This document shows positions 1-64,000 of a stretch of 64,000 nucleotides of DNA, one piece after another. Both the position numbers and the translations under genes were made by a program. The notes beneath the pieces are model-generated. The model had not been told where the DNA came from. It did not search any database and was given only the letters and a program-made list of their open reading frames with translations. Origin of the DNA: Roseomonas aeriglobus (lineage in GTDB: Bacteria > Pseudomonadota > Alphaproteobacteria > Sphingomonadales > Sphingomonadaceae); the NCBI GenBank assembly GCA_016937575.1, contig JAFHKN010000002.1, positions 2,542,001 to 2,606,000 of the forward strand, given 5' to 3'. Position 1 is the first letter of the stretch, and each line of letters opens with the position of its first letter.

Positions 1-2123
1 TGCGTCTGCCGGTCGAACAACACGAGCCCCAGTCCGGAGAGTTGGGGCGGAGTGGGCGCGATGCTCCGGATTTTGGTCTCATTGTGATTGTATCCAAGGG
101 TCGAACGCAGACGACCTGCCGAACCGAGATTCAAGGCGTAGGACGCAACGACATCGACACCGCGGGTGCGGGTGTCGATGGCGTTGGTGAAGAAGCGGAC
201 GAACTGATCGCCCGAGAAGCCATTGGCACGCAGAATGGTACGCACACCTGCGCTGGACAACAGTCCCGTCAGCGTTATGCGGTCATCGATATCAATCTGA
301 TAGGCATCCGCCGTAACGGAGAGCCCTGCGACCGGCGTGAGCGCAAGACCCAGGCTGTAGTTGCGAGAACGTTCGGGGGTGAGAGGCTGCGCCCCAAGCG
401 CATTAGCGACCGGCGAACCGCTGCGCACGATCTTGGACTCGATGAGCTGATAGGCTCCGCCCACCAGGTTGAACTGGGTCGAGGTTTGCGCATAGGCCTG
501 TTGCGCAAGCGACGGCGAGCGGAAGCCGTTCGAGAATGCACCGCGAAGGTTCAGCCAATCGAACACCTTGTAGCGCGCGGACACTTTGCCGCTCCACACA
601 TCCCCGGAACTGTCGTCATAGGTTTCGTATCGGACGGCACCCGTGACCAGCAAGCGGTCGGTCAAATCGAGCGCGAGATCGAGATATCCCGCCCAAACGT
701 TCCGCTTTATGTCGGCAGCATCCGCCGGGGTAACGATGACGGCCCCCTGCGCCCCGACAGCGCCCGGCTGGCCGGCCAGCGGCGTCCCAGTCGGGAATAC
801 GTAGCCGCCGTTCGTGTAGGCCGCGACATCGAGCGCGCGAGTGACATAGGATTCGTACCGATATTCCGCACCGGCCGAAATCTGCAGGTCGCGGTCACGG
901 AATAGGCTGACGCCGCGCGTCAGGTCGAGATTGTTCGTCCATTGGTCGAACGCCGCGCTGAAGGTACTGAATTTCGTTGGGCTTCGCGAACCCAGCGATG
1001 CATTCAAAGATTCGTCCGCGCCGTTCCGGGTGTAGTCGCGGCCGTAGGTCGAACTGAGGTCGATGTCCCACCCCCCCGCCGTTCCCTTCAGCCCCGCGGT
1101 CGCCTGAAAGTCGGTCTCATTCAACGTGTAGAACGGCGTAAAACCATCGGGATAAATCGCGATGATGTTGCTCGTGGCATTCGGCTTTCGGCCAGCCTGA
1201 CCGACCCGCGCTTCCCGATACCCGAAGGTCACGTTGCCGTATGCCTTGACCTCGCCGAGGTCGTATTCGCCGTTCAGTGCACCCTGGACCGATCGAAGCT
1301 GCGGCAGACCGCCCTGATAGGTGCGCCGATTGACCGTGACTTCCCGTGGGTCGGGCTGTCCGTTGACAGGGAAATAGAAGGTTCCGGTGACGTCCGAGTT
1401 ACGGACCGTCGCGTTCTGATACTTGCCCTCGATCGACGCCGTCAGCGACCCCCGCTCTCCCAAAGCGAACCCGTGGCTGAGCTGGGCGTTCAAGGTTTCC
1501 CCGTCGCTGCCGTTCACCGAATCGCGATAGCGTTGGCCCGCCTCTAGATTCGCGGCGCCGCCCGATGCATTCTTTTTGAGAATGATATTGATGACGCCAG
1601 CGATCGCATCGGACCCATATTGCGCGGCGGCACCGTCGCGCAGGACTTCGATGCGATCGATCGCACTCGTCGGGATCTGGTCGAGGTCGACGGGGTTCGC
1701 CCCCGCTGACACATTACCCGAGTTCAGATTGATCAGCGCCGAATTATGCCGCCGCTTACCGTTGACAAGCACCAGAACGTGCACACCCGATAGACCGCGA
1801 AGGCCGGCGGGGCGGGCAACGCTGTCGAAGGACGAGCTGCCCACCTGCTGCGCCTGAAAGGAGGGAACGAGCTGCCCGAGCACGTCGCGCAGCTGCTGGC
1901 TTCCCGCCATGCGCGACAGCTGCTCTCCATCGATCACGTCGATCGGCGTGGGGCTGGTAGTGACGGTGCGGGACTGGCCGCGCGAACCGGTGACGACGAT
2001 GTCGCTTCCGGCTGCGGACGGCTCGTCACCCTGCATTGGGGTCTCAGGTACTACCTGCGCGCTGGCGGGTATTGCCATTGTCAGCGTCGTCAGCGCGGTG
2101 GCGGTCGCAAGGACACTCTTCAT
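1..2123 (-). CDS. TonB-dependent receptor, 3' end cut by window edge
   Basis: Outer-membrane TonB-gated transporter; the substrate is unknown. The minus-strand frame opens at an ATG with a signal peptide (MKSVLATATALTTL...ASAQ). A short linker carrying a TonB-box-like DIVVTGSR follows, then a plug domain with LRDVLGQLVPSF, VLVLVNGKRRH and the conserved IEVLRDGAAAQYGSDAIAGVINIIL. The rest reads as beta-barrel to the window edge without a stop, so the C-terminus lies outside. There is no STN domain, so it is probably not a sigma-signalling transducer, unlike the receptor at 16.6 kb. The neighbouring secreted carboxypeptidase and amidohydrolases suggest a peptide or amino-acid derivative ligand; that is inference. 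Family assignment is secure. Confidence 0.93.
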   Translation of the reverse strand, partial: MKSVLATATALTTLTMAIPASAQVVPETPMQGDEPSAAGSDIVVTGSRGQSRTVTTSPTPIDVIDGEQLSRMAGSQQLRDVLGQLVPSFQAQQVGSSSFDSVARPAGLRGLSGVHVLVLVNGKRRHNSALINLNSGNVSAGANPVDLDQIPTSAIDRIEVLRDGAAAQYGSDAIAGVINIILKKNASGGAANLEAGQRYRDSVNGSDGETLNAQLSHGFALGERGSLTASIEGKYQNATVRNSDVTGTFYFPVNGQPDPREVTVNRRTYQGGLPQLRSVQGALNGEYDLGEVKAYGNVTFGYREARVGQAGRKPNATSNIIAIYPDGFTPFYTLNETDFQATAGLKGTAGGWDIDLSSTYGRDYTRNGADESLNASLGSRSPTKFSTFSAAFDQWTNNLDLTRGVSLFRDRDLQISAGAEYRYESYVTRALDVAAYTNGGYVFPTGTPLAGQPGAVGAQGAVIVTPADAADIKRNVWAGYLDLALDLTDRLLVTGAVRYETYDDSSGDVWSGKVSARYKVFDWLNLRGAFSNGFRSPSLAQQAYAQTSTQFNLVGGAYQLIESKIVRSGSPVANALGAQPLTPERSRNYSLGLALTPVAGLSVTADAYQIDIDDRITLTGLLSSAGVRTILRANGFSGDQFVRFFTNAIDTRTRGVDVVASYALNLGSAGRLRSTLGYNHNETKIRSIAPTPPQLSGLGLVLFDRQT

Positions 2124-2434
2124 GCTTCAATCCCCCTAGACAAATCCGGCAGCGTAGCCGGATCGCAGATATCTCCTCTCCGCGAACGATCGCTTCGATA
2201 TCGCCATACGTTTGTTGCGGATCTTGAACCCGAAACCCGCGCCCACACAACACCCCGTGCAGGCCGAGCGCCCGTCTTATTTCGACCGTATGTTCTAGAA
2301 ACAGCCCATGGATGTCAACTTTGTTTCTTTGCTTGCCGATAAAATCAAATTTTGTTTGATTTATTCGGGTTCGATGCGGGCGTTTCCCGCAACGCCCCCG
2401 GCCGCGCCACGTCTTCCGTAGGTTGGGCGAAGCA
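2124..2434. other. Intergenic stretch, no gene recognised
   Basis: About 310 bp between the receptor start and the decayed transporter relic. It must hold the receptor promoter and 5' UTR. I see no RNA gene, no clear dyad and no coding-like frame. Confidence 0.5.
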
Positions 2435-2869
2435 GACACAGGAGCACAGCCCGAGCTGCCTTGCTTCAAGGCGCCGAACAAGCCTCGCCGCCCGACCGGT
2501 GAATATTCGACCAGGAACGTGCAGCTCCGCCCCATCCGCCGCCCGCTGCGAAACCTGCACTAAACGCCAAACCGCGAGCAGAATTAGCGCAGCTATGCCG
2601 ATCGCGCTGGGCGGAATGGCGCCCGTGGCGAGAGTCAGCCGCCAGAAGCGGCATCGTCACCAACAGCGCTGCCTTTCGTCCGCGCCGGTCGTCGAAATTT
2701 TCCTAAAATCATTGAGCCGACCGGCTGCATACGAAGCCCACCCCATGGGTCGCAAAGCTCGACCAGATACTGGTCAGCGGATCGGGGGCGGGAACATAAC
2801 CTTGCCGATTTGGGTAGCGAAATAGCCGTAGATGGTGAAGTCGAACAGTCCGAACCAGTTTCCACTCAT
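2435..2869 (-). pseudogene. Decayed MFS transporter (metabolite:H+ symporter type), N-terminal third
   Basis: Three minus-strand frames have to be stitched together. The first starts at an ATG at 2869 and reads NWFGLFDFTIYGYFATQIG up to a run of C where the frame is lost. The next gives DPLTSIWSSFATHGVGF. A third gives RPVGSMILGKF, then GRKAALLVTMPLLAA, LATGAIPPSAIGIAALILLAV, and finally LVEYSPVGRRGLFGALKQGS. This is the order of the N-terminal half of MHS-family permeases (TM1, the GDRxGRK loop, TM3-4, the GGEWGGA-like helix). At least four frameshifts are needed and the C-terminal two thirds are missing. It cannot be functional. The relic was probably a proline/betaine- or citrate-like symporter. 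Confidence 0.8.
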
Positions 2870-2938
2870 AGCGGAGGCCAATGTGAGCGATATCGCGGTG
2901 GCTTGCGGCTGGGTCGGCGGCAGCCGTGCCCGAAAGGC

Positions 2939-4345
2939 TTATTTGACGGATTCCGGCGGCGAGGGCTTGGCGAGCGGAGCAGGCACGTGCCGCGGCGTGA
3001 CGACCTGTCCGTCACGCACAAGCGGCAGACCGTCCTTGATAACGATGTCGATCTTGTGCAGCGCGTCGAGGTCCTCGTCAGGGCGACCGTCGACGACGAT
3101 CACGTCGGCGAGCTTCCCCACTTCGACGCTTCCAAGACGATCGTCCATGTCGAGCAGGCGTGCGTTCACAAGCGTGGCGACCTGCAGGGCTGCCGGGATC
3201 GAATAGCCGCCTTTGACGAACCATTTCAGCTCGGCGATGTAATTGTTTGGCATAGTTCGGTTCGCGTCGCCGATCGTGTCGGTGCCGATGCCCATCACGA
3301 TACCCGCCGCCTTCATCTTGCGAAAAACGTCGAAATTGCCCTGCGCGGTCATCGTGAACCGCCGGGAGGTCGATCCATAAAAGCCGCCGGCGGTGTCCAG
3401 TAGATTCTGGTAAACTTGCAGCGTCGGAACGGAGGCGGTCTTGTGCCGTGCCATTGCTGCAATGGTCGCGTCGGTTCGTGGCAGCGGATGCTCGATGATG
3501 TCGACGCCCGCGTCCACGGCCATTTGTGTGTAGATCGTTTCGCAATCACAGGTGACTTTGAGCCCGAGCGTATGCGCTTCGTTCACGGCGGCACGAATTT
3601 CGTCCGGCGAGAAATGACTTGCCACCTTGATGACGCTGGCACCGTGCTTAAACGTCTGGCGCACGGCAGCGCGCCACGCATCGGCGCCGTCCCGTTCCCA
3701 AGCAAAATCCGGACCATGCGACGGGGTCACCGGTCGCTCGGTCGCATGCCCGCCTGTACCGGTAATGATGTGGCCTGCCGTAAACACGCGCGGTGCGGTA
3801 ATCGTGTTGGCCGCGCTTGCTTCGGCTAGAAGATAGGGCGCCAGTCCCACCCCGTTCAGGTCCCTGACCGACGTTATGCCGGACTCAAGCATCCAGCGCA
3901 GATTGCGGAGGCCGAGAAGAACGCCGGTTCCGTCATTCGCCTGTTCGTCGATCGGTGTCGCACGGTCGGGATAGGTGGCGTGGACGTGGAGGTCGATGAG
4001 CCCGGGCAGGATCGTCTTACCGGTAACGTCGATCACCTCGGCGCCTGCTGGCCAGCCCGACGCCGTCCCGGCGGGAAGGACTGCCGCTATCCGGTCGCCT
4101 TGAATGACGATCGTGGCGGCCGCCACCGTGGCGGTGCGGGCGTCGAACAGTCGCCCTCCTTTCAGGACGATCGCGTCGGTTCGGCCAACCGCTTTGAGCG
4201 GTATGAGGCGCGGATCCTCCGTAGTGCGCGCGTACGGCGCGAGAACCGGGCGACGATCGTTGCGCGGACCCTCCTGGGCAGTCCCTTGTTGCAAAGGGAA
4301 GCCAGCCGCGAGGTAAGCGATGGCAATCCATGCGGGTCGTTTCAT
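2939..4345 (-). CDS. Secreted amidohydrolase (imidazolonepropionase-like), one metal ligand changed
   Basis: 468-aa metal-dependent hydrolase of the amidohydrolase superfamily, with a signal peptide ending near residue 23, so periplasmic. Visible ligands are H120xH122 (LIDLHVHATY), K240 (SVIKVASH), H286 (IIEHP) and D356 (GIGTDTIGD). The position that is normally His in the VxxHAE motif reads T-C-D-C-E, with Asp267 in place of His. AGGGGA precedes the ATG. Close relatives are cyclic imidase-, prolidase- or dipeptidase-like; the substrate is not predictable. It lies between two transporter relics and next to an M14 carboxypeptidase, which suggests extracytoplasmic peptide breakdown (inference). 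Confidence 0.88.
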   Translation of the reverse strand: MKRPAWIAIAYLAAGFPLQQGTAQEGPRNDRRPVLAPYARTTEDPRLIPLKAVGRTDAIVLKGGRLFDARTATVAAATIVIQGDRIAAVLPAGTASGWPAGAEVIDVTGKTILPGLIDLHVHATYPDRATPIDEQANDGTGVLLGLRNLRWMLESGITSVRDLNGVGLAPYLLAEASAANTITAPRVFTAGHIITGTGGHATERPVTPSHGPDFAWERDGADAWRAAVRQTFKHGASVIKVASHFSPDEIRAAVNEAHTLGLKVTCDCETIYTQMAVDAGVDIIEHPLPRTDATIAAMARHKTASVPTLQVYQNLLDTAGGFYGSTSRRFTMTAQGNFDVFRKMKAAGIVMGIGTDTIGDANRTMPNNYIAELKWFVKGGYSIPAALQVATLVNARLLDMDDRLGSVEVGKLADVIVVDGRPDEDLDALHKIDIVIKDGLPLVRDGQVVTPRHVPAPLAKPSPPESVK

Positions 4346-4362
4346 AAAGCTGTATCCCCTAA

Positions 4363-4760
4363 TCAGTCAGACGCCGCGGCTCCGACGTAGTTTGCGATTT
4401 CGCCGTGCGTGGCGAACCAAGTGCCGCGTGATGCCGCGTGGCGGATGATTTTGGCGACGATCCAGATGCGCGATTGCGCCCCGATCACGTGCGAATGCAG
4501 CAGCCCGACGCGGCCCAGATCCGCAGTGTCGCCCGTGTGCACGATGCCCACCAGCGTCGAGAGAACCAGTGACGCGATGATCATCTTGATGAGCTGCAGA
4601 AACACGGTCGCGGCAATCGACAGATAATAGGTAATCGTGGCCTGTGTCTTGCTGCCGCCCCCGCCGCCATCGTAATAGATCGTGTAAGACCAGGCCGGCG
4701 ACGATGTCGAGCATCAGCGCAGTAAGGATGCGATAGGTCAGTCGCTTAGCCAAAGATTGT
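4363..4760 (-). pseudogene. Chimeric relic: dicarboxylate symporter N-terminus joined to polysaccharide deacetylase C-terminus
   Basis: The minus strand from about 4760 reads LAKRLTYRILTALMLDIVAGL, the first helix of DAACS (GltP/DctA-like) symporters. After a frameshift it continues as TYYLSIAATVFLQLIKMII and LVGIVHTGDTADLGRVG, the second helix region. The same frame then changes at HSHVIGAQSRIWIVAKII and ends SRGTWFATHGEIANYV, which resembles the C-terminus of polysaccharide deacetylase/allantoinase-like proteins. Two unrelated gene ends are therefore fused by deletion, with a frameshift upstream. Not expected to be functional. The deacetylase half is the less certain assignment. Confidence 0.65.
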
Positions 4761-4874
4761 CTCCACGGATGTGGAGGCTGCCACGCCGGCCGCTGCGCCC
4801 GCCCGCGCAGCAAGCTGTGCGATGGCAGCGCCTGGAAGGGCACTCCGGTTTTGGCGTCGAACCGTTCGAGGCGG

Positions 4875-7646
4875 CTAACGGCGATCGACACCTCCATACA
4901 GCAGGGCGTTGAAGAGAAACGGGAACGTGCCGTAGGATTGTGCGCGTTGCGCTACCTCAGGTCCCATCAGGAAGAGCTTGCCGCGTCCGACATCGACATC
5001 GGCTACCGCAATCGTGCCAGCCAGCTTTTCCTGACCGACTGCCCAGCCACTCCGCAATACGTCGCGACCCTCGAACCAGGACACCTTCGCGTAAGAGGAC
5101 GGCTCGGATGTCGCGAGATACGTCTGCGAGCGATTGAAGAAGATGTCGACCTCACCGGGCATGCCATAGGCTAGCGGCTGCCGGTTATCGACACGGGCGC
5201 GAAGGATCGAACCGGGTATGAAGAAGGTCTTGGTATCGAGCGCACGCATCTGACCATCGACCTCCCGCGCGAGCGCAGGTGTCAGTGGCGTGGTCATGAG
5301 CTCGGCAAATCTCCCTGCGTTACCGATCGCGACGACCGACCCGCCTGCCTGCAGGAAGGCTGCCACCTGCGGCACGGTCTTCTCGTCCGATGGGGTGCCG
5401 AGCATGGGCTTGTATTCGGCAGGCGTATCGCCTTCAGCGGGCTGGCGCGACGGACGGTCGGTTCCCCATGCGCCCTTGGCGGGCAACGAGTCTTGGGTGA
5501 AGAGGAGAACGTCGTAGTCGTTGCGAAGATGACCCGCGTCGAGCCGCTTGGCAAAGACCTGCTCGAACGGAAATTCGAATTTCTCGAGCAACCAGCGCGT
5601 CCATCCTGCGGGCATGAGGCCGCCGTAACGATCGACGAGCCCGATCCGGATCGGCCGAAGAGGGATGGTCTCGGACGCCGGACGTGCATCCACCGCATGA
5701 ACATCCAGGCCGAGATCTCGGACCGCCGTTTCGACGATCGCGCGCGCGCGCGCCGAGGCCGGGATCCAGATGGCGCCCGCTTGCAGGCTTTGGCCGTCGA
5801 GCGTCATGCTCTGCTTCAACCAGGCGGGCGAGATCCCCGCCTTCAACAGGCGGTTGGTGAGGATGAAGCTGTTGTTGGTTTCGTGTCCCACGATCCAGCC
5901 AGCGTCGCCTGCGCCAAGCATTTTGCCGGGCGAGGGCGCCATCAGGTCGGTGACCGTAGCAAAGCTCCCGGTCACATCCTCAAGGCTGCGATCGAACTCG
6001 ATGCCCATCTGATAGGCCAGCGTGTAACCGGTGATGTCGTATGGCGCCTTGGGCGGCCCCCCCGGAAAGTCGGTGTCGTGCGGATGATCCTGCGGCTCGA
6101 ACATGTCGAGAATATGCGGCCGGTACGCTTGCGCAGTCCGCACGATAAACGAGCCGGCGGGATAGGTCTTGGTGCCTGCCCGAAACGATGAGGTCGCCCG
6201 TTCCACGTCGACGCCATTTTTTATCAGCGCGTTCAGGAACGTCACCGCGGTCGGCATGTCGCGCTGACCGGCAGGAACGATATAAACGCGGGGATCGCGT
6301 TCGGACGGCTGCTTGATCAATTTATCGTACAGGTCCGAGGCTATAGTTTTCGGGCCATCGGCACGCGACATGTTATACTCGTCGGTCCCTTCGCCGCGAA
6401 GCGGCGCAGCATTTTCAAGGCGCTCGACTTTGGTCGGCGTTACCGTCCAGCTGTCCCGGCTCCCCCGTTCGATGCTGTTCGACCCCATCCGCCACATGTT
6501 GAACAGCAAACGTTCGCGGTTGCGCGACGCATAATCGATTACGGCCCGGTTGAGCGTCCACTGATAATCGAGAGAATCCTGAAGATGCCATTGCCTCGGA
6601 CCGATCGGCATCAACTCGTCCGCTCGCGGCAATTGGGTGGACGGGACAAGCGGGATGGTGGCGGGCGTCGGGCCGCCGATGATCTCGGTCAAAAGGCCCA
6701 CGCTGTTATGAAAATACGCTACCGAGCGCTCCATCCCGTTGTGCCACGTCGAATAGCGCGCGGCGCTCCGACTGCCCGAGCCCGCCTTACCCTCGGAAAT
6801 CAGGCGGGAGTGCATCGCAAACCCAACCTCGTTGAGCTGTGACATCACGATCGGATCGTAGTTGAAATTGAACGGATCGCGGAAAGGCGGGACGAAGACG
6901 ACCATGCCTTTCGGTCCGGTCTGATGCTGATTGTAGATGATCTGCGGATACCACTGCCGGAACAGCATCCGGTTAACGTTCTCCGTCTCAGGCATTGCGG
7001 CCATGAAACTGTCGCGGTTGTTATCGTGCCCGACGTATTTCTGGTACAGGCGCGGGAGCGTGGAGAATTCGCGCTTCTTCGGATCGGCCTGGCGCATGTA
7101 CCAGTTGCTGACCAATTCCATGCCGTCCGGATTATCGTGTGCAAAAAGGATGATGCAGTCCGACAGCATCCGCATCGTCTCCGGATCGGACTGGGTCAGC
7201 ATCCTGTGCAAAACCTGGATCTGGCCCTGCGAGGTAACCGTCTCGGTGGCATGCATGCCGGCATCGATCCAAACGATCGCCTTGCCCGTCGCGGAAAGCT
7301 GCTTGGCTTGCGCTTCGGTCACCCCCTTCGCGCGCGCCAAGCGCCCGGCAATGTCCCGGTAGCGGTCAAGCGCGGCGAGGTTTTCTGGTGTCGAGACGAT
7401 GGCGACCCATTGCGTGCGTCCCTCCGCGGTTCGTCCAATGTCGACGAGTTTGATGCGATCGGACTCGCGAGCCAGTCGCTTGAGATAGGCTTCGTACTCC
7501 GAATAATTCGCGAGATAATAGTCGGTGCCCGGGGGCTGTTTGAAGAAGGCGGCGGGGGGCGTCACGGCGGTCGTCGACTGCGCTTGGGCAGCAATCGGAG
7601 AGAGCGCGACAACGGCAGTGGTCAACAAGCACAGGCGGGGCTTCAT
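4875..7646 (-). CDS. Secreted M14-family zinc carboxypeptidase
   Basis: 923 aa with a signal peptide (MKPRLCLLTTAVVALSPIAAQAQ). The M14 domain covers roughly residues 40-330: zinc ligands H132 and E135 in GMHATE, the third ligand H241 in NQHQTG, substrate-binding NNRD near 209-212, and the catalytic Glu321 in LLTEIIGG. The remaining 550 residues, including a Rossmann/amidotransferase-like C-terminal region, are typical of the long M14 proteins common in sphingomonads and xanthomonads. CGGAG lies before the ATG. It would remove C-terminal residues from peptides in the periplasm or outside the cell, feeding the neighbouring transporters. The exact specificity is unknown. Confidence 0.92.
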   Translation of the reverse strand: MKPRLCLLTTAVVALSPIAAQAQSTTAVTPPAAFFKQPPGTDYYLANYSEYEAYLKRLARESDRIKLVDIGRTAEGRTQWVAIVSTPENLAALDRYRDIAGRLARAKGVTEAQAKQLSATGKAIVWIDAGMHATETVTSQGQIQVLHRMLTQSDPETMRMLSDCIILFAHDNPDGMELVSNWYMRQADPKKREFSTLPRLYQKYVGHDNNRDSFMAAMPETENVNRMLFRQWYPQIIYNQHQTGPKGMVVFVPPFRDPFNFNYDPIVMSQLNEVGFAMHSRLISEGKAGSGSRSAARYSTWHNGMERSVAYFHNSVGLLTEIIGGPTPATIPLVPSTQLPRADELMPIGPRQWHLQDSLDYQWTLNRAVIDYASRNRERLLFNMWRMGSNSIERGSRDSWTVTPTKVERLENAAPLRGEGTDEYNMSRADGPKTIASDLYDKLIKQPSERDPRVYIVPAGQRDMPTAVTFLNALIKNGVDVERATSSFRAGTKTYPAGSFIVRTAQAYRPHILDMFEPQDHPHDTDFPGGPPKAPYDITGYTLAYQMGIEFDRSLEDVTGSFATVTDLMAPSPGKMLGAGDAGWIVGHETNNSFILTNRLLKAGISPAWLKQSMTLDGQSLQAGAIWIPASARARAIVETAVRDLGLDVHAVDARPASETIPLRPIRIGLVDRYGGLMPAGWTRWLLEKFEFPFEQVFAKRLDAGHLRNDYDVLLFTQDSLPAKGAWGTDRPSRQPAEGDTPAEYKPMLGTPSDEKTVPQVAAFLQAGGSVVAIGNAGRFAELMTTPLTPALAREVDGQMRALDTKTFFIPGSILRARVDNRQPLAYGMPGEVDIFFNRSQTYLATSEPSSYAKVSWFEGRDVLRSGWAVGQEKLAGTIAVADVDVGRGKLFLMGPEVAQRAQSYGTFPFLFNALLYGGVDRR

Positions 7647-7709
7647 TATCGATCTCCGTTTGGGAGGCGTTTGCGGCGGACGACGTCGGCGCGCGACAGG
7701 CTCATGTGT

Positions 7710-8048
7710 CTAGCGCGCAGCCGATGCGATCATGTTGAGGAGCTGTCTCGACCTCGATCCCGAACGACAATAGGCGAGCACCGGAGCGGTAAGATGGGCG
7801 AGCGTGTCGCGCATCGTCGCGACGTCCGCGGCTGTGATCGCGCCCGAAACCACCGGGATATGAGCGAAGGCCAGACCGTGCCGCCGCGCAGCCTGCGCGA
7901 TCTCAGCAGCAGACCATTGCCGCCCTTCCTCTCCGTCAGGGCGATTGCAGATAATCGACTTGAAGCCCCGGCCAGCGATCGCTTCCATATCCGCCGGACA
8001 GATCTGCTGCGCGGTTTCGACCGCCGCAGGCGCCATCGTGTGCGTCAT
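7710..8048 (-). CDS. DUF442/TIGR01244-type sulfurtransferase/phosphatase-like protein
   Basis: Small cytoplasmic protein of about 112 aa with the family hallmarks QQICPADMEAIAGRGFKSIICNRPDGEE and an active-site loop VLAYCRSGSRSRQL holding the reactive Cys. The family resembles the N-terminal domain of beta-lactamase hydrolase-like (Blh) proteins and is linked to sulfide or persulfide handling. An upstream ATG at 8060 exists, but GGAGG sits five bases before the ATG at 8048, so I choose the latter. Its position beside a cystathionine beta-lyase and a desulfurase-like enzyme is consistent with sulfur metabolism, but no direct link is proved. Confidence 0.82.
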   Translation of the reverse strand: MTHTMAPAAVETAQQICPADMEAIAGRGFKSIICNRPDGEEGRQWSAAEIAQAARRHGLAFAHIPVVSGAITAADVATMRDTLAHLTAPVLAYCRSGSRSRQLLNMIASAAR

Positions 8049-8126
8049 GCAAGCCTCCATGGGTGAGCTATCCGTCCGCAGCGCGGGGCCGGCACAGCGC
8101 TCCGCGACGGCAGCCGTGTCCCCGCG

Positions 8127-9920
8127 TTAGAAGAACCGGACATTGTCCACCTCCGCCCACGTGTTTGTGCCGCCCGCGCGCCTGGCGACCAGTCCAACCT
8201 GCAGCAGATCGTCACCGCGCCACCGGCGCGGCTCACCCGACCGCGCTCGGACGGGTACGAGTGCGGTGAACGGCACCCGGACGTCGGCCCAGCGATCCGT
8301 ACCGGCCACGTCGGCGGTCCACTCGCCGCTCAGCGTGTTCACCACAAGGACGTACGGCCCGTCTCCGCGCAGATCGAGACGGATGCCCGAGTATCGCGTC
8401 GCATCGACCGGCTGCACCGATCCTCTTCGCAGGGGGATAACGATCCCGCCTTCCGGAGCGGCCTTGGGCGCCAGTGCGATCGCAATTGCAAGAGCGCGAC
8501 CGCGTTCATGCGGGACCAAGTTCGTCACGACCGAGGATCGCTCGACACCCCCGTCCATGTCGGCGAGGCGAAGCGTGTCCAAGGCACTCCGCCCGTCCGC
8601 TCTTTCGAAATCGTCGATCATGGCGGCGGCTGGCGACGGCGCCAAAGCCGTGGCCGCGTTGGCAGGCGGAAGCTTCATTCCGCCACCCACGACGGCCCGC
8701 CCGTCGATGAAGACCGTATCAGTCTTGTGCACATCAGAAATGCGTTCCCATGGCTTGCCGTCGAGCAGCACCAGATCGGCTCGCTTTCCTTTCTCGATGG
8801 TGCCGCGGTCTTCGAACAGGCCTAGGGCGGTCGCACTATTTGCCGTGCCCGCCATCAGCGCGGCCTTGGCCGGAAGCCCCGCCGAGACCATCAGTTCCAT
8901 TTCATGAAGTGTTGAATAGCCGTGTCGGACACCTCCGATGCCCGCATCGGTTCCCACGGCAACAATGACCCCGGCATCGTAGAGACTTTTGAGGTTCTGT
9001 TTGGCGAACGCCCATTTCCGTAGCCGCTGCGTTACAGCGGCGTCGCTGGTTCTGACCTCTTGCGGATCGCCGGGTTCGTACACCGCCAGCGTAGGCGCAT
9101 AGAACGTCCCGGCCTTCTTGATCGCCGTTATCGCATCCGCATCGAGCGGAGCATCCTGCAGACTGTGCCCGATGACATCGACGCCCGCGGCCGCAGCGAC
9201 TTTGCCTCGTGCCACGGTTACGGTGTGCGTCAGCACTTTCTGCCCACTGCGATGCGCCTCGTCGACGAGGGCGCCGAGCGTCTCCGCATTCATCGAGGTT
9301 TCTTCAGGCTGAGTTCCATAGCGCCAGCCATCGGCAAAGGCCTTGATATAGTCCGGGCGATAGATCTGAAGTGCTCTCACCTCGCGTCGCGCCGACTCGG
9401 CCGTCGCAACCCATTTGGTCGTGTTGACGTCACCCCAGTCTGCGCCATGACCACCAGGCGTGCTCATCCTCGCGACGAAGTTTACATGCGGAGCAGCCAG
9501 GCTTCGCAACCACGCGCGACGCGGCGCAAAGGACTCCGGTTGTTGATGGAAGTCATTCACGGTTGTCACGCCACTCGAAACATAGGCGCTGGCGATCTGA
9601 GGCGTCGTTGCCGGCCGGCCGGCCGGCGACCAATGCGTATGCACGTCGAAAAAGCCGGGGAGCAGCGCCTTGCCATCGGCCCGGACGATAGAAGCGCCGA
9701 CGGGGACCCGCACATTCGGCCCGACATCGGCGATGCGGCCGTCGCGTACGACGACCGTCCCTCGATACGGTTCGCGTCCGGTCGCATCGAAGATCGTCGC
9801 ATCGACAATTGCCAGGGTGGACCCGTCCGACCGCGCGTCTAACGGCGCGGCGGTCCATCCGATCGTTGCGATCGTCGCGACGCCGGCGAGGATCCTGTAG
9901 GCGGTCGAGATTGTGATCAT
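8127..9920 (-). CDS. Secreted amidohydrolase with C-terminal CIA30/carbohydrate-binding-like domain
   Basis: 597 aa with an N-terminal signal segment ending around residue 30. The amidohydrolase core spans about 35-420: H94xH96 (FDVHTHW), K193 (YIKAFADGW), H232 (VLTHTV), H252 (IGHSLQD) and D325 (VGTDAGIGG), so the full ligand set is intact. Residues from about 435 (MIDDFE...) form a separate beta-rich module ending WAEVDNVRFF, like the NADH:ubiquinone intermediate-associated protein 30 fold, which is often attached to extracellular hydrolases. GGGGAGAA precedes the start. It is probably periplasmic; the substrate is unknown. Unlike the paralogue at 2939-4345, its metal site is canonical. Confidence 0.88.
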   Translation of the reverse strand: MITISTAYRILAGVATIATIGWTAAPLDARSDGSTLAIVDATIFDATGREPYRGTVVVRDGRIADVGPNVRVPVGASIVRADGKALLPGFFDVHTHWSPAGRPATTPQIASAYVSSGVTTVNDFHQQPESFAPRRAWLRSLAAPHVNFVARMSTPGGHGADWGDVNTTKWVATAESARREVRALQIYRPDYIKAFADGWRYGTQPEETSMNAETLGALVDEAHRSGQKVLTHTVTVARGKVAAAAGVDVIGHSLQDAPLDADAITAIKKAGTFYAPTLAVYEPGDPQEVRTSDAAVTQRLRKWAFAKQNLKSLYDAGVIVAVGTDAGIGGVRHGYSTLHEMELMVSAGLPAKAALMAGTANSATALGLFEDRGTIEKGKRADLVLLDGKPWERISDVHKTDTVFIDGRAVVGGGMKLPPANAATALAPSPAAAMIDDFERADGRSALDTLRLADMDGGVERSSVVTNLVPHERGRALAIAIALAPKAAPEGGIVIPLRRGSVQPVDATRYSGIRLDLRGDGPYVLVVNTLSGEWTADVAGTDRWADVRVPFTALVPVRARSGEPRRWRGDDLLQVGLVARRAGGTNTWAEVDNVRFF

Positions 9921-10159
9921 CTGAGCATTCTCCCCTCAGGGCCGCCAGCGGATGAAGCGACTGGATGGCCCCGACCATGCGCAACGTAACCGCAAGTCCG
10001 TCGGAAACGCAAACCTCCTCAAAAAATTTCTCGCCTAGCCTCGCCGCTTCAAAATGTTTATGCCAAGAAATCACAGTATGACGTGATATATTTTATTTTT
10101 CTGAATGGTTCGGCGGAGGACGTTTGCCGGCAGCTTAATCGAGATCGGGGAGTTTTCGA
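9921..10159. promoter_or_regulatory. Divergent promoter region
   Basis: About 240 bp between two divergent genes. It contains the only markedly AT-rich run in this neighbourhood (about 10075-10105, with TATGACGTGATATATTTTAT), placed to serve the rightward gene. No operator could be identified. Confidence 0.35.
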
Positions 10160-11317
10160 ATGCACGATGCCGCCATGAGCGAAACCACGCGATTGATTCA
10201 CGGCAACGCGGCGGCGCTGAGCGAGCGGACGCCAGCACCGCCCATCCAGCGGGGTTCCACGGTTCTGTTGGACGGCGTGAAGGCAATGAGCGATCCCGCG
10301 ATCGTCAATTATGGACGAAGCGGCTTGATCACCCACAAGACGCTTCGACATGCGTTGCGCGACCTCGAACATGCTGATGACGCCTTCCTCTATCCTTCCG
10401 GACTGGCTGCGATCACCGGCACGCTGTTCGCCGTCCTGTCCGCCGGAGACGAAATCCTGCTGTGCGATAGCGTCTATAATCCCACGCGAAGGTTCCTTGC
10501 GGGCACCCTCGCCCGTTTCGGGGTTACGGCGCGCTATTACGCTCCCAGCGCGACCGCGGCCGAGATTGTCGCGATGGCAATTCCGGCAACGCGCGCGATC
10601 ATGCTTGAATCGCCGGGATCGCTAACGTTCGAGATGCAAGACGTTCCGGACATCGCACGCTTGGCGCGCTCCGCAGGCATTCTCACGCTGATCGACAATA
10701 CCTGGGCTGCCGGCATGCTCTTCAAGCCGCTCGATCACGGTGTTGACGTGAGCGTCCAGGCACTGACCAAATATGTCTGCGGGCACTCGGACGTTTTCAT
10801 GGGATCGGCCGCCGTGCGTGGCGATCTCGTCGAAACGCTTGCCCGCTCCAGCTATGAAATCGGATGGTCGGTGTCGCCGGACGATGCCTATGCAGCCGTG
10901 CGCGGCCTACGCACGCTTCACACGCGCCTGGCACACCATGGCAAGTCCGCCTTGGCCGTAGCGCAATGGCTTGAGCAGCAACCCGAAATTCTTTCCGTAA
11001 TGTGCCCCGGACTTCCGACCGACCCCGGCCATGCCATCTGGAAGCGCGATTTCACGGGTCTGAGCGGCCTGATCGGCATCGTGCTTCGACCAGAGGTGGC
11101 TAACCGCGTACCCGACATGATCGAGACGCTCTCGTTGTTCGGCTTAGGCTATAGTTGGGGCGGGTTCGAAAGCCTCGCGATTCCAGCCGATCCACAACTC
11201 GAGTCAAGAACGTGCGGGCATCGCTACGCCGGCCCGGTCGTCCGACTGCACATCGGTCTGGAGGATGTTTCAGACCTGATTGACGACCTCCGGCGCGGGC
11301 TCGACGCCCTGCACTGA
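10160..11317 (+). CDS. metC: Cystathionine beta-lyase (Cys/Met metabolism PLP enzyme)
   Basis: 385-aa fold-type I PLP enzyme of the gamma family. Key features are the YGRSG motif (51-55), the PSG loop for phosphate binding (79-81), Asp179 in LIDNTWAAG that pairs with the pyridine nitrogen, and Lys204 in QALTKYVCGHSD that forms the Schiff base. The K-Y-x-x-G-H-S-D signature is typical of MetC-like beta-lyases, which convert cystathionine to homocysteine, pyruvate and ammonia; many also act on other cysteine conjugates. GGGGAG lies seven bases before this ATG, favouring it over the ATG at 10175. It converges with the next gene. Confidence 0.88.
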   Translation: MHDAAMSETTRLIHGNAAALSERTPAPPIQRGSTVLLDGVKAMSDPAIVNYGRSGLITHKTLRHALRDLEHADDAFLYPSGLAAITGTLFAVLSAGDEILLCDSVYNPTRRFLAGTLARFGVTARYYAPSATAAEIVAMAIPATRAIMLESPGSLTFEMQDVPDIARLARSAGILTLIDNTWAAGMLFKPLDHGVDVSVQALTKYVCGHSDVFMGSAAVRGDLVETLARSSYEIGWSVSPDDAYAAVRGLRTLHTRLAHHGKSALAVAQWLEQQPEILSVMCPGLPTDPGHAIWKRDFTGLSGLIGIVLRPEVANRVPDMIETLSLFGLGYSWGGFESLAIPADPQLESRTCGHRYAGPVVRLHIGLEDVSDLIDDLRRGLDALH

Positions 11318-11327
11318 CGGGGGGCGG

Positions 11328-11354
11328 CGCCGGCGGTCCAGTCGGCCGCCGGCG
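11328..11354. terminator. Hairpin between convergent genes
   Basis: Perfect nine-base stem CGCCGGCGG / CCGCCGGCG with a nine-base loop, located in the 43-bp gap between two converging stop codons. There is no T tract. A bidirectional terminator is the likely role. Confidence 0.6.
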
Positions 11355-11360
11355 AATGCT

Positions 11361-12869
11361 TCATGCCGCGCGGGCAATATCGGGCTTGGGCGAGAAGATC
11401 GCGCGCGTTTCGTCGCACATGTACATGCACGTATATCGCGCCGCGTCCGCTGCGAGCTGCGCAACCGACCGCAGGATAAAGGACACCTCGTCATCCGTCA
11501 TAAGAACACTAAAGTTCAGCCGGGTAAATCCGGGCTTTTTGACTTCATCGCCGCCTAGGATCGCTGCGCGCATGTCGTCCGATTGCTCGTCGTCAATGTC
11601 GAGCAAGCGGTGAACGTAAGGACCCGCACAGGCACACCCGCCACGGGCCTGAATGCCGAAGCAGTCGCTCAGTAGCCGGGTCACCAGCTGCTGATGGACA
11701 TACCCGCCCTGTCCGTCGCTGATGCGAAACGCGAAGATCGGCAGGCGGTGCGCATCAAGATTTCCCAGCAATTCGAGGTTCGGACAATCGTGCCAAGCGC
11801 GGATCGCACGTCCGGCCAGCTCGCGGTTGCGCGCATCGATGACATCCTGCCCGATCGCCTCCTTCACAAGAAAGGCGAGCGCCGCACGAATGTCGCCTAC
11901 GACGTTGGGCGTACCCGCTTCTTCACGCGCCTCGATGCTGTCGCTGTAGTCATGTCCGCGGGGGGAAACGAACCGGACGGTGCCACCGCCTGGGGACGAC
12001 GGCTTGGCGCCAACTACCGCAGCCTTGCGCACGATCAGGACGCCGGATGCGGCCGGGCCACCGATGAACTTGTGCGGGGAAATCACGATCGCATCCGCAG
12101 GATCGTCTTGCGCCGGGCGGACGTTCACGCGGACGTATGGCCCGCCCCCCGCATAGTCCCAGACCATGAGGGCGTCGGCTGCTTTGACCAAGCGTGTCAC
12201 GCTCGCGACATCCACAAGAATCCCGGTGACATTGGAAGCAGCGGACATAGCACAGACGACAAGGTCCGCCGGAACCGCGAGATGCGCCTTCAGCACTTCC
12301 AGATTCGGACCGCCTTCAGCAGCTTCGGTCACCTCAACCACCTCAGCGCCGCTCTCCCGCCACGGAAGGATATTCGAATGATGCTCGTACGGGCCGAGCA
12401 CGATTCGCACCTTCTGCCCGGCGGCAACGGCCTCGCGGATACCGAACAGCGAAACCAGCTTGTTGATACCAGCGGTAGCACCCGACCCAGCAAAGACGAC
12501 TGCATATGAATCGTCCGCGCTGCAAAGCCGCGCAATCGTTGCGCGGGCCTGCCTGCGTAGGCGCGTCATGAACCCACCGCAGTAGGAGGCTTCGGTGTGG
12601 CTATTGGCATAAAACGGAAGCAGCGTGTCGCGCACGAAATCCTCGACCTGCGCAAGCGCGCGTCCCGACGCTACATAATCGGCGTAGATCATCGGATGGT
12701 CGCCGAACGGCCCAGGCACCGGCCAGCCCTTCCCGATGAGCCCGTCGCGCAGCTTCGATAGGACCGCGTCGTTGCGAAGACTGGCTGCAAATATTGTCAA
12801 CGGATCACGCTCGCGCTCGGCGCGCATCGATCGAGACCCTGCAGACGCTGTCGAGGAAGGACCGTTCAT
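11361..12869 (-). CDS. Class V aminotransferase/cysteine-desulfurase-like PLP enzyme
   Basis: About 502 aa. It has an N-terminal YADYVASGRAL start of the class V fold, a glycine-rich GSGATAGINKL loop, EHHSNILPWRE, the PLP lysine in ISPHKFIGGP, and a C-terminal RGGCACAGPY loop that places a cysteine where desulfurases hold the persulfide-accepting residue. This supports a cysteine desulfurase or C-S lyase-like activity on a small thiol amino acid, not a housekeeping IscS (it is longer and differs in the loop). An ATG exists at 12890, but AAGGCAG before the ATG at 12869 makes that the better start. It is convergent with the beta-lyase gene. Confidence 0.82.
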   Translation of the reverse strand: MNGPSSTASAGSRSMRAERERDPLTIFAASLRNDAVLSKLRDGLIGKGWPVPGPFGDHPMIYADYVASGRALAQVEDFVRDTLLPFYANSHTEASYCGGFMTRLRRQARATIARLCSADDSYAVVFAGSGATAGINKLVSLFGIREAVAAGQKVRIVLGPYEHHSNILPWRESGAEVVEVTEAAEGGPNLEVLKAHLAVPADLVVCAMSAASNVTGILVDVASVTRLVKAADALMVWDYAGGGPYVRVNVRPAQDDPADAIVISPHKFIGGPAASGVLIVRKAAVVGAKPSSPGGGTVRFVSPRGHDYSDSIEAREEAGTPNVVGDIRAALAFLVKEAIGQDVIDARNRELAGRAIRAWHDCPNLELLGNLDAHRLPIFAFRISDGQGGYVHQQLVTRLLSDCFGIQARGGCACAGPYVHRLLDIDDEQSDDMRAAILGGDEVKKPGFTRLNFSVLMTDDEVSFILRSVAQLAADAARYTCMYMCDETRAIFSPKPDIARAA

Positions 12870-12999
12870 CAATCTGCCTTGGCATAGCATTTTACCATAG
12901 CAGAGGCATAATCAAGAACGTGCGTTTGATAAAGAGCCAGGTTATGGAATATTTGAACCGTTTCTGACAATTTATACTGGATTTTTGTGGAAATGGTCA

Positions 13000-14334
13000 T
13001 CAAACGGCATGTTCGATAATCGCACCCAGCGTGCCGTACCCGCTACCCTTGTCATCTCCGTGTTCCACCGCGTTGCGACCGCATTCTGAAATCGGACTTG
13101 TCGCGACCTCGTCCGGCAGCCGACGTGTGACCGCTTTCGTCACCGCGACGTCCATTAAAACATTGCCCACCGTCCGCACGATGTCGGGCAGCGTCTCGAC
13201 CGCGACGAGGAGAGCCAGCGGGGCGACGGGGACCCCCATAGCTAGAGCGATCGGCGCGATCGAGGATATGAAGCTGATCGTTCCGGGCAAGCTCACCGAG
13301 CCCAGCGCGGTTACGGCCGCCACCGCGATGCCAATGCAAATCTGCCAGGGCGTGAGCGAGATGCCACAGGCGTGGGCGACGTACATGGCGACGGCCAGAT
13401 TCATTGCCGGGCCCGTGAAACGGAACATGGCGACAGCCAGGGGTAGGATCATGCGCGTCGGCGCCGTAGGCGCACCCAACCGTTCCGCCGCGATCAACAT
13501 TGTCGGCAAGGACGCTAGGGAGGACTGCGTCGAGCACGCCACGGCGGCCGGTGGGAGCATCGCTTTGGCATAATCACTGAGCCGCACGCCGCCGGCGAGC
13601 CGCGCGACCGGTAGGGCCAAAAGAGCGACGATGACGCCGGTGGAGGACACGACAAGCAAATAGTGCACGAGCGCTCCCACGATCGCGCCACCGGCATGAC
13701 TCGCAACACCGAACGCCAGAGCAAACACCCCGATTGGCGCTATGTTCAATACCCAGCCAATCACAATCAGCATCGTTTCCGCCAGCGCCTGGAAGAAACC
13801 TGTAAGAAGCTGCCGCCCCGGTCCGGGCAATCTGCTCGCTGCAAAGGCGAAAACGAGCGCAAAAACGATGAGTGGGAGGAATGCGCTTGAAGCGGCGGCG
13901 TGAATTGGATTTGTCGGCACGACAGACGTAATCATGTCCGAGATCGAGGGTAGCGCCGGAACGCCTGCAGCCCGAGCCTCGCCTGACAGCGCGAGAGCCG
14001 CCTCGGCAGGCAGAGGAAACAGCTTGAGAAGGCTTCCGGCGACCAGCGCCGCAACGGCGGCGGATACCGAGAGCAGGATGAAGAAGGCCAGCATCGCGCG
14101 CGCAGCTATGCGGTTGGCCCTGGCGGCTTCGGCAGACGCCGCAATCCCAGTCACCAGCAGGGCGAAAACGAGGGGCACGATCGTCATTTGAAGCCCGTTC
14201 AGCCAGAGCTTTCCGACCGGATCCAACAACGATGAAAGCCAATGTGCATAGGACGGCGCTACGAACATGATCAGCGCACCGCCGAAGAGTCCAACGGCCA
14301 GCGCCGCGATGATTCTGTAGGCTTGCGGCAACAC
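13000..14334 (-). CDS. Dicarboxylate/amino-acid:cation symporter (DAACS family)
   Basis: Inner-membrane secondary transporter of about 444 aa with the family landmarks GLQMTIVPLVFALLVTGI (helix 2), VVPTNPI, the serine-rich loop STQSSLASLP before helical hairpin 2, and FTGPAMNLAVAMYVA (the FNMDG-equivalent). It would import a small anionic amino acid or C4-dicarboxylate. The reading frame can extend to a GTG at 14358, but GCGAGGAG five bases before the GTG at 14334 marks the probable start. A decayed relative of this family lies at 4.4-4.8 kb, so this copy may be the surviving symporter of the neighbourhood. Confidence 0.88.
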   Translation of the reverse strand: MLPQAYRIIAALAVGLFGGALIMFVAPSYAHWLSSLLDPVGKLWLNGLQMTIVPLVFALLVTGIAASAEAARANRIAARAMLAFFILLSVSAAVAALVAGSLLKLFPLPAEAALALSGEARAAGVPALPSISDMITSVVPTNPIHAAASSAFLPLIVFALVFAFAASRLPGPGRQLLTGFFQALAETMLIVIGWVLNIAPIGVFALAFGVASHAGGAIVGALVHYLLVVSSTGVIVALLALPVARLAGGVRLSDYAKAMLPPAAVACSTQSSLASLPTMLIAAERLGAPTAPTRMILPLAVAMFRFTGPAMNLAVAMYVAHACGISLTPWQICIGIAVAAVTALGSVSLPGTISFISSIAPIALAMGVPVAPLALLVAVETLPDIVRTVGNVLMDVAVTKAVTRRLPDEVATSPISECGRNAVEHGDDKGSGYGTLGAIIEHAV

Positions 14335-14972
14335 CTGACTCCTCGCCGTTGGGATCACGCGGGTTTGGTAAAGTTACCGCATCGCGCCCGTCGAAAAGGA
14401 GCATATCCTCGTGAAACTTTCAAGGAGCTAGAATGAACGTACCGGATAGAGCGGAAAAACCGAAAAGTTCTTTGTTTTATAACCTGTGTGGGCATCGTCG
14501 TGGATGGGTCGCCCGACTCTGCGCGTAATCGGCGTCTGTCTTGGACCTAGGCTGGCACGTCGGCAGTCTGCGCTGTCGGACGTCGAGTTGCCAAGCGCTA
14601 CGACCGCTGCCCCACGGCGTACTTCTCCGCAGTCGTTCTCGCCGCCACCGCGATGTTCTGGGTGTTATCAGCAGTTCGACTCTGGCCTCTCGATCCATCT
14701 CAAGATCGCTTAGTCGCGCCCTTGCAATCCATCGCCACTCCCGTAATCTCCGCAGTGCGTCATTAACGACGCCGAGGCTTGAGAACCTTGCTTGAACCAG
14801 ATCCCCCTCGGCAGTCGGCCGGGTGGCCGGTGCATCATGTCCAGGTCGCTTGCGGCTAAAGGCATCGGCGCATGCCCTCAAGCGTGTTCTCAACGCCCGG
14901 CTCCACTGACGTTCAAACCGAGTGGAGGGACAGCGTGCGCATTTTGACGACGATAGCCCATGAACGAAATTA
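14335..14972. other. Gene-poor gap with an insertion-sequence scrap
   Basis: About 640 bp between the symporter start and the sigma-factor gene. Apart from the IS5-like fragment at 14577-14670 I see no coding-like frame. The frame of 138 codons on the minus strand is arginine-rich and is read out of the transposase relic, so I discard it. It must contain the promoters for both flanking transcription units. Confidence 0.5.
14577..14670 (+). pseudogene. C-terminal scrap of an IS5-family transposase
   Basis: One plus-strand frame reads RRVAKRYDRCPTAYFSAVV and then LAATAMFWVL, the usual C-terminus of IS5-group transposases (WRRxATRYDRxxxxFLSAVxLAAxxxFW). The preceding residues are in another frame and the rest of the element is absent. 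It marks an old insertion at the left border of the sigma-factor/receptor locus. Confidence 0.6.
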
Positions 14973-15566
14973 TTGCGCTTGGCGGTAGCTGTGGCTGGCC
15001 AATGTCATCTTGTTGCCGCCCCCGATCCGGTGGACGAAGCTGATCCCCTGCCCCCTCTCGACGACGAAATTCTGAGCCCGCTCGGGACATTAGAAACGCT
15101 TTATCGACGTAACGCAGCGCGGCTCCGACGGATGTTCAAACGGCGCGCCGGCTCGGACGATGCCGACGATTTGCTTCACGATGCTTTTGTTCGAATCGCT
15201 TCCATCTCGTCAGCCACCCCGATCGCGAAACCGGACGCCTATCTCAGTACTGTAGCGGTCAATCTGCTGCGGGATCGCGCGCGAGCGGCGGCACGGCAGG
15301 CTCTCGAATTCCACTCACCGGTCGATGAGACGAATATCATCGACCTCGGCCTACATCGAACGCTTGAGGATCGCGATCAACTCGCCCGGCTCGAAGTCGC
15401 TCTGGAACGATTGCATCCTCGGCGGCGCCAGATATTTTTGCTCCATCGCATGGAGCATAAGACATATGCTGATATCGCGATCGAGGTTGGGATGAGCGTG
15501 AAGGGGGTCAAAACGCAAATGGCGAAGGCGCTCTTCCAGCTTCGGCGTGACGTTGGTCCCTTGTAA
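14973..15566 (+). CDS. FecI-like ECF sigma factor
   Basis: Extracytoplasmic-function RNA polymerase sigma factor. Region 2 is visible as TLETLYRRNAARLRRMFKRR...DDADDLLHDAFVRIA and region 4 as LERLHPRRRQIFLLHRMEHKTYADIAIEVGMSVKGVKTQMAKAL, with the helix-turn-helix in the latter. The listed start is a TTG; a GTG at 15030 would give about 178 aa, closer to the usual FecI length, so the true start is uncertain. The stop overlaps the ATG of the FecR-like gene (TAATG). With the next two genes it forms a cell-surface signalling unit in which ligand binding to the receptor releases the sigma factor. Confidence 0.88.
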   Translation: MRLAVAVAGQCHLVAAPDPVDEADPLPPLDDEILSPLGTLETLYRRNAARLRRMFKRRAGSDDADDLLHDAFVRIASISSATPIAKPDAYLSTVAVNLLRDRARAAARQALEFHSPVDETNIIDLGLHRTLEDRDQLARLEVALERLHPRRRQIFLLHRMEHKTYADIAIEVGMSVKGVKTQMAKALFQLRRDVGPL

Positions 15567-16513
15567 TGCGCCGTGATGCAGGGCCGCCAATTAGCCCAGG
15601 CATTCTGAAACGCGCCTCGGATTGGCATGCGCGGATGGCCGCGCCTGACGACGTCGCCGAAGTCGAAGCGTTCGAGGCGTGGCTTGCGGCAGACCCGTTA
15701 CATGCTCGCGCCTATGATCAGTTCGAACGCCTCGGACAATTGGGCGGAAGCGCTGCTCTGCGCCTCGCGATCAAGTCTGATGCTACTGCGACGAGAGTTC
15801 GGCGATTCCCCGCCGCCGCAGGTTTTGCCGCGGCCTTGGCCCTTGTCGTCGCCAGTGCGCTTTGGATTTATGACGGCGCGTCCAGCGCCCAGGCGGCCGT
15901 CAATAACCCCGGTCCGGCGGTACGGGGCATTCGGTTGCGCAGTGGCGTCGTCATCCTCCTTGACGAAAAGACTCGACTTCTCGTCTCGACGGCATCCAGC
16001 GCAAACGAAGTCACCCTTCAAAGCGGCAGAGCACGCTTCAAAGTGCGCCAGCAGAATAAGGTGCCGCTCACGGTTATCTCGGCAGGTATCGCAATCGTCG
16101 CCGAGACAGCGACGTTCGATGTCACGCGCCGCGGCGAAGATGTGACGATCGCCGTTATGGACGGAGGCCTGTCTGCACAGCAGACTCATCCCACCCGTGA
16201 AGCGACGCCAATCGCCCCGGGCGAAGGCGTCGCCACGCGCGCCGGGAGTTTGGAGAAGATCAGCGGGCTAAGCGATGATCTGCGCTGGCCAGACCGGCGC
16301 GTGCAATTTGATAATGTGCCGCTCCGCGATGTCGTAATGGTCATCAATCGTCGCAGTGGCAGTCCAATCCTTCTTGCTGACCCAACCATCGCAAATCTTC
16401 GCGTGTCCGGCACGCTTGATCTGACCGATCCGCGTGCTCTGGCAAGAAAGCTGAGTAGCGCACTCGATTTACAGCTTTCCGAGACCCCAACCGGGATTCT
16501 GCTCCGCCGATAA
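15566..16513 (+). CDS. FecR-like anti-sigma/sigma-regulator
   Basis: 315-aa inner-membrane regulator. Residues 1-75 form the cytoplasmic sigma-binding domain (ASDWHARMAA...FEAWLAADPLHARAYDQFERL). A single TM segment lies near residues 88-108 (AAGFAAALALVVASALWIY). The periplasmic FecR domain (GIRLRSGVVILLDEKTRL...) follows, and a C-terminal STN-like/DUF4974 module (VQFDNVPLRDVVMVINRRSG...) would contact the receptor. It is translationally coupled to the sigma gene and precedes the receptor, as in fec-type operons. Confidence 0.88.
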   Translation: MRRDAGPPISPGILKRASDWHARMAAPDDVAEVEAFEAWLAADPLHARAYDQFERLGQLGGSAALRLAIKSDATATRVRRFPAAAGFAAALALVVASALWIYDGASSAQAAVNNPGPAVRGIRLRSGVVILLDEKTRLLVSTASSANEVTLQSGRARFKVRQQNKVPLTVISAGIAIVAETATFDVTRRGEDVTIAVMDGGLSAQQTHPTREATPIAPGEGVATRAGSLEKISGLSDDLRWPDRRVQFDNVPLRDVVMVINRRSGSPILLADPTIANLRVSGTLDLTDPRALARKLSSALDLQLSETPTGILLRR

Positions 16514-16610
16514 AAAACATTGCGCGGTAGGGAGGGCCACGCATCCTTTCCCTTCGTCAATCTCTGCACGACGCAACCGATCCGAGTTGCGCGAGAGCGG
16601 AGCGAAAGCG

Positions 16611-19166
16611 ATGACAAGGGGATATTTTCTATCGGCAACGGCGGCGGCATTGTCGATGGCCGTTTCGGCGACGGCGCAAACCACGCAACAGCAATATGTC
16701 ATCGAGCAGCAACCGCTCGCCGATGCCATCAAGGCTTGGGCAGACCTGTCCGGTCGCGAAGTCGTCGTCGCGTCCGACATCCTCGTCGGGAAGCAAAGTC
16801 GTTCGATCGCCGGCCGCTATACGCCCGAAGCCGCCTTGACGGCGCTTCTCGATGGCTCGGGTCTTCGGCTCTACGCTGTTGAAGGCGCCTTCGTGATCCG
16901 GGCTGAGCGCGGCAATGACGCTTCGGCCGGTGCCGGCGCTCCAAGAGCGGCCGATGTCGTGGTGACGGGAAGCCGCATCCGCGGGGCGCCGATCGCGTCG
17001 CCCGTCATAACGCTTGATCGCGCAGCGATCCGAGACAGCGGCATCTCGACACTTGGCGATGCCGTTCGCACGCTGCCGCAAAGCTTTGGCGGCGGTCAGA
17101 ATATCGGCGTTGGATTGAACGTCCCAACCGAGAATGGAGCCAACACCGGTGGCGGTTCGTCCGCCAACCTGCGCGGCCTAGGTAGCGACGCCACCCTGAC
17201 CTTACTCAATGGGCATCGAATGCCCTATGGCGCGGCCCGTCAGAGTGTCGATATCTCCGCCATACCGCTTCTGGCAGTCTCACGACTCGAAATCGTCCCG
17301 GACGGATCGTCCGCGCTCTATGGTTCGGACGCAGTTGCCGGCGTCGTCAATATCATTCTCCGGTCACGATTCGACGGGATAGAAACCAGTGCGGAACTCG
17401 GCGGCTCGACCGACGGCGGCAATTTTCGCCAGCTCTACGGCGCGATCGCGGGCCGTAGCTGGCAGAGCGGCGGCGCGTTTCTCGCCTACGAGTATAACCA
17501 TACTACCTCGATCCAAGCGGACGATCGCGACTATACCGCAACCCGCAGCCGCGGCCTCACCCTGTTTCCAGGCGTTCGCCGGCACAACGTCGCCGCCAGT
17601 GTCCAGCAGTCACTCTTGCCGAACGTCGATCTCGCCGTCGATGCGATCTTCAACAGCCGGAATAGCGGTTTTCGATATGCGCTGAACGCCGCAGGCGATT
17701 ACGCGATCAGCCGGGGCTTCCAGACAACGGAAGCGCAATCCTTCTCGATCGCACCGCGCCTCGATGTCGATCTGATGGGTGAATGGCGCGGGCATGTGAT
17801 CGGCAGCTTCGGCAAGGACCGCGTCGATTACGAGGCCGCTAATATCATCGGCACGACAACCGTAAGTTCGTCGAAGGGATGCTACTGCAATACGGGATAT
17901 TCGGTCGAAGTCGGGGGGGACGGCACGCTGTTCCAGCTCGCCGGTTCGCCAGTGAAACTCGCCATCGGCGGCGGCTTTCGCGGCAATCGCTACGTCAGCT
18001 TCCGCGGCGCTGGCGACCTGCAGAACATTCGGCAGAAACAGTCGATCAGCTTCGCATATGGCGAAATCAATGTTCCGCTCCTGACACCCGAGCGCGCCAG
18101 CCCGCTCGGCTATCGGCTCAACATCACCGGGGCGGTACGCTATGAACATTATGCGGGAGCCGGCGGCGTCGCGACGCCGAAGGTCGGTTTGATCTATGCG
18201 CCGACGCGGTCATTCGATCTCAAGGCGAGTTGGGGGCGCTCGTTCCGGGCACCAACCTTCCTACAACAATTCCAGTTCCAGCAAGGTCTCGCCCTTCCGG
18301 TCGCTCGGCTCGGCGGGACGGGCTTCGCTGCCACGGCAACCGCTATCGTCCTCGTCGGCGGCAACCCCGATCTTGCGCCCGAACGCGCGCAAAACCTCTC
18401 GGCGACGGTGGCGTGGCACCCGACGTCGATCCGCAACCTCGATATCGAACTGAGCTACTTCAGGACCCGATATGTCGACCGCGTCGTCAACCCGATCAAT
18501 CTGACGGCGCAGTCTCTGAGCAATCCCATCTTCCAACCGTATGTGACGCTGAACCCGACCGCGCAGCAAGTGCAGAATGCGATCGCCGTCGCCGACCTGT
18601 TCACCAACTCGACGGGAACGACCTTCGATCCGACGCGCGTCGCTGCAATCGTCAACAGTCTTAATGTCAATGCGGGACGCCAGACCGCTGCCGGTGTGGA
18701 TGTCCTGGCGAATTATCGGTTCACGCTTGGGGCTGGCGAGCTCTCGGCGCAGGTCAACGCGAGCTATCTCGAGAGTGATCGTCAGCTCACACCATTAAGC
18801 GCGGTCCAGCGTCTTGCCGGCAGCGTATTCAATCCGCCGAACTTCCGCGCGCGGGGAACCATCGGCTGGCGGTCGAAACGAATGACGCTGACGGGAACGC
18901 TAAGCCGCATCGATGGCATCACGGATGTCAGGACCACCCCCGCCACCGCCGTCGAGGGTATGACCACTCTCGATACAGTTCTTCAATTCCGCCCGGGAGA
19001 TCGCGGCATTCTGACAGGATTGGAGATCACCCTTTCGGCGCTGAATATTACCAACGCCAAGCCAGCGTCGATCTTCACGACCAGCGTGACGGACACGCCG
19101 TACGACTCGACCAACTATTCTCCCGTCGGTCGCTACCTGTCGGTCGGAGTGTCGAAGCGGTGGTAG
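16611..19166 (+). CDS. TonB-dependent receptor with STN signalling domain (probable lasso-peptide receptor)
   Basis: About 851 aa. Signal peptide (MTRGYFLSATAAALSMAVSATAQ), then a secretin/TonB N-terminal (STN) signalling domain (QPLADAIKAWADLSGREVVVAS...ALTALLDGSGLRLY), TonB box-like DVVVTGSRI, plug (LRGLGSDATLTLLNGHRM; VPDGSSALYGSDAVAGVVNIIL) and barrel ending in the C-terminal motif SVGVSKRW. A TTG start 24 bp upstream is possible, but AGCGGAG just before this ATG is better placed. The order sigma factor, anti-sigma, STN receptor, isopeptidase matches the uptake half of astexin-like lasso-peptide clusters, so the ligand is probably a lasso peptide (inference). The gene itself appears intact. 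Confidence 0.9.
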   Translation: MTRGYFLSATAAALSMAVSATAQTTQQQYVIEQQPLADAIKAWADLSGREVVVASDILVGKQSRSIAGRYTPEAALTALLDGSGLRLYAVEGAFVIRAERGNDASAGAGAPRAADVVVTGSRIRGAPIASPVITLDRAAIRDSGISTLGDAVRTLPQSFGGGQNIGVGLNVPTENGANTGGGSSANLRGLGSDATLTLLNGHRMPYGAARQSVDISAIPLLAVSRLEIVPDGSSALYGSDAVAGVVNIILRSRFDGIETSAELGGSTDGGNFRQLYGAIAGRSWQSGGAFLAYEYNHTTSIQADDRDYTATRSRGLTLFPGVRRHNVAASVQQSLLPNVDLAVDAIFNSRNSGFRYALNAAGDYAISRGFQTTEAQSFSIAPRLDVDLMGEWRGHVIGSFGKDRVDYEAANIIGTTTVSSSKGCYCNTGYSVEVGGDGTLFQLAGSPVKLAIGGGFRGNRYVSFRGAGDLQNIRQKQSISFAYGEINVPLLTPERASPLGYRLNITGAVRYEHYAGAGGVATPKVGLIYAPTRSFDLKASWGRSFRAPTFLQQFQFQQGLALPVARLGGTGFAATATAIVLVGGNPDLAPERAQNLSATVAWHPTSIRNLDIELSYFRTRYVDRVVNPINLTAQSLSNPIFQPYVTLNPTAQQVQNAIAVADLFTNSTGTTFDPTRVAAIVNSLNVNAGRQTAAGVDVLANYRFTLGAGELSAQVNASYLESDRQLTPLSAVQRLAGSVFNPPNFRARGTIGWRSKRMTLTGTLSRIDGITDVRTTPATAVEGMTTLDTVLQFRPGDRGILTGLEITLSALNITNAKPASIFTTSVTDTPYDSTNYSPVGRYLSVGVSKRW

Positions 19167-19792
19167 TCGCAGCACGATTACACTGGGCAGCCGCTGTCCT
19201 CGCGATGGCAGTCGGGCCGATCGGTTCGGCAACGGCCTGCAGCGCCCTGTCGAAATCCTCCGCGGTTCCTCCAGGCGAAAAGCGCCGGATCACTGCGCAG
19301 GACCTGATCGGTCTTCGCGAAATTGGGCATCCGGACAGCGCGCTGTTCGGCTTGCCCAGTCCCCTCGCCGTCGATCCTTCGCGCCGGAGCATTGCCTTCG
19401 TCGTTAGTCGCGCGGATGCAGAGACGAACGCCTATTGCCGGTCGCTCGTCGTTCTCGAGCTCGATGGTCGCGCCCCTGCCAAGGTCATCGACAGCGGTGG
19501 CGACATCATCGTGCAGAACGTCACCCGCGCCGGCATCCTCATCGCGAGCGGCTCTCCATTATCGGTCGTTCCACTCTGGTCGCCGGATGGATCGACGCTC
19601 GCGTATCTGCGACGGGACCAGGGCAAGACTCAGATCTGGCTGGCCGACCGGGACGGACAGACCGGACGTCAGCTCACCCATTCGGACGTCGACGTCGAGA
19701 CGTTCGAATGGGGGGCAGATGGCCGGGGCCACCAAATCCTAAACCGTTCGTGGCCCCCATTTCGTGGCCCCCAAACGGGTGGGATGTCGTGA
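19160..19792 (+). pseudogene. Truncated Atxe2-family lasso-peptide isopeptidase
   Basis: The frame starts at a GTG overlapping the receptor stop and has a signal peptide. It then reads RRITAQDLIGLREIGHPDSA, PLAVDPSRRSIAFVVSRAD, NAYCRSLVVLEL and SVVPLWSPDGSTLAYLRR...LTHSDVDVETFEWGADG, the N-terminal beta-propeller segment of the S9-like isopeptidases that linearise lasso peptides. Family members are around 650-700 aa with a C-terminal Ser/Asp/His hydrolase domain. Here homology stops near 19729 and the frame runs out 20 codons later. The catalytic domain is gone, so the product cannot hydrolyse lasso peptides. The loss lies next to an IS256-type element. Confidence 0.82.
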
Positions 19793-20036
19793 AATCCCGC
19801 GGCACGATCTGCGACGACCAATGCCTCAAAATACCAGCTTTTCTGCGGGTTCGCGAGGTTTTAGCGGTTGATTTTCGGGGGGTGAATGGTGCCCCATACA
19901 CCACCCGGATGGGCACCGTTATAATTGGAAAATTGCCGTCAAGCGTCCAGAATCAGCGAGCGTGGTGCGTTTACACGCTGTCTAGGAGCGGGATTTTTTC
20001 ACCTTCCGACCGACAAGATCGGCTAGCGTCCGCGGT
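19735..20036. other. Unassigned 300-bp spacer between isopeptidase stub and IS
   Basis: No gene recognised. It contains a 13-bp direct repeat TTCGTGGCCCCCA at 19746-19758 and 19760-19772, and a seven-base dyad GGTGCCC/GGGCACC at 19888-19894 and 19911-19917. It is more AT-rich than its flanks and may be the scar or end of a second mobile element; this is a guess. Confidence 0.4.
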
Positions 20037-20048
20037 CGTGGTGTAATT
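20037..20048 (+). repeat. Left terminal inverted repeat of IS256-type element
   Basis: CGTGGTGTAATT, matching the complement at 21418-21429. Further inward the ends remain loosely similar (GGTGT spaced alike), as expected for IS256-type ends. Confidence 0.75.
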
Positions 20049-20179
20049 TCCTGGTGTAGATGACGGTGTTGCCGGGGGTGGGGCTAGCCCCACCCCCGGC
20101 GGCGGCGTCTCGGTGGCCACCGGGTTCATCGGTTATGGTGGAAGTGTCGAAGCCCCACCCACCCGAGGAGTTGTTCCCG

Positions 20180-21391
20180 ATGACCGACGACAGACTACCG
20201 CTTGCCGAGCTGATGGCGAAGACCGGAGACGGCGATTTCCTGCGCAGCGTTGCCGAGAGCGTGCTGCAGATCATCATAGAGGCCGATGTCGACGGCCTCA
20301 TCGGCGCCGGTCGTCACGAGCGGTCCGGCGAGCGCAGCACCTGGCGCAACGGCTATCGCGACCGCAGCCTGGATACGCGGTTGGGCACGCTCAACCTGAA
20401 GATCCCCAAGCTGCGGACCGGCGCCTACTTCCCGGGCTTCCTGGAGCCCAGGAAGACGGTCGAGAAGGCGCTGGTCAGCGTCATCCAGGAGGCGTGGGTC
20501 GCCGGCGTCAGCACGCGCCGCGTCGACGAGTTGGTCCAGGCGATGGGGATGACGGGCATCTCCAAGTCGAGCGTCTCGAAGCTGTGCAAGGACATCGACG
20601 AGCGGGTGAACGCGTTCCTGAAGCGCCCGCTCGCCGGCGAGTGGCCGTATCTCTGGCTCGACGCCACCTACCTCAAGGTCCGGGAAGGCGGCCGCATCGT
20701 CAGCGTCGCCGCCATAATCGCCGTCGCCGTCACCACCGAGGGCAAGCGCGAGATCGTCGGGCTGCACATCGGTCCCAGCGAGGCCGAGCCCTTCTGGTCC
20801 ACCTTCCTGCGCGACCTGGTGAAGCGCGGGCTGAAGGGCGTGAAGCTGGTCATCAGCGACGCCCACGAAGGGCTCAAAGCCGCCATCACCCGCGTCGTCG
20901 GCGCCACCTGGCAGCGCTGCCGCGTCCACTTCATGCGCAATGCGCTGGCGCACGTGCCCAAGGGCCAGAACACCATGGTCGCCGCCGCGATCCGCCAGGT
21001 CTTCCTCCAGCCCGACCATGCCGCCGCCACCCAGACCTGGCGTCACGTCGCCGACCAGCTGCGCGCTCGCTGGCCCAAGCTCGGCGCCTGCATGGACGCC
21101 GCCGAGCACGACGTGGTCGCCTACATGACCTTCCCCGAGCAGCATCGCGCCAAGCTGCACAGCACCAACCCGCTCGAACGCCTCAACAAGGAGGTGAAGC
21201 GACGCGCCGACGTGGTGGGCATCTTCCCCAACGAGGACAGCATCACCCGCCTCATCGGCGCCGTGCTCCTCGAGCAGAACGACGAATACCAGCTCCAAAA
21301 CCGCTACATGCAGATCGAGGGCATGGCCGCCCTCGCCACACCACAGATCGAGGAGGTCGCCCAGCTACAGATTACACCCAAGGCCGCCTAA
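20180..21391 (+). CDS. IS256-family (Mutator-type) transposase
   Basis: 403 aa from an ATG preceded by GAGGAG; an upstream in-frame start at 20060 would only add a proline-rich leader. The DDE residues are visible: Asp in WLDATYLKV, Asp in VISDAHEGL and Glu in NPLERLNKEVKRR. CRVHFMRNAL, typical of the family, precedes the last. N-terminal GAGRHERSGERSTWRNGYRDR is the usual IS256 DNA-binding entry. Full length and without frameshifts, so the element is probably still active. Confidence 0.95.
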   Translation: MTDDRLPLAELMAKTGDGDFLRSVAESVLQIIIEADVDGLIGAGRHERSGERSTWRNGYRDRSLDTRLGTLNLKIPKLRTGAYFPGFLEPRKTVEKALVSVIQEAWVAGVSTRRVDELVQAMGMTGISKSSVSKLCKDIDERVNAFLKRPLAGEWPYLWLDATYLKVREGGRIVSVAAIIAVAVTTEGKREIVGLHIGPSEAEPFWSTFLRDLVKRGLKGVKLVISDAHEGLKAAITRVVGATWQRCRVHFMRNALAHVPKGQNTMVAAAIRQVFLQPDHAAATQTWRHVADQLRARWPKLGACMDAAEHDVVAYMTFPEQHRAKLHSTNPLERLNKEVKRRADVVGIFPNEDSITRLIGAVLLEQNDEYQLQNRYMQIEGMAALATPQIEEVAQLQITPKAA

Positions 21392-21417
21392 CCGATGCGG
21401 CCCGGTGCCACACCCGT

Positions 21418-21429
21418 AATTACACCACG
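21418..21429 (-). repeat. Right terminal inverted repeat of IS256-type element
   Basis: Complement reads CGTGGTGTAATT, identical to the left end. Trehalase coding sequence starts immediately outside it. Confidence 0.75.
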
Positions 21430-21748
21430 TTGACGGACATGACCTCCCGGGTGCGCCGGCGGTGGTTCGTGTCAGCATCGGCCACAATGCGGCGATGTGT
21501 TGCGCCAGCGGCTGGGCGTCCGGCTGCGCGTCTTCATTGTAAACCGGGATATCGAAGTGCGTCGCGACGAAGTCCCGCAGTTCCGCGTCGTCCGCCGGAT
21601 TTGCAGCTCGCCATGCCTAGACGATCGCATGTGGCGGAATGCGCGGCACGGCATCGGCGAAGATCTTGGAATCGGCGAACAGCCCGCGTTCCTGGACTGC
21701 AGCGAACAACGCCCCGAACAGCTGCGCCGGTGTCGATGGCCGGCTCAT
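21430..21748 (-). pseudogene. Trehalase, N-terminal fragment with premature stop
   Basis: The minus strand from an ATG at 21748 reads TPAQLFGALFAAVQERGLF, ADSKIFADAVPRIPPHAIV, stop, AWRAANPADDAELRDFVATHF, then HIAALWPMLTRT. This is the N-terminus of GH37 alpha,alpha-trehalase (family pattern LFxAVQ...DSKTFxDAVP). Codon 44 is an amber TAG (21617-21619) in otherwise conserved sequence, and the gene is cut by the IS256 end. It was doubly inactivated. The ATG overlaps the stop of the upstream MFS relic (ATGA), so both belonged to one trehalose-use operon. Confidence 0.8.
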
Positions 21749-22062
21749 GCTCTCCGCACCTGACGCTTGCGGATCGACGGCAGGAGAAGTGCGATCAGCG
21801 CCATCGGCACCAGCACGAAGTAGAATGCCTGCGCTCCCGGCAGATGCTCGAACAGCATCGCGGTCGCGAAGGACCCGATCGTCCCACCCAACGCAGAGAA
21901 GATCACGATCAGCCCGACCATCGGCGGATGGCGATGCCGCGGCAGCGCGCTGAGGGCGATCGAGCAGATCGTGGGATAGATCGGCGCCAGGAAGAAGCCC
22001 AACAGCGGAAACAGATAGGCCGCGAGGGGCATATTCGCCCAGCCCGGATCTTGGCGAAAGCG
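21745..22062 (-). pseudogene. Sugar MFS transporter, C-terminal fragment
   Basis: The frame reads DPGWANMPLAAYLFPLLGFF, LAPIYPTICSIALSALP, VGLIVIFSALGGTIGSFATA, LFEHLPGAQAFYFVLVPMA and LIALLLPSIRKRQVRRA. These are the last three to four membrane helices of a fucose-permease-like sugar transporter. Only about 100 of some 420 residues remain; the upstream part is lost near 22062. It was coupled to the trehalase start by ATGA overlap, hence a probable trehalose importer remnant. Confidence 0.75.
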
Positions 22063-22205
22063 CCCGCGTCCGATGGCCCGAGTTTCTGTCTGTATGGTCT
22101 AAACCGCGTCATATCGCCAAGCCGATCCACAAAAGGAACCACCCGGTTTCCTTTTCGTTTGCGGCCTTGAATTCAAATTCTCAAAATAAGTCAACAGAAA
22201 GGAAA

Positions 22206-22781
22206 ATGATGAAGATCGTGATCTCCGCCACGCTGCTTTCTTTGGTGTCGGTTCCGGCTTTCGCCCAAGCAGTTGCCCCATCCACGTCAGGAACGATGAC
22301 CAGCGCGGATGTCGGGGTAGAGCCGATTGCCAGCCAAAGCGGCCCAAACTACGTTCTCGCCGCGTCGGACGCGAACGTCTATCAGATAAAGGCTGCCCAG
22401 CTTGCCGCAACGCGCGCGCACCGGGACGATGTCAAATCCTACGCCAAGCGCGTCCTCGCCGAGGCACAAAGCAGCCAGAAGGCACTGATGGCAGCGCTCA
22501 AAAACGATCAGCGCACGATCAGGGCACCTTCGTCAGCGTTGTCGGCCGACCGCGCTGCTCTTCTCAAGTTGCTGCAAAAGGCACCCAAGAGCGCTTTCGA
22601 CAACCTCTATCTCACCCAGTCGGCGCAGGTGCAACAAGCGGCGTGGGCAATCCACAAAGGATACGCCCAAGACGGCACCGATCCAGCGCTGCAACAGATC
22701 GCCGGCACGGCTGTTCCCGTGCTGGAAAACGAACTCACCACCGGCAAGTCACTCACGCCCTCCGGGCTTGCGGGAAGGTGA
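22206..22781 (+). CDS. DUF4142 periplasmic protein
   Basis: About 191 aa with a signal peptide (MMKIVISATLLSLVSVPAFAQA). The four-helix DUF4142 region covers residues 50-180: YVLAASDANVYQIKAAQLAATRAHRDDVKSYAKRVLAEA...ALLKLLQKA...FDNLYLTQSAQVQQAAWAIHKGYA...VLENEL. The family is ferritin-like in fold and often stress- or envelope-linked; its activity is unknown. AGAAAGGA lies just before the double ATG (22206/22209). A strong terminator follows, so it is monocistronic. Confidence 0.88.
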   Translation: MMKIVISATLLSLVSVPAFAQAVAPSTSGTMTSADVGVEPIASQSGPNYVLAASDANVYQIKAAQLAATRAHRDDVKSYAKRVLAEAQSSQKALMAALKNDQRTIRAPSSALSADRAALLKLLQKAPKSAFDNLYLTQSAQVQQAAWAIHKGYAQDGTDPALQQIAGTAVPVLENELTTGKSLTPSGLAGR

Positions 22782-22786
22782 ACCAA

Positions 22787-22837
22787 GCTGGGCCGGGCCG
22801 AATAGCTCCCGGCGGCCTGGCCCAGCGTTTTAAACTT
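22787..22837 (+). terminator. Rho-independent terminator
   Basis: Stem GCTGGGCC...GGCCCAGC with extra pairing of the inner CGG/CCG stretch, followed by GTTTTAAACTTTTTT. Placed six bases after the DUF4142 stop codon. Confidence 0.85.
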
Positions 22838-22908
22838 TTTTATCATGGCATAAGTTGATGAGGATACAACCAGACTATCAAGTAGCGGATATAACCGAGG
22901 CGTAAAAT

Positions 22909-24489
22909 CTATCGATTTCTAGTAAGCGCAAATATGACCACAGCAATTCCCCAAAAAGCTAGCGATACGTATATTTGTTGACTAAAGAGAACCGCTCCCC
23001 CTACGATCAGACTGGCAGCGAGTACATCTCTTTGGGGCGACGGCCCCTCCTTGTTCGGTGATGGTGATGACACATGAACCGGGATTGTACCTGACTTTGC
23101 TACTTTCTCCACCAGTCCAATTAAGTCGGGAGAGGCTGCGGCCAAGCGGCCGATTCCTGCGGCCAGGCGGCGCCCACCTTTTCTCAGTTCGGCAGGACTA
23201 ATTCGCTCGCGCGCAAGCTCGCGGGCGATCGGCATCGCCCTAGCCGCGATATCGAACTCTGGGTCGAGAGTCCGTACCAATCCCTCGGCGGTCAGTAATG
23301 TGCGCAGGAGCAAGGCAAGGTCGGGCGGCAATGCCAGACGGTATTGGCGCAGTAACGTGAACACGCGCGAGAATATCTCGGACAGATCAACCTGTTTCAG
23401 GACAGCGCCACGAAACTGACCGATCAGAGACTCAAGATCCCGTTGCAACCCATCCACCTCAACGGTCCGGTCGCCTGACCAGTTTATCAGCACATCCGCG
23501 ACCGCGCGCGGATTTTCTCCCGCGATGGCTAGGACCAGGGTGACCAGCTCCGAGCGACGGTTTGGAGTCAGCGTTCCGGTGGCGCCGAAGTCGATGAAGG
23601 CGATCTTTCGGCTTGGAAGAACGAATACGTTCCCGGGATGAGGATCTGCGTGAAATCGGCCGTGAAAGATGATCATGCGCAATATGGCGTCCGCGTAGGT
23701 GCCTGCAATTGCGGCCGCGTCTGTTACCTCGTTTACTGCAATAAGGACGCCGCGCACCGAGACTCCTTCAAGCCGCTCCTGGACGTTGACGCGGCGGCCG
23801 ACATAGTCCCAAAAGAACTTCGGTGTCCTCACGCCTAGCGTGTCAAGAAATGACCCAATCCCCTCACATGCTGCCGCTTCGGCGCTCAGATCCATTTCTT
23901 GAGACAGGCTCTCGGCGAAGAAGCGCAGCAGTTCGTCAATTTTAAGCCGCCGCAGTTCCGGCACGCGCCGTTCGGCCAGACGCGCGAGTCGTCGTAGCAA
24001 TCTCAGGTCAGCGTCGACGCGGGTCGCTATTCCCGGGCGGCGCACCTTGACGATAACTTCGGTTCCATCGGGAAGGGCTGCACCGTGCACCTGGGCAATC
24101 GACGCCGCGGCAATTGGTATCCGATCGAAGCGTGCGAAGACATCAGCAATGGGCGCACCGAGAGATGAGACGAGTTCGGGTTCGATCTCGTGGAATGATA
24201 CCGAGGGAACTTGATCCTGTAATGTCGATAGCGCACTCACCCAGTCCGGTCCCAGAAGATCGCCACGTGTGGCGAGAAGCTGGCCCAACTTTATTGCGAC
24301 AGGGCCTAGATCGCGAAGAAGCGCGACTACCCGAGTTGGTGTGTCCGGCTCGACGGACCATGTCAGCGGACCGCTCGCCAACCCGACGCGTGAGGCGAGG
24401 CCACCGAGTCCGTGACGTGCGAAGATTCGTGCAAGCTCTCCAAATCTTTCCCGCTCGCTCAACGGAATATCTTCTGCAACCTTGGTCAT
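22909..24489 (-). CDS. ABC1/UbiB-family atypical kinase
   Basis: 526-aa membrane-associated atypical kinase. Hallmarks of the UbiB/ADCK family are the KxGQ motif (AIKLGQLLATRGD), the Ala-rich loop (AAASIAQVH), the lysine strand (VIVKVRRPG), the catalytic FHADPHPGNVFV and metal-binding IDFGATGTL. Two hydrophobic C-terminal helices (about 485-525) anchor it. Such proteins support ubiquinone or lipid homeostasis. Its ATG overlaps the stop of the TetR gene (ATGA), so the two form an operon and TetR probably controls it. It need not be the housekeeping ubiB, which usually sits by ubiE. Confidence 0.9.
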   Translation of the reverse strand: MTKVAEDIPLSERERFGELARIFARHGLGGLASRVGLASGPLTWSVEPDTPTRVVALLRDLGPVAIKLGQLLATRGDLLGPDWVSALSTLQDQVPSVSFHEIEPELVSSLGAPIADVFARFDRIPIAAASIAQVHGAALPDGTEVIVKVRRPGIATRVDADLRLLRRLARLAERRVPELRRLKIDELLRFFAESLSQEMDLSAEAAACEGIGSFLDTLGVRTPKFFWDYVGRRVNVQERLEGVSVRGVLIAVNEVTDAAAIAGTYADAILRMIIFHGRFHADPHPGNVFVLPSRKIAFIDFGATGTLTPNRRSELVTLVLAIAGENPRAVADVLINWSGDRTVEVDGLQRDLESLIGQFRGAVLKQVDLSEIFSRVFTLLRQYRLALPPDLALLLRTLLTAEGLVRTLDPEFDIAARAMPIARELARERISPAELRKGGRRLAAGIGRLAAASPDLIGLVEKVAKSGTIPVHVSSPSPNKEGPSPQRDVLAASLIVGGAVLFSQQIYVSLAFWGIAVVIFALTRNR

Positions 24490-25166
24490 TGCACATTCTC
24501 GATACTGAGCTTGGGAGGTAGACAGCCAGTAATAAAAAGCTCGATGCCCCGTCTCACTCGGGCGCGGGCGTTTTCATCATAGGCCGGGGGGGCGAGGCCG
24601 AGTGCCGCGCGGCGCATAGGTGCGACGATCACGAGGATCACGAACTGTTCAGCGGCGAAAACGGGGTCCGGTAGATCGAGTTCACCCTTGGCGGCAGCAG
24701 CCCCGAGAATGCTCGCCACCCACTGAGCGGCGCGCTGGAAGCCGAACTCGTGAATATTCGCGGCAAGTGCAGGAAAGCGCACGGCCTGCGCGATTACGAC
24801 ACGTTCCATTGAAGCGATGCGCGGCGTAAGCAGCCACTCGAGAAGCACGTCGGCTATCGACTGCAGCCTGTCCACGACAGCAAGATCCGCATCGACGGCC
24901 GGCTCCAGCGCCCGAAGTTGCGTGTCAATCTCGTCGAGGATCACAGCTTCGAACACACGCGCTTTGCTGCCGAACCTGGCGTAAAGAGTCCGCTTCGAGA
25001 TCTTTGCACGCTCGGCGATCATATCAGCGCTCGCGCCGTCAAAGCCATGTTCGAAGAACATTTCACGAGCGCTTTGCAGAATATGGGAGGTGAGGCGGAT
25101 CGCTGCCTCTGCCGTTGGCCTGCCAGTCCGACCGCCCCGCTTGCCGCTCCCCGATCGCCCCTTCAT
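24486..25166 (-). CDS. TetR-family regulator
   Basis: About 226 aa. The N-terminal HTH is visible as ILQSAREMFFEHGFDGASADMIAERAKISKRTLYARFGSKARVFEAVI, the classic TetR_N pattern; the ligand domain resembles TetR_C_7 types. The frame extends to 25235, but GGAGGCGAG about nine bases before the ATG at 25166 decides the start. It is the first gene of an operon with the ABC1 kinase, so probably autoregulatory. Confidence 0.9.
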   Translation of the reverse strand: MKGRSGSGKRGGRTGRPTAEAAIRLTSHILQSAREMFFEHGFDGASADMIAERAKISKRTLYARFGSKARVFEAVILDEIDTQLRALEPAVDADLAVVDRLQSIADVLLEWLLTPRIASMERVVIAQAVRFPALAANIHEFGFQRAAQWVASILGAAAAKGELDLPDPVFAAEQFVILVIVAPMRRAALGLAPPAYDENARARVRRGIELFITGCLPPKLSIENVQ

Positions 25167-25345
25167 TTCAATCTCGCCTCCGCCATGCCTGATAGTCGCT
25201 GAAATCGGCGACCGGTTGCCAAGATGCGCCACCATGTCCTGCTCACGCGCTCACGGCCACCGCCTTGTTCAATATGGGGAGATCCCTGAATACAATCGGG
25301 GGCGGTCCCGAGGATGAACGTCCCTCGTACCACGAAGCGCTGGCG

Positions 25346-26305
25346 CTAGCGCGATGGTGGTGGCGGCTGTTTTGCTGAATTGTAATCGGGCAACTTTGGC
25401 GCCCCGAACAGCTGGAGTCCTTCGCGATCAACGCGCTCGACCTGGTCGCCGAGGCGCTGTGTCGTGGATCGCGCCGAGCGAACGGACTCTGTGACCTCAC
25501 GGCTTCGGCCTTCGAGGGCGCGAACGGCCGGGCGCAGCGCCTCCACATCGCCACGAAACTCTTCCGCCGCGCGCTGAGCGCTGCGCAGCTTGTCATCGAT
25601 TCCAAGGCCGGCATCGCGATGCGCTTCCAGCTTGGCGCGGATGCGGGTGGCGCGCTCGCCGACACCCGCGATCGAGTTGCCTACCCCGAGCATTCCGTCT
25701 CCCGCCCCGGCTATCCCGTCAGCCAGTCGAGCCGCCTTGGTAGGCCAAACCGCCGTCTTAGCGCTCAGTTCGGCCAGTCGCTCGCGGGTCCGCTGCTGCC
25801 CCTTCTCATCAAGATCGGTCGAAATGTTATCGACCGAGCGGCTGATCTTTTCGATCAGCGTGACCGGGTCACCGCCTGAACCGAGAAGCCCGCCCTTCTT
25901 TTCAGGAATGACCGGAAGGGACTCGCCATTGGTTGCCGCAATCGCCGACGCCCCCTTCTGTCCGCCGTCCAGGATGATGGTTGCGTCCCCGCCAATGAAG
26001 GATCTTGAAATCTGCGCCTTGACGCCTTCTACGATCGGTATCTCAGGGTTGAGACGGACGGTAACAAGCACGGTCGAAGGGTCTTGGCCGTCGAATCGTA
26101 CGGCTGTTACCAGACCCGCGGAAACGCCAGCATAGGTGACGGGCGACCCGTTATTGACGCCTGTCACGCTGTTCTTGAAGCGGATCAGATACTCTCGACC
26201 ATCAGGATTCCTGGCCGCGAGAAGCCAGAACGCAAACGCGAACAGAGCGACGGCAATGGCACCGATCACCGAGAACACCAGCAGGCGGTTCGAGCGAGTC
26301 TCCAT
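25346..26305 (-). CDS. MCE (MlaD-like) family protein
   Basis: About 319 aa. One N-terminal TM helix (LLVFSVIGAIAVALFAFAFWLL) is followed by a single MCE domain (YLIRFKNSVTGVNNGSPVTYAGVSAGLVTAVRF...VRLNPEIPIVEGVKAQISRSFIGGDATIIL) and a long helical, probably coiled-coil, C-terminal region. MCE proteins form periplasmic rings that move lipids between membranes. The partner permease (MlaE) and ATPase (MlaF) genes are not adjacent, which is unusual. A TTG at 26317 is an alternative start. Confidence 0.88.
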   Translation of the reverse strand: METRSNRLLVFSVIGAIAVALFAFAFWLLAARNPDGREYLIRFKNSVTGVNNGSPVTYAGVSAGLVTAVRFDGQDPSTVLVTVRLNPEIPIVEGVKAQISRSFIGGDATIILDGGQKGASAIAATNGESLPVIPEKKGGLLGSGGDPVTLIEKISRSVDNISTDLDEKGQQRTRERLAELSAKTAVWPTKAARLADGIAGAGDGMLGVGNSIAGVGERATRIRAKLEAHRDAGLGIDDKLRSAQRAAEEFRGDVEALRPAVRALEGRSREVTESVRSARSTTQRLGDQVERVDREGLQLFGAPKLPDYNSAKQPPPPSR

Positions 26306-26434
26306 AGCCTTGACCAACCACTAAGTGCGGCACATGGATATGTAAACCTAACGGTTCCGTTTTCTTTTTTACGCTCTTGACTGGACGGGGACTGGTTGGA
26401 ACGCTCATTTGTGAATGCTGGAGGTGAGATCACC

Positions 26435-26845
26435 GTGCCGGAGGACGCCAATGCCACGGGCATCATCATTCCGTGGAGCGCAGAGCTGGGTTTCCGTCTC
26501 CTTTCGGTGGGCGATGGCCTGTGTTCTCTGCGACTGCCTTGGCGTCCCGATCTGAGCGGGTCCAACGGCGGGATTGCGAGCGGAGCGATCGCCAGCCTCA
26601 TAGATCACGCATGCGGCGCCGCCGTGATGTCCCGGCTGGAGCGGGTGTCGATATCCACTCTCAACCTCAAGATCGATCATATTCGTCTACCAACGGCCCG
26701 CTCGCCAGTGACGGCGTGGGCACACTGTTATCGAGTGTCCGAGATCATGACATTCGTGCGTGCGGAGGTTTGGGACACCGATCCGGCCGAGGTGTTCGCC
26801 GCGGCTCAGGGCGTTTTCTCGATCAATCGAGGGGTTGCGGCGTGA
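26435..26845 (+). CDS. Hotdog-fold thioesterase (PaaI-like)
   Basis: 136 aa. The start is a GTG with an excellent GGAGGTGAG six bases upstream; the frame itself extends further. Hotdog signature GSNGGIASGAIASLIDHACGAAVMSRL, corresponding to HGGxxxxLxDxxxG of PaaI thioesterases but with Asn in place of His before GG. Acts on an acyl-CoA. Its stop overlaps the next GTG (GTGA), so it is coupled to a second, diverged hotdog protein; the pair may form a heteromeric thioesterase. Confidence 0.85.
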   Translation: MPEDANATGIIIPWSAELGFRLLSVGDGLCSLRLPWRPDLSGSNGGIASGAIASLIDHACGAAVMSRLERVSISTLNLKIDHIRLPTARSPVTAWAHCYRVSEIMTFVRAEVWDTDPAEVFAAAQGVFSINRGVAA

Positions 26846-27252
26846 GCGCCGATATGCGGACAGCCGTGATTGTGGCCACGTCGGGCTTCAGCTCGAAACT
26901 CGGCAAAATGATCGACGTAACCGAAGAGGGCACGCTCTGGACGCTGTCGCCTACGTCCGACCTCATCGGCAACCCGGTGGTGCGGGCACTTCACGGCGGC
27001 GCAGTCACAGCGTTTCTTGAGCTCGCCTGCGGCGTCGTTCTGGCGCGCCAGTTGGACCATGACAGTATTCCGCGCCTCATCAGCATGAATGTGCAGTTCC
27101 TGGCGTCGATGCGGCTGGCACCGGTGATCGCGCGTCCACAGGTGCGGCGGATCGGCAGGCGAGTGGCGGTGGCGCAGATCGAGGCATGGCAGGATAGCCC
27201 TGACACGGTCGTATGTGCGGCACAGTGCGAGTTTCTCTGTGAATTCGCCTGA
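26842..27252 (+). CDS. Second hotdog-fold thioesterase, coupled to the first
   Basis: 136 aa starting at a GTG that overlaps the previous stop. It contains NPVVRALHGGAVTAFLELACGVVLARQ, with the canonical HGG and a Glu in the catalytic helix, followed by LISMNVQFLASMRLAPVIARPQVRRIGRRVAVAQIEAW, the standard hotdog strands. Together with its neighbour it would hydrolyse a fatty or aromatic acyl-CoA. The substrate is unknown. Confidence 0.85.
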   Translation: MSADMRTAVIVATSGFSSKLGKMIDVTEEGTLWTLSPTSDLIGNPVVRALHGGAVTAFLELACGVVLARQLDHDSIPRLISMNVQFLASMRLAPVIARPQVRRIGRRVAVAQIEAWQDSPDTVVCAAQCEFLCEFA

Positions 27253-27253
27253 A

Positions 27254-27275
27254 GCGGGCTCGTCTCGATGCCCGC
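27254..27275. terminator. Short hairpin between convergent genes
   Basis: GCGGGC / GCCCGC stem with a ten-base loop in the gap between two convergent stop codons. No T run. Possible bidirectional terminator. Confidence 0.45.
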
Positions 27276-27284
27276 GTGTACGGT

Positions 27285-28148
27285 CTAGAAGGTGTACGTC
27301 AGCCCGGCTGCGGCCGAGAACTGATCGGCGTCGCCGACGACCATGACGATCGGGCTGCGCTTATACCTACCGAGCATCCGGCCGTAGAGTATGCCGGCTC
27401 CTATGCCGAGCCCACGACGGAGATCCCCGCTCAGGCTCTGAACCGCGAACGCCGTCAGATTGTAGCGCTTCCAGCCTGAGTCGTTGATCGAATACGCCCG
27501 CAGCCCGCTCGCGAGCGCGCCCGCGGGCGTCACGCCGAAATAGGTGCGCCCATAGCCTTTTCCGACATAGTCAGCCGACGCTCCGATCGAGACGAGCGTT
27601 CGGGGCGAGAGCGGCGTCGTATAGTTGACCTGGGGGGTGATGACGTAGCTGTCGTGGACGTCGGAGACGTCGTGAACGTAAGCGACCCGCACCGTCAGCG
27701 TATCGTAATCGCTCGTACCGACTCCGGTACGGCTCACACCGATGTAGCCACCGGCTTCCCATGCAGTGTCGATCTTCCCGAGCGCACGGACCTGCAGGTT
27801 ATCGACTTTGTTGGTGCGGTCGAGCCGCGCCGCGCCGATCAGACCGAGCTCGAAATTCGTCCGCGGTCCATCCCCGCTAGGCACGAGGTTGACGTAGAGC
27901 TGGGTCCCGCGTGTGAATACGTCGTGCCCGGCGATCTTGCCGACGATCACGGCTCCGGGAGTTACGCTGTTCTGGTCGGAACCCTCGTAGTCCGGCAAGG
28001 TTGCGGCACCGACACCGATCGTGATGCGGGAGCGATCGTCTTCGACACGCTCGTCGGCCTGTGCATGGGCATTCGATGCCGAGAGAGCGCACCCGCCTAG
28101 CGCGGCCAGGCCGATCAGCCGAATTACCGTGCCTTTTTCGCCAACCAC
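27285..28148 (-). CDS. MipA/OmpV-family outer-membrane protein
   Basis: About 287 aa. Signal peptide ends near NAHAQA. The mature part shows ITIGVGAATLPDYEGSDQ, the typical MipA/OmpV opening, alternating beta strands, and ends GLTYTF with an aromatic C-terminus for outer-membrane insertion. The start could be GTG at 28148 or TTG at 28163. It is divergent from the efflux operon. The role may be scaffold for murein enzymes or porin-like. Confidence 0.87.
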   Translation of the reverse strand: MVGEKGTVIRLIGLAALGGCALSASNAHAQADERVEDDRSRITIGVGAATLPDYEGSDQNSVTPGAVIVGKIAGHDVFTRGTQLYVNLVPSGDGPRTNFELGLIGAARLDRTNKVDNLQVRALGKIDTAWEAGGYIGVSRTGVGTSDYDTLTVRVAYVHDVSDVHDSYVITPQVNYTTPLSPRTLVSIGASADYVGKGYGRTYFGVTPAGALASGLRAYSINDSGWKRYNLTAFAVQSLSGDLRRGLGIGAGILYGRMLGRYKRSPIVMVVGDADQFSAAAGLTYTF

Positions 28149-28238
28149 TCGCCTACTTTCCAAACCAAGTTCGTGGCTGGAAATCAGCCCGACTACATCC
28201 TATGATACGGAACGGTTTACATATCGCAAGGGCGAAGA

Positions 28239-29462
28239 GTGGCAGATCGCAGGGATTTGGAAGCAGACGCACGTGGGCATGACGATAAAGAAGCCGGGCG
28301 CGGCGATCGGCCAAAGAGCGATGACGGAGATCGGGCGAGCAAACCCGGTCTTCTCAAGCGATATCCGGTCATCCGTTACGTCCTGATCGTAGCGCTCGTG
28401 GCCGGCATTGTCGCAGGCGCCGCTTGGTACCTGAATTACCGTGAGCGCGGTCAATATCGCCAATCGACGAACAATGCGTATGTGCGCGCCGACTTCGTGA
28501 CGGTTTCTCCCAAACTGGGCGGGTATGTCGAGCGGGTTCTCGTGCGTGACAACCAGCCCGTGAAACGCGGGCAGCTTCTGGCCGTGCTGGATCCGCGGGA
28601 CTATCGCGCAGGCGTTGCACAGGCGCAGGCGCAGGTCGCTTCGGCCGTCGCCGGCATTCGGACGGCACGCAGCACGCTCGACGAGCAGCGCGCGGCCATC
28701 GCGCAGTCGGCGGCGCAAGTTTCCGCCGCCGAAGTCGCCGCCGAGGCCGCAGCCGCGGAGGTCCGGCGCTACGAGCCGCTCGCTCGGTCCGGGGCGGAAT
28801 CGCGCGAGCGGCTGGCGGCCCTGGTGCTCGAGCGCGATCGCGCGGTCGCGAACCTGCGCGCCCAACGGGCCACCTATCTGGCGGCAAGGCGCGGGCTGGA
28901 CACGCAGAATGCCCGCATCGGTCAGGCTCTGGCTCAACGGGAAACCGCGCAAGCGCAACTCGACCGCGCTTCAACCGACCTTGGCGCTGTCGAGCTTCGC
29001 AGCAGCATTGACGGCGTGGTTGCCGACAAGGCGGTGCGGGTGGGTCAGTTTGTCCAGCCCGCGACCCGGCTCATGTCGATTGTGCCGGCGGACCAGCTCT
29101 ATATCGAGGCGAACTTCAAGGAGACCCAGGTCGCCCTCATGCGCGTCGGCCAGCCGGCGACCATCAAGGTCGATGCGCTGGACGGAGCCGAGCTGCGCGG
29201 CCGGATCGAGAGCTTCGCGCCCGGCACCGGCGCGCAATTCTCGGTGCTGCCTCCCGAGAACGCGACCGGCAACTTCACGAAAATCGTCCAGCGTGTGCCG
29301 GTGAGAATCAGCATCGAGGCAGGACCCGAGGCGCGCAAGGTGCTGCGGCCTGGTCTCTCGGTAGAGGTCACGATCGACACCATCGGTGCGAAGGGCAGCC
29401 GCAAGCGGATTGAGGAGGAGAGCGAGCGGCTGCGGCGCGGGGAGGCGCAGGCCCAGCGGTGA
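28239..29462 (+). CDS. emrA: EmrA-like membrane fusion protein
   Basis: 407 aa from a GTG start. Charged cytoplasmic N-terminus, one TM helix (VIRYVLIVALVAGIVAGAAWYL), then the HlyD/EmrA barrel-sandwich (NAYVRADFVTVSPKLGGYVERVLVRDNQPVKRGQLLAVLDPRDY), a long alpha-hairpin, and the closing lipoyl and beta-barrel parts (GVVADKAVRVGQFVQPATRL...YIEANFKETQ). It links the inner-membrane pump to the outer-membrane channel. First gene of a three-gene efflux operon with overlapping junctions. Confidence 0.92.
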   Translation: MADRRDLEADARGHDDKEAGRGDRPKSDDGDRASKPGLLKRYPVIRYVLIVALVAGIVAGAAWYLNYRERGQYRQSTNNAYVRADFVTVSPKLGGYVERVLVRDNQPVKRGQLLAVLDPRDYRAGVAQAQAQVASAVAGIRTARSTLDEQRAAIAQSAAQVSAAEVAAEAAAAEVRRYEPLARSGAESRERLAALVLERDRAVANLRAQRATYLAARRGLDTQNARIGQALAQRETAQAQLDRASTDLGAVELRSSIDGVVADKAVRVGQFVQPATRLMSIVPADQLYIEANFKETQVALMRVGQPATIKVDALDGAELRGRIESFAPGTGAQFSVLPPENATGNFTKIVQRVPVRISIEAGPEARKVLRPGLSVEVTIDTIGAKGSRKRIEEESERLRRGEAQAQR

Positions 29463-30988
29463 TGACCCGTCAACGCGCGAGCGCACGGGACTGGCTTGCG
29501 GTCGCCGCGGGCACGATCGGGTCCTTCATGGCGCTGCTCGACATCTCGATCGTCAACGCGGCGCTCCCGACGATCCAGGGTGAGATCGGCGCCAGCGGGA
29601 CGGAGGGGACCTGGGTGGCGACGTCATACCTGGTCGCCGAGATCGTCATGATTCCGCTCAGCCCCTTTCTGGTGCGCCTGTTGGGGCTCCGAAATTTCCT
29701 GCTCGCCGCCGCCGTTTCGTTCACCGGCTTCTCGGTGATCTGCGGCCTCTCGACGACGCTGCCCATGATGATCGCCGGTCGCGTCGGTCAGGGATTCACC
29801 GGCGGCGCGCTCATTCCGACCGCCATGACGATCATCGCCACGCGGCTGCCGCCCTCACAACAGCCGATCGGGACCGCGGCCTTCGGCGGGACGGCCATTC
29901 TTGGACCCGTGCTGGGCCCGATCATCGGCGGCTGGCTGACCGACAACTACAGCTGGCACTATGCGTTCTTCCTGAACGTTCCCGTGTGCGCTGGCCTGGC
30001 GGTTCTACTGCTCGTCGGCCTCGACCACGAGCGGCTGCGTCTCAATCAACTGCGGAACGCCGATTGGCTGGGCATAGCTGGGCTGGCGATCGGGCTCGGC
30101 TCGCTCACCGTCATGCTGGAGGAGGGGCAGCGGGAGATGTGGTTTGAATCGGCGATGATTATCAAGCTCGCCCTCGCCACGGTCTTTGGGTTCACACTCA
30201 TCGCCATCGGCCAGGTGAGGTCGCCGCAGCCGGTCCTGAAACTGTCATTGATCTTCAGCCGCACCTTCGGCAGCGTGTTCGTGCTGAGCCTCGTGATCGG
30301 CGTCGTTCTATACGGGGTGACCTTCCTGATTCCTCAGTTTCTGGCGGTAATGGCCGGCTACAGCGCGCTGCAGTCGGGGCAGGTCGTGTTCGTGTCCGGT
30401 GTCCCGGCGCTGCTGATGATGCCGTTTCTCCCGCTCGCCTTCAAATATCTCGATGTCCGCGTGGCCGTCATCATCGGCATGGTGGCCATCGGGGTCAGTT
30501 GCGCGATGGATTGGAGCATGACGGCGGACACCGCCGGCGGCGACCTCGTCGGATCGCAACTGGTCAGGGGTTTCGGCCAGATCTTCGCGATGATGTTCCT
30601 CAACCAGGCGGCGATCAGCGCCGTCGCGCCCGAGGACGCGGGCGATGCGTCCGCCCTCTTCAATGCGGGCCGCAACCTGGGCGGGTCCATCGGTCTCGCG
30701 ATGATGGCAACCCTTCAGGATCGTCAAACCTTCCTGCATTTCAATCGGATCGCCGAATCAGCGTCGGCGAACGCGGCGGCGACGCAGGAATGGTTCGGTC
30801 GCGCGATGGCGGGGGCGGCCGGCGAGGCCGGGGCGTATCGCCAGCTGGCGGGCCAGATGCTCCAGCAGGCGACCGTGATGGCCTATAACGATCTCTACGT
30901 CGTCCTCGCGATTGCGATCGCCGTCACGACCCCGCTGGCGCTGTTCCTTCGCCCCATCCCCTCCGGCACCCAGATGGCCATGCATTGA
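29462..30988 (+). CDS. emrB: EmrB-like MFS (DHA2) drug exporter
   Basis: 508 aa with 14 predicted TM segments. N-terminal GSFMALLDISIVNAALPTIQ is the DHA2 motif D1; GRVGQGFTGGALIPTAMTII and FGGTAILGPVLGPIIGGWL are motifs A/C. A proton-driven exporter of hydrophobic compounds that couples with EmrA. The ATG overlaps the emrA stop; a GTG three bases earlier is possible. No regulator is immediately adjacent; the nearest TetR gene, at 24.5-25.2 kb, heads another operon. Confidence 0.92.
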   Translation: MTRQRASARDWLAVAAGTIGSFMALLDISIVNAALPTIQGEIGASGTEGTWVATSYLVAEIVMIPLSPFLVRLLGLRNFLLAAAVSFTGFSVICGLSTTLPMMIAGRVGQGFTGGALIPTAMTIIATRLPPSQQPIGTAAFGGTAILGPVLGPIIGGWLTDNYSWHYAFFLNVPVCAGLAVLLLVGLDHERLRLNQLRNADWLGIAGLAIGLGSLTVMLEEGQREMWFESAMIIKLALATVFGFTLIAIGQVRSPQPVLKLSLIFSRTFGSVFVLSLVIGVVLYGVTFLIPQFLAVMAGYSALQSGQVVFVSGVPALLMMPFLPLAFKYLDVRVAVIIGMVAIGVSCAMDWSMTADTAGGDLVGSQLVRGFGQIFAMMFLNQAAISAVAPEDAGDASALFNAGRNLGGSIGLAMMATLQDRQTFLHFNRIAESASANAAATQEWFGRAMAGAAGEAGAYRQLAGQMLQQATVMAYNDLYVVLAIAIAVTTPLALFLRPIPSGTQMAMH

Positions 30989-32415
30989 TGATCCGCTTCC
31001 TGATCCCCGTACCGCTCCTGCTTGCCGGCTGCACGGTCGGACCCGACTATGCGGGGCCACGCCCCGTCGCGAGTGCCGAAAGAGCGGGTGCGACGTTCCG
31101 CCGCGCCGACCCTGCCCAGACGGTTGCTGAGCCCCCGCTGGCGCGGTGGTGGGAGGCGATGGCCGACCCGCGCCTCAACGCGCTCGTCGAGCGCGGGCTC
31201 GCCGCCAGTCCCGATGTCGCGATCGCAGAGGCGAGAGTGCGCAAGGCCCGCGCCGCGGCGCGTGAGCAACGGGCCAACAGGTTGCCCTCGGTATCCGCGA
31301 CCGGGACCGCCATCATTGCGGACCTCCCCGCCGGATCCCTCGCCCTCCCGTCGCAGGGAGAGCAGGACGACCGGATCAAGGCCGAGTTCTATAACGTGGG
31401 CCTCGACGCCTCCTGGGAGATCGACCTGTTCGGCGGGCGCCGCCGCGCCGCGGAAGCCGCCTCCGCGCAGGCGGACGCGGCCCGTGCCAACGTGGCGGAC
31501 GCGCAGGTCCGCCTCTCCGCCGAGATCGCCGATAATTACGTGACGTTGCGGGAACTCCAGCAGCGGCTGGTGCTGGCGCGCCGATCCGCCGCGCTGCTGG
31601 CGCAGTCGCTTGCGCTTCTCGAGCAGCGCGAGCGGCGCGGCGCGTCGTCGCGCGACGACGTCCTCCGCCTGCGCACCGAACTCAACCGGACGCAAGGCGG
31701 CCTGTTGCCGCTCGAAGGCCAGATCGCGGTGACGCTCGACCAGCTTGCGCTGCTCACGGGCGACGAGCCCGGTGCCCATGATGCCACCCTCTCCTCCTCC
31801 GGGGCCATCCCCTCCGTCCCGGCGAGCGTCGCGATCGGCGATCCTGAGGCGATGCTGCGGCGCCGGCCCGACGTCCGGGCCGCCGAACGGCAACTGGCCG
31901 CTGCCACCGCGCAGATCGGCGTCGACGTCGCGCGCCAGTTCCCCTCGGTCAGCATCATGGGAATCATCGGCCTTGGCGGCCCGAATATCGGCGACGTCGT
32001 GGATACCGACAATGTGTCGAGCTTGTTGTTGCCGCGGATCAACTGGAGCTTTCTCGACTTCGGCCGCAATCGCGCCCGGGTGGAGCAGTCCCGCGCCGGA
32101 CGGGACGAGGCGGAGGCGCAGTATCGCAAGTCCGTCCTTGCCGCCCTGTCCGATGCCGAGACGAGCCTGTCGCGTTTCGGCAATCTGCGCGCGACCCTCC
32201 TGTCGAGCTACCGGAGCGCCGAGGGCGCCCGGCAGTCTTCTCGCTTCGCGGCCCAGCGGTTCGGGAGCGGAGCTGCACCGCTGACATCATCCATAGACGC
32301 AGAACGCGCGGCGCTGACGGCGGACATCTCCGCCGTGGAAGCGCAGGGGCAGTTCGTTCGTGCGTTTGTGGGCCTCCATAAGGCGCTCGGGCTCGGCTGG
32401 GCAGCCTCGAAATAG
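30985..32415 (+). CDS. NodT/OprM-type outer-membrane efflux lipoprotein
   Basis: 476 aa. Signal peptide with lipobox LLAGC (Cys near 16), then the RND/MFS outer-membrane channel repeats: WWEAMADPRLNALVERGLAASPDVAIAEARVRKARAAA and, in the second half, EAMLRRRPDVRAAERQLAAATAQIGVDVARQFPSVS. It completes a tripartite EmrA-EmrB-channel pump across both membranes. The ATG overlaps the emrB stop. A hairpin follows the stop. Confidence 0.92.
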   Translation: MMIRFLIPVPLLLAGCTVGPDYAGPRPVASAERAGATFRRADPAQTVAEPPLARWWEAMADPRLNALVERGLAASPDVAIAEARVRKARAAAREQRANRLPSVSATGTAIIADLPAGSLALPSQGEQDDRIKAEFYNVGLDASWEIDLFGGRRRAAEAASAQADAARANVADAQVRLSAEIADNYVTLRELQQRLVLARRSAALLAQSLALLEQRERRGASSRDDVLRLRTELNRTQGGLLPLEGQIAVTLDQLALLTGDEPGAHDATLSSSGAIPSVPASVAIGDPEAMLRRRPDVRAAERQLAAATAQIGVDVARQFPSVSIMGIIGLGGPNIGDVVDTDNVSSLLLPRINWSFLDFGRNRARVEQSRAGRDEAEAQYRKSVLAALSDAETSLSRFGNLRATLLSSYRSAEGARQSSRFAAQRFGSGAAPLTSSIDAERAALTADISAVEAQGQFVRAFVGLHKALGLGWAASK

Positions 32416-32421
32416 GCGGGA

Positions 32422-32446
32422 CCCACAGAGCGGAACCCGCTGTGGG
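32422..32446 (+). terminator. Hairpin after efflux operon
   Basis: CCCACAG-AG-CGG / CCG-CTGTGGG stem-loop seven bases after the NodT stop; no T run. Probable terminator and roughly the left limit of recognisable chromosomal genes before the mobile region. Confidence 0.55.
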
Positions 32447-32495
32447 CGACCAGAGCGGCTCGTCCCTATTTCGACGCGGGATGGCTGACCAGCCG

Positions 32496-33116
32496 TTACA
32501 GACTATAGCTACGTGGAAATAGTCCGCTATGTGCCCACCATTTTTCAGTCAGCGCTTTGCGGGCCCGTTCAGTGCGAACCCACGTCTGCCGAAGGCGGCC
32601 AAGATCAGCGTGCGCAGGGTCAAACACCCTCATCGCTATCAGCAGATGAACATGCGGTAGAATCTCGGGCGTTTTTTCGTCTCCGGTTCGATGATGGATG
32701 GCCCAATCAACCACCATGCCTTGGCTGGAAAGATGGTCTTCGCAGAAGCCTTCTACGAGGTTGCGCCAGCCGTCCGCGCCTTCTTGCAACGGCAGCGAAC
32801 CCACCGCGTGCGCGCAAACCGGCTCGTCAGGGCGATACATCACGGCGTGCCGGTCTGCCTGTATCCACAGTTTGATCCCCTCGAGTGACGGAATATTGGC
32901 GCGCTGCGGCCCGCAACGCCCGACCGCGACGAGGTCGTCTCGGCGCGACCAGTCAGGCGTCGGGCCGTAATCATCGATGCCATGCTGCCGATTGATGTAG
33001 AGCCAGCTTGCCTTCGCGGTACGATGCGTTCGAAGCAGCTCGGGCGCATAGCGTCCGCTGAGTTCGCGCACCGGATAGCGGATGTTGAAGGGACGATCGT
33101 GGTAGAGCGTCGTCAT
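32496..33116 (-). CDS. Small MobA/MobL relaxase-like protein
   Basis: 206 aa, GAGAGGAAA before the ATG. The central part contains MVVDWAIHHRTGDEKTPEILPHVHLLIAMRVFD. The His-x-His followed by hydrophobic residues and Arg, with an earlier His in DWAIH, matches the three-histidine metal site of MobA/MobL relaxases (PHxHxLL...R). It is much shorter than a full relaxase and lacks a helicase or C-terminal region. It could be an accessory or degenerate relaxase of the element, next to the full-length relaxase at 35-38 kb. Assignment rests on the motif only. Confidence 0.6.
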   Translation of the reverse strand: MTTLYHDRPFNIRYPVRELSGRYAPELLRTHRTAKASWLYINRQHGIDDYGPTPDWSRRDDLVAVGRCGPQRANIPSLEGIKLWIQADRHAVMYRPDEPVCAHAVGSLPLQEGADGWRNLVEGFCEDHLSSQGMVVDWAIHHRTGDEKTPEILPHVHLLIAMRVFDPAHADLGRLRQTWVRTERARKALTEKWWAHSGLFPRSYSL

Positions 33117-33209
33117 GAGATTTCCTCTCTCGGTGGTTCGGCCGGCGATGACCGCCGTCGCTGCGGCGGAATGCCGCGAGGTTTGTGATGTGATCGAAGA
33201 GCGACCGGG

Positions 33210-33821
33210 TTAGGTGCTGCAAACCCAGGTTTCGAACGCCTTGAGCGCCGCGGCACCCGCGCCGTTTGATTCGGCCAGCCAAAGCCGCCACGCCGCCATC
33301 GCGCGCTGAGCGACGTCGGCGCGCAGCGCATCAACGTCGATGAACGCCCAAGCGCTTTCTATCTCGGCGTACGAAAGTGGCGTGACGTCGATGCCGCGTC
33401 CGGCGGCGACCGCCGCGAACGCCGGCGCCGCCGCACCACCGTGCGCGATGGCCAGATCGACACTCGGTGTCGTGACCAATGCGGTCAGGCGATCGAGGAA
33501 GCTGCGCGCGACTTCGGGTTCGACGTCGCTGCCCGCTTCGAGCAGCGGCATGACGATCGCGTCGGCCAGTTGCCAGCCGATCACGATGCCCGTGGCGGGC
33601 ATCGCACGGGCGGCCCAGGTAAGCAGCAGCGCTTCGCCCTCACCGGCGCCGATAGCACGGCGCTGAAGCGAGAACTGCCAGCGATCCTCGGAATCACGCT
33701 CGGCGATCAGCATACCGATCGCCACGACGTGGGTCATGGCAGGCGTCCTGCCTTCGGTTGCAGCTGGGGTCTCTACCGTGGTGATGGCCAGCGAGACGAA
33801 ACGGCAGATGTCATTGGTCAT
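33210..33821 (-). CDS. Hypothetical protein, unrecognised
   Basis: 203 aa, AAGGAAAA before the ATG. Composition and codon choice are normal for this genome. One stretch, LTWAARAMPATGIVIGWQLADAIVMPLLEAG, looks like a beta-strand followed by a helix as in RNase H-like folds, but no catalytic acids can be assigned. It sits 101 bp downstream of a PolB-type exonuclease on the same strand and may act with it. Confidence 0.6.
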   Translation of the reverse strand: MTNDICRFVSLAITTVETPAATEGRTPAMTHVVAIGMLIAERDSEDRWQFSLQRRAIGAGEGEALLLTWAARAMPATGIVIGWQLADAIVMPLLEAGSDVEPEVARSFLDRLTALVTTPSVDLAIAHGGAAAPAFAAVAAGRGIDVTPLSYAEIESAWAFIDVDALRADVAQRAMAAWRLWLAESNGAGAAALKAFETWVCST

Positions 33822-33922
33822 GGTGGTTTTCCTTCAGACGTGCGCCATCGCACCGCCGACAAAGGTCGGAGGCGTGGGGGCGTTGGTTGGGTGGAGAGCC
33901 GGTCAGCGACCGGGTTGGTCGG

Positions 33923-34762
33923 TCAGAAGATCGGTCGATCGCCGGCGAAAGCGCGTTCGTCGGCGGCCTGACGCACGCGCCGATCCGCCTCGGTCAGCGC
34001 ACGAGTAACGCGGTGGCGTAAAACCCGGGACCGAGCCCAGAGCGCCGGGCGACAGGTCGCGAAGCCGCGCAGATGCGCGAGTTCTGGCGCGGACTCGAAC
34101 CAAGCGGCAAGGTCGGCGAGCGGCTCGGCGATCCTGCGTTCTTCATTGGCACGGAACGCCGCCCAGTGCAGCCAGACCAGGTAGGTCGCGATGACGTCCT
34201 CCTCGACATATCGGGTGATCGCCGCCGTATCGCCGGCGCGCCACAGCTCGCCGACCTCCGATCCGTGGGTGCTGGTCTTCACCGGAATGTCGAGCGCCGC
34301 GCAGATCTCGGCCAGGCCGACCCGACGCGTCCCGCCGTAACAGGAAAACTGGTCTGCGAGATCACAGTGATGCGGTCCGTAGCGGTGGGCGTGCGTGTGA
34401 TGGCTGAGACCGTCCAGCTCGAACTGTCCGGCGGCCATCGCCTGGATCTGCAGGACGGGAAAATCAAATCCTCGGCCGTTAAACGAGACGCTTGTCACGC
34501 GCTCGGGCAGCAGTCGATCGACGCTGGCGTAAAACACGGTCTCATCACCTGGATGGCAGATCAGCGTATCGAGCCGAAACTTGTATCGATGATCGGGCTG
34601 CCAGTCCGCGCTGAGAAACGACGCCGCGACCGGCTTGTGACGCGGCCACGGCGGGAAGCTCCCGTCGGCCAGCTCCTCGTCAACCACCGTTTCGATATCA
34701 AAACAAACCACATGTTCGGTCGCATGATCGTCACTCGGACGCTGGGGATATATCGATCGCAT
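33923..34762 (-). CDS. PolB-type 3'-5' exonuclease (DnaQ-like fold)
   Basis: 279 aa. DnaQ-fold motifs are visible: Exo I HVVCFDIETVVDEEL (DxE), Exo II SFNGRGFDFPVLQIQAMA (N-x3-F-D), and Exo III YVEEDVIATYLVW (Y-x3-D). This matches the predicted 3'-5' exonucleases related to the proofreading domain of family B DNA polymerases (PF10108 type). It is stand-alone, without a polymerase. The ATG lacks a strong ribosome site. The role is probably maintenance of the mobile element's DNA. Confidence 0.85.
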   Translation of the reverse strand: MRSIYPQRPSDDHATEHVVCFDIETVVDEELADGSFPPWPRHKPVAASFLSADWQPDHRYKFRLDTLICHPGDETVFYASVDRLLPERVTSVSFNGRGFDFPVLQIQAMAAGQFELDGLSHHTHAHRYGPHHCDLADQFSCYGGTRRVGLAEICAALDIPVKTSTHGSEVGELWRAGDTAAITRYVEEDVIATYLVWLHWAAFRANEERRIAEPLADLAAWFESAPELAHLRGFATCRPALWARSRVLRHRVTRALTEADRRVRQAADERAFAGDRPIF

Positions 34763-35016
34763 ACTGCGGATCCTTGGATGAAGGACATGTGCGCGAGCGT
34801 CGCGCCCATGGATCGGAAAGGTTCCAGGGTCAGCGGCGCCGGCAGGCGTCCGCCAATTTTCCCCTTTCCCTTCCCGATCACTTCTTCATTCTGCTGATCT
34901 GGCTTCTGCTGCCGGGCGCCGCGCGCCTCGGCACCCGCCCGCACCGCAGTGTGGGTTTTCCCTCGACGGCCATAGACGGGTCGGTTCGCGGGGTGGGTCC
35001 CGGCGCTGCGATTCAT
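34561..35016 (-). CDS. Possible small basic protein (doubtful)
   Basis: A frame opens at an ATG 22 bp after the relaxase stop with AGAGGA well placed upstream. Its first 80 residues are basic and glycine-rich (GKGKGKIGG). The second half overlaps the exonuclease gene in another frame and looks like shadow sequence. Either a short protein whose real end lies elsewhere or nothing. Confidence 0.25.
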   Translation of the reverse strand: MNRSAGTHPANRPVYGRRGKTHTAVRAGAEARGARQQKPDQQNEEVIGKGKGKIGGRLPAPLTLEPFRSMGATLAHMSFIQGSAVCDRYIPSVRVTIMRPNMWFVLISKRWLTRSWPTGASRRGRVTSRSRRRFSARTGSPIIDTSFGSIR

Positions 35017-35037
35017 GCTTTTTCCTCTATCACTGGC

Positions 35038-37983
35038 TTATCTGCTGGGGCCGCTGCTCCAATCGATCGGTGCGCGACCCGAGTGTTGCGCGCTGCGGGC
35101 ATTGTAGGCGCGCATCGCCGGCGCGAACTCGGGCGGCCATGCCGGCCTCCCGGCCTCCCGGCTGGCGCGGACGGTGGCGACGACGAGATCGGAAATACGT
35201 TGATCATGCCGCCAGCCGTGCAACAGCGACGGCATCAGCATCGGGGCGCCTTGGGCGGCCATAAGCCCCCCGTCCGAGGCGAAGATAACGCGCCGCGGGT
35301 GCTTTGCCACTAGGTCGAGCAGCATCAGCAGCTGTTCGGTCGGCTTGCCGGTCGTACGGTCGAAGGCAGAGACACGAACCGCCGGACGCTCTCCGGTGAA
35401 CGGTGGCAACGGCGTGCTGAGCCAACCGCCGAACCCGTCCGGGATCGCCGTTACGGGTGTGGTCGGCGTAACTCTCCTTGCCACGGTCTCCCTGGCTTTC
35501 CGATCGCGCTCGTAATGCGCGGCACGGATGCGCTGCTCGGTCCCGAACATGTCATGCTGGAATCCCTCGTCCGCCGCCCAGCGGTCGAGGCGCTTGAGGT
35601 GACTGGGGTCGAGGTCACGCGGCCAGATGCGGATGCCATGTCGGGAAAAGTCGAGCGGCCGACGATCGGCCTCGCCCAGCATTTCCGTCACCACCTTCTG
35701 CTGATCGGCACGAATTTCGCCAAGAGCCCGTTGAATTTCGGGACGAGCAAGCCACTCGTCGGATACACCCATCGCGTGTGCCTTGGCTCCATCGATGGTC
35801 AGACTGGTCCCGCCGCCATAGTCTGAGACATAGACGTCGCGGTTGCGGATTCCGTCGAGTTGAAGACGGTCGGCGGCATCGAGGAGAGGAGCGCCGTTCG
35901 CCTCGAACGGCATGCGGGGATGCGCTTCCAGCCACTCGCGCGTATCCAGCTCCGTGCGCGTCGGTGTGATATTCCGATCGTCTGACGCCCAACGTCGCCT
36001 GCAGCGCTGTCCCTGCTGGCTGACGATCGGTACTGTCCTGACCGACGGTGGTGATTGCGACTGCGCCAGCTTTACAGGCTTTGGCTCCGTTGGAGATGTT
36101 TGGACATCTTCATCCTGCAGCGCGGTCGGGCGGCTGGCTTCCTTCGCACGATTCCGCGCTGCGGCGCGCTTCTTGTCACGCTCGACGCGCGCGGCGGCGA
36201 GCGCGTGGAGCAGTTCGTCGATCTTGGCGGCGGCCTTGAGGTCAGTGTGTGAAGCCCGTGACGAGGGCACAAGCGGCGGTTTGAGCGTCCCTGCGACTTT
36301 CGCGCGCACTGAAAGCGTCGGCACTAAGCCGGCATCGGCCCGCGAGGCGATCAGCGGCGGTGCTCGTTCCCCGATCGTTTTTGCGACTTTCAGCTTGGCC
36401 AGGATAGTGACGGGCTTCGACAGAACCAAGCGGTCCGGCGGCTCAGGTTGGCGCGATGTGATGAGCGGTTGAACCGCCTCGTTCCGAAGTCGGCGGCTCG
36501 ATCGTAGTGGCATCGGCGAGAAGCGCGTCGTTTCTACCGCGGGCTTCATCGGCATCGGACTAACGTGGGGTTTCTGGCTCGCCACAAGCGAAACGCGGTG
36601 GCGCGGCCCCTTTTCTCGCCCGGTCGATGCGACGAGCGGCGGCCTCTCCGGCGATATGCTCGACACTGCCAGCATTTCGTCACTGGCTTGCCTATGGCTG
36701 GAGCACTTCAGCGGCGCCAGCCCGATGCCGGGCCGCGCAGAACTCACGACGCGCGTGCGCACGTCGCCCTCGCTTCGCGCCGCCATGTTGGCGACCGCAG
36801 CGTCCCGCACTTTGGTAAGCGCAGCGATCTTCCGGTCGGCATCGCGGATCGCGCGGCGTGCGGCGTTGCGCGCGTTCTTGATGCGGTTGCGCTCATGCGC
36901 CCAGACGTTATCGCCGCGCTTTACCATCGCAGCACGCCCCTCGCCCAGATGCTCGCCAGCTTCGAGGTCGAGCCCGCGCGCGCCGTACCCCAATCCGGTG
37001 TAGCGGCGGTTGCTTCGCGCCCATTCGGCAGCCTCTGACATCGAGTGCGCCCACAGATGCCGGAGCATCTGCACGCCGTCCTTGCCATCAAGCTCACCGC
37101 GCACCTCGTCGGCGACCTCCCAGCAATAGGGCTCGACACGGCGCATCGGCCGCAGCGAGAAGGCGAGATGGGGGTGGAAGTTGCGTTCGTCGCCGCCGTC
37201 GGACGGACGATGGATGACAGCAGAATAGGGCAAGCCCAGCGGCTCCAGCACCGTCTCGCAAAAGTGCCGGAGCGCGAGGATCATCTCTTCCTGGCTCATG
37301 TCAGCGTCGAACGGCGCGATAGCGCGGATCTGGATCTTGGCGTTCTTGCGGACGCTGGCGTCCTCCATCGCTTGCCAAGCCGCACCGATCTCGATCCAGT
37401 CGTCGCCCATGTTCGAGATGATGACCGGCTCGCCCTCCGCGTCGCGCAACACGGCCTCATCGCGGACATCATATTCCCAATTGTCGCGCGCGGCTCCGCG
37501 ATAGAAGTTCGGAGACTTGCGGCCGAAATAGCTCTGCTGCCAGATCACGCCGCGCATACCCCGGTCGTCGATCACCCAGGACGACGCGGCGTGGACCCTG
37601 GTGACCGTTCGGTTCGTGAGCGGCGTCAGCGTCAGACGCTTTTCGACCGGCGACGTGCGCGTTTCCGGCTTGTCCGGCCGGACGAGAACCCTAATGCGCG
37701 CCGCATAGCGGATGCGGTCGAGCTCGACCTCGGCAAGCTCCCGCATCAGCCGGCGTGCGGCGGCGCGATCCTCGAGCGCCATCTGCACTTCGACGGCTTT
37801 TTCGTGGCGCCGGATCTTGGCCTGTTTGCGCGCCTCATCGCGCGCCTGTTTCATCACGATCCGACAGTTTCTAGCGGTTGCAGGGATGCAACTGCCGTCG
37901 GGCAGGACGAGATAGAACTCTATGGGCGGCGGGGGTGGGACAGGGCCGGCGAAGCCGCCTGAATTCGACGAAGACGAATTCAT
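35038..37983 (-). CDS. MobA/MobL-family relaxase
   Basis: 981 aa. The relaxase domain covers roughly residues 90-400. The metal-binding histidines are H258 and H270xH272 in VIHRPSDGG...NFHPHLAFSLRP, the MobA/MobL pattern. The rest is a long, charged, low-complexity linker (about 400-680) and a C-terminal domain of unknown role starting near DIRNRDVYVSDYGGG. It would nick the element at its transfer origin and lead the strand. No coupling protein or type IV secretion genes are visible, so the element would need a helper. One GTTACATCGTC motif lies about 220 bp upstream. Confidence 0.85.
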   Translation of the reverse strand: MNSSSSNSGGFAGPVPPPPPIEFYLVLPDGSCIPATARNCRIVMKQARDEARKQAKIRRHEKAVEVQMALEDRAAARRLMRELAEVELDRIRYAARIRVLVRPDKPETRTSPVEKRLTLTPLTNRTVTRVHAASSWVIDDRGMRGVIWQQSYFGRKSPNFYRGAARDNWEYDVRDEAVLRDAEGEPVIISNMGDDWIEIGAAWQAMEDASVRKNAKIQIRAIAPFDADMSQEEMILALRHFCETVLEPLGLPYSAVIHRPSDGGDERNFHPHLAFSLRPMRRVEPYCWEVADEVRGELDGKDGVQMLRHLWAHSMSEAAEWARSNRRYTGLGYGARGLDLEAGEHLGEGRAAMVKRGDNVWAHERNRIKNARNAARRAIRDADRKIAALTKVRDAAVANMAARSEGDVRTRVVSSARPGIGLAPLKCSSHRQASDEMLAVSSISPERPPLVASTGREKGPRHRVSLVASQKPHVSPMPMKPAVETTRFSPMPLRSSRRLRNEAVQPLITSRQPEPPDRLVLSKPVTILAKLKVAKTIGERAPPLIASRADAGLVPTLSVRAKVAGTLKPPLVPSSRASHTDLKAAAKIDELLHALAAARVERDKKRAAARNRAKEASRPTALQDEDVQTSPTEPKPVKLAQSQSPPSVRTVPIVSQQGQRCRRRWASDDRNITPTRTELDTREWLEAHPRMPFEANGAPLLDAADRLQLDGIRNRDVYVSDYGGGTSLTIDGAKAHAMGVSDEWLARPEIQRALGEIRADQQKVVTEMLGEADRRPLDFSRHGIRIWPRDLDPSHLKRLDRWAADEGFQHDMFGTEQRIRAAHYERDRKARETVARRVTPTTPVTAIPDGFGGWLSTPLPPFTGERPAVRVSAFDRTTGKPTEQLLMLLDLVAKHPRRVIFASDGGLMAAQGAPMLMPSLLHGWRHDQRISDLVVATVRASREAGRPAWPPEFAPAMRAYNARSAQHSGRAPIDWSSGPSR

Positions 37984-38202
37984 TTAATGCGCCCCCCGCC
38001 CCAAAAAATGAAATCCTTGCTTCACCGGATCGGTTGAGATGGGTCCCTTTTCCGTCGCCGGCCTAACAGGAGCCCGACCACACAATGCCGACAACGTCCT
38101 CGACTGATCCGCGGTCGGAAACCGCCGGCGAGGATGGTCATGCGTTGAAAATGTGCTTCCTAGAATGATCATGCGGGCAGCATGCCGCATATGAAATCAC
38201 GG
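37984..38202. other. Long leader upstream of the relaxase
   Basis: About 220 bp between the relaxase start and the conserved motif at 38203. No convincing gene. A transfer origin could lie here, as origins usually adjoin relaxase genes, but I cannot identify a nick site. Confidence 0.3.
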
Positions 38203-38213
38203 GACGATGTAAC
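38203..38213 (-). promoter_or_regulatory. GTTACATCGTC motif, copy 1
   Basis: Minus strand reads GTTACATCGTC followed after six bases by TTT. It points toward the relaxase gene. Three more exact copies exist at 50986, 55799 and 57487, all in this element. Probable shared promoter or operator. Confidence 0.6.
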
Positions 38214-38304
38214 GGCTGACCGACGCGGCAGCTACGCGCCCCAATATCGACCATTCGCTAACTGAAACCACATCCGCAGAAGCGGACATTCATCAGTATG
38301 GAAA

Positions 38305-38329
38305 CGCCGGCGCGATTACCGCGCCGGCG
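38305..38329. terminator. Strong GC hairpin
   Basis: Stem CGCCGGCGCG / CGCGCCGGCG with a five-base loop, 13 bp beyond the end of the hydrolase relic. Probably the terminator of that former gene. Confidence 0.55.
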
Positions 38330-38341
38330 CTAGCTCAATGA

Positions 38342-38593
38342 TTATGCGGCGGCGGCTTCGATGATATCCGCAACCGGTGCCGGCTTCGACACGTAGATGG
38401 CATGACTGCCTGCGGCGTCGCGCACGATGGCACCAGCGCGCTTTGCCATCATCCGTTGCGCCGGCACCGTGATCATGTGAGCCTCGATCGCGACGAGATA
38501 GAAAGCCGGCTTCCCTTTCCATGCCGGGTCGGTCCCTGCCCCCTGGAGCGCATCCAGGCCCGACGGAACCTGCGAACGCGCCATAATCGCCAC
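38342..38593 (-). pseudogene. Alpha/beta-hydrolase, C-terminal remnant
   Basis: 83 codons reading MARSQVPSGLDALQG, WKGKPAFYLVAIEAHMITVP, AQRMMAKRAGAIVRDAAGSH and AIYVSKPAPVADIIEAAAA. This is the C-terminal cap and catalytic-His region (GSHAxxVSxPxxVADxI) of alpha/beta-fold esterase-like hydrolases. The nucleophile Ser and the N-terminal 180 or so residues are missing; sequence changes abruptly at about 38594. It keeps its terminator hairpin. Confidence 0.7.
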
Positions 38594-38594
38594 C

Positions 38595-38878
38595 TTGGCT
38601 GGCGCGACATCGGTGGCGAACTTGCCGTCCTCGCCGAAGCGGAATCGTGGGACCGCGACGCGCTCGTGGCGGACTGGGCGGTCAGCCGAGCGACCGACGC
38701 GGCCGCGCTCTTGCTGTGCAAGGCGCTGGTCCAGTTCGGCAAACGGCGGGATGTGGCTTTGCTCGACCGCATGCCGGCACCGCTCCGCTACGCCTGCGCG
38801 ACGACAATCGCCGGCTGCCGCTACGAAGTGCGGCGGCGGTCGCCTCGAGATAATTGCCGCATCGTCGCCGACTTATTC
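38595..38878 (+). pseudogene. Unidentified truncated coding fragment
   Basis: A plus-strand frame with strongly coding-like codons reads GWRDIGGELAVLAEAESWD, ALVADWAVSRATDAAALLLC, LVQFGKRRDVALLDRMPAPL and AGCRYEVRRRSPRDNCRIVA. It abuts the hydrolase remnant on one side and runs into the antisense of the next gene on the other. No plausible start codon lies inside it. I take it for the interior of a lost gene; the family is not recognised. Confidence 0.4.
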
Positions 38879-39394
38879 GTAGTGATGGTCGCGCGGGTCG
38901 AATCCACGCAGCTTGTCGTTGTGCCGCCTTTGCCAGAATCGTTTGAGGTTCCGCAGGAACCGGCCGGTGTTGCGCGGACGGCGTTCGAATACCGGCTTGC
39001 CCAATTTGATGTCGCGCAAATGCGCGATCGCGCGATGATAGCGGATCGGGGCATGGTCGTCGAAGGTAAGGTAGATCGTCTCGCCTATCTTCTCCCAAAC
39101 CAAGGCGATGCTCTTCGACGGCGCGAACTTCGCATGGCGAATGCCGTTGCCGTTATGCTTGAGCATTTGCCCGCGGCTCGGCACCGGATCGAAGTCGAGC
39201 GCACGGATCAGCTCGGCGATATCGGGGCGCCGGGCGTAGAGATCGGCCTTGACCAGGTCGCCGCCTTGCTTGTCGACGATCTCGTCGATTAGCGCGCGCA
39301 GGATGGCGAAATGCTGCGGTGCCTGCCGCTTCAGGTTCTTGAGCCAAGCCCGGCCGTAAGCGCGGTTGGCGAAGGTGATGCGCGATACGGGCAC
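38873..39394 (-). CDS. Basic 173-aa protein, last gene of the defence-like operon
   Basis: GTG start three bases after the stop of the EVE-HNH gene. 173 aa, rich in Arg/Lys (ANRAYGRAWLKNLKRQAPQHF..., RRPRNTGRFLRNLKRFWQRRHNDKL). No domain recognised; LVWEKIGETIYLTFDDHAPIRYHRAIAHL suggests a small alpha/beta core. The charge suggests nucleic-acid binding. Tight spacing says it is co-expressed with the two nucleases upstream. Confidence 0.65.
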   Translation of the reverse strand: MPVSRITFANRAYGRAWLKNLKRQAPQHFAILRALIDEIVDKQGGDLVKADLYARRPDIAELIRALDFDPVPSRGQMLKHNGNGIRHAKFAPSKSIALVWEKIGETIYLTFDDHAPIRYHRAIAHLRDIKLGKPVFERRPRNTGRFLRNLKRFWQRRHNDKLRGFDPRDHHYE

Positions 39395-39396
39395 GC

Positions 39397-40626
39397 TCAA
39401 AGTCGCGTTTTCGCGATGCGCAACGGCGTGCTGTCCAGCACGACGATCCAATGGTCGGCCTCGTCGCGCGCGATCGCGAAGCGCCCGTAATGCGCCTGGC
39501 GATGATGGTTCGGGCACAGCACCATGATGTTGAGATGGCTGAGCACGCCGGTCCGGAGCGTCGAGACCGGGATGACGTGGTGCGCCTCGGCATAAACGGT
39601 CCCGTCGAGCTTTGTGAAGGCGCGGCCCTTGTTGCCGAGCGCCACGCAGATCTGGCAGCGCCCGCGATGCGCCGCCTTAACCGCTTGGCCGACCGGCCCG
39701 CGCTCGATCACCGTACTGACGCGCTCCTTTCGCGTCGGTGTCGCGTCAGCAGCCTCGGTTTCGAGTGCGCGCACGCCTGCCGCGTTGCGGCTGGCGCGCA
39801 GAGCGACGAGGTCCGGGCCGGTCAGTCCGAGCGCGGTCGCGATCGACACAAACACGTGGCGCTCGATCGGAATCGTGGTGCGTTGCGTCGCGTCATGAAC
39901 ATATTGGAACGCGGGCTCCTCGGGAAACGCTGCGGCGCTCACCGAGCGGTCGGGCTCGGTAATCACCGCAAGCCTGGCGCGGAGAGCCGGAGCGCCGTCG
40001 GCGGGGTTCTTGAAGAAGCGCGTATCGGGCTCGGCGAGGAGGGTGGGGGCGGCCAGCACCTCGACCGCGGCGATCAAAGTGGCCGGCGCGCCGCGCCGGC
40101 GATTGACGCGGATCAGGCCGAGATCGCCTGGCTGCATCTTCAGGTGGTCATCCTTCGAGACGAGATAGAGCAGCTCGCCCTCGCCTGTCGCGCGCCACCG
40201 CTCGGCATCCCACCGTCTGGGATTGCCGAGGAACAGCCAATAGCCGGTCGGTTTGTAATGTTTGGTCGAGGGCAGCGGATCGTGCAGCGCGCGGATCAGG
40301 TCGTCGTCCGACGGCGGCGCGATCGGCGGCAGCGGGTGCGTATCGTCCGGCAAGCCATGAGGGATCGCGATGCCTCGCACCGACTGGTAGCCGAGGCGCT
40401 TGAAGCCGGCCACCGCGTCATAGGTCTGGAAGCTGGTCGGCGCGATCGCCGGCCGGTGCGCCGCGGCCCACAGCGCCTTGATGTCGTACTGGACACCGTC
40501 GTGATCGATATACCAATTATCAGAGCCCCTGCCGTTCGCGTGACGGACGAGGAACTCGCGGCGGCCGAGGCGGCGCGCCTCGCGCATGCGCCGCTCGATG
40601 CTGGCCTTGGTCGGTTGGCTGGCCAT
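39397..40626 (-). CDS. EVE-HNH endonuclease (predicted modified-DNA restriction enzyme)
   Basis: 409 aa in three parts. Residues 1-85 form a head module (SDNWYIDHDGVQYDIKALWAAAH). Residues 127-255 match the EVE/PUA-like fold that flips modified bases (YWLFLGNPRRWDAERW...ELLYLVSKDDHLKMQPGDLGLIRVNRR). Residues 324-380 are an HNH nuclease: CQIC zinc knuckle, EAHHVIPVS, then HLNIMVLCPNHHRQAHYG. EVE plus HNH proteins are known or predicted type IV-like restriction enzymes acting on modified phage DNA. It lies 30 bp after the DUF4365 gene in one operon. Confidence 0.8.
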   Translation of the reverse strand: MASQPTKASIERRMREARRLGRREFLVRHANGRGSDNWYIDHDGVQYDIKALWAAAHRPAIAPTSFQTYDAVAGFKRLGYQSVRGIAIPHGLPDDTHPLPPIAPPSDDDLIRALHDPLPSTKHYKPTGYWLFLGNPRRWDAERWRATGEGELLYLVSKDDHLKMQPGDLGLIRVNRRRGAPATLIAAVEVLAAPTLLAEPDTRFFKNPADGAPALRARLAVITEPDRSVSAAAFPEEPAFQYVHDATQRTTIPIERHVFVSIATALGLTGPDLVALRASRNAAGVRALETEAADATPTRKERVSTVIERGPVGQAVKAAHRGRCQICVALGNKGRAFTKLDGTVYAEAHHVIPVSTLRTGVLSHLNIMVLCPNHHRQAHYGRFAIARDEADHWIVVLDSTPLRIAKTRL

Positions 40627-40656
40627 GGTCGGCGCGACTCCTGTTTTGCTGGCCCG

Positions 40657-41724
40657 TCAGGCGCTTGCGGCGGTCAGGCAGTCGAGCATCACCGAGTCGC
40701 CCCGATTGGGCCATTTCGCCCGCAGATAGTCGCGCACCCCCGGGTCGAGCCTGAGCGTGACCCCATCATGCGTGAGGTCGTCCTCGGGCTGGTTGGCGAT
40801 AAACATGCCGAAGGGATGCTGCCCGGGGAAACGCTCGCGCATCGCGGCGTACCAGGCGGCCGGCGCGAGCTGTGCCTTGGCGAACGCTTGGGGAAGGCCG
40901 AGCGCCAGAGCATGATCGGCCCATGCGTCGTACAGCGCGCCGAGCGCCTGGATGCCGACCCGCGAATGGCTGACGTCGCGCTTGACGAGATGGACCATGT
41001 CGTCGGCCGCCAGCGCGTCGCCCGCCGTCCTGACCAGCGCCAGCATGACCGGGAGATATTGCTGGGCTTGCCAATGCATGATGTTGGAGCCGGCCGCGGT
41101 CATCTGGTCGACGATCATGCGGATCGTCCAGTCGCGGCTCGGATAGTCGGTGCGCCCAAGCAGCTCTACGATCCCTTGCGCGATCGCGGCGTTTTCCCAG
41201 CCATGGGCGACCGCGAGCACGCCGCGCAGCGCCAGCACCATTGCTACCGGAAGGCGCCCGGCCGCGATGTCGGCGAGGTCGTGGTCGAGTCCGGCCGCCA
41301 GCGTCTGTTCGATTGGCGCGCGCAGCGTGATCGTCTTGCCTCTCGCGTCGGTGAGACGCCGTTCGTTGATCAGCGCCCAGGCTTGCGCCCACACCCACCA
41401 CGCTTGCTGGCCGTCGGCGGTCGTTGCAACGAGTATGACGGGGACGCGGAACTGGCATGCGTAGTCGAGCCAGGCTCGCTCGACCGCGACCGAAACGTGA
41501 GCGGCGCTGGGGGCGGGCGTGGCGCCCGCCTTGATCTGCAGCTTGATCAGCTGCCCGCGCAGGACTTGGCCGTCGGGCCCGGGATCGGCGAGCTCGGCTT
41601 CGAGATCGATCCCGAAGTCACTGTCCTGCCGCCGCGCCACCCAGCGCGGATGATCGTCGATCAGGCTTTCGACGGCGCGCTCGCCGGTCCTGCCGATACG
41701 TTGGCTGGCGTTGCGGATCGGCAT
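40657..41724 (-). CDS. DUF4365-domain nuclease-like protein
   Basis: 355 aa. AGGAGCGAGG directly before the ATG at 41724 fixes the start; the open frame extends further upstream. Residues 8-70 read RIGRTGERAVESLID...RQDSDFGIDLEAEL...GQLIKLQIKAG, the DUF4365 pattern of a PD-(D/E)XK-like nuclease fold, with Asp in DFGID and a Q-x-K in place of E-x-K. The remaining 280 residues are helical and unrecognised. DUF4365 proteins are common in defence islands. It lies 50 bp after the radical SAM gene. Confidence 0.72.
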   Translation of the reverse strand: MPIRNASQRIGRTGERAVESLIDDHPRWVARRQDSDFGIDLEAELADPGPDGQVLRGQLIKLQIKAGATPAPSAAHVSVAVERAWLDYACQFRVPVILVATTADGQQAWWVWAQAWALINERRLTDARGKTITLRAPIEQTLAAGLDHDLADIAAGRLPVAMVLALRGVLAVAHGWENAAIAQGIVELLGRTDYPSRDWTIRMIVDQMTAAGSNIMHWQAQQYLPVMLALVRTAGDALAADDMVHLVKRDVSHSRVGIQALGALYDAWADHALALGLPQAFAKAQLAPAAWYAAMRERFPGQHPFGMFIANQPEDDLTHDGVTLRLDPGVRDYLRAKWPNRGDSVMLDCLTAASA

Positions 41725-41774
41725 CCTCGCTCCTTGGTACGTCGGCGCGTCGGCGGCGACGCCGTTGTGAGAAT

Positions 41775-42836
41775 CTAGCGGTTGCCGCAGACGACGAGCT
41801 CGTCGAACAGCGGACAGCCGTTTTTGCAGCTGGGCCGGTGGGAACAGTCGCCGCAACGGTCGGACGCGAAATAGCGCCGGAACGAGCGGACATTTTCCGA
41901 GCCGTGCCAGATATCGAGCAGTGACGTCTCGTCGCTGAGCGTGTCGCCCTCGACCAGCCCGCTTTGGAACGAGCAGGGATAGACCTTCATGTCTTCGGAC
42001 ACGTAGAGCGAGAACCGGCCCGCATCGCAGGCATCGACCAGCGCCTCATTGGCCTGGGTACGGGCGAACACCCCGCTCACGCAGCAGGCATCGAACCCGA
42101 CCCTGAGCTTCGCGTCGGGCGCTGTCGCAAGCGCGAAGAATTCATCGAGCCGGTCGCTATGCCGGAGCATTTTTTCCTCGAAAACCTTTCGCCCCGAGGG
42201 CTTGTAGTTGAGAAAAATGAGCGCGTTGATCGGTGCGAGAAAGGCGGGCGGATCGCTGAGCCAGTCGATCGCGGTGTCGACGCTGTCGCGGTCGATAATG
42301 AAGTGGACATTGGTCTTAATGCTGTGGTCGGCGAGCAGGCGGATGGTCTCGGCGGTCTCGACATACGGCGGGTAGGCGGAGACCGCCACCGCGCCGCAGG
42401 TGCGGCGCGTCGCCGCCAATATCTCGTCGGTCAGCCCGCGCCCGTTAGTCGTGTAGTTGGGGACGATCCCTCTCGCCCAGGTATAGTCGAGGATCTCGAC
42501 AAAATCGGGGTGCTGGTTGGGATTGCCGCCGCCGAGCGCGACTTGGAAGGTGCCCATTTCGGCCGCCTGGTCGATGACCCGCTTGTAATCGGCGAGCGCC
42601 ATGTGCGACCCGTGCCGGGTCGAGCTTTTGTAGCAGAACACGCAGCCCTTGTCGCACCAGTTGGTGATCGAAATATCCATCAGCTCGGGGCCGTGCGGCG
42701 ACCAGAACGGTTCGCGCTGGCCGGGCTCGGGGACGCGCGCGAAGAACCCGGTGCGCGCGTTGAAGAAGGTCGCATAGCCGAGATCTTTGTAGCGATTGAC
42801 GCGCAAGCGCGCCTCACCAATAGTTGTCATAGGCAT
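41775..42836 (-). CDS. Radical SAM enzyme with SPASM-like C-terminus
   Basis: 353 aa. The 4Fe-4S site is C61xxxC65xxC68 (TNWCDKGCVFCYKS). The GGGNP SAM-binding segment (VALGGGNPNQHPDF) follows. The C-terminal region carries seven or more cysteines (DACCVSG, VYPCSF, RCGDCSHRPSCKNGCP...VVCGNR), the layout of SPASM auxiliary clusters found in enzymes that modify peptides or proteins. The ATG lies inside the last codons of the 132-aa SNSSS-protein gene (23-bp overlap), so the two are translationally coupled and that small protein is a candidate substrate or partner. Confidence 0.85.
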   Translation of the reverse strand: MPMTTIGEARLRVNRYKDLGYATFFNARTGFFARVPEPGQREPFWSPHGPELMDISITNWCDKGCVFCYKSSTRHGSHMALADYKRVIDQAAEMGTFQVALGGGNPNQHPDFVEILDYTWARGIVPNYTTNGRGLTDEILAATRRTCGAVAVSAYPPYVETAETIRLLADHSIKTNVHFIIDRDSVDTAIDWLSDPPAFLAPINALIFLNYKPSGRKVFEEKMLRHSDRLDEFFALATAPDAKLRVGFDACCVSGVFARTQANEALVDACDAGRFSLYVSEDMKVYPCSFQSGLVEGDTLSDETSLLDIWHGSENVRSFRRYFASDRCGDCSHRPSCKNGCPLFDELVVCGNR

Positions 42837-43212
42837 TGATGAAGAACCTTTCGGACTCGATCTCGAAAATCTCGGTGCACAGCGTCATCTCGGCCAGATT
42901 GTTCTCGCTGCTAAAATGGCCGATCGTAACCGTCTGTCCGTTTTCGATGCCCTTCTTCATGCGATCGAGCACGTCCGGCATATAATGTTGCCGGTCCTCG
43001 AGACGGTCGACATCCTCAACCCGCGTGAGCACGGTGCCGCGGTCGATCTGAGTCCTAAGCTCATCGAACATGCCGTTGAACAGCGGCGCAACCGGGCTGT
43101 CGGGACCGACGCCGGCCGCCGTCAGGAAATCGTCTCGCGACAACATTTCCCGGGCGATATAGACGAACGAGGTCGACGAGCTGTTCGAGACGAAGTCCAT
43201 CTTAATCTTCAT
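42814..43212 (-). CDS. 132-aa protein with N-terminal FVSNSSSTSF motif
   Basis: 132 aa. Opens MKIKMDFVSNSSSTSFVYIA. From memory, an N-terminal (K/R)xxFVSNSSSxSF signature recurs in unrelated small proteins of unknown function, which makes it a possible recognition or modification tag. The rest is acidic and helical with one Cys (MTLCTEIFEIE). Its start overlaps the 121-aa gene by 11 bp and its end overlaps the radical SAM gene by 23 bp. That places it as candidate substrate, adaptor or inhibitor for the radical SAM enzyme (inference). Confidence 0.7.
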   Translation of the reverse strand: MKIKMDFVSNSSSTSFVYIAREMLSRDDFLTAAGVGPDSPVAPLFNGMFDELRTQIDRGTVLTRVEDVDRLEDRQHYMPDVLDRMKKGIENGQTVTIGHFSSENNLAEMTLCTEIFEIESERFFINAYDNYW

Positions 43213-43567
43213 GACTGCCCTCCAACTTCCTTACGCAATCGATGACCGTGTCCCGGACATTGTCGTCATAGGCTTCTTCGAGCACGCCCCCGGGTGACTT
43301 GATCTTGAGGATGTGCGTCTTTTCGAGCTCGGTCGGTTCGAGATAGATTTCATGGGCCATTTCGAGATAGGCCGCGAGCGTCGGATACTCCACGCAATAA
43401 TATTGATCATATTGCGCGCGCAGGTCGGTCGACCAGGCGAAGAGCTGATTGTAAACCCCCGTGAACAGTTGCGCCCCGAGCCCGGTCGGCTTGATCTGCA
43501 AGGCATCGAGAAATTCGCCGAGCGGCGGAATCCGGCGCAACGGCAAGACCAAATCCTTTTCGGTCAT
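43202..43567 (-). CDS. 121-aa protein of unknown function
   Basis: 121 aa starting at an ATG that overlaps the STAND gene stop (ATGA). Reads as a compact helical protein (LGEFLDALQIKPTGLGAQLFTGVYNQLFAWSTDL...YYCVEYPTLAAYLEMAHEIYLEP...VRDTVIDCVRKLEG). No family recognised. Overlap on both sides indicates obligatory co-expression between the STAND NTPase and the SNSSS protein. Confidence 0.7.
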   Translation of the reverse strand: MTEKDLVLPLRRIPPLGEFLDALQIKPTGLGAQLFTGVYNQLFAWSTDLRAQYDQYYCVEYPTLAAYLEMAHEIYLEPTELEKTHILKIKSPGGVLEEAYDDNVRDTVIDCVRKLEGSHED

Positions 43568-46230
43568 GCTGGGGCTCCCGCGGGTTCTGCGATGTCCGCC
43601 AATAGCGTTTGCACCGGCGCGGTTTTGGCCGGCCGGACCAGCGCCAATGCTTCGACGCAATTGGCGGCGTCCCCGGCTTCCTGGAACAACGTGGAAGCGC
43701 GCTCGCGTTCGAGCCAGCCGGCATGTGCGGCGGCGTGCAGGAAGAACGCAAGCCAATGGGGGGCGTATCGAACCAATCCTCGGCCGCCTTCGTCTTCCGC
43801 GACGTCCGTCACCAGCTCGTCGATACTTTGCCGCCACGCACGGGGGTCGTAATCGCGATGGCCGCCGAAGATCGCACGGATGAAGGTGGCGTGCTCCTCC
43901 TCGTCGAGGCCGTTCAAATGATCGATGAGGATCGCGATGTTCAACAACTCGGCTGCGTTGCGCCGGTACAGCAGAAATAGCGCGATGCGGCGGCGCCGCC
44001 GGGCCGCGCCGGCGTCCGCCAGGATGGCCTTTACCCGCGCGATGTCCTCGCTCGTCTGCACCGCGGGGGGCAGAAGATGGACGTTGAGGCTGAAATGCTC
44101 GGTGAAGTTCGTCGCGTTCTCGCAGGCCGCGATGGCGGCTGCGTTGTTCGCCCTGCGCGCGAGCAGATAGGCGTAGCGGTAGACGCCTTCATAGACAGGG
44201 CGGCCGGACAAGCGGGCCAGTATCTCGGACAGCGCCTGGGCTTGGTCGGCAGCCGCACGATCGACCAGTTGATAGGCGATTACGAAGTCCCTGAGCTCGT
44301 CATAAGTGAAGGAGATGGCGAGGTCGCCGGCTGCGGCGAGGCCGTCGCTTTCGACTTCCCGGCGGAGGATGACGTCGTCCTCGACGAAGCGCCGGACGAT
44401 CTCTTGTTCCTCAAGCGTGAAATCGCGCACCGACAGCTTGGAGAAATCGTCCGCGGCGAGCATCGCCGCTGCGATCTTGAACAAGGTGGGCAAGGCCTTG
44501 GCCTGGTGCTGCTGCGGAAAGGAGTCGATCTTCTTGCGCAGATAGTCGGCGAAGAGGTCGCCTTTGTAGATGTCGGTCACATACCCGACATCGCTGCCCT
44601 CATAGCGTTCGCAGAAGATCCGTAGCAGCAACAGATCGTTTTCGAGGAACGCCTTGGCTTGCCCCTGCAGCGACCCTTTGATGCTGAAATGCGCAAGATA
44701 GGCCTTCAACAGCCGCGCCCTGCTGAGGTCGGTCATTTCAGACCGCAAGTCTTTCACGCGGTGGATATGGGCCGCGAACGGTTCGTTGAGCATCGTGGCG
44801 AAGCGCTCGTCGAAGAATTCGCTGCGGCAGGTGATGACGAGCTTGATCCAATCATATTGGCAAACCGCGCCGCAGAAGGCCTTGAGCTCTTCGTTGAAGG
44901 AGCTGAGGTCGGTTACTTCGTTGATACCGTCGATCAGGATCACGAACGGTTTTTCCACGTCGTGTGCGACATGGTCAAACAGGGTCAGATAATCGTGTAG
45001 CCTGGTGCCGTCGGGCGCATAGCGGTTGTGCGCGATATAATCGAACAGCCGCTTGCCCGGTGCGAAGCCGTTCAGCTGGCGCGCTGGTATGAACAGGCAC
45101 GGAATCGCAAAGAGCCGAAACTGATTCTCGACCAGGTCGCACACAAAGTTGGTCTTACCCTGACCGGCCATGCTGGTGACGAGGAAGATCTTGTTGCGAA
45201 TGAGGTCGATCAGCACGCGCGCGTCGTTCAAGCGCGATGTCAGCCCGCTGGCGGAACCCTCCAGCTGGAGTCGTGCGATCATCCAGCCCGCCGAGTCTGG
45301 GTCCGCCGGCTTGTAAGGCGCCTCACCTTCGCCGCGATACCACGACAGCGGGCGGACCTTGGCCAGCTCGACGCCGATCGAGTCGCTCGCCCGGTCGAGC
45401 CATGCGCCGAGCTCAGCGAAGCTCGCCGGCGCGGCGCTGAGCAGGCTGGCGTCGACGTCCGACACCAGCTCGGGCTGGCCTGCTATTCTCAAGCTGGCAT
45501 TGAGACGATCATAGGAGAAACGGCGAAGTTTGTCCTGGATCTTGCGATAGAAGAACAACGGATTGGCGAAAAGCCTCATCTCCTCTTTGGTGGAGTATGT
45601 TTCCACGAAGATCGCCGGAATGTATTTCCGCGACGTCTTTTCCACCTCGATCTTCTCGGTCGAAAAGGCGAGAAACTTGTCGAGTTGCTCACGGAACCTT
45701 GCATTGCTGTCGCGCTTGGCCCAGCTCGCGGCGAGATACTGATCGATGGCCTCGAGCTTGCTCGTCTCGAGGTGCCGGATGCGCGCCAGCATATCGCGCC
45801 AATCGACGATGTGCTGGGCCGGGTCGAACGTGATGGCGAGCGCGGCGATCGCCAGCTCGAGCCGCTTCGCCGTGTATGACGACTGCTTCTCGGTTAGTGC
45901 GATGACGTAGAGGTGATCGAACGTATTATCCAGGCGATGCTGGTGAAACTTCTCGAGCGTCTTTTCTACCTTGCCGCTCGATCCGTCGGTGGTCACCTGG
46001 AACGCGATCCTGCTCGTCGCGCACCCCAGGTCCACGGCCGGGAAGTTGGCTCGGACCTTGTTCATGTTCTGCAAGTCAGGGCAATCGAACACCAGTTTCA
46101 GGGCCGGTATGAGGAAATCTTCGGCAACCGAGTTGATGTCGAACCGACCGACCGCGTTGAGCGCCCTGATCTCGTGCTCGAGGCGCCCGACATATTTGGC
46201 GATGTTGTTGAGGTGATCGTCGCGGTTCAT
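43564..46230 (-). CDS. STAND NTPase with N-terminal SMEK domain
   Basis: 888 aa. Residues 1-165 match the SMEK domain found on bacterial STAND ATPases (NNIAKYVGRLEHEIRALNAVGRFDINSVAEDFLIPAL..., PAVDLGCATSRIAFQVTTDGSSGKVEKTLEKF). The NTPase has a P-loop at 352-361 (TSMAGQGKTN), Walker B at 429-438 (FVILIDGINE) and a sensor-like VITCRSEFF. The C-terminal 350 residues are helical repeats for ligand sensing. Avs-like and other STAND proteins detect phage proteins and trigger effectors. It has no ribosome site of its own; its ATG overlaps the stop of a 30-codon leader ORF. Confidence 0.85.
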   Translation of the reverse strand: MNRDDHLNNIAKYVGRLEHEIRALNAVGRFDINSVAEDFLIPALKLVFDCPDLQNMNKVRANFPAVDLGCATSRIAFQVTTDGSSGKVEKTLEKFHQHRLDNTFDHLYVIALTEKQSSYTAKRLELAIAALAITFDPAQHIVDWRDMLARIRHLETSKLEAIDQYLAASWAKRDSNARFREQLDKFLAFSTEKIEVEKTSRKYIPAIFVETYSTKEEMRLFANPLFFYRKIQDKLRRFSYDRLNASLRIAGQPELVSDVDASLLSAAPASFAELGAWLDRASDSIGVELAKVRPLSWYRGEGEAPYKPADPDSAGWMIARLQLEGSASGLTSRLNDARVLIDLIRNKIFLVTSMAGQGKTNFVCDLVENQFRLFAIPCLFIPARQLNGFAPGKRLFDYIAHNRYAPDGTRLHDYLTLFDHVAHDVEKPFVILIDGINEVTDLSSFNEELKAFCGAVCQYDWIKLVITCRSEFFDERFATMLNEPFAAHIHRVKDLRSEMTDLSRARLLKAYLAHFSIKGSLQGQAKAFLENDLLLLRIFCERYEGSDVGYVTDIYKGDLFADYLRKKIDSFPQQHQAKALPTLFKIAAAMLAADDFSKLSVRDFTLEEQEIVRRFVEDDVILRREVESDGLAAAGDLAISFTYDELRDFVIAYQLVDRAAADQAQALSEILARLSGRPVYEGVYRYAYLLARRANNAAAIAACENATNFTEHFSLNVHLLPPAVQTSEDIARVKAILADAGAARRRRRIALFLLYRRNAAELLNIAILIDHLNGLDEEEHATFIRAIFGGHRDYDPRAWRQSIDELVTDVAEDEGGRGLVRYAPHWLAFFLHAAAHAGWLERERASTLFQEAGDAANCVEALALVRPAKTAPVQTLLADIAEPAGAPA

Positions 46231-46319
46231 CGGACCAGCAGCCGCCGCGAGCGCCGAACCTCGAGGTTGCCGTCTGCGCCGCGCTGACGCTGCTCGGTGT
46301 GCCGGTCGGCGCGAGACAT
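46227..46319 (-). CDS. 30-codon leader ORF coupled to the STAND gene
   Basis: ATG at 46319 with AGGGGAG six bases upstream, the strongest ribosome site of the whole operon. It encodes 30 residues, very basic, ending RRSRRLLVR. The TGA stop overlaps the STAND ATG (ATGA), and the STAND gene lacks a ribosome site, so its translation should depend on this ORF. It could be a leader peptide, an antitoxin-like inhibitor or a trigger. Recognised only from position and ribosome site. Confidence 0.55.
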   Translation of the reverse strand: MSRADRHTEQRQRGADGNLEVRRSRRLLVR

Positions 46320-46580
46320 TAATTCTCCCCTAAGCGCATGACTATCGTGAATGCGCGGTGCGGCGCAAGCAGGCGACCGGGTCCTAGGCTGTGCCGTTTA
46401 CGGATCGGCTGGCGCCGCGCCGCTGGTGGGCGACGGTCGGGAGGCGGCCCTGCGCACATGGCGCCGAAGAGGTCGGTTCGGTTTTCATAGGATCGGACGG
46501 TGGCCGGACGAAGGTCCGCTTGTCGGCTTTCCGTTTTAAGTGCGGTCAGTCTGCAAGCGGCCCAATTCCAGTCGTATCGC
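46320..46580. promoter_or_regulatory. Upstream region of the defence-like operon
   Basis: About 260 bp between the leader ORF and the stop of the next minus-strand gene. The operon promoter should lie here. No -35/-10 pair is convincing, and no GTTACATCGTC motif is present, so this operon appears to be controlled separately from the element's core genes. Confidence 0.35.
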
Positions 46581-47228
46581 TTAGAGCTTGATGCCCTGCC
46601 CGGAACGGCCGTGCGTGAAGAGCAGACGATCCATCTCGTTCGCTAATTCGACCTCCGTGGCCGATAATCGTTCGGCCCACCCGCGAACGATCCCGGGCAT
46701 GTAGGTTCGACTGTCGAGTACCAGCCCCGCCCCATCGACCGCCTCCGTGATCGCGGCGGCGCGCGCCTCGTCGCAGATCAGCACGCCGCCGAGCGGCTCG
46801 TCACCGCGTTCGTCGTGCTGGCGGCGCTTGCCCAGCATCGACAGCGCGTTGGCACGGAACACCGCGAACGCCGCTGTCGGGATTGATCGCCGCGTAGTGT
46901 AGCTGTCCGGCAAAACTCCCGCAGCTCCGGCCAACGCGAATGGCGCCAAGGCCGACCAGCGCTCCGTGACGTAGCGCGCGGCGAGCGCTGGCGCCATGAA
47001 CGCGTCCATCAGCCGGACCGCCGTGGCGAACGCCGCCAGTTCGGGGATACCGTAATGCAGCCGGCCGGTCGCATCGTCCTGCCGGCTCGGCACACCCAGT
47101 CGCTGCAGGTGGCGGACCCGCGCGTCGAACGCATTGCGCGCGTCGGACGACAACCCGCAGGCGTCCATCAGGACGGTGAGAGCGTCAGCAAAACTCAGGC
47201 TGAGAGCGGACGAAAGCGGATTCGGCAC
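46581..47228 (-). CDS. Putative DNA-binding protein (winged-helix-like)
   Basis: About 215 aa from a GTG; TTG at 47279 is an alternative and neither has a good ribosome site. The N-terminal part (ALTVLMDACGLSSDARNAFDARVRHLQRLGVPSR...GRLHYGIPELAAFATAVRLMDAFMAP) resembles a winged-helix reading head with a wing before a helix, as in MerR-like proteins. It is divergent from the 47311 gene and may regulate it. Function unproved. Confidence 0.5.
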   Translation of the reverse strand: MPNPLSSALSLSFADALTVLMDACGLSSDARNAFDARVRHLQRLGVPSRQDDATGRLHYGIPELAAFATAVRLMDAFMAPALAARYVTERWSALAPFALAGAAGVLPDSYTTRRSIPTAAFAVFRANALSMLGKRRQHDERGDEPLGGVLICDEARAAAITEAVDGAGLVLDSRTYMPGIVRGWAERLSATEVELANEMDRLLFTHGRSGQGIKL

Positions 47229-47310
47229 GATGCGGTGTGCCGCGGGACGAACGCATCGTGCAAGCAGCACCCTTGCCAATAGTTCTATAATGTCTTATAG
47301 GGCAGTTGCC

Positions 47311-47982
47311 ATGAACCTGATCACGCACTTTCCTGTCCCGCCCGACGAGCCGGCCTCGTCGATCGTTCACGAGGCGGTCGGCCGCTTTTCGATCGAGGTC
47401 GACGCGGCATATCCTCACGTCATTTGCCTGATGGTGTCGGATATCGGGTCCGGCGGCGCGAGCAGCATCTGGACACGCCACTTCGGCGATCTCGCCGACC
47501 GTGACGCGGTGCTCGAGCGGTTCCAGACCGGCGCGCTCGATCTGACATTCCTGGCACGGGTGACCATGATCTTCGGCCCTGTCGCGATCACGGGGGCGGT
47601 CGATCGCATCGTGGACGCGGCTCGCAAGGCTCGTCGCGCACGCGCCGAGGCGGAAGCCCAGCGCCAGCGCGACCGAAACATCATCAACCTCTACGCGCCC
47701 GACACGAAGCGGGGATTCAAGCTCGAGCTCCAGCGCAAGAGCGACAGTCATGCCGAGTGGTCAGTCCGCTACGACCGCGCAAGCGAGCGCGACCGACTGT
47801 GCGACTGGTTGCGCTGGCAGAAGCCACGCTTCGAGGCCTTTCTCGGTCACGCCGCCGAGCACGGCGGCGAGGCGCTGACCCGCCTGCTCATCGACGAGAT
47901 GTTCGAGACCGAGCGGCGCATCAAGAAGGATGGGCGCGGCGCGGGCGGCATGCGCCCCTTGCGGATGTGGCGGGGCGACTGA
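47311..47982 (+). CDS. Hypothetical protein upstream of the AAA-Ubl-E1 cassette
   Basis: 223 aa; ATG at 47290 is an alternative start. No family recognised. The middle has a charged helix (AARKARRARAEAEAQRQRDRN), and the C-terminus reads WLRWQKPRFEAFLGHAAEH...LLIDEMFETERRIKKDGRG. Its TGA overlaps the ATG of the AAA-like gene, so it belongs to the cassette. Confidence 0.6.
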   Translation: MNLITHFPVPPDEPASSIVHEAVGRFSIEVDAAYPHVICLMVSDIGSGGASSIWTRHFGDLADRDAVLERFQTGALDLTFLARVTMIFGPVAITGAVDRIVDAARKARRARAEAEAQRQRDRNIINLYAPDTKRGFKLELQRKSDSHAEWSVRYDRASERDRLCDWLRWQKPRFEAFLGHAAEHGGEALTRLLIDEMFETERRIKKDGRGAGGMRPLRMWRGD

Positions 47983-48878
47983 TGAACGAGCTCGCAACTT
48001 TCCGCCCCGCGACGCCCGCGATGGTTGTCGGCCGCGCCTTCGACGGTGGTCCCGCACCGCTGGGCCTGAGCGAACCGTTTGCGCTTCGCGGGGGCGATCG
48101 GCTCGGCCCCGACGGCATCGCGTTCGATCTGATGCACGAGCACCAGCCGGCATTCCTGCGCTGGGTCACCACGAGCTGTCAGGCGCTCATCGCCGCCGAG
48201 CGGCCGTGGTTTCGCGGCGCGCCGATCCTGGCCACCGGGCCGGAAGGCGCGGGGCGGACCCATGCCGCGCGCCGCCTTGCGCGTGTTGCCGGGGTACCGC
48301 ACGTCATCCTCAACCTGACCGATCCCGTGATCGCCGCCAACGTCGCGTCGTCGGGTCGGGTCAGCGAGGCGCTGTGGGCGTCGCCCCTCACCATCGCCAT
48401 GGCGGCGAAGCGCTGCGCCAACGCTATTGCCAGCGTCGTCGGCATCGACAAGGTCGGGGACGATGTCGCCAGCGGTCTCGTGGCCATGATCGATCCCGCG
48501 ACCGGCCGGTCGTGGAGTGAGGACAAGCTCGAAACCGAGATGGATTTCGGCGAGGTGACGTGGATCGTCCAATGCGACGACCTGACCCGCGTGCCCCCTG
48601 CCCTGCGCGCTCTGGCCGCGCACGTCGCGTTCTCCGAGATGCCGCGCGGCATCGAGACGACCGCCGCGCTGTCGATCTTGCTCGAGGTGCTCGACGACCT
48701 GGGCCTCGACGAAGCCGATCCGGCATTCGAGTGGACCAATGTCGCGCGAGCGCTCGGCGGCCACCCCCGCGGCGCGAAGAGCCTCTACGCCCAAATGGCT
48801 CATGCCGTCACGACGATCGCCCGCGAGGGCCAGCCATCCGTCGCGAGCGGCGGTGACGACGACGATGTCCCTTTCTGA
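47982..48878 (+). CDS. AAA-ATPase-like protein with degenerate Walker A
   Basis: 298 aa. ILATGPEGAGRTHAARRLA occupies the P-loop position but has Arg where the catalytic Lys of GxxxxGKT should be. The Walker B-like TWIVQCDDLTRVP has two Asp. Later elements (HVAFSEMPRG, GGHPRGAKSLYAQMAHAVTTIA) fit a Lon/FtsH-like AAA small domain. It may bind nucleotide without efficient hydrolysis. It lies in a cassette with a ubiquitin-like protein and an E1. Confidence 0.6.
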   Translation: MNELATFRPATPAMVVGRAFDGGPAPLGLSEPFALRGGDRLGPDGIAFDLMHEHQPAFLRWVTTSCQALIAAERPWFRGAPILATGPEGAGRTHAARRLARVAGVPHVILNLTDPVIAANVASSGRVSEALWASPLTIAMAAKRCANAIASVVGIDKVGDDVASGLVAMIDPATGRSWSEDKLETEMDFGEVTWIVQCDDLTRVPPALRALAAHVAFSEMPRGIETTAALSILLEVLDDLGLDEADPAFEWTNVARALGGHPRGAKSLYAQMAHAVTTIAREGQPSVASGGDDDDVPF

Positions 48879-48897
48879 CGTTCAACAAGGAGAAGAC

Positions 48898-49284
48898 ATG
48901 ATGACCTCGCCTGCCACTACTTTCGAGCCCGGCGGCCGGCCGACCGTTGCCCCGGCGCACGACGCCGTCCCGGCCGTTCGGCCGCGTCCGCATCTGTATC
49001 TCGTTGGCGAGGCCGAGCGCTCGCATCGCGCGCCGACAGCACCGGCCGGCCGGATCTCGATCCAGGTCAATGGCCGCTGGCACGCGCTGCGGGGCCGGAC
49101 CATCACGTTTGCGCAGCTGCTGCGCATGGCGTTCCCCGACCGACCGCTTGCGTTCGCCCAGGCCGCGACCGTGTCGTTCCGCGGCGGCGTGGCGACGCGG
49201 CCGAGCGGCCTGATGACCCCGGGCGATGTCATCGAGGTCGCCGACGGGCTCGTCGTCAATGCCGACGCAACCTATGCCAGCTGA
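48898..49284 (+). CDS. Ubiquitin-like (multiubiquitin-type) protein
   Basis: 128 aa; AAGGAGAAG precedes the double ATG. Residues 1-48 are a disordered Pro/Ala-rich leader. From about 50: GRISIQVNGRWHALRGRTITFAQLLRMAF..., TVSFRGG...GLMTPGDVIEVADGLVVNADATYAS. This is the pattern of the bacterial multiubiquitin domain (beta-grasp), usually encoded next to a ThiF/E1. There is one copy only. The chain ends in Ala-Ser, without Gly-Gly, so conjugation would need trimming or another C-terminus. The E1 gene overlaps its 3' end. Confidence 0.72.
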   Translation: MMTSPATTFEPGGRPTVAPAHDAVPAVRPRPHLYLVGEAERSHRAPTAPAGRISIQVNGRWHALRGRTITFAQLLRMAFPDRPLAFAQAATVSFRGGVATRPSGLMTPGDVIEVADGLVVNADATYAS

Positions 49285-50053
49285 ACAACCAGCGGCCGCA
49301 GTCGCGTCGCCGTCCCCGAGCCCATTCGTGTATGAAGACACCGCCGCGACCCGCGCCGGGCTTGCGGCGGTATCGGCGCGGCTGGCCGGCGGCAGGATCG
49401 CGATCATCGGACTGGGAGGCACGGGCTCCGAAGTGCTCGACCTCGTCAGCAAGACGCCATGCGAGCGCATCCTGCTGTTCGATGGCGATCATGTCGAGCA
49501 GCACACCGCGTGGCGCGCACCGGGCGCCATGTCGTGGGGCGATGTCATCGCCGGGCGTTACAAGGTCGAGCATTATGCCGACGTGTACCGCCGCATGCAC
49601 AAGGGCATCCTGACCTACGCCGAGGATCTGACCCCGGACAACGCCTACCTGCTCGACGATGTCGACTTCGTGTTCGTCTGTGTCGACAGCGTAGGCGCGC
49701 GGGCCTTCATCGTGCCCGAACTCGAACGACGCGATCTGCCGTTCATCGACTGCGGTCTCGGGTTGCGGCTGGTCGACGACCGCGTTCTGGGACAGGTGCG
49801 CGTGACCACCAGCACACCGGCGATGCGCGCCCATGTTCATAAGGGCAACCGTATACCCGTGGCGGGCCGCGACGACGACGAACTCTATCGTAGCAACATC
49901 CAGGTTGCCTGCCTCAACCGCCTCGCCGCCACCTTGGCCGTGATCCAGTACAAGCAGTTGCGCGGCTTCTACGCCGACTCCGAGGCCGAATATCACTGTG
50001 TCTATTCGGTCGACGGCAACACCGTCGTCAACGCGGATCACGCACCGGCGTGA
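49259..50053 (+). CDS. ThiF/E1-family adenylyltransferase
   Basis: 264 aa (ATG at 49274 also possible). Rossmann adenylating core: RIAIIGLGGTGSEVLDLVSKTP, then ILLFDGDHVEQHTAWRAPGAMSW, the form seen in E1-like proteins paired with multiubiquitin domains (LFDGD...HNAFRAPGA). DFVFVCVDSVGARAFIVPEL and PFIDCGLGL follow. A candidate catalytic Cys is in EAEYHCVYSVDG near the C-terminus. It would activate the adjacent Ubl C-terminus with ATP. No E2 or JAB gene was found beside it. Confidence 0.8.
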   Translation: MPTQPMPAEQPAAAVASPSPSPFVYEDTAATRAGLAAVSARLAGGRIAIIGLGGTGSEVLDLVSKTPCERILLFDGDHVEQHTAWRAPGAMSWGDVIAGRYKVEHYADVYRRMHKGILTYAEDLTPDNAYLLDDVDFVFVCVDSVGARAFIVPELERRDLPFIDCGLGLRLVDDRVLGQVRVTTSTPAMRAHVHKGNRIPVAGRDDDELYRSNIQVACLNRLAATLAVIQYKQLRGFYADSEAEYHCVYSVDGNTVVNADHAPA

Positions 50054-50068
50054 CGATGATGGATGCGC

Positions 50069-50905
50069 TTACCGGTCGCGCTGCATCATCTGCTCGCCGC
50101 GCGCGGCGAGGCGATAGAGTTCGGTGATCTCGCGGCTGGTCGGGCGCCACGGGAAAGCAGGGTCAGCGCCGCGCGGAAGCGCAGCCCATGCGGCCTTCGG
50201 GATCGGCCGCAGCGGCTCCCAGGCGGTTTCGAGCTCGAGGACAGCGTCGTCGCCATCGTTCCGGACCTCAAAGACCATGAAGTCGTGCGCCGCGAAGAAC
50301 GGATGGTCGACAATCTCGGCTGCCCGCCATCGGTCGTTGCTCTTGGAACTCTTCTGGAGCGCCGTGACGATCGTATCGGGCAAGTGCTGCCGGCGGAGCC
50401 TGATGGTCGCTTTGTCCCCCAGCACGGCGAAGGCCCGCACGCGGTGCGAGAGTTCGATCTGCTCGGCAACGGCCTGGCCCGCGCTGACCCTGATCTTGAC
50501 CGACATCTGACCGAGATCGCGCCGCGCGCGCCGCGCGAACCGGCCAACGATCGGCGCGGCGCCGGCTTGATCGGTAAGGTCGAGGGCGTTGGCCAAGGCG
50601 CGGTCCGTACGCGACCAAGCGAGCCACCGGGCGAGCACCGACGACCCCGACACCAGCCAGAGCGGCACACCCGTCTCGCCCGCTGCGGCGATCATCGCGT
50701 TGGCACGCTCAAAAGCAATCCGCGCCTCGATCGCCGCAGCGAGACGTTCGAATCCATGCGGAAGGGCATCGCCGAACACGATCGTCAGGCCGGCGATCGT
50801 CACCGCGAACTGGTCGCCGCCCCCCGAAATCGTGACACTTGCCGGGTCGACATTGGCGAGCATCGCCTCGGCAAGCGCTCGCGGCGCCTCGCGCTTGCCG
50901 ATCAT
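50069..50905 (-). CDS. Hypothetical protein convergent to the E1 gene
   Basis: About 278 aa (ATG at 50965 is an alternative). No family recognised. It looks like alpha/beta sequence (VTIAGLTIVFGDALPHGFERLAAAIEARIAFE, HDFMVFEVRNDGDDAVLELETAWEPLRPIP). Its coding character is better than that of the overlapping plus-strand frame, and the plus gene downstream has its own ribosome site at 51028. Confidence 0.6.
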   Translation of the reverse strand: MIGKREAPRALAEAMLANVDPASVTISGGGDQFAVTIAGLTIVFGDALPHGFERLAAAIEARIAFERANAMIAAAGETGVPLWLVSGSSVLARWLAWSRTDRALANALDLTDQAGAAPIVGRFARRARRDLGQMSVKIRVSAGQAVAEQIELSHRVRAFAVLGDKATIRLRRQHLPDTIVTALQKSSKSNDRWRAAEIVDHPFFAAHDFMVFEVRNDGDDAVLELETAWEPLRPIPKAAWAALPRGADPAFPWRPTSREITELYRLAARGEQMMQRDR

Positions 50906-50985
50906 CGTCTGGTTCCCGCCCCGCTCATGCCACAACGCGATAGCGCGATGACAGCAATTTTGCACATCGCAACCAGCAACCGCCG

Positions 50986-50996
50986 GTTACATCGTC
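50986..50996 (+). promoter_or_regulatory. GTTACATCGTC motif, copy 2
   Basis: Exact GTTACATCGTC followed after seven bases by TTTTGG, 42 bp before the ATG at 51038. Same orientation and similar spacing as copies 3 and 4. Confidence 0.65.
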
Positions 50997-51037
50997 GATC
51001 GAGTTTTGGCGCGCCACGCTTCCTCTCGGAGGCAGCG

Positions 51038-51895
51038 ATGGCGATTGAAGAGATTCCCGACGGCTACGAGGCGCTGATCGCGACGATCGACCGCGAGGTT
51101 GCACAGCTGCGGTCGATCAAAGACAGCGAGTACGCGCGCATTACCGGGCTTGATGCAGAGCAGACAGCGCTCGGTCATCATCCGAACTACGCCGCCTATC
51201 GACACGGCGGCCTCCTGCGCGGCATGGGCGTCGCGCACATCCTCGCCCACGCGGGTTTCTATCGTCTGTGCCAGGGTGAAGCGGTCGCGCGGCTCGCCGA
51301 GGCACGGTATGACACTGGCGCCGACTGCCTGATCGTCGCCCTCGCCCATGTGTGTGAGAGCGACCCGCTCCTCGAGGTCGCCGGACTTGCCTGGCTCGAT
51401 GGTCACGGCCTGCTGAAGCACGGCGCGCTCGATCCGTTCTGGATGAAGCGTCCGAAGCTCGGTCTGGGTCAGCCGGCCAAGCTCCATGGTCTAGGCGCGG
51501 CCGATGCCGATGCGCATCGCGGCCTCTACACGCTCGCTCCCGCCGAACTTCGTCGCCGCTTTAGGCATGCCGCACGCAGCTCCGCCGACACGTTTGGCGA
51601 TTTGCTGCCAGGGGTAATCGCCGGGGGTGGCGCCGAGCTCGCGGCCACGGGCGCGGTGGCCAGCGAGCAAGACGCCGCCGACCGCTATTGGACGAGGTGC
51701 GCGAGCTTCGCCGCGCACCAGCGCGCGACGGGCGATCGGCGATGGCGCTGGAAACCGCCGTTGTCGCGGCAGGGTCATCATGCCCGGACGATCGCAGAGC
51801 TCAAGGAGGTCGCGATGCCGGCGGAGCAAACCCGCGGTCACGCCGCCAACTGGCTCGACGATAACGGCGCCAACCCGCGCTTCCGCCAGGATTGA
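51038..51895 (+). CDS. Hypothetical 285-aa protein of the element core
   Basis: Start set by CGGAGG before ATG 51038 and by the conserved motif upstream; the longer frame reading upstream is antisense to the 50069-50905 gene. An N-terminal helical part (GYEALIATIDREVAQLRSIKDSEYARI) is followed by a region rich in Ala/Leu/His (GMGVAHILAHAGFYRLCQGEAVARLAEARYDTGADCLIVALAHVCE). Not recognised. First gene of a run with the 97-aa and 803-aa proteins. Confidence 0.65.
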   Translation: MAIEEIPDGYEALIATIDREVAQLRSIKDSEYARITGLDAEQTALGHHPNYAAYRHGGLLRGMGVAHILAHAGFYRLCQGEAVARLAEARYDTGADCLIVALAHVCESDPLLEVAGLAWLDGHGLLKHGALDPFWMKRPKLGLGQPAKLHGLGAADADAHRGLYTLAPAELRRRFRHAARSSADTFGDLLPGVIAGGGAELAATGAVASEQDAADRYWTRCASFAAHQRATGDRRWRWKPPLSRQGHHARTIAELKEVAMPAEQTRGHAANWLDDNGANPRFRQD

Positions 51896-51901
51896 GCGCT
51901 C

Positions 51902-52195
51902 ATGTCTCGCATCACCATCACCGAGAACGGCGTCGACAAGATCGTGACCGACATCGCGCCTTACCGCGCCGAGCGCGAAAGCGTGCTCGCCAAGCTGACC
52001 GCAATCTACGCAGACTTCGAGAAGGGGCCGGTCGATGCCCTAGCCGCACGCGAGCAGGAGATCGTTGATCTCGCCAACCGCTACAATGAGCTCACCTATT
52101 TGATCGAACGGTTCGACCAGGCCGCCGTGCGCCGAGCCAACATCCTGGCCGGCTGGGAGATCGTGAAGCAGCATCGCGCCGGGGGCGGCGCGTGA
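51902..52195 (+). CDS. 97-aa helical protein
   Basis: 97 aa, largely coiled-coil-like helix (ERESVLAKLTAIYADFEKGPVDALAAREQEIVDLANRYNELTYLIERFDQAAVRRA). Its stop overlaps the GTG of the next gene (GTGA). Not recognised; probably an assembly partner of the 803-aa protein. Confidence 0.65.
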   Translation: MSRITITENGVDKIVTDIAPYRAERESVLAKLTAIYADFEKGPVDALAAREQEIVDLANRYNELTYLIERFDQAAVRRANILAGWEIVKQHRAGGGA

Positions 52196-54603
52196 CGACC
52201 GGCCCCGCCGTCAATACCGACACACGCATGGTCGCGGCCGGGCTCGCCGCGAACATCGCCGTGATGCGACCGCCCATCATCACGGCGACTGGCCGCGCCG
52301 CGCAGAGCGGCCACGCGATCGTGCCGGCGGGCGGCTTGGCGCCGTTCGCGCTGCTGCCGCACGTCGACTATATCGACGATCCCGATCACCGGCCGGGCTG
52401 CGGGTTTGTCGGCGGGCGCAATTCGAGCATCGCGCCATTGCTGGCCTCCGGCGCGATTCCGGCGCAGGCGAACCGCGCAGTCGCGCTGCGTGCGTTACCC
52501 GATAACGCCGACGCCATCCTGCGCGACCTCAGACGCCGGGCTGGGCTCTGGTGCGCCCCTGGCGCATTGTTCGCACGCGCCGCCTGGACCGACACGTCCG
52601 CTGCCGCCTTCCTCAACCGTCTGCGCGAGAACGGCGACGACGCTCAACTCTTCGTCGCGCATTCTCAAGCCTCGCTCACCGCGCGCAAGATGTGGCTGGC
52701 GGTCGAGTGGGATGTTGGCGACCGATCCGACGCGCCCTTGCCGGTTGCATCGGGAGCGGTGGCGGTCGGACGCGCGCTGATCGACGCGATCGCGCTCGTC
52801 GACCGCCTGGCGACTCCGGAGCGGGAGGGCGTCAGCCGTCCGCAGCATCGCGAGACCGCGCTGGCCGCGCTAATGACCGCGTTCGGCCACTATCTGCGGC
52901 ACGTGTCTGCTGCCGACAGCGGCGGCGAGCCCGCGGTCGCCAGGCGCAAGCTCAAGCGCGCGATCGCCTGGGCGCGCACCATCGTCGACGCCATTGGCGT
53001 GTTCTCGGTCGCCAGCGACCCCGATCGAAAGCGCTGGGAGCGGTTGACCGCGATGCTCGACATCGGCGAGTTGCGCGATCATGCTGGCGGGGCGGCGGCA
53101 AAGCTCGACCGCGTGTCATACCAGCTCGAGCAGCTGCGGTGCGCCGATCTCGGCCACCGCCTGGAGCGTTCGGGCTGGCGTCCGCACATCCGGCGATCGC
53201 TGCTTCGCCTGGCATCACCCAATCGACAGCTTCGCCTGGCACTGGTCGGGCGCATCCGCTGCGACCTGATCTTCACGCTCGCCGCGACGCGTCAGCTCGA
53301 CCGTCTGTACCGGCTATTTCCGTGGCTGGCCGCCCCGCATGGTGCGTTCCCCGGCTGCGCCGGCGGAGCGCTCGGCGCGCTCGCCTCCCTTTACGAAGCC
53401 GCGCGCGGCGTTGAAATCGGGCTCGACATGAAGCGCCGCCTTGGCGACGTGAGCCAGAGTCCGGGCACGGTGATGCGCATGACGGCGCGTCAAGCCACGG
53501 CGGTCTATGCCCATCCGCGCCACGTCGTGTTCGCGGCCGGCCGCAACTATGCCGCCGGCGCCGCGCTGGTCGCGCAGGTCACCAGCCACGTCATGGTCAA
53601 AGCCGCGCTGGAAGGCCAGACATTCGGTAGCCTGTCGCTGGAGGCAACGCGCTACGGGCGCCTCGGCTACAGTGACGCCGTCGCGCTCAAGATCAAGCGC
53701 ACGCGCGACGCCGTGGTCACGATCCAGCAGGGGCAGCCGGCGTTCGAGGTCGTGGCGCGCGACGACGACCTCATTCGCCACATGGGCCTCACGCTGGTTC
53801 GCCACTTCGGCGCGATGATCCATTCGATCTGGCCGACCAGCTATCAGCGCGGCGACTTTACGATCCACCGTACGCTCGTCCATACCGGCCGCCGGCCGCG
53901 CAAAAACAAGGATCACCGCGCCGATACCGACGGACCGTGGGACCGGTTCAGCAAGCATCGCATCCATCAGGAACTCGTCCGTTCGATGCTGCGCAACGTC
54001 GACGGCGGCGATGACGTCACGCTTCGCGACGCCATTGCGGATATCGAGACGCCCCCCGCTGACGATGGCGAATATGCGCGCGCTGCCCGCTTGAGGGACG
54101 ATTCCAGCCGAAAGACGGCCGCCTGGGAAGAGCAGGACGAAGGCCAGGGGGCCGCGCGCCGTGCTGCAGAGGAGCCGACCAATATCGCCGATCGTGGCGC
54201 GATCCTGCGCGACCTCGTCGATGACGTGCGTCGCTGGCGCGAGCGCGATTCAGGCAAGCCGCAGCCCGCGCCGCAGGACAATCTGCTCGAGGACATCCTG
54301 CTCGGTCGTGCAAACATCGCCCAGCTCGCGCCGGTGTCCGACCTGTTCATTCCGGTCCTGTGGTTCGCACCGCTGATGGATCGCGACCGGCTCGCGTGGA
54401 TCGCGCGCGGGATGCCGGGCCAGCACACCGGTGACGACGATGCGCCCCATGCGGCGCGCCTCAAGAGCTGGATCGCGGCGGTACGTCGCTGGTCGTGGGC
54501 GCCGTTCGTGGCTCCGATCGTGCGCGGTCGCGACGACGTGATCGCCTGCCATCTCTTTACCGGCGTGTCGCCGGTGACCGCGGACCTCGGCCATGTCCGG
54601 TGA
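52192..54603 (+). CDS. 803-aa protein of unknown function
   Basis: GTG start overlapping the previous stop. 803 aa, mostly helical and Arg/Ala-rich. Several conserved-looking segments (HPRHVVFAAGRNYAAGAALVAQVTSHVMVKAALEGQTFGSLSLEA; IRHMGLTLVRHFGAMIHSIWPTSYQRGDF) suggest a structured middle. The C-terminal 170 residues are charged with an interrupted linker. No nucleotide-binding or nuclease motif was found. It is the largest unrecognised protein of the element. Confidence 0.65.
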   Translation: MTTGPAVNTDTRMVAAGLAANIAVMRPPIITATGRAAQSGHAIVPAGGLAPFALLPHVDYIDDPDHRPGCGFVGGRNSSIAPLLASGAIPAQANRAVALRALPDNADAILRDLRRRAGLWCAPGALFARAAWTDTSAAAFLNRLRENGDDAQLFVAHSQASLTARKMWLAVEWDVGDRSDAPLPVASGAVAVGRALIDAIALVDRLATPEREGVSRPQHRETALAALMTAFGHYLRHVSAADSGGEPAVARRKLKRAIAWARTIVDAIGVFSVASDPDRKRWERLTAMLDIGELRDHAGGAAAKLDRVSYQLEQLRCADLGHRLERSGWRPHIRRSLLRLASPNRQLRLALVGRIRCDLIFTLAATRQLDRLYRLFPWLAAPHGAFPGCAGGALGALASLYEAARGVEIGLDMKRRLGDVSQSPGTVMRMTARQATAVYAHPRHVVFAAGRNYAAGAALVAQVTSHVMVKAALEGQTFGSLSLEATRYGRLGYSDAVALKIKRTRDAVVTIQQGQPAFEVVARDDDLIRHMGLTLVRHFGAMIHSIWPTSYQRGDFTIHRTLVHTGRRPRKNKDHRADTDGPWDRFSKHRIHQELVRSMLRNVDGGDDVTLRDAIADIETPPADDGEYARAARLRDDSSRKTAAWEEQDEGQGAARRAAEEPTNIADRGAILRDLVDDVRRWRERDSGKPQPAPQDNLLEDILLGRANIAQLAPVSDLFIPVLWFAPLMDRDRLAWIARGMPGQHTGDDDAPHAARLKSWIAAVRRWSWAPFVAPIVRGRDDVIACHLFTGVSPVTADLGHVR

Positions 54604-54698
54604 TCCGTCACGTCGGCCGACCGGGACCAGCGGCGTTCGCACGACCGGGAGTCCGAGCCGACAACCCGACAACCGATCGAATAACGGAGGCAGGCATC

Positions 54699-55247
54699 AT
54701 GTACGTCGTCTGTGACGAGATGTGGAACAGCGTGGACGTCTATGGCCCGCGATCGGACATCGATCGCTTCAAGCGCCGCTTCATCGTGCCGGCGCCGGCC
54801 GGCAACCGGTCGCGCAGCACTTTAGCGTTTAAGCTCGACGACCTCAGCGGCGACAGCACCTGGAACTTCCGGGAATTTAGGCCGCACGAGAACGGCATTT
54901 ATTCGTTCGCGTTCGACACGCTGGCGAAGTTTCCGACCTACGCTTTCGAACGCCTGACCAGGATGTTTCCAAAGCTGCATTTCGATTGCGAGTGCATCGC
55001 CGACGACGATCACCGAATGGGATACGGCTGGTTCAACACGCCCCCCGGCGGTCAGGATTTCTACGATTACTATGACGTGCCCAAAGGCTTCTGGACCAGC
55101 GGCCGCGGCAAGCGCACGCCGCCCGAAGAGCGGCGGCACATGATGGTCATCGACGCACTCAGGCAGCGGCTGCGCGATGAGGAGCGCGGAAGACACGGCG
55201 GCGACCTTCGCGACGCGAGCCGTGATGGCGAAAGGTCACCTCGATGA
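54699..55247 (+). CDS. Api92/DUF1281-like protein, copy A
   Basis: 182 aa with ACGGAGG before the ATG. It contains MWNSVDVYGPRSDIDRFKRRF at the N-terminus and MGYGWFNTPPGGQDFYDYYDVPKGFWTSG near the C-terminus. This resembles phage and plasmid Api92-like proteins (N-terminal xWNxxxVxG plus ferredoxin-like half). A tandem homologue follows directly. Function unknown. Confidence 0.6.
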   Translation: MYVVCDEMWNSVDVYGPRSDIDRFKRRFIVPAPAGNRSRSTLAFKLDDLSGDSTWNFREFRPHENGIYSFAFDTLAKFPTYAFERLTRMFPKLHFDCECIADDDHRMGYGWFNTPPGGQDFYDYYDVPKGFWTSGRGKRTPPEERRHMMVIDALRQRLRDEERGRHGGDLRDASRDGERSPR

Positions 55248-55774
55248 GCGAAGTCTGGAACAGCGTGAGGGTGTACGGGCCGTCCTCGGAGATCAGCCGA
55301 TTTAAGCGGCTCTGCATGGCGCCGTCCGAAGCCAGCAACACCGGTGATCACGAGGGTTGGAATGGATGTGATTGCGTCATCACGGTCCCGGTCGATGACC
55401 CGCGCGGCAATGGCTCGGCGTTTTCAGACTATGTCTGGAATTTCCATCATGACGATGGGCCGGGCGACAATCGCTACGCATTCAACTTCGACACGGACTG
55501 CCGATTTCCGGTCGATCTGTTCGAGCGTATCGCACAGGCGTTCCCTGCGCTCGCATTCGACTGCAGCTGCATCCACAGCATGGACGAGTTCATGGGTTAT
55601 GGCTGGTTCAATACGCCCGCCGGGGGAGAGGATTTCAGCCAGGATTACGATGTTCCGAAAGACTATTGGACGTCGGGAAGCGGGTATAAGCGAGGCCCGG
55701 CCGCTCAGTTAAGGCACGCGGCGCTGATCGCCCATCTCGAACGCGTTGCGCGCGAGGCGGATGATCGCTCGTAA
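55244..55774 (+). CDS. Api92/DUF1281-like protein, copy B
   Basis: 176 aa whose ATG overlaps the stop of copy A. It shares VWNSVRVYGPSSEISRFKRL, FERIAQAFPALAFDCSCI, MGYGWFNTPAGGEDF and DYDVPKDYWTSG with copy A. It carries its own insertion of about 20 residues near position 35. Tandem duplication with divergence. The operon position and overlap suggest the two act together. Confidence 0.6.
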   Translation: MSEVWNSVRVYGPSSEISRFKRLCMAPSEASNTGDHEGWNGCDCVITVPVDDPRGNGSAFSDYVWNFHHDDGPGDNRYAFNFDTDCRFPVDLFERIAQAFPALAFDCSCIHSMDEFMGYGWFNTPAGGEDFSQDYDVPKDYWTSGSGYKRGPAAQLRHAALIAHLERVAREADDRS

Positions 55775-55798
55775 GCTCTTATCAGGACCTGAGCGCCG

Positions 55799-55809
55799 GT
55801 TACATCGTC
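55799..55809 (+). promoter_or_regulatory. GTTACATCGTC motif, copy 3, before the ParB-like gene
   Basis: Exact motif followed by GCCGCGTTTTG, 54 bp before the ATG at 55863. The inverted half GATGTAAC recurs at 55853-55860, directly before the start codon, giving an eight-base dyad across the leader. Confidence 0.65.
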
Positions 55810-55862
55810 GCCGCGTTTTGTCGTCCGCATCCTCGAATCACTACCGATCGAGGATGTAACTC

Positions 55863-56747
55863 ATGGACACCAATGAACTCCCGCTCGACGCCGTGCCGCC
55901 CAGGCGCGGCCACAAAGCCAACTATGTCGTCGAGTTGCTTCCTCACGACAGGACGACGGTGTCGCCCAAGAACCCGCGGTTCGGTTATGTCATCACCGAC
56001 GACAGCATCGTGCCCCTCGTCGTGGAGCTGAAGGCGGTCGGGCAGGCGCATGACGCGATCGGCGAGCGCGGGGCCGACGGCGTCGTCGAGATTCTCGCCG
56101 GCTCGCGGCGCCGTGAAGCGTGCCGCATCCTCAACACGCCGCTTCGCGTCCGCGTATACGACAAGGGTGCGCTGACCGCCGAAGTCGCGCTCAAGATCGC
56201 CAACCGCGAGGATCGCGGCGCTCTCGAAGTCAGCCTGTGGGACAAGTCGGCATCGTGGGCGCGGATGCTCGAGGGGAAGCTCGTCGCCAGCGAAGCGCGG
56301 CTCGCGGACGCCGTCGGCGAAGACAAGTCGGCGATCAACCGCGGGCTGGCGCTGCAGAAGGCGCCTCTCGCCATCCTCGATCTCGTCGCCGACCGGCGCG
56401 CAATCTCGATGAGCCAGTGGGCCCAGCTCGCGCCGCTGCTCGAGGACAACGGTCAGCGCGACCGCGTTCTCGCCTGCGCTGCGCTGCTGGCCGGGCAGAC
56501 GCTCGCCATTGCTCCGCTCGTCCGCAAGCTGACCGCCGCCGCCGCGGGCAAGAACGAGATCAGGCCGGTCGAGGTCCGGAACCGCCACGGCCGGCTGATC
56601 GCGACGATCGCTCCCGACCACCGCGGTGCCTTCAGCATCCGGGTGAAGTCGATGGCCGAGCAGCACCCCAGCTTCCGCCTCGACCATGCCAAGCTGATCA
56701 ACGCCGCCTTCGTCGACGCGATCAAGGATTGGTTCGGCGACGCCTGA
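55863..56747 (+). CDS. ParB-like DNA-binding protein
   Basis: 294 aa. N-terminal ParB/Srx core: SPKNPRFGYVITDDSIVPLVVELKAVGQ, then VVEILAGSRRREACRIL (the GxRRxxA arginine patch), then an HTH region (ANREDRGALEVSLWDKSASWARMLEGKLVASEARLADAVGEDKSAINRGLALQKAP). No ParA is encoded nearby, so it is more likely a regulator or stabilisation factor than part of a full partition pair. It sits behind one copy of the repeated motif and is the best candidate to bind it (inference). Confidence 0.82.
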   Translation: MDTNELPLDAVPPRRGHKANYVVELLPHDRTTVSPKNPRFGYVITDDSIVPLVVELKAVGQAHDAIGERGADGVVEILAGSRRREACRILNTPLRVRVYDKGALTAEVALKIANREDRGALEVSLWDKSASWARMLEGKLVASEARLADAVGEDKSAINRGLALQKAPLAILDLVADRRAISMSQWAQLAPLLEDNGQRDRVLACAALLAGQTLAIAPLVRKLTAAAAGKNEIRPVEVRNRHGRLIATIAPDHRGAFSIRVKSMAEQHPSFRLDHAKLINAAFVDAIKDWFGDA

Positions 56748-56783
56748 CCCTGCCGAGCCGCCAGCACATTCAAAGGACCTCAT

Positions 56784-57077
56784 ATGCCCGAGTTCGAGTC
56801 GATGAAGTTCCCATTCGGGTCGGTGAAGCGCCGCCGCGCGCCCATCATCAGCCCAACGCTCCTCGCGCTGCCCGAGAGCGCACGACCCGTGCCGATCCTC
56901 GCGTGCGCCACCTGCCCGGCTGGCAGCTGGTATCACGACGAGGAACATCTCGCCTGCCACTGTGCCGCGCGGCGCTACGTGTCGTGGCTGCCCAAGCAGA
57001 AGGCGATCGCGCTCTGTGATGATCGCGAAGCGGCGCTCGCCGAGCAGGAGGCCAACCGGCAGGATGGGGCAGACTGA
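56784..57077 (+). CDS. 97-aa cysteine-containing protein
   Basis: 97 aa, AAAGGACCT before the ATG. Four cysteines and two histidines cluster in ILACATCPAGSW and HDEEHLACHCAARRYVSW, which could form a small zinc-binding site. Family not recognised. 36 bp after the ParB-like gene, so co-transcribed. Confidence 0.6.
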   Translation: MPEFESMKFPFGSVKRRRAPIISPTLLALPESARPVPILACATCPAGSWYHDEEHLACHCAARRYVSWLPKQKAIALCDDREAALAEQEANRQDGAD

Positions 57078-57090
57078 TCGATGCCGGGTA

Positions 57091-57420
57091 TCAGGCGACG
57101 ACGTGACCGTGTCTGCGCATGAGCGCGTAGCCCCGCGCGCTCGACAGCGGAAACAGGCTGACATGCGCGGTCATTGCGATCGACAGGCGCAGGTGACGCG
57201 CCATCAGTCGCCGGTGCACACGGCTTAGGTGCCAGGTGGGAATGAGATCGATCGCGTTGGATGGCGCGGACATCGCCAGCAGAGCACGGGTCAGTCGCGC
57301 CGAGCGCCAGCAATACCAGGCGGCGATCGCGGTCGCGATGCCGTCGACCGCCAAGATCAACAGATACTGGGCGGCCTTGAAGGCTGCCCCCGCCAGCGCG
57401 AGCATGATGATCGCGGTCAT
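57091..57420 (-). CDS. Small membrane protein
   Basis: 109 aa; AAAGGAGATT precedes ATG 57420. Two hydrophobic helices (MTAIIMLALAGAAFKAAQYLLILAV; IATAIAAWYCW) and a basic tail rich in His/Arg. Opposite strand to its neighbours. Function unknown. Confidence 0.5.
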   Translation of the reverse strand: MTAIIMLALAGAAFKAAQYLLILAVDGIATAIAAWYCWRSARLTRALLAMSAPSNAIDLIPTWHLSRVHRRLMARHLRLSIAMTAHVSLFPLSSARGYALMRRHGHVVA

Positions 57421-57486
57421 GTCCAATCTCCTTTTTCTCCAGCCTGCCTGGATCACCCACTCCTTTTGCTTTCAGAGCTTCTGACG

Positions 57487-57497
57487 GTTACATCGTC
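57487..57497 (+). promoter_or_regulatory. GTTACATCGTC motif, copy 4, before the recombinase pair
   Basis: Exact motif followed by ACCGCGATTTAGG, 32 bp before the GTG at 57529. TTGCTT occurs 16 bp before TTACAT, so here the motif could overlap a -10 element. Confidence 0.65.
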
Positions 57498-57528
57498 ACC
57501 GCGATTTAGGGTCGGCACATGCTGATCG

Positions 57529-57756
57529 GTGGACAGCACCGACGCCCCTCCCCGCGGATCGATCCCTCATTCCCGTGCCGGGATCGGTGCCGCCGTGCTC
57601 GGCGCGTGCCATATCGAAAGTCGTATCGTTGCCGACCGGCTTCCGGACTCTTTTCCGCTGGCGCGATCGGAGTCAGAGTGGCTGCTGACTCTGCTCAGCG
57701 CGGACGACCTGCGCTTTATCTTCGAAGGCCTAATTCATGGGGAAGACTCGGACTGA
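57529..57756 (+). CDS. 75-aa protein overlapping the recombinase start
   Basis: GTG start; 75 aa ending WLLTLLSADDLRFIFEGLIHGEDSD. The last 20 bases overlap the recombinase gene, so the two are coupled. Small proteins in this position can act as directionality or control factors for serine recombinases; no homology was recognised. Confidence 0.5.
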   Translation: MDSTDAPPRGSIPHSRAGIGAAVLGACHIESRIVADRLPDSFPLARSESEWLLTLLSADDLRFIFEGLIHGEDSD

Positions 57757-59368
57757 ACGTGCACTTGGCTACATCCGGGTATCGACCCAGCGCCAGGCCG
57801 AGGGCGGGATCAGCCTCGCCAATCAGGAGGAGCGGCTCAACGCCCACTACGGCCAGCGTGGCATCGAGCTTGTCGACGTTTACCGCGACGGGGGCCTGTC
57901 TGGAACGACCGACAACCGACCGGGTCTGCAGGCACTGTTCGAACATGCGCTGCGGCCTGGCAGCGGGATTACCGAGATCGGCGTGTACAGTTTCTCGAGG
58001 CTTTTCCGCGATCACTACTTGCTTGAACATTATCGCCGTAAGCTGAAGCGCGCCGGGGTCCGCATCGTGGCAATCACGCAGGATGTGGGCCAGGACGCCG
58101 AGGGCGATCTCGTCCGGTCCGTGCTGTCCAACTTCGACGAGTATCAGTCGCGCCAGACGGCCAAGTTCACCCGCGATACGATGAAGCGCAACGCCGAAGC
58201 GGGCTTCTGGAACGGCGCGATCCCGCCGTTCGGCTACACGACCCAGATTGCCGAGATGCGCGGCCCCAAGGCGAAGAAGCGGCTCGTGATCGAGCCCTCG
58301 GAGGCGCTGCAGGTTCAGCAGATCTTCCGCATGAAGCGGGTCGGTATCGGTCAGGGACCGATGGGCTACAAGAAGATCGTTTGCCATCTGAACGCGAGCG
58401 GCGCGACCCTGCGCGGACGCAAGTGGCACGTGTCGAACGTCCGCGACATCCTCACGCGCTCCACCTACCGCGGAAAACACCTGTACGGCGTCCATGATAC
58501 CCGCAACGGCATCAAGCGTCCCGAAGAAGAATGGCAGGAGATCGACGCGCCCGTCATCATCCCGGAACCCGAATGGCTCGAAGTGCAGGCCGGCATCGCC
58601 CGCAACGCCCGGCACATCACGGCGCCGACATTCGTGTCGGGGCCGACGATGCTCGCCGGCATCGCCAAATGCGGCCATCCAGAATGCGGCAATGCGCTCA
58701 CCATCGCAACCGGCAAGGGCGGTCGCTATCGCTACTATCGTTGCTCCCGCAACCTGCGGCGTGGCGAGACAGTCTGCCAGGGCACGAGCATCCGCGATGA
58801 AAAGCTCGAGAGCATAGTGATTGAAGCCATGGCCGAGCGGCTGTTCCGGCCCGACCGCCTCCAGCAACTGCTCGCCAACCTGCTCGACGACAGCTCAGCG
58901 GCCGTGCGCGAGCGACAGGCCCATCTCAAGGCGCTGCGCACGGAGCGTACCCGCGTCGAAGGCGCGATTCAGAACATGTTCGACTTCATCGAGCAGGGGA
59001 TCGTGTCACCGCGCGACGCCGATTTCACCGCGCGGCTCGCCACGCAACGTACGCGGCGCGCCGATCTGGAACAAGAAATCCTGCTGGTCGAGCGTCAGCT
59101 GTCCGCCGCCGACCGGCGGGTCACACCCGAGGCGATCGACCGGCTCGGCGAGGTCATCTTGACCAAGCTGCGCTCTACCGATCCGACTGCGCGGCAAGGC
59201 TACGCGCGCCGGTTCATCGCCAAAGTCGTGGTCGCGCCCAATGCGATTACCATCACGGGACCGATCAAGCCGCTCGAAATCGCGGCCAACGGTGTTTCCG
59301 ATCAACAGGCACTGATGGTGCCCTCTCTTGATCGGGAGTGGTGCCGCCTACAGGACTCGAACCTGTGA
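57737..59368 (+). CDS. Large serine recombinase (integrase of the element)
   Basis: 543 aa. Resolvase domain with nucleophile Ser16 (GYIRVSTQRQAEGG) and catalytic arginines (GVYSFSRLFRD). The recombinase domain follows (GFWNGAIPPFGY; LNASGATLRGRKWHVSNVRDIL), then a zinc ribbon (CGHPECGNALT...YYRCSRNLRRGETVCQG) and a coiled-coil (about 395-470). The last residues CRLQDSNL are encoded by the antisense of tRNA-Thr, so the gene ends inside its attachment site. It integrates and excises the element. Confidence 0.92.
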   Translation: MGKTRTERALGYIRVSTQRQAEGGISLANQEERLNAHYGQRGIELVDVYRDGGLSGTTDNRPGLQALFEHALRPGSGITEIGVYSFSRLFRDHYLLEHYRRKLKRAGVRIVAITQDVGQDAEGDLVRSVLSNFDEYQSRQTAKFTRDTMKRNAEAGFWNGAIPPFGYTTQIAEMRGPKAKKRLVIEPSEALQVQQIFRMKRVGIGQGPMGYKKIVCHLNASGATLRGRKWHVSNVRDILTRSTYRGKHLYGVHDTRNGIKRPEEEWQEIDAPVIIPEPEWLEVQAGIARNARHITAPTFVSGPTMLAGIAKCGHPECGNALTIATGKGGRYRYYRCSRNLRRGETVCQGTSIRDEKLESIVIEAMAERLFRPDRLQQLLANLLDDSSAAVRERQAHLKALRTERTRVEGAIQNMFDFIEQGIVSPRDADFTARLATQRTRRADLEQEILLVERQLSAADRRVTPEAIDRLGEVILTKLRSTDPTARQGYARRFIAKVVVAPNAITITGPIKPLEIAANGVSDQQALMVPSLDREWCRLQDSNL

Positions 59369-59414
59369 CCCCCGCATTACGAATGCGATGCTCTACCAGC
59401 TGAGCTAAGGCGGC
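59339..59414 (-). tRNA. tRNA-Thr (anticodon CGU)
   Basis: The complement folds as a full cloverleaf: acceptor GCCGCCT/AGGCGGC, D-arm with AGCTCAG..GGT, anticodon stem GCATT/AATGC with loop TTCGTAA holding CGT, T-arm with GGTTCGAGTCC, discriminator A and an encoded CCA. CGU reads ACG codons, so threonine. The 3' half overlaps the last 30 bases of the serine recombinase gene: the element has integrated here, restoring a complete tRNA. Confidence 0.95.
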
Positions 59415-59588
59415 CAATGTCGTTGCCGGGGCGATGCCCGACGTCGAGGGGGCGGCGCTTAGCAGTGTGTTTTGGGGCTGGCAAGCGTCCATCGTCATTG
59501 CCGGCGCCTTTACGCGGTCTTTACCACATGTCCGCCAGAACGATCGCCTGTGTTCGGGGCGATGGGCCCCAGGGTCGAGGGTAATCGC

Positions 59589-60857
59589 ATGGAATTCGCG
59601 CGCGGAATCGAGGACGGCACCGATTCGCTGCCCGCAGAGGCGCCCGCCGGCAGCGACCGGGGCGAGATGCCGTTGGTGCTGGGCGACGAGCGCCGGATGC
59701 ACGTTCGCGCCTATAATCACTGGGTGTCGCTGCTGCAGGGCCGCGCCTATCCGTCGATCGAGGACCTCGATCCCGCGTCGATCGCCGATTTCGGACCGCA
59801 CAGCGTCCTGCTCGACTTCACCTCGGGGATCGAGGATCCGCGAATCGCCTTTCTCGGCCGCGCATTGCGCGAGGAAGGCGATCTGGACGGCAGCGTGGAG
59901 CGAATTTCGCACGTGCCCAGCCGCTCGCTGATATCGCGCCTGACCGATCATTATCTGCAGATCATCGCGAATCGCGCACCGATCGGCTTCGAGGCCGAGT
60001 TCGTCAGCACGCGCGGTCACAACACGCTCTATCGCGGCATATTGATGCCCTTTTCGTCGAACGGCGAGGCGATCGATTTCATCTACGGCGTCATCAACTG
60101 GAAAGAGATGGTCGACGCCGGGACAGAGGCGCAGCTGATTGCCGACCTGACGGCGGCGCGGCGTGTCGCGCCGGTCATGGCGCCCGCCCCGCAAGTCTGG
60201 GCCGATGGGCCGGGATCGGCGTTCGACGAGATGCCGGCGGCCGAGCCTGCGGTGCTGCCGGCCGATGCGAGCCTGTACGACCGCCTGGCCTGTGCGCGCG
60301 AAAGCGCGGACGCCTTTGCCGCAAGCGAGGGCCGCAGCCGCGGTGCGCTGTACCAGGCGCTGGGCCATGCCCATGGCATCGCCGTCGCGGCTGCCGGCGA
60401 ACCCGAGGCATTGGCCGAGATGCTGAGCGACGCCGGTCTCAAGAAACAGGCACGCGCACCGATGACGCCGATCGTGAAGCTGGTCTTCGGCGCCGAGTAC
60501 GACAAGACGCGCTTGACCGAGTTCGCGTCCGTCCTGACCCATGCCGAGCGGCACGAGGTCGGCGTCGGCGGGCTGGTCGCCTACCTTGAAAGCTTTCCCG
60601 GGGGGATCAAGGGTATCGTCGGGGCCGAACGCGCGCTGCGCCGCAAGCCGCAGGCGGAAGCGACGCAATGGGACAGCATCGCCGCCGAGCTGCGGGCCCG
60701 ACCGCCGCTGGCGCATGTCGATATCGCGCGTGCCGGTGAAGGCGAGTTCGTCGTGTTGCTGGCGCGCAGCGATGCGGCCGGCGGGTTGGACGTCGTCGCC
60801 TGTGTCGAAGGCGACAAGGCGCTCACCGAACGTGCGGTCCGTCGCGCGGCCGCCTGA
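59589..60857 (+). CDS. PAS-domain protein
   Basis: 422 aa. The N-terminal third (HVRAYNHWVSLLQGRAYPSIEDLDPASIADFGPHSVLLDF...LISRLTDHYLQIIANRAPIGFEAEFV...LYRGILMPFSSNGEAIDFIYGVINWKE) is a PAS_5-type sensor domain. The remainder is Ala-rich and unrecognised. The ATG at 59589 was chosen because it is the last start before the conserved domain and follows a plausible spacer. Chromosomal gene, typical of sphingomonads, upstream of glutamate dehydrogenase. Confidence 0.75.
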   Translation: MEFARGIEDGTDSLPAEAPAGSDRGEMPLVLGDERRMHVRAYNHWVSLLQGRAYPSIEDLDPASIADFGPHSVLLDFTSGIEDPRIAFLGRALREEGDLDGSVERISHVPSRSLISRLTDHYLQIIANRAPIGFEAEFVSTRGHNTLYRGILMPFSSNGEAIDFIYGVINWKEMVDAGTEAQLIADLTAARRVAPVMAPAPQVWADGPGSAFDEMPAAEPAVLPADASLYDRLACARESADAFAASEGRSRGALYQALGHAHGIAVAAAGEPEALAEMLSDAGLKKQARAPMTPIVKLVFGAEYDKTRLTEFASVLTHAERHEVGVGGLVAYLESFPGGIKGIVGAERALRRKPQAEATQWDSIAAELRARPPLAHVDIARAGEGEFVVLLARSDAAGGLDVVACVEGDKALTERAVRRAAA

Positions 60858-60920
60858 AAAGTCACGAAATAAAATTACGCAAGCCTTGAGCCCGCCGCCG
60901 ACCCGGCGCATAGAGCGGGC

Positions 60921-63900
60921 ATGGCAAACATGACCAGTTCGCTGTCGGATGCGCTTGCCGCCCGACTGATCGAAGGCGCCCTGCCGGGAGAGATCGAAGG
61001 CCTGACCGCGGCCGAGCGGACGGAGGCGGCCGCCTTCGTCGCGCAGACCGCCGCCAGCCGTCCGCCCGGCACCCCCGCCATTGCGCTCGAGATGGTGGAA
61101 GGCGGCGGCCACCGACGCCGCATGCGCCTGGCCGTGATCAACGACGACATGCCATTCCTGGTCGATTCGATCGCGGCGACCATCGCCGCGCACGACGTGC
61201 CGATCGACCGCGTGATCCATCCGGTCGTCCTCGCCAAGCGCGACGCGGCGGGCACGCTGCTCGCCATCGGCGAGGGCAGTTTCGAATCGATGGTCTACAT
61301 CGAGATGCACCGCGCGGATGCGAAGGTGCGCCGCGCGATCGAATCCGAACTGGCGCGCAACCTGGCGCATGTCCGCAGCGCGGTCGCCGATTGGCCGGCG
61401 CTGCAGGCAGCGATGCGTGCCGATGCGTCGAAGCTGGTCGGCGAAGGCAATATCGAAGGCGGCACGCTGCTCCAGTGGTTCAACGACCGTGCGATGACGC
61501 TGCTGGGCCATGAAAGCTGGTATCGCGACGGCCGGCACGAAAACGCGCTGGGCATCGCGCGGCATGAGTTCGACGTGCCGCTGCTCGCCGAACGATCGCG
61601 CGCGACCGCGATCGATTTCTTCGAGAAGGGCGGCAGCGCGCCGCTGCTGCTGAAGTCCAACTGCATCGCGACCGTCCACCGCCGCGTTCCGCTCGACCTC
61701 GTCATCCTGCCGATCCGCGAGGGCGGGAAGGTCACCGGGCTGTCGCTGCACGCCGGGCTCTGGACCTCGGGCGCGCTCCACGCCTCCCCGCGCGACGTGC
61801 CGGTGCTGCGCGAGCGCCTGGCGATGATGGAGGCCAAGTTCGGCTTCGATCCCAAGGGCCATACCGGCAAGGCGCTGACCCACGCGCTGACCGCCCTGCC
61901 CCACGACCTGACCGCGGCGTTCCAGCCGGCCGAGCTGGAACGCCTGGCGCTGACCGCGATGAGCCTGGCGGACCGCCCGCGTCCGAAGCTCGAAATGGTG
62001 AAGTCGGCGCTCGGCCGGCACATCTTCGCCTTCGTCTGGCTGCCGCGCGACGACGTGACGACGGCGCGCCGCCTGGCGATCGGGGACATGCTGGCGAAGG
62101 CGGCCGATGCGACCGTGCTCAACTGGTCGATCGCGCTGGAGGACGGCGTGGTCGCGCTGCTGCGCTACACGCTCGACGTGCGCGACAGCAGTAAGACGCC
62201 CGACGTCGCCGCGCTGGATGCCGAGCTGGAGCGGATGGTCCGCGGTTGGGTGCCCGCGATCGAAGCCGCGCTGATCGAGCAGGTCGGCGACACGCGTGGC
62301 ACGCGGCTGGCGCTGCGCTTCGCCAATGCGTTCCCCAACGGCTACCGGATGCATTACCCGCCCGAAGCCGCGGCGCAGGACATCCTGCAGCTGGGCGAGC
62401 TGTCGGGCCCGAACAGCCGGTCGATCCGCATTACGCCCGCAACCAGGCCCGACGAGCGCCGTGTGAAGCTCTACCGCCTGGGCGGCGCACTCGCGCTGTC
62501 GGATGCGGTGCCGGTGTTCGAGAATTTCGGCTTCCGCGTGATCGAGGAAGTGCCGGTTCCGCTGACCGATGCGGACGGCGCATTCGTGCATGACTTCCTG
62601 GTGTCGCTGCCCGCCGATGCCGGCGACTTCGACGTCGCCACCGTCGAGGCTGCGGTCGGCGCCGTGCTGGAGGGTCGCGCGGAGAACGACGCGTTCAACC
62701 GGCTGATCGTCGAAGCGGCGATGGACCCGAAGGCGGTGGTTCTGTTCCGCGCCTGGTTCCGCTATCTGCGTCAGGCCGGCCTCACCTATGGCCTGGTGAC
62801 GGTCGTCGATGCGATCCGCCGCGCGCCCAAGGTCGCGACCGCGCTGATCGAGCGCTTCGTCGCCGCGCACGACCCGATGGCTGGCGATCGCGACGCGCGC
62901 ATCGCTGCGGCCGATCGTGCCGTGCTCGACGGGCTCGACAAGGTCGCGGGCGTCGACGACGATCGCATCCTCCGCACGATCCACGGCGTCATCACCGCGA
63001 CGCTGCGCACCAACGCCTTCGCCCCGGCCGCCGCCGAAGCGCTGGCGTTCAAGCTCGATTCGGCGAAGGTGCCGGGCCTGCCCAAGCCGCTGCCGTGGCG
63101 CGAAATCTGGGTGTACAGCCCACGCGTCGAGGGCATCCACCTGCGCGCCGGCCCGGTCGCCCGTGGCGGCCTGCGCTGGTCCGACCGCCGCGACGACTTC
63201 CGCACAGAGATTTTGGGCCTGATGAAGGCGCAGCGCGTGAAGAACGCGGTCATCGTGCCGACGGGCGCCAAGGGCGGCTTTTACGCCAAGCAGCTGCCCA
63301 ACCCCGCGATCGACCGCGACGCGTGGTTCGCGGAAGGGACCGAGAGCTACCGAATCTTCATCCGCACATTGCTGTCGATCACCGACAATCTCGTCGAGAA
63401 CACGGTCGTGCATCCGGAGGGCGTCACCGTGCTCGACGGCGACGATCCCTATTTCGTCGTCGCCGCCGACAAGGGCACCGCGACGTTCAGCGACGTTGCC
63501 AACGCGATCGCGCTCGAACGCGGTTTCTGGCTGGGCGACGCCTTCGCATCCGGTGGCTCGGTCGGCTATGACCATAAGGCGATGGGCATCACCGCCAAGG
63601 GCGCGTGGGTTTCGGTCCAGCGCCACTTCGCCGAAAAAGGCATCGACGTGCAGACGCAGTCGATCGACGTCGCCGGCTGCGGTGACATGTCGGGCGACGT
63701 GTTCGGCAACGGCATGCTGCTGTCGAAGGCGATCCGCCTGGTCGCCGCCTTCGATCACCGCCACATCTTCCTCGACCCCACGCCCGACCCCGCGGCATCG
63801 TGGGAAGAGCGCAATCGCATGTTCCAGCTGCCGCGCTCCAGCTGGGCGGACTATGACGCCAAGCTCATCTCGAAGGGCGGCGGCGTCTTCTCGCGCGCCG

Positions 63901-64000
63901 ACAAGTCGGTGAAGCTGTCGAAGGAAGCCGCCGCGGTGCTGGGTATCGAGCCCGGCGAGATCGAGCCGGCCGCGCTCATTTCCGCGATCCTGAAGGCCCC
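60921..64000 (+). CDS. gdhB: NAD-specific glutamate dehydrogenase (large type), 3' end outside window
   Basis: 1026 codons are visible without a stop; family members are about 1,550-1,600 aa. N-terminal ACT-like regulatory part (LAVINDDMPFLVDSIAATIAAHDVPIDRVIHPVV), the middle domain, then the catalytic start (RAGPVARGGLRWSDRRDDFRTEILGLMKAQRVKNAVIVPTGAKGGFYAKQL) with the substrate-binding Lys, and GCGDMSGDVFGNGMLLS of the Rossmann part. It oxidises glutamate to 2-oxoglutarate with NAD. A 1,499-codon antisense frame across this gene is a codon-bias artefact. Confidence 0.93.
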   Translation, partial: MANMTSSLSDALAARLIEGALPGEIEGLTAAERTEAAAFVAQTAASRPPGTPAIALEMVEGGGHRRRMRLAVINDDMPFLVDSIAATIAAHDVPIDRVIHPVVLAKRDAAGTLLAIGEGSFESMVYIEMHRADAKVRRAIESELARNLAHVRSAVADWPALQAAMRADASKLVGEGNIEGGTLLQWFNDRAMTLLGHESWYRDGRHENALGIARHEFDVPLLAERSRATAIDFFEKGGSAPLLLKSNCIATVHRRVPLDLVILPIREGGKVTGLSLHAGLWTSGALHASPRDVPVLRERLAMMEAKFGFDPKGHTGKALTHALTALPHDLTAAFQPAELERLALTAMSLADRPRPKLEMVKSALGRHIFAFVWLPRDDVTTARRLAIGDMLAKAADATVLNWSIALEDGVVALLRYTLDVRDSSKTPDVAALDAELERMVRGWVPAIEAALIEQVGDTRGTRLALRFANAFPNGYRMHYPPEAAAQDILQLGELSGPNSRSIRITPATRPDERRVKLYRLGGALALSDAVPVFENFGFRVIEEVPVPLTDADGAFVHDFLVSLPADAGDFDVATVEAAVGAVLEGRAENDAFNRLIVEAAMDPKAVVLFRAWFRYLRQAGLTYGLVTVVDAIRRAPKVATALIERFVAAHDPMAGDRDARIAAADRAVLDGLDKVAGVDDDRILRTIHGVITATLRTNAFAPAAAEALAFKLDSAKVPGLPKPLPWREIWVYSPRVEGIHLRAGPVARGGLRWSDRRDDFRTEILGLMKAQRVKNAVIVPTGAKGGFYAKQLPNPAIDRDAWFAEGTESYRIFIRTLLSITDNLVENTVVHPEGVTVLDGDDPYFVVAADKGTATFSDVANAIALERGFWLGDAFASGGSVGYDHKAMGITAKGAWVSVQRHFAEKGIDVQTQSIDVAGCGDMSGDVFGNGMLLSKAIRLVAAFDHRHIFLDPTPDPAASWEERNRMFQLPRSSWADYDAKLISKGGGVFSRADKSVKLSKEAAAVLGIEPGEIEPAALISAILKA

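Follow-up and report, generated by a model that had tools for sequence, protein, structure and literature searches.

A probable mobile anti-phage cassette joining a STAND NTPase to a tagged small protein, its paralogue and a radical SAM/SPASM enzyme

Results

Genes and features of the locus

The window, a 64,000-nucleotide stretch of Roseomonas aeriglobus DNA, carries on its minus strand a STAND NTPase gene followed by genes for two small proteins (a 121-aa protein and the SNSSS protein), a radical SAM/SPASM enzyme and three further proteins, and preceded by a short leader ORF. An earlier sequence-only reading had listed these eight genes; all are present, and their close spacing and overlaps are borne out by the ORF coordinates:

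46459..46319, minus strand: leader ORF, 46 aa
43564..46230, minus strand: STAND NTPase gene at the head of the cassette, NLR-like product of 888 aa (ORF, Pfam, Avs2-like core)
45715..46230, minus strand: N-terminal effector domain, residues 1-172, SMEK, an Mrr-type nuclease domain (Pfam SMEK_N 5.7e-40)
44236..45255, minus strand: STAND NTPase core, residues about 326-665, Walker A AGQGKTNF, Walker B IDGxNE (alignment A5, match to Avs2 9o4e)
43567..44253, minus strand: short C-terminal helical region, residues about 660-888, with the paralogue fused behind it in three loci
43564..43567, minus strand: 4-bp ATGA overlap of the STAND and 121-aa protein genes
43202..43567, minus strand: 121-aa protein gene (ORF)
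43202..43212, minus strand: 11-bp overlap of the 121-aa protein and SNSSS genes
42814..43212, minus strand: SNSSS protein gene, 132 aa (ORF)
43159..43212, minus strand: N-terminal tag MKIKMDFVSNSSSTSFVY (alignment A3; also heads phage proteins)
42814..42836, minus strand: 23-bp overlap of the SNSSS and radical SAM genes
41775..42836, minus strand: radical SAM/SPASM enzyme gene, 353 aa (ORF, Pfam, NCBIfam)
42633..42656, minus strand: [4Fe-4S] motif CxxxCxxC (C61, C65, C68), invariant in alignment A1
41787..42029, minus strand: SPASM region CX2CX5CX3C (C328, C331, C337, C341) and C350, invariant in alignment A1
41724..40657, minus strand: DUF4365 gene (ATG at 41724), 50-bp gap after the radical SAM gene (Pfam DUF4365 6e-15)
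40626..39397, minus strand: EVE-HNH gene, 30-bp gap after DUF4365 (Pfam HNH_2 5.7e-5; Pfam score of the EVE domain under the cut-off)
start about 39394-39400, stop 38873, minus strand: basic protein gene, gap of about 2 bp after EVE-HNH

A conserved unit of four genes

The earlier reading took all eight genes for one composite operon. Conserved order is limited to four of them: the succession STAND NTPase, 121-aa protein, SNSSS protein, radical SAM/SPASM enzyme was observed directly in 68 of the 78 related loci, which come from many phyla (112 relatives were found and 80 kept, representing 78 distinct loci); of the ten exceptions, nine are contig ends or remnants of the enzyme. Fixed-order co-occurrence of these four genes, which that reading had proposed as its own test, thus holds across phyla. 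Among the 60 loci that have four separate ORFs, the gene distances of the enzyme, the SNSSS protein, the 121-aa protein and the core and C-terminus of the STAND are correlated with one another (r 0.79 to 0.93). The borders of the cassette, 41775 and 46232/46233, are the limits of DNA similarity in three of the five near relatives compared; with L003, L004 and the plasmid locus L196, the similarity runs up to the stop codon of the radical SAM gene and no further.

We reject the eight-gene operon because neither the leader ORF nor any of the three genes downstream is conserved alongside the cassette. Neither EVE-HNH nor the basic protein was matched in any of the 78 loci, 48 of which have at least 4.5 kb of sequence downstream; outside the window's own genome DUF4365 gave a single match, a 65-aa ORF in L002; and the leader ORF was matched in the near-identical locus L002, a further match (E 0.74) lying elsewhere in L033. 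An effector role for DUF4365 and EVE-HNH, once cast as the nuclease effectors, or for the basic protein finds no support: conservation of the cassette does not extend to them, and in L003, L004 and L196 the DNA similarity stops before they begin. Together with the leader ORF, these three genes are apparently passengers. PADLOC matched two of ten sampled downstream neighbours. Of ten upstream neighbour proteins, chosen non-randomly by size and closeness, six were of defence type (two Eco57I, two MBL, one GmrSD and one Cas1); the window's own gene upstream of the STAND had no Pfam match.

The cassette is sporadic. Its enzyme is present in 2 of 61 relatives (the window's own genome counted), and the window's own genome was the single match both of the SNSSS profile against 398 genomes of the phylum and of the tag profile against 299. 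A Vibrio DNA query for the enzyme had no match in E. coli genomes. Copies also occur on plasmid contigs and on contigs of viral collections. A search for direct repeats of at least 18 nt bounding the island (30000-62000) found four families, none of which frames it. The four genes (46230..41775) are probably a mobile cassette with an anti-phage immune role, of which no description was found in searches of an open-licence literature collection.

A STAND NTPase with a swappable N-terminal domain

In an alignment of 46 STAND sequences (A5, comprising 45 of the 52 listed and the window's; short, fused and near-identical ones were dropped), G356, G358, K359, T360, D434 and E438 are invariant, as in a NACHT-type core with Walker A and B motifs. 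The core resembles that of Avs2 (PADLOC 3.5e-18; PDB 9o4e also matched), and the layout of an N-terminal effector joined to a STAND, with swapping of the effector, is likewise that of the Avs family. Unlike Avs2, whose models span 1,317-1,576 positions, the window's STAND has 888 aa, lacks a long C-terminal part and comes with three partner genes; against the Avs2 NCBIfam equivalog cut-off of 1000 bits it scores 41.7 bits, in the core only. A Foldseek search with the predicted fold placed NLRC4 first and Avs4 third, with TM-scores of at most 0.25 by query length for both.

The N-terminus of the window's protein matches the Mrr domain of an Mrr-APAZ short prokaryotic Argonaute (PDB 26bh, E 3.6e-31); beyond this REase part, no Argonaute or APAZ match to the STAND appeared in Pfam, NCBIfam or PADLOC. 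E37, D67, Q78, T80 and K87 are invariant across the 18 SMEK-type rows. The 46 rows fall into N-terminal groups without BLASTP links to one another, among them SMEK (18), trypsin-like (6), PNP (2) and TIR-like (2), each named by Pfam on one representative, and this modularity, observed directly, is that of the N-terminal effectors of STAND/NLR-like defence NTPases. Covariation with the other genes extends to the swapped part (r 0.76 to 0.85), so that swaps run along lineages rather than occurring freely. The effector is likely the STAND's own swappable N-terminal domain, in the window an Mrr-like nuclease domain.

AVAST type 1 systems have the gene order MBL, trypsin-like, STAND. The trypsin-type cassettes resemble these systems (Avs1a MBL, Avs1b trypsin-like) and Lamassu LmuA in their MBL and trypsin-like parts: an MBL gene lies directly upstream in all nine loci with a trypsin-like domain, that of the one locus tested in PADLOC matches LmuA and Avs1a, and in L049 MBL, trypsin-like protein and STAND are separate genes. 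Unlike AVAST type 1, cassettes of this family are joined to the module of paralogue, SNSSS protein and radical SAM enzyme, and the window carries an Mrr domain in place of the MBL and trypsin-like parts found in the nine other loci. By alignment and gene order, N-terminal domain swapping of this STAND (Mrr/SMEK, trypsin-like, PNP, TIR-like) and the MBL gene beside trypsin-type loci are new here.

The tagged SNSSS protein and its paralogue

At the N-terminus of the SNSSS protein lies a tag with the consensus MKIKxDFV[ST]NSSSTSF (alignment A3: 55 tagged proteins at <85% likeness, required to fit a loose tag pattern, plus the window's). The protein, 132 aa long, is predicted to be folded (pLDDT 85.7 overall, with residues 1-9 under 50). 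The 121-aa protein, which has neither the tag nor a C-terminal Trp, aligns with it by hhalign (A3 against A4, the latter of 52 rows and the window; probability 97.8, E 7.3e-13), and by this profile homology is a paralogue of the SNSSS protein. In three loci (L037, L063, L070) it is fused to the STAND. Both the paralogy and the fusion are new here, and the 121-aa protein is probably a docking subunit of the STAND.

The radical SAM/SPASM enzyme

The enzyme combines the CxxxCxxC motif with a SPASM domain above the Pfam cut-off (Radical_SAM 3.3e-13, 50.6 bits against a cut-off of 29.5; SPASM 2.5e-6, 28.1 bits against 21.5), and its cysteines are invariant in alignment A1 (23 of the 120 listed homologues and the window's). 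None of the 25 of 48 NCBIfam families listed reached the cut-off for a named enzyme. The top match was the mycofactocin enzyme MftC, with 85.6 bits, far under its cut-off of 265, so that the substrate cannot be named by family membership. The nearest solved structures are 5v1q (listed as Radical SAM, and which we take to be SuiB), PqqE 6c8v and SkfB 6efn. Like these peptide modifiers, the enzyme has the radical SAM and SPASM cysteines and a small protein encoded adjacent; it would differ from them in acting on a protein that is folded, has 132 aa and bears a conserved tag at its N-terminus. Radical SAM enzymes also occur in defence as prokaryotic viperins (pVip), but the match is weak (30.1 bits against an NCBIfam cut-off of 180), and the cassette enzyme differs in having SPASM and a small tagged partner in 68 complete loci.

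The tag and the enzyme in large phages

In T4-like and jumbo phages the same N-terminal tag heads sets of unrelated proteins, and a homologue of the enzyme is encoded as well. Tagged ORFs were observed in 59 of 80 viral enzyme loci (80 of 317 enzyme relatives were kept, some near-identical): 147 ORFs, all on the enzyme's strand, against 0.0 in a shuffled control, although part of the viral association arises by construction, since the scan alignment A6 comprised the window's enzyme, two from gut deltaproteobacteria and six whose genes neighbour tagged phage genes. The other 21 loci hold no tagged ORF, among them L176 despite its 21 kb of sequence. The tag pattern occurred in 147 viral stretches, and examination was confined to the 16 that tblastn confirmed. 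RB43, RB16 and D479 have both tag and enzyme; both are absent from T4, RB69, RB49, KVP40, 44RR2.8t and phiKZ. Two T4-like loci were examined; their tagged genes lie about 19-23 kb from the enzyme, and none lies within 5 kb.

A tblastn search of phages with the window's SNSSS protein gave no match, and the link is visible by tag profile only; the profile of the SNSSS body alone also misses the phage tagged proteins, so the shared part is short. The arrangement is RiPP-like: one unvarying recognition sequence heads proteins of differing body, and the enzyme is encoded along with them. By its distribution the tag is portable, heading unrelated proteins in large phages that have a homologue of the enzyme, a finding that is new here.

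Discussion

We propose that the cassette is a defence system akin to Avs in which a tagged protein, modified by the enzyme and docked to the STAND by way of the paralogue, serves as the input module. We judge the chances of this reading to be about even; a defence role as such is likely. The STAND would supply the Mrr-type nuclease effector, the Avs2-like NTPase core and the short C-terminal part, and the 121-aa protein, the SNSSS protein and the radical SAM enzyme would form its input module. Genomic association suggests that the enzyme binds and modifies the SNSSS tag, and the SNSSS protein would, judging by homology, pair with its own paralogue, the docking subunit. Infection might then alter the tag protein or its modification state, upon which the STAND would oligomerise and the nuclease would act. 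The sequence-only reading had the enzyme modify either the SNSSS protein or the NTPase; the tag-enzyme association, phages included, points to the former as the most likely target, and the SNSSS protein is probably the substrate that the enzyme modifies.

It is possible, but unlikely, that the enzyme instead produces a small molecule or has the STAND itself as its substrate, the tag being a binding handle or structural start only. The best curated match, to MftC, falls well below its cut-off, and the tag could serve for recognition alone; against this, many unrelated phage proteins are headed by the tag with the enzyme in the same genome, and a gut deltaproteobacterial locus (L074) retains three tagged genes and the enzyme with no STAND within 10 kb. 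In MftA, the residue on which MftC acts is the C-terminal Tyr, and by analogy the modified site could be the C-terminal Trp of the SNSSS protein, with the tag as leader. Trp ends 66 of 73 cassette SNSSS ORFs and Tyr four (A3 left out L065, L067, L074 and L078, not all of which end in Trp), and MftC heads the NCBIfam matches; we have nevertheless downgraded this Trp as a general modification site because the 147 phage tagged ORFs share no common C-terminal residue, ending in many different ones and in Trp just once, which makes this proposal distinctly improbable.

A radical SAM enzyme is said to modify a neighbouring peptide, proposed as an effector, in a different NTPase system, the vWA-MoxR FtsH ternary systems (PMC7159879), and the modified SNSSS protein might likewise be a secreted or intracellular toxic peptide that the STAND merely switches on. 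We consider this very unlikely: the STAND already has a swappable effector domain, and the SNSSS protein is predicted to be folded, at 132 aa, with a paralogue that is STAND-fused in three loci. The passages of PMC7159879 on the vWA-MoxR systems name neither a STAND partner, nor an SNSSS tag, nor a paralogue. That the cassette is a regulatory or plasmid/prophage maintenance module, as its copies on plasmids and viral-collection contigs might suggest, is equally hard to credit, since its effectors match known defence systems (Avs1a/LmuA-, Avs1b-like, TIR-like, PNP, Mrr) and its core is Avs2-like.

STAND/NLR-type immunity is known mainly for direct ligand binding or guarding. If our proposal of an enzyme-modified tag protein as input holds, such immunity would gain an enzymatic, post-translational input. 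Guarding, of which bNACHT25 is an example (PMC12169576), may also be considered here: the cassette might watch the protein modification of large phages, the SNSSS protein serving as a decoy substrate whose modification is disturbed by phage tagged proteins or the phage enzyme, and the STAND sensing the change through the paralogue. This extension is rather doubtful; if true, it would amount to an NLR-like guard over a radical-SAM protein-modification pathway.

Cultivated phages such as RB43, RB16 and KP15 pair the portable N-terminal tag with a radical SAM enzyme, which opens a presumed, as yet unnamed protein modification to immediate chemical study in laboratory phages. In phage Miller, a vWA gene lies between tagged genes.

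A four-gene cassette

The unit is four genes on the minus strand, which overlap by 4, 11 and 23 bp exactly as the sequence-only reading had described; short gaps then separate the last of them from three downstream genes, and those from each other.

41775-46230, minus strand: the cassette, that is, a SMEK-STAND NTPase, a 121-aa protein, the 132-aa SNSSS protein and a 353-aa radical SAM/SPASM enzyme
39397-41724, minus strand: DUF4365 and EVE-HNH genes
35038-37983, minus strand: MobA/MobL-type relaxase, 981 aa
57737-59414: large serine recombinase, its end overlapping a tRNA-Thr gene

An enzyme profile scanned against 84,980 species genomes found 112 relatives, of which 80 were kept, representing 78 distinct loci, and the ORFs of these loci were searched with profiles of the other cassette proteins. 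The expected co-occurrence was borne out: the STAND gene, the 121-aa gene and a SNSSS gene lie upstream of the enzyme, in the same order, in 68 of the 78 loci. Organisms recorded for the loci of the scan include Proteobacteria, Bacteroidota, Clostridia, a cyanobacterium, Chloroflexi, Verrucomicrobia, a planctomycete and others. Six of the ten remaining loci (L046, L050, L053, L059, L072 and L078) are interrupted by a contig end; three (L055, L062 and L075) retain only C-terminal enzyme remnants with the partners absent, and are probably decayed cassettes; and one, L074, is a true exception, carrying three tagged genes and the enzyme with no STAND gene inside 10 kb. The sequence-only reading had extended the system to eight genes, and this found no support: among the 78 loci, whose downstream reach is at least 4.5 kb in only 48, the one DUF4365 match in another genome was a 65-aa ORF in L002, and no locus gave a match to EVE-HNH or to the basic protein. 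DUF4365 and EVE-HNH are perhaps an independent defence pair that arrived behind the cassette.

PADLOC, NCBIfam and Pfam name parts of the cassette and no system. In the listed titles, abstracts and passages of open-licence PMC literature we found no description of a STAND NTPase joined in this way to a radical SAM enzyme, nor of the tag described below; among the matches listed, the closest printed idea comes from PMC7159879, where one sentence has a radical SAM domain likely modifying an effector peptide of vWA-MoxR systems. Also consulted were PMC10853773, PMC12390700, PMC10250203, PMC13356809 and PMC12169576.

Two related small proteins

Judged by their profiles, SNSSS and the 121-aa protein are paralogues: alignments of 56 SNSSS and 53 121-aa proteins match each other (97.8% probability, E 7.3e-13), and each profile picks up members of the opposite set. 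SNSSS opens with the tag MKIKxDFV[ST]NSSSTSF, and residues N10, S11, S12, T14, G34, S102, C112 and W132 are invariant across the 56 rows, which were selected by a looser tag pattern and exclude L065, L067, L074 and L078. Residues 1-9 fall below pLDDT 50 in the predicted fold. Tagged ORFs of bacterial loci lie just upstream of the enzyme (73) and never elsewhere (0), and these 73 end in Trp (66), Tyr (4), Arg (2) or Ile (1). The 121-aa protein lacks both the tag and the C-terminal Trp, and is fused onto the C-terminus of the STAND protein in L037, L063 and L070. Three deltaproteobacterial loci are of note here: L074 has neither a STAND nor a 121-aa gene near its tagged genes and enzyme, L078 has the enzyme and two tagged genes before its contig breaks off, and a partial SNSSS-like ORF is left where the contig of L072, which also has the enzyme, ends. 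The simplest reading couples the enzyme to the tagged substrate and the STAND protein to the paralogue, the two pairs being linked through contact between SNSSS and the paralogue.

A STAND protein with exchangeable effectors

The STAND protein of the window carries an N-terminal SMEK domain with similarity (E 3.6e-31) to the Mrr domain whose structure was solved in an Mrr-APAZ Argonaute protein, and its core matches Avs2. Its predicted structure (pLDDT 89) retrieves NLRC4 first (E 5e-7) and Avs4 third (E 1e-5) in Foldseek; the corresponding TM-scores are low, 0.21-0.25 when normalised to query length. The Avs2 models, with 1,317-1,576 positions, are far longer than its 888 aa, and what it lacks is their long C-terminal sensor, for which we infer that the three small genes stand in.

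Effectors are swapped among the loci: the first ~200 residues of 46 aligned STAND proteins form groups unlinked by BLASTP (SMEK, 18; a nameless helical group, 6; trypsin-like, 6; another nameless group, 4; three groups of 2; and six singles). Among the ten representatives submitted to Pfam, trypsin was named by one model above and one below cut-off and PNP above it, while a CAP12-type TIR and an alpha/beta hydrolase fell just under. A trypsin-like query found nine loci, of which L065 and L067 are near copies with the same layout, and an MBL-fold gene related to that of L077 lies directly upstream in all nine; PADLOC labels the MBL gene of L077 as LmuA or Avs1a and assigns the N-terminus of L043 to Avs1b. 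The trypsin-like ORF is separate in L049, and the resulting order, MBL - trypsin-like - STAND, is that of AVAST type 1. The STAND protein outside its N-terminal part co-varies with the partner genes at r 0.79 to 0.93 and the N-terminal part more weakly, at 0.76 to 0.85, both ranges including shared relatedness. Effectors therefore vary by lineage, and the core, the 121-aa protein, SNSSS and the enzyme remain together.

The tag and the enzyme in phages

The tag also occurs in viral contigs, where it is not tied to the SNSSS fold. Thirteen loci (L085-L097), six on long contigs (236 to 548 kb) and the others on shorter fragments (7 to 63 kb), hold as many as eleven small genes whose first 16 residues are nearly identical and whose bodies differ; the contig of L087 has eleven tag matches by profile. 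Runs of small phage genes in L085-L097 and L103-L182 have mainly the N-terminal MKIKxDFVTNSSS in common. When a profile was restricted to the SNSSS body, it matched none of the tagged phage proteins (best E 0.027), and the full profile aligns over most of its length to four (L087, L088, L093 and L149). An enzyme homologue lies inside the fetched stretch of seven of the thirteen loci (L085, L087, L090, L091, L092, L094 and L095), elsewhere on the contig in L086 and L096, and on the contig of L097, which is that of L122; none was found in the 63-kb contig of L088 or in the fetched parts of L089 (20-kb contig) and L093 (16-kb contig). A different radical SAM gene directly follows the tagged genes at L086:8381-9445, L088:9389-10420 and L097:9058-10089.

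In a scan that started from the enzyme, 80 viral loci were kept, and 59 of them contain 147 tagged ORFs (151 by profile, again in 59). Every one of the 147 lies on the same strand as the enzyme, and shuffled ORFs gave 0.0. The other 21 loci contain none, and the proportion should not be taken as unbiased because the enzyme alignment was drawn largely from tag-bearing loci. In cultivated phages the homologue is PHROG 7293 (Miller), present in 173 records; a tagged protein of Citrobacter phage Miller occurs in 175, from nearly the same organism groups, both sets being close relatives rather than independent. Whole genomes of RB43, RB16 and Vibrio phage D479, picked for having the enzyme, yielded 2, 2 and 5 tag matches; those of T4, RB69, RB49, KVP40, 44RR2.8t and phiKZ, picked as references, yielded neither tag nor enzyme. 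Miller and phT4A have two tagged genes apiece, ~19-23 kb from the enzyme. A vWA gene sits between those of Miller (L183, L186). Because tag and enzyme associate across viral and bacterial loci, the tag is likely where this enzyme family recognises and modifies its substrates.

A possible mechanism

Anatomy, gene order, effector swapping, paralogy, fusion and the association of tag and enzyme are direct observations, and the steps that follow are proposals built on them. SPASM radical SAM enzymes of known product form peptide cross-links or carry out epimerisation or oxidation. In the cassette, the enzyme probably modifies the tag of SNSSS, which on balance would dock on the STAND protein via its paralogue, the 121-aa protein. 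The cassette very probably protects against phage. More tentatively, the trigger might be that infection alters the tag protein or its modification. A guard or decoy role against phages with tag and enzyme is an attractive, if speculative, possibility, since T4-like and jumbo phages carry both.

Mobility and distribution

The cassette appears to move as a unit, because DNA similarity to L003, L004 and the plasmid locus L196 ends at its borders, running from 41775 to 46232 or 46233 (enzyme stop to STAND start). Similarity to L002 spans 41525 to 46567, and that to the short locus L081 runs from 41525 into the STAND gene. In L003, a Xanthobacter cassette, the STAND gene is broken into three ORFs (L003:6458-9272). 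Distribution is sporadic: the enzyme occurs in two of 61 related genomes, own genome counted, and the SNSSS profile matched one of 398 genomes of the phylum, again its own. The enzyme is present on seven plasmid records, the one examined (L196) carrying the whole cassette, and the viral-collection contigs behind L082, L083, L084, L098 and L102 hold complete cassettes.

The window has a G+C content of 64%, in a genome of 4.28 Mb. The serine recombinase/tRNA-Thr site is likely one end of an island, of which the relaxase is likely a mobility gene; a search of 30000-62000 for direct repeats of at least 18 nt gave four families, none of which frames the island. Genes for a multiubiquitin protein and an E1-like ThiF lie at 48892-50053 (plus strand), opposite in strand to the cassette, and are flanked on both sides by genes without Pfam matches (47263-54603).
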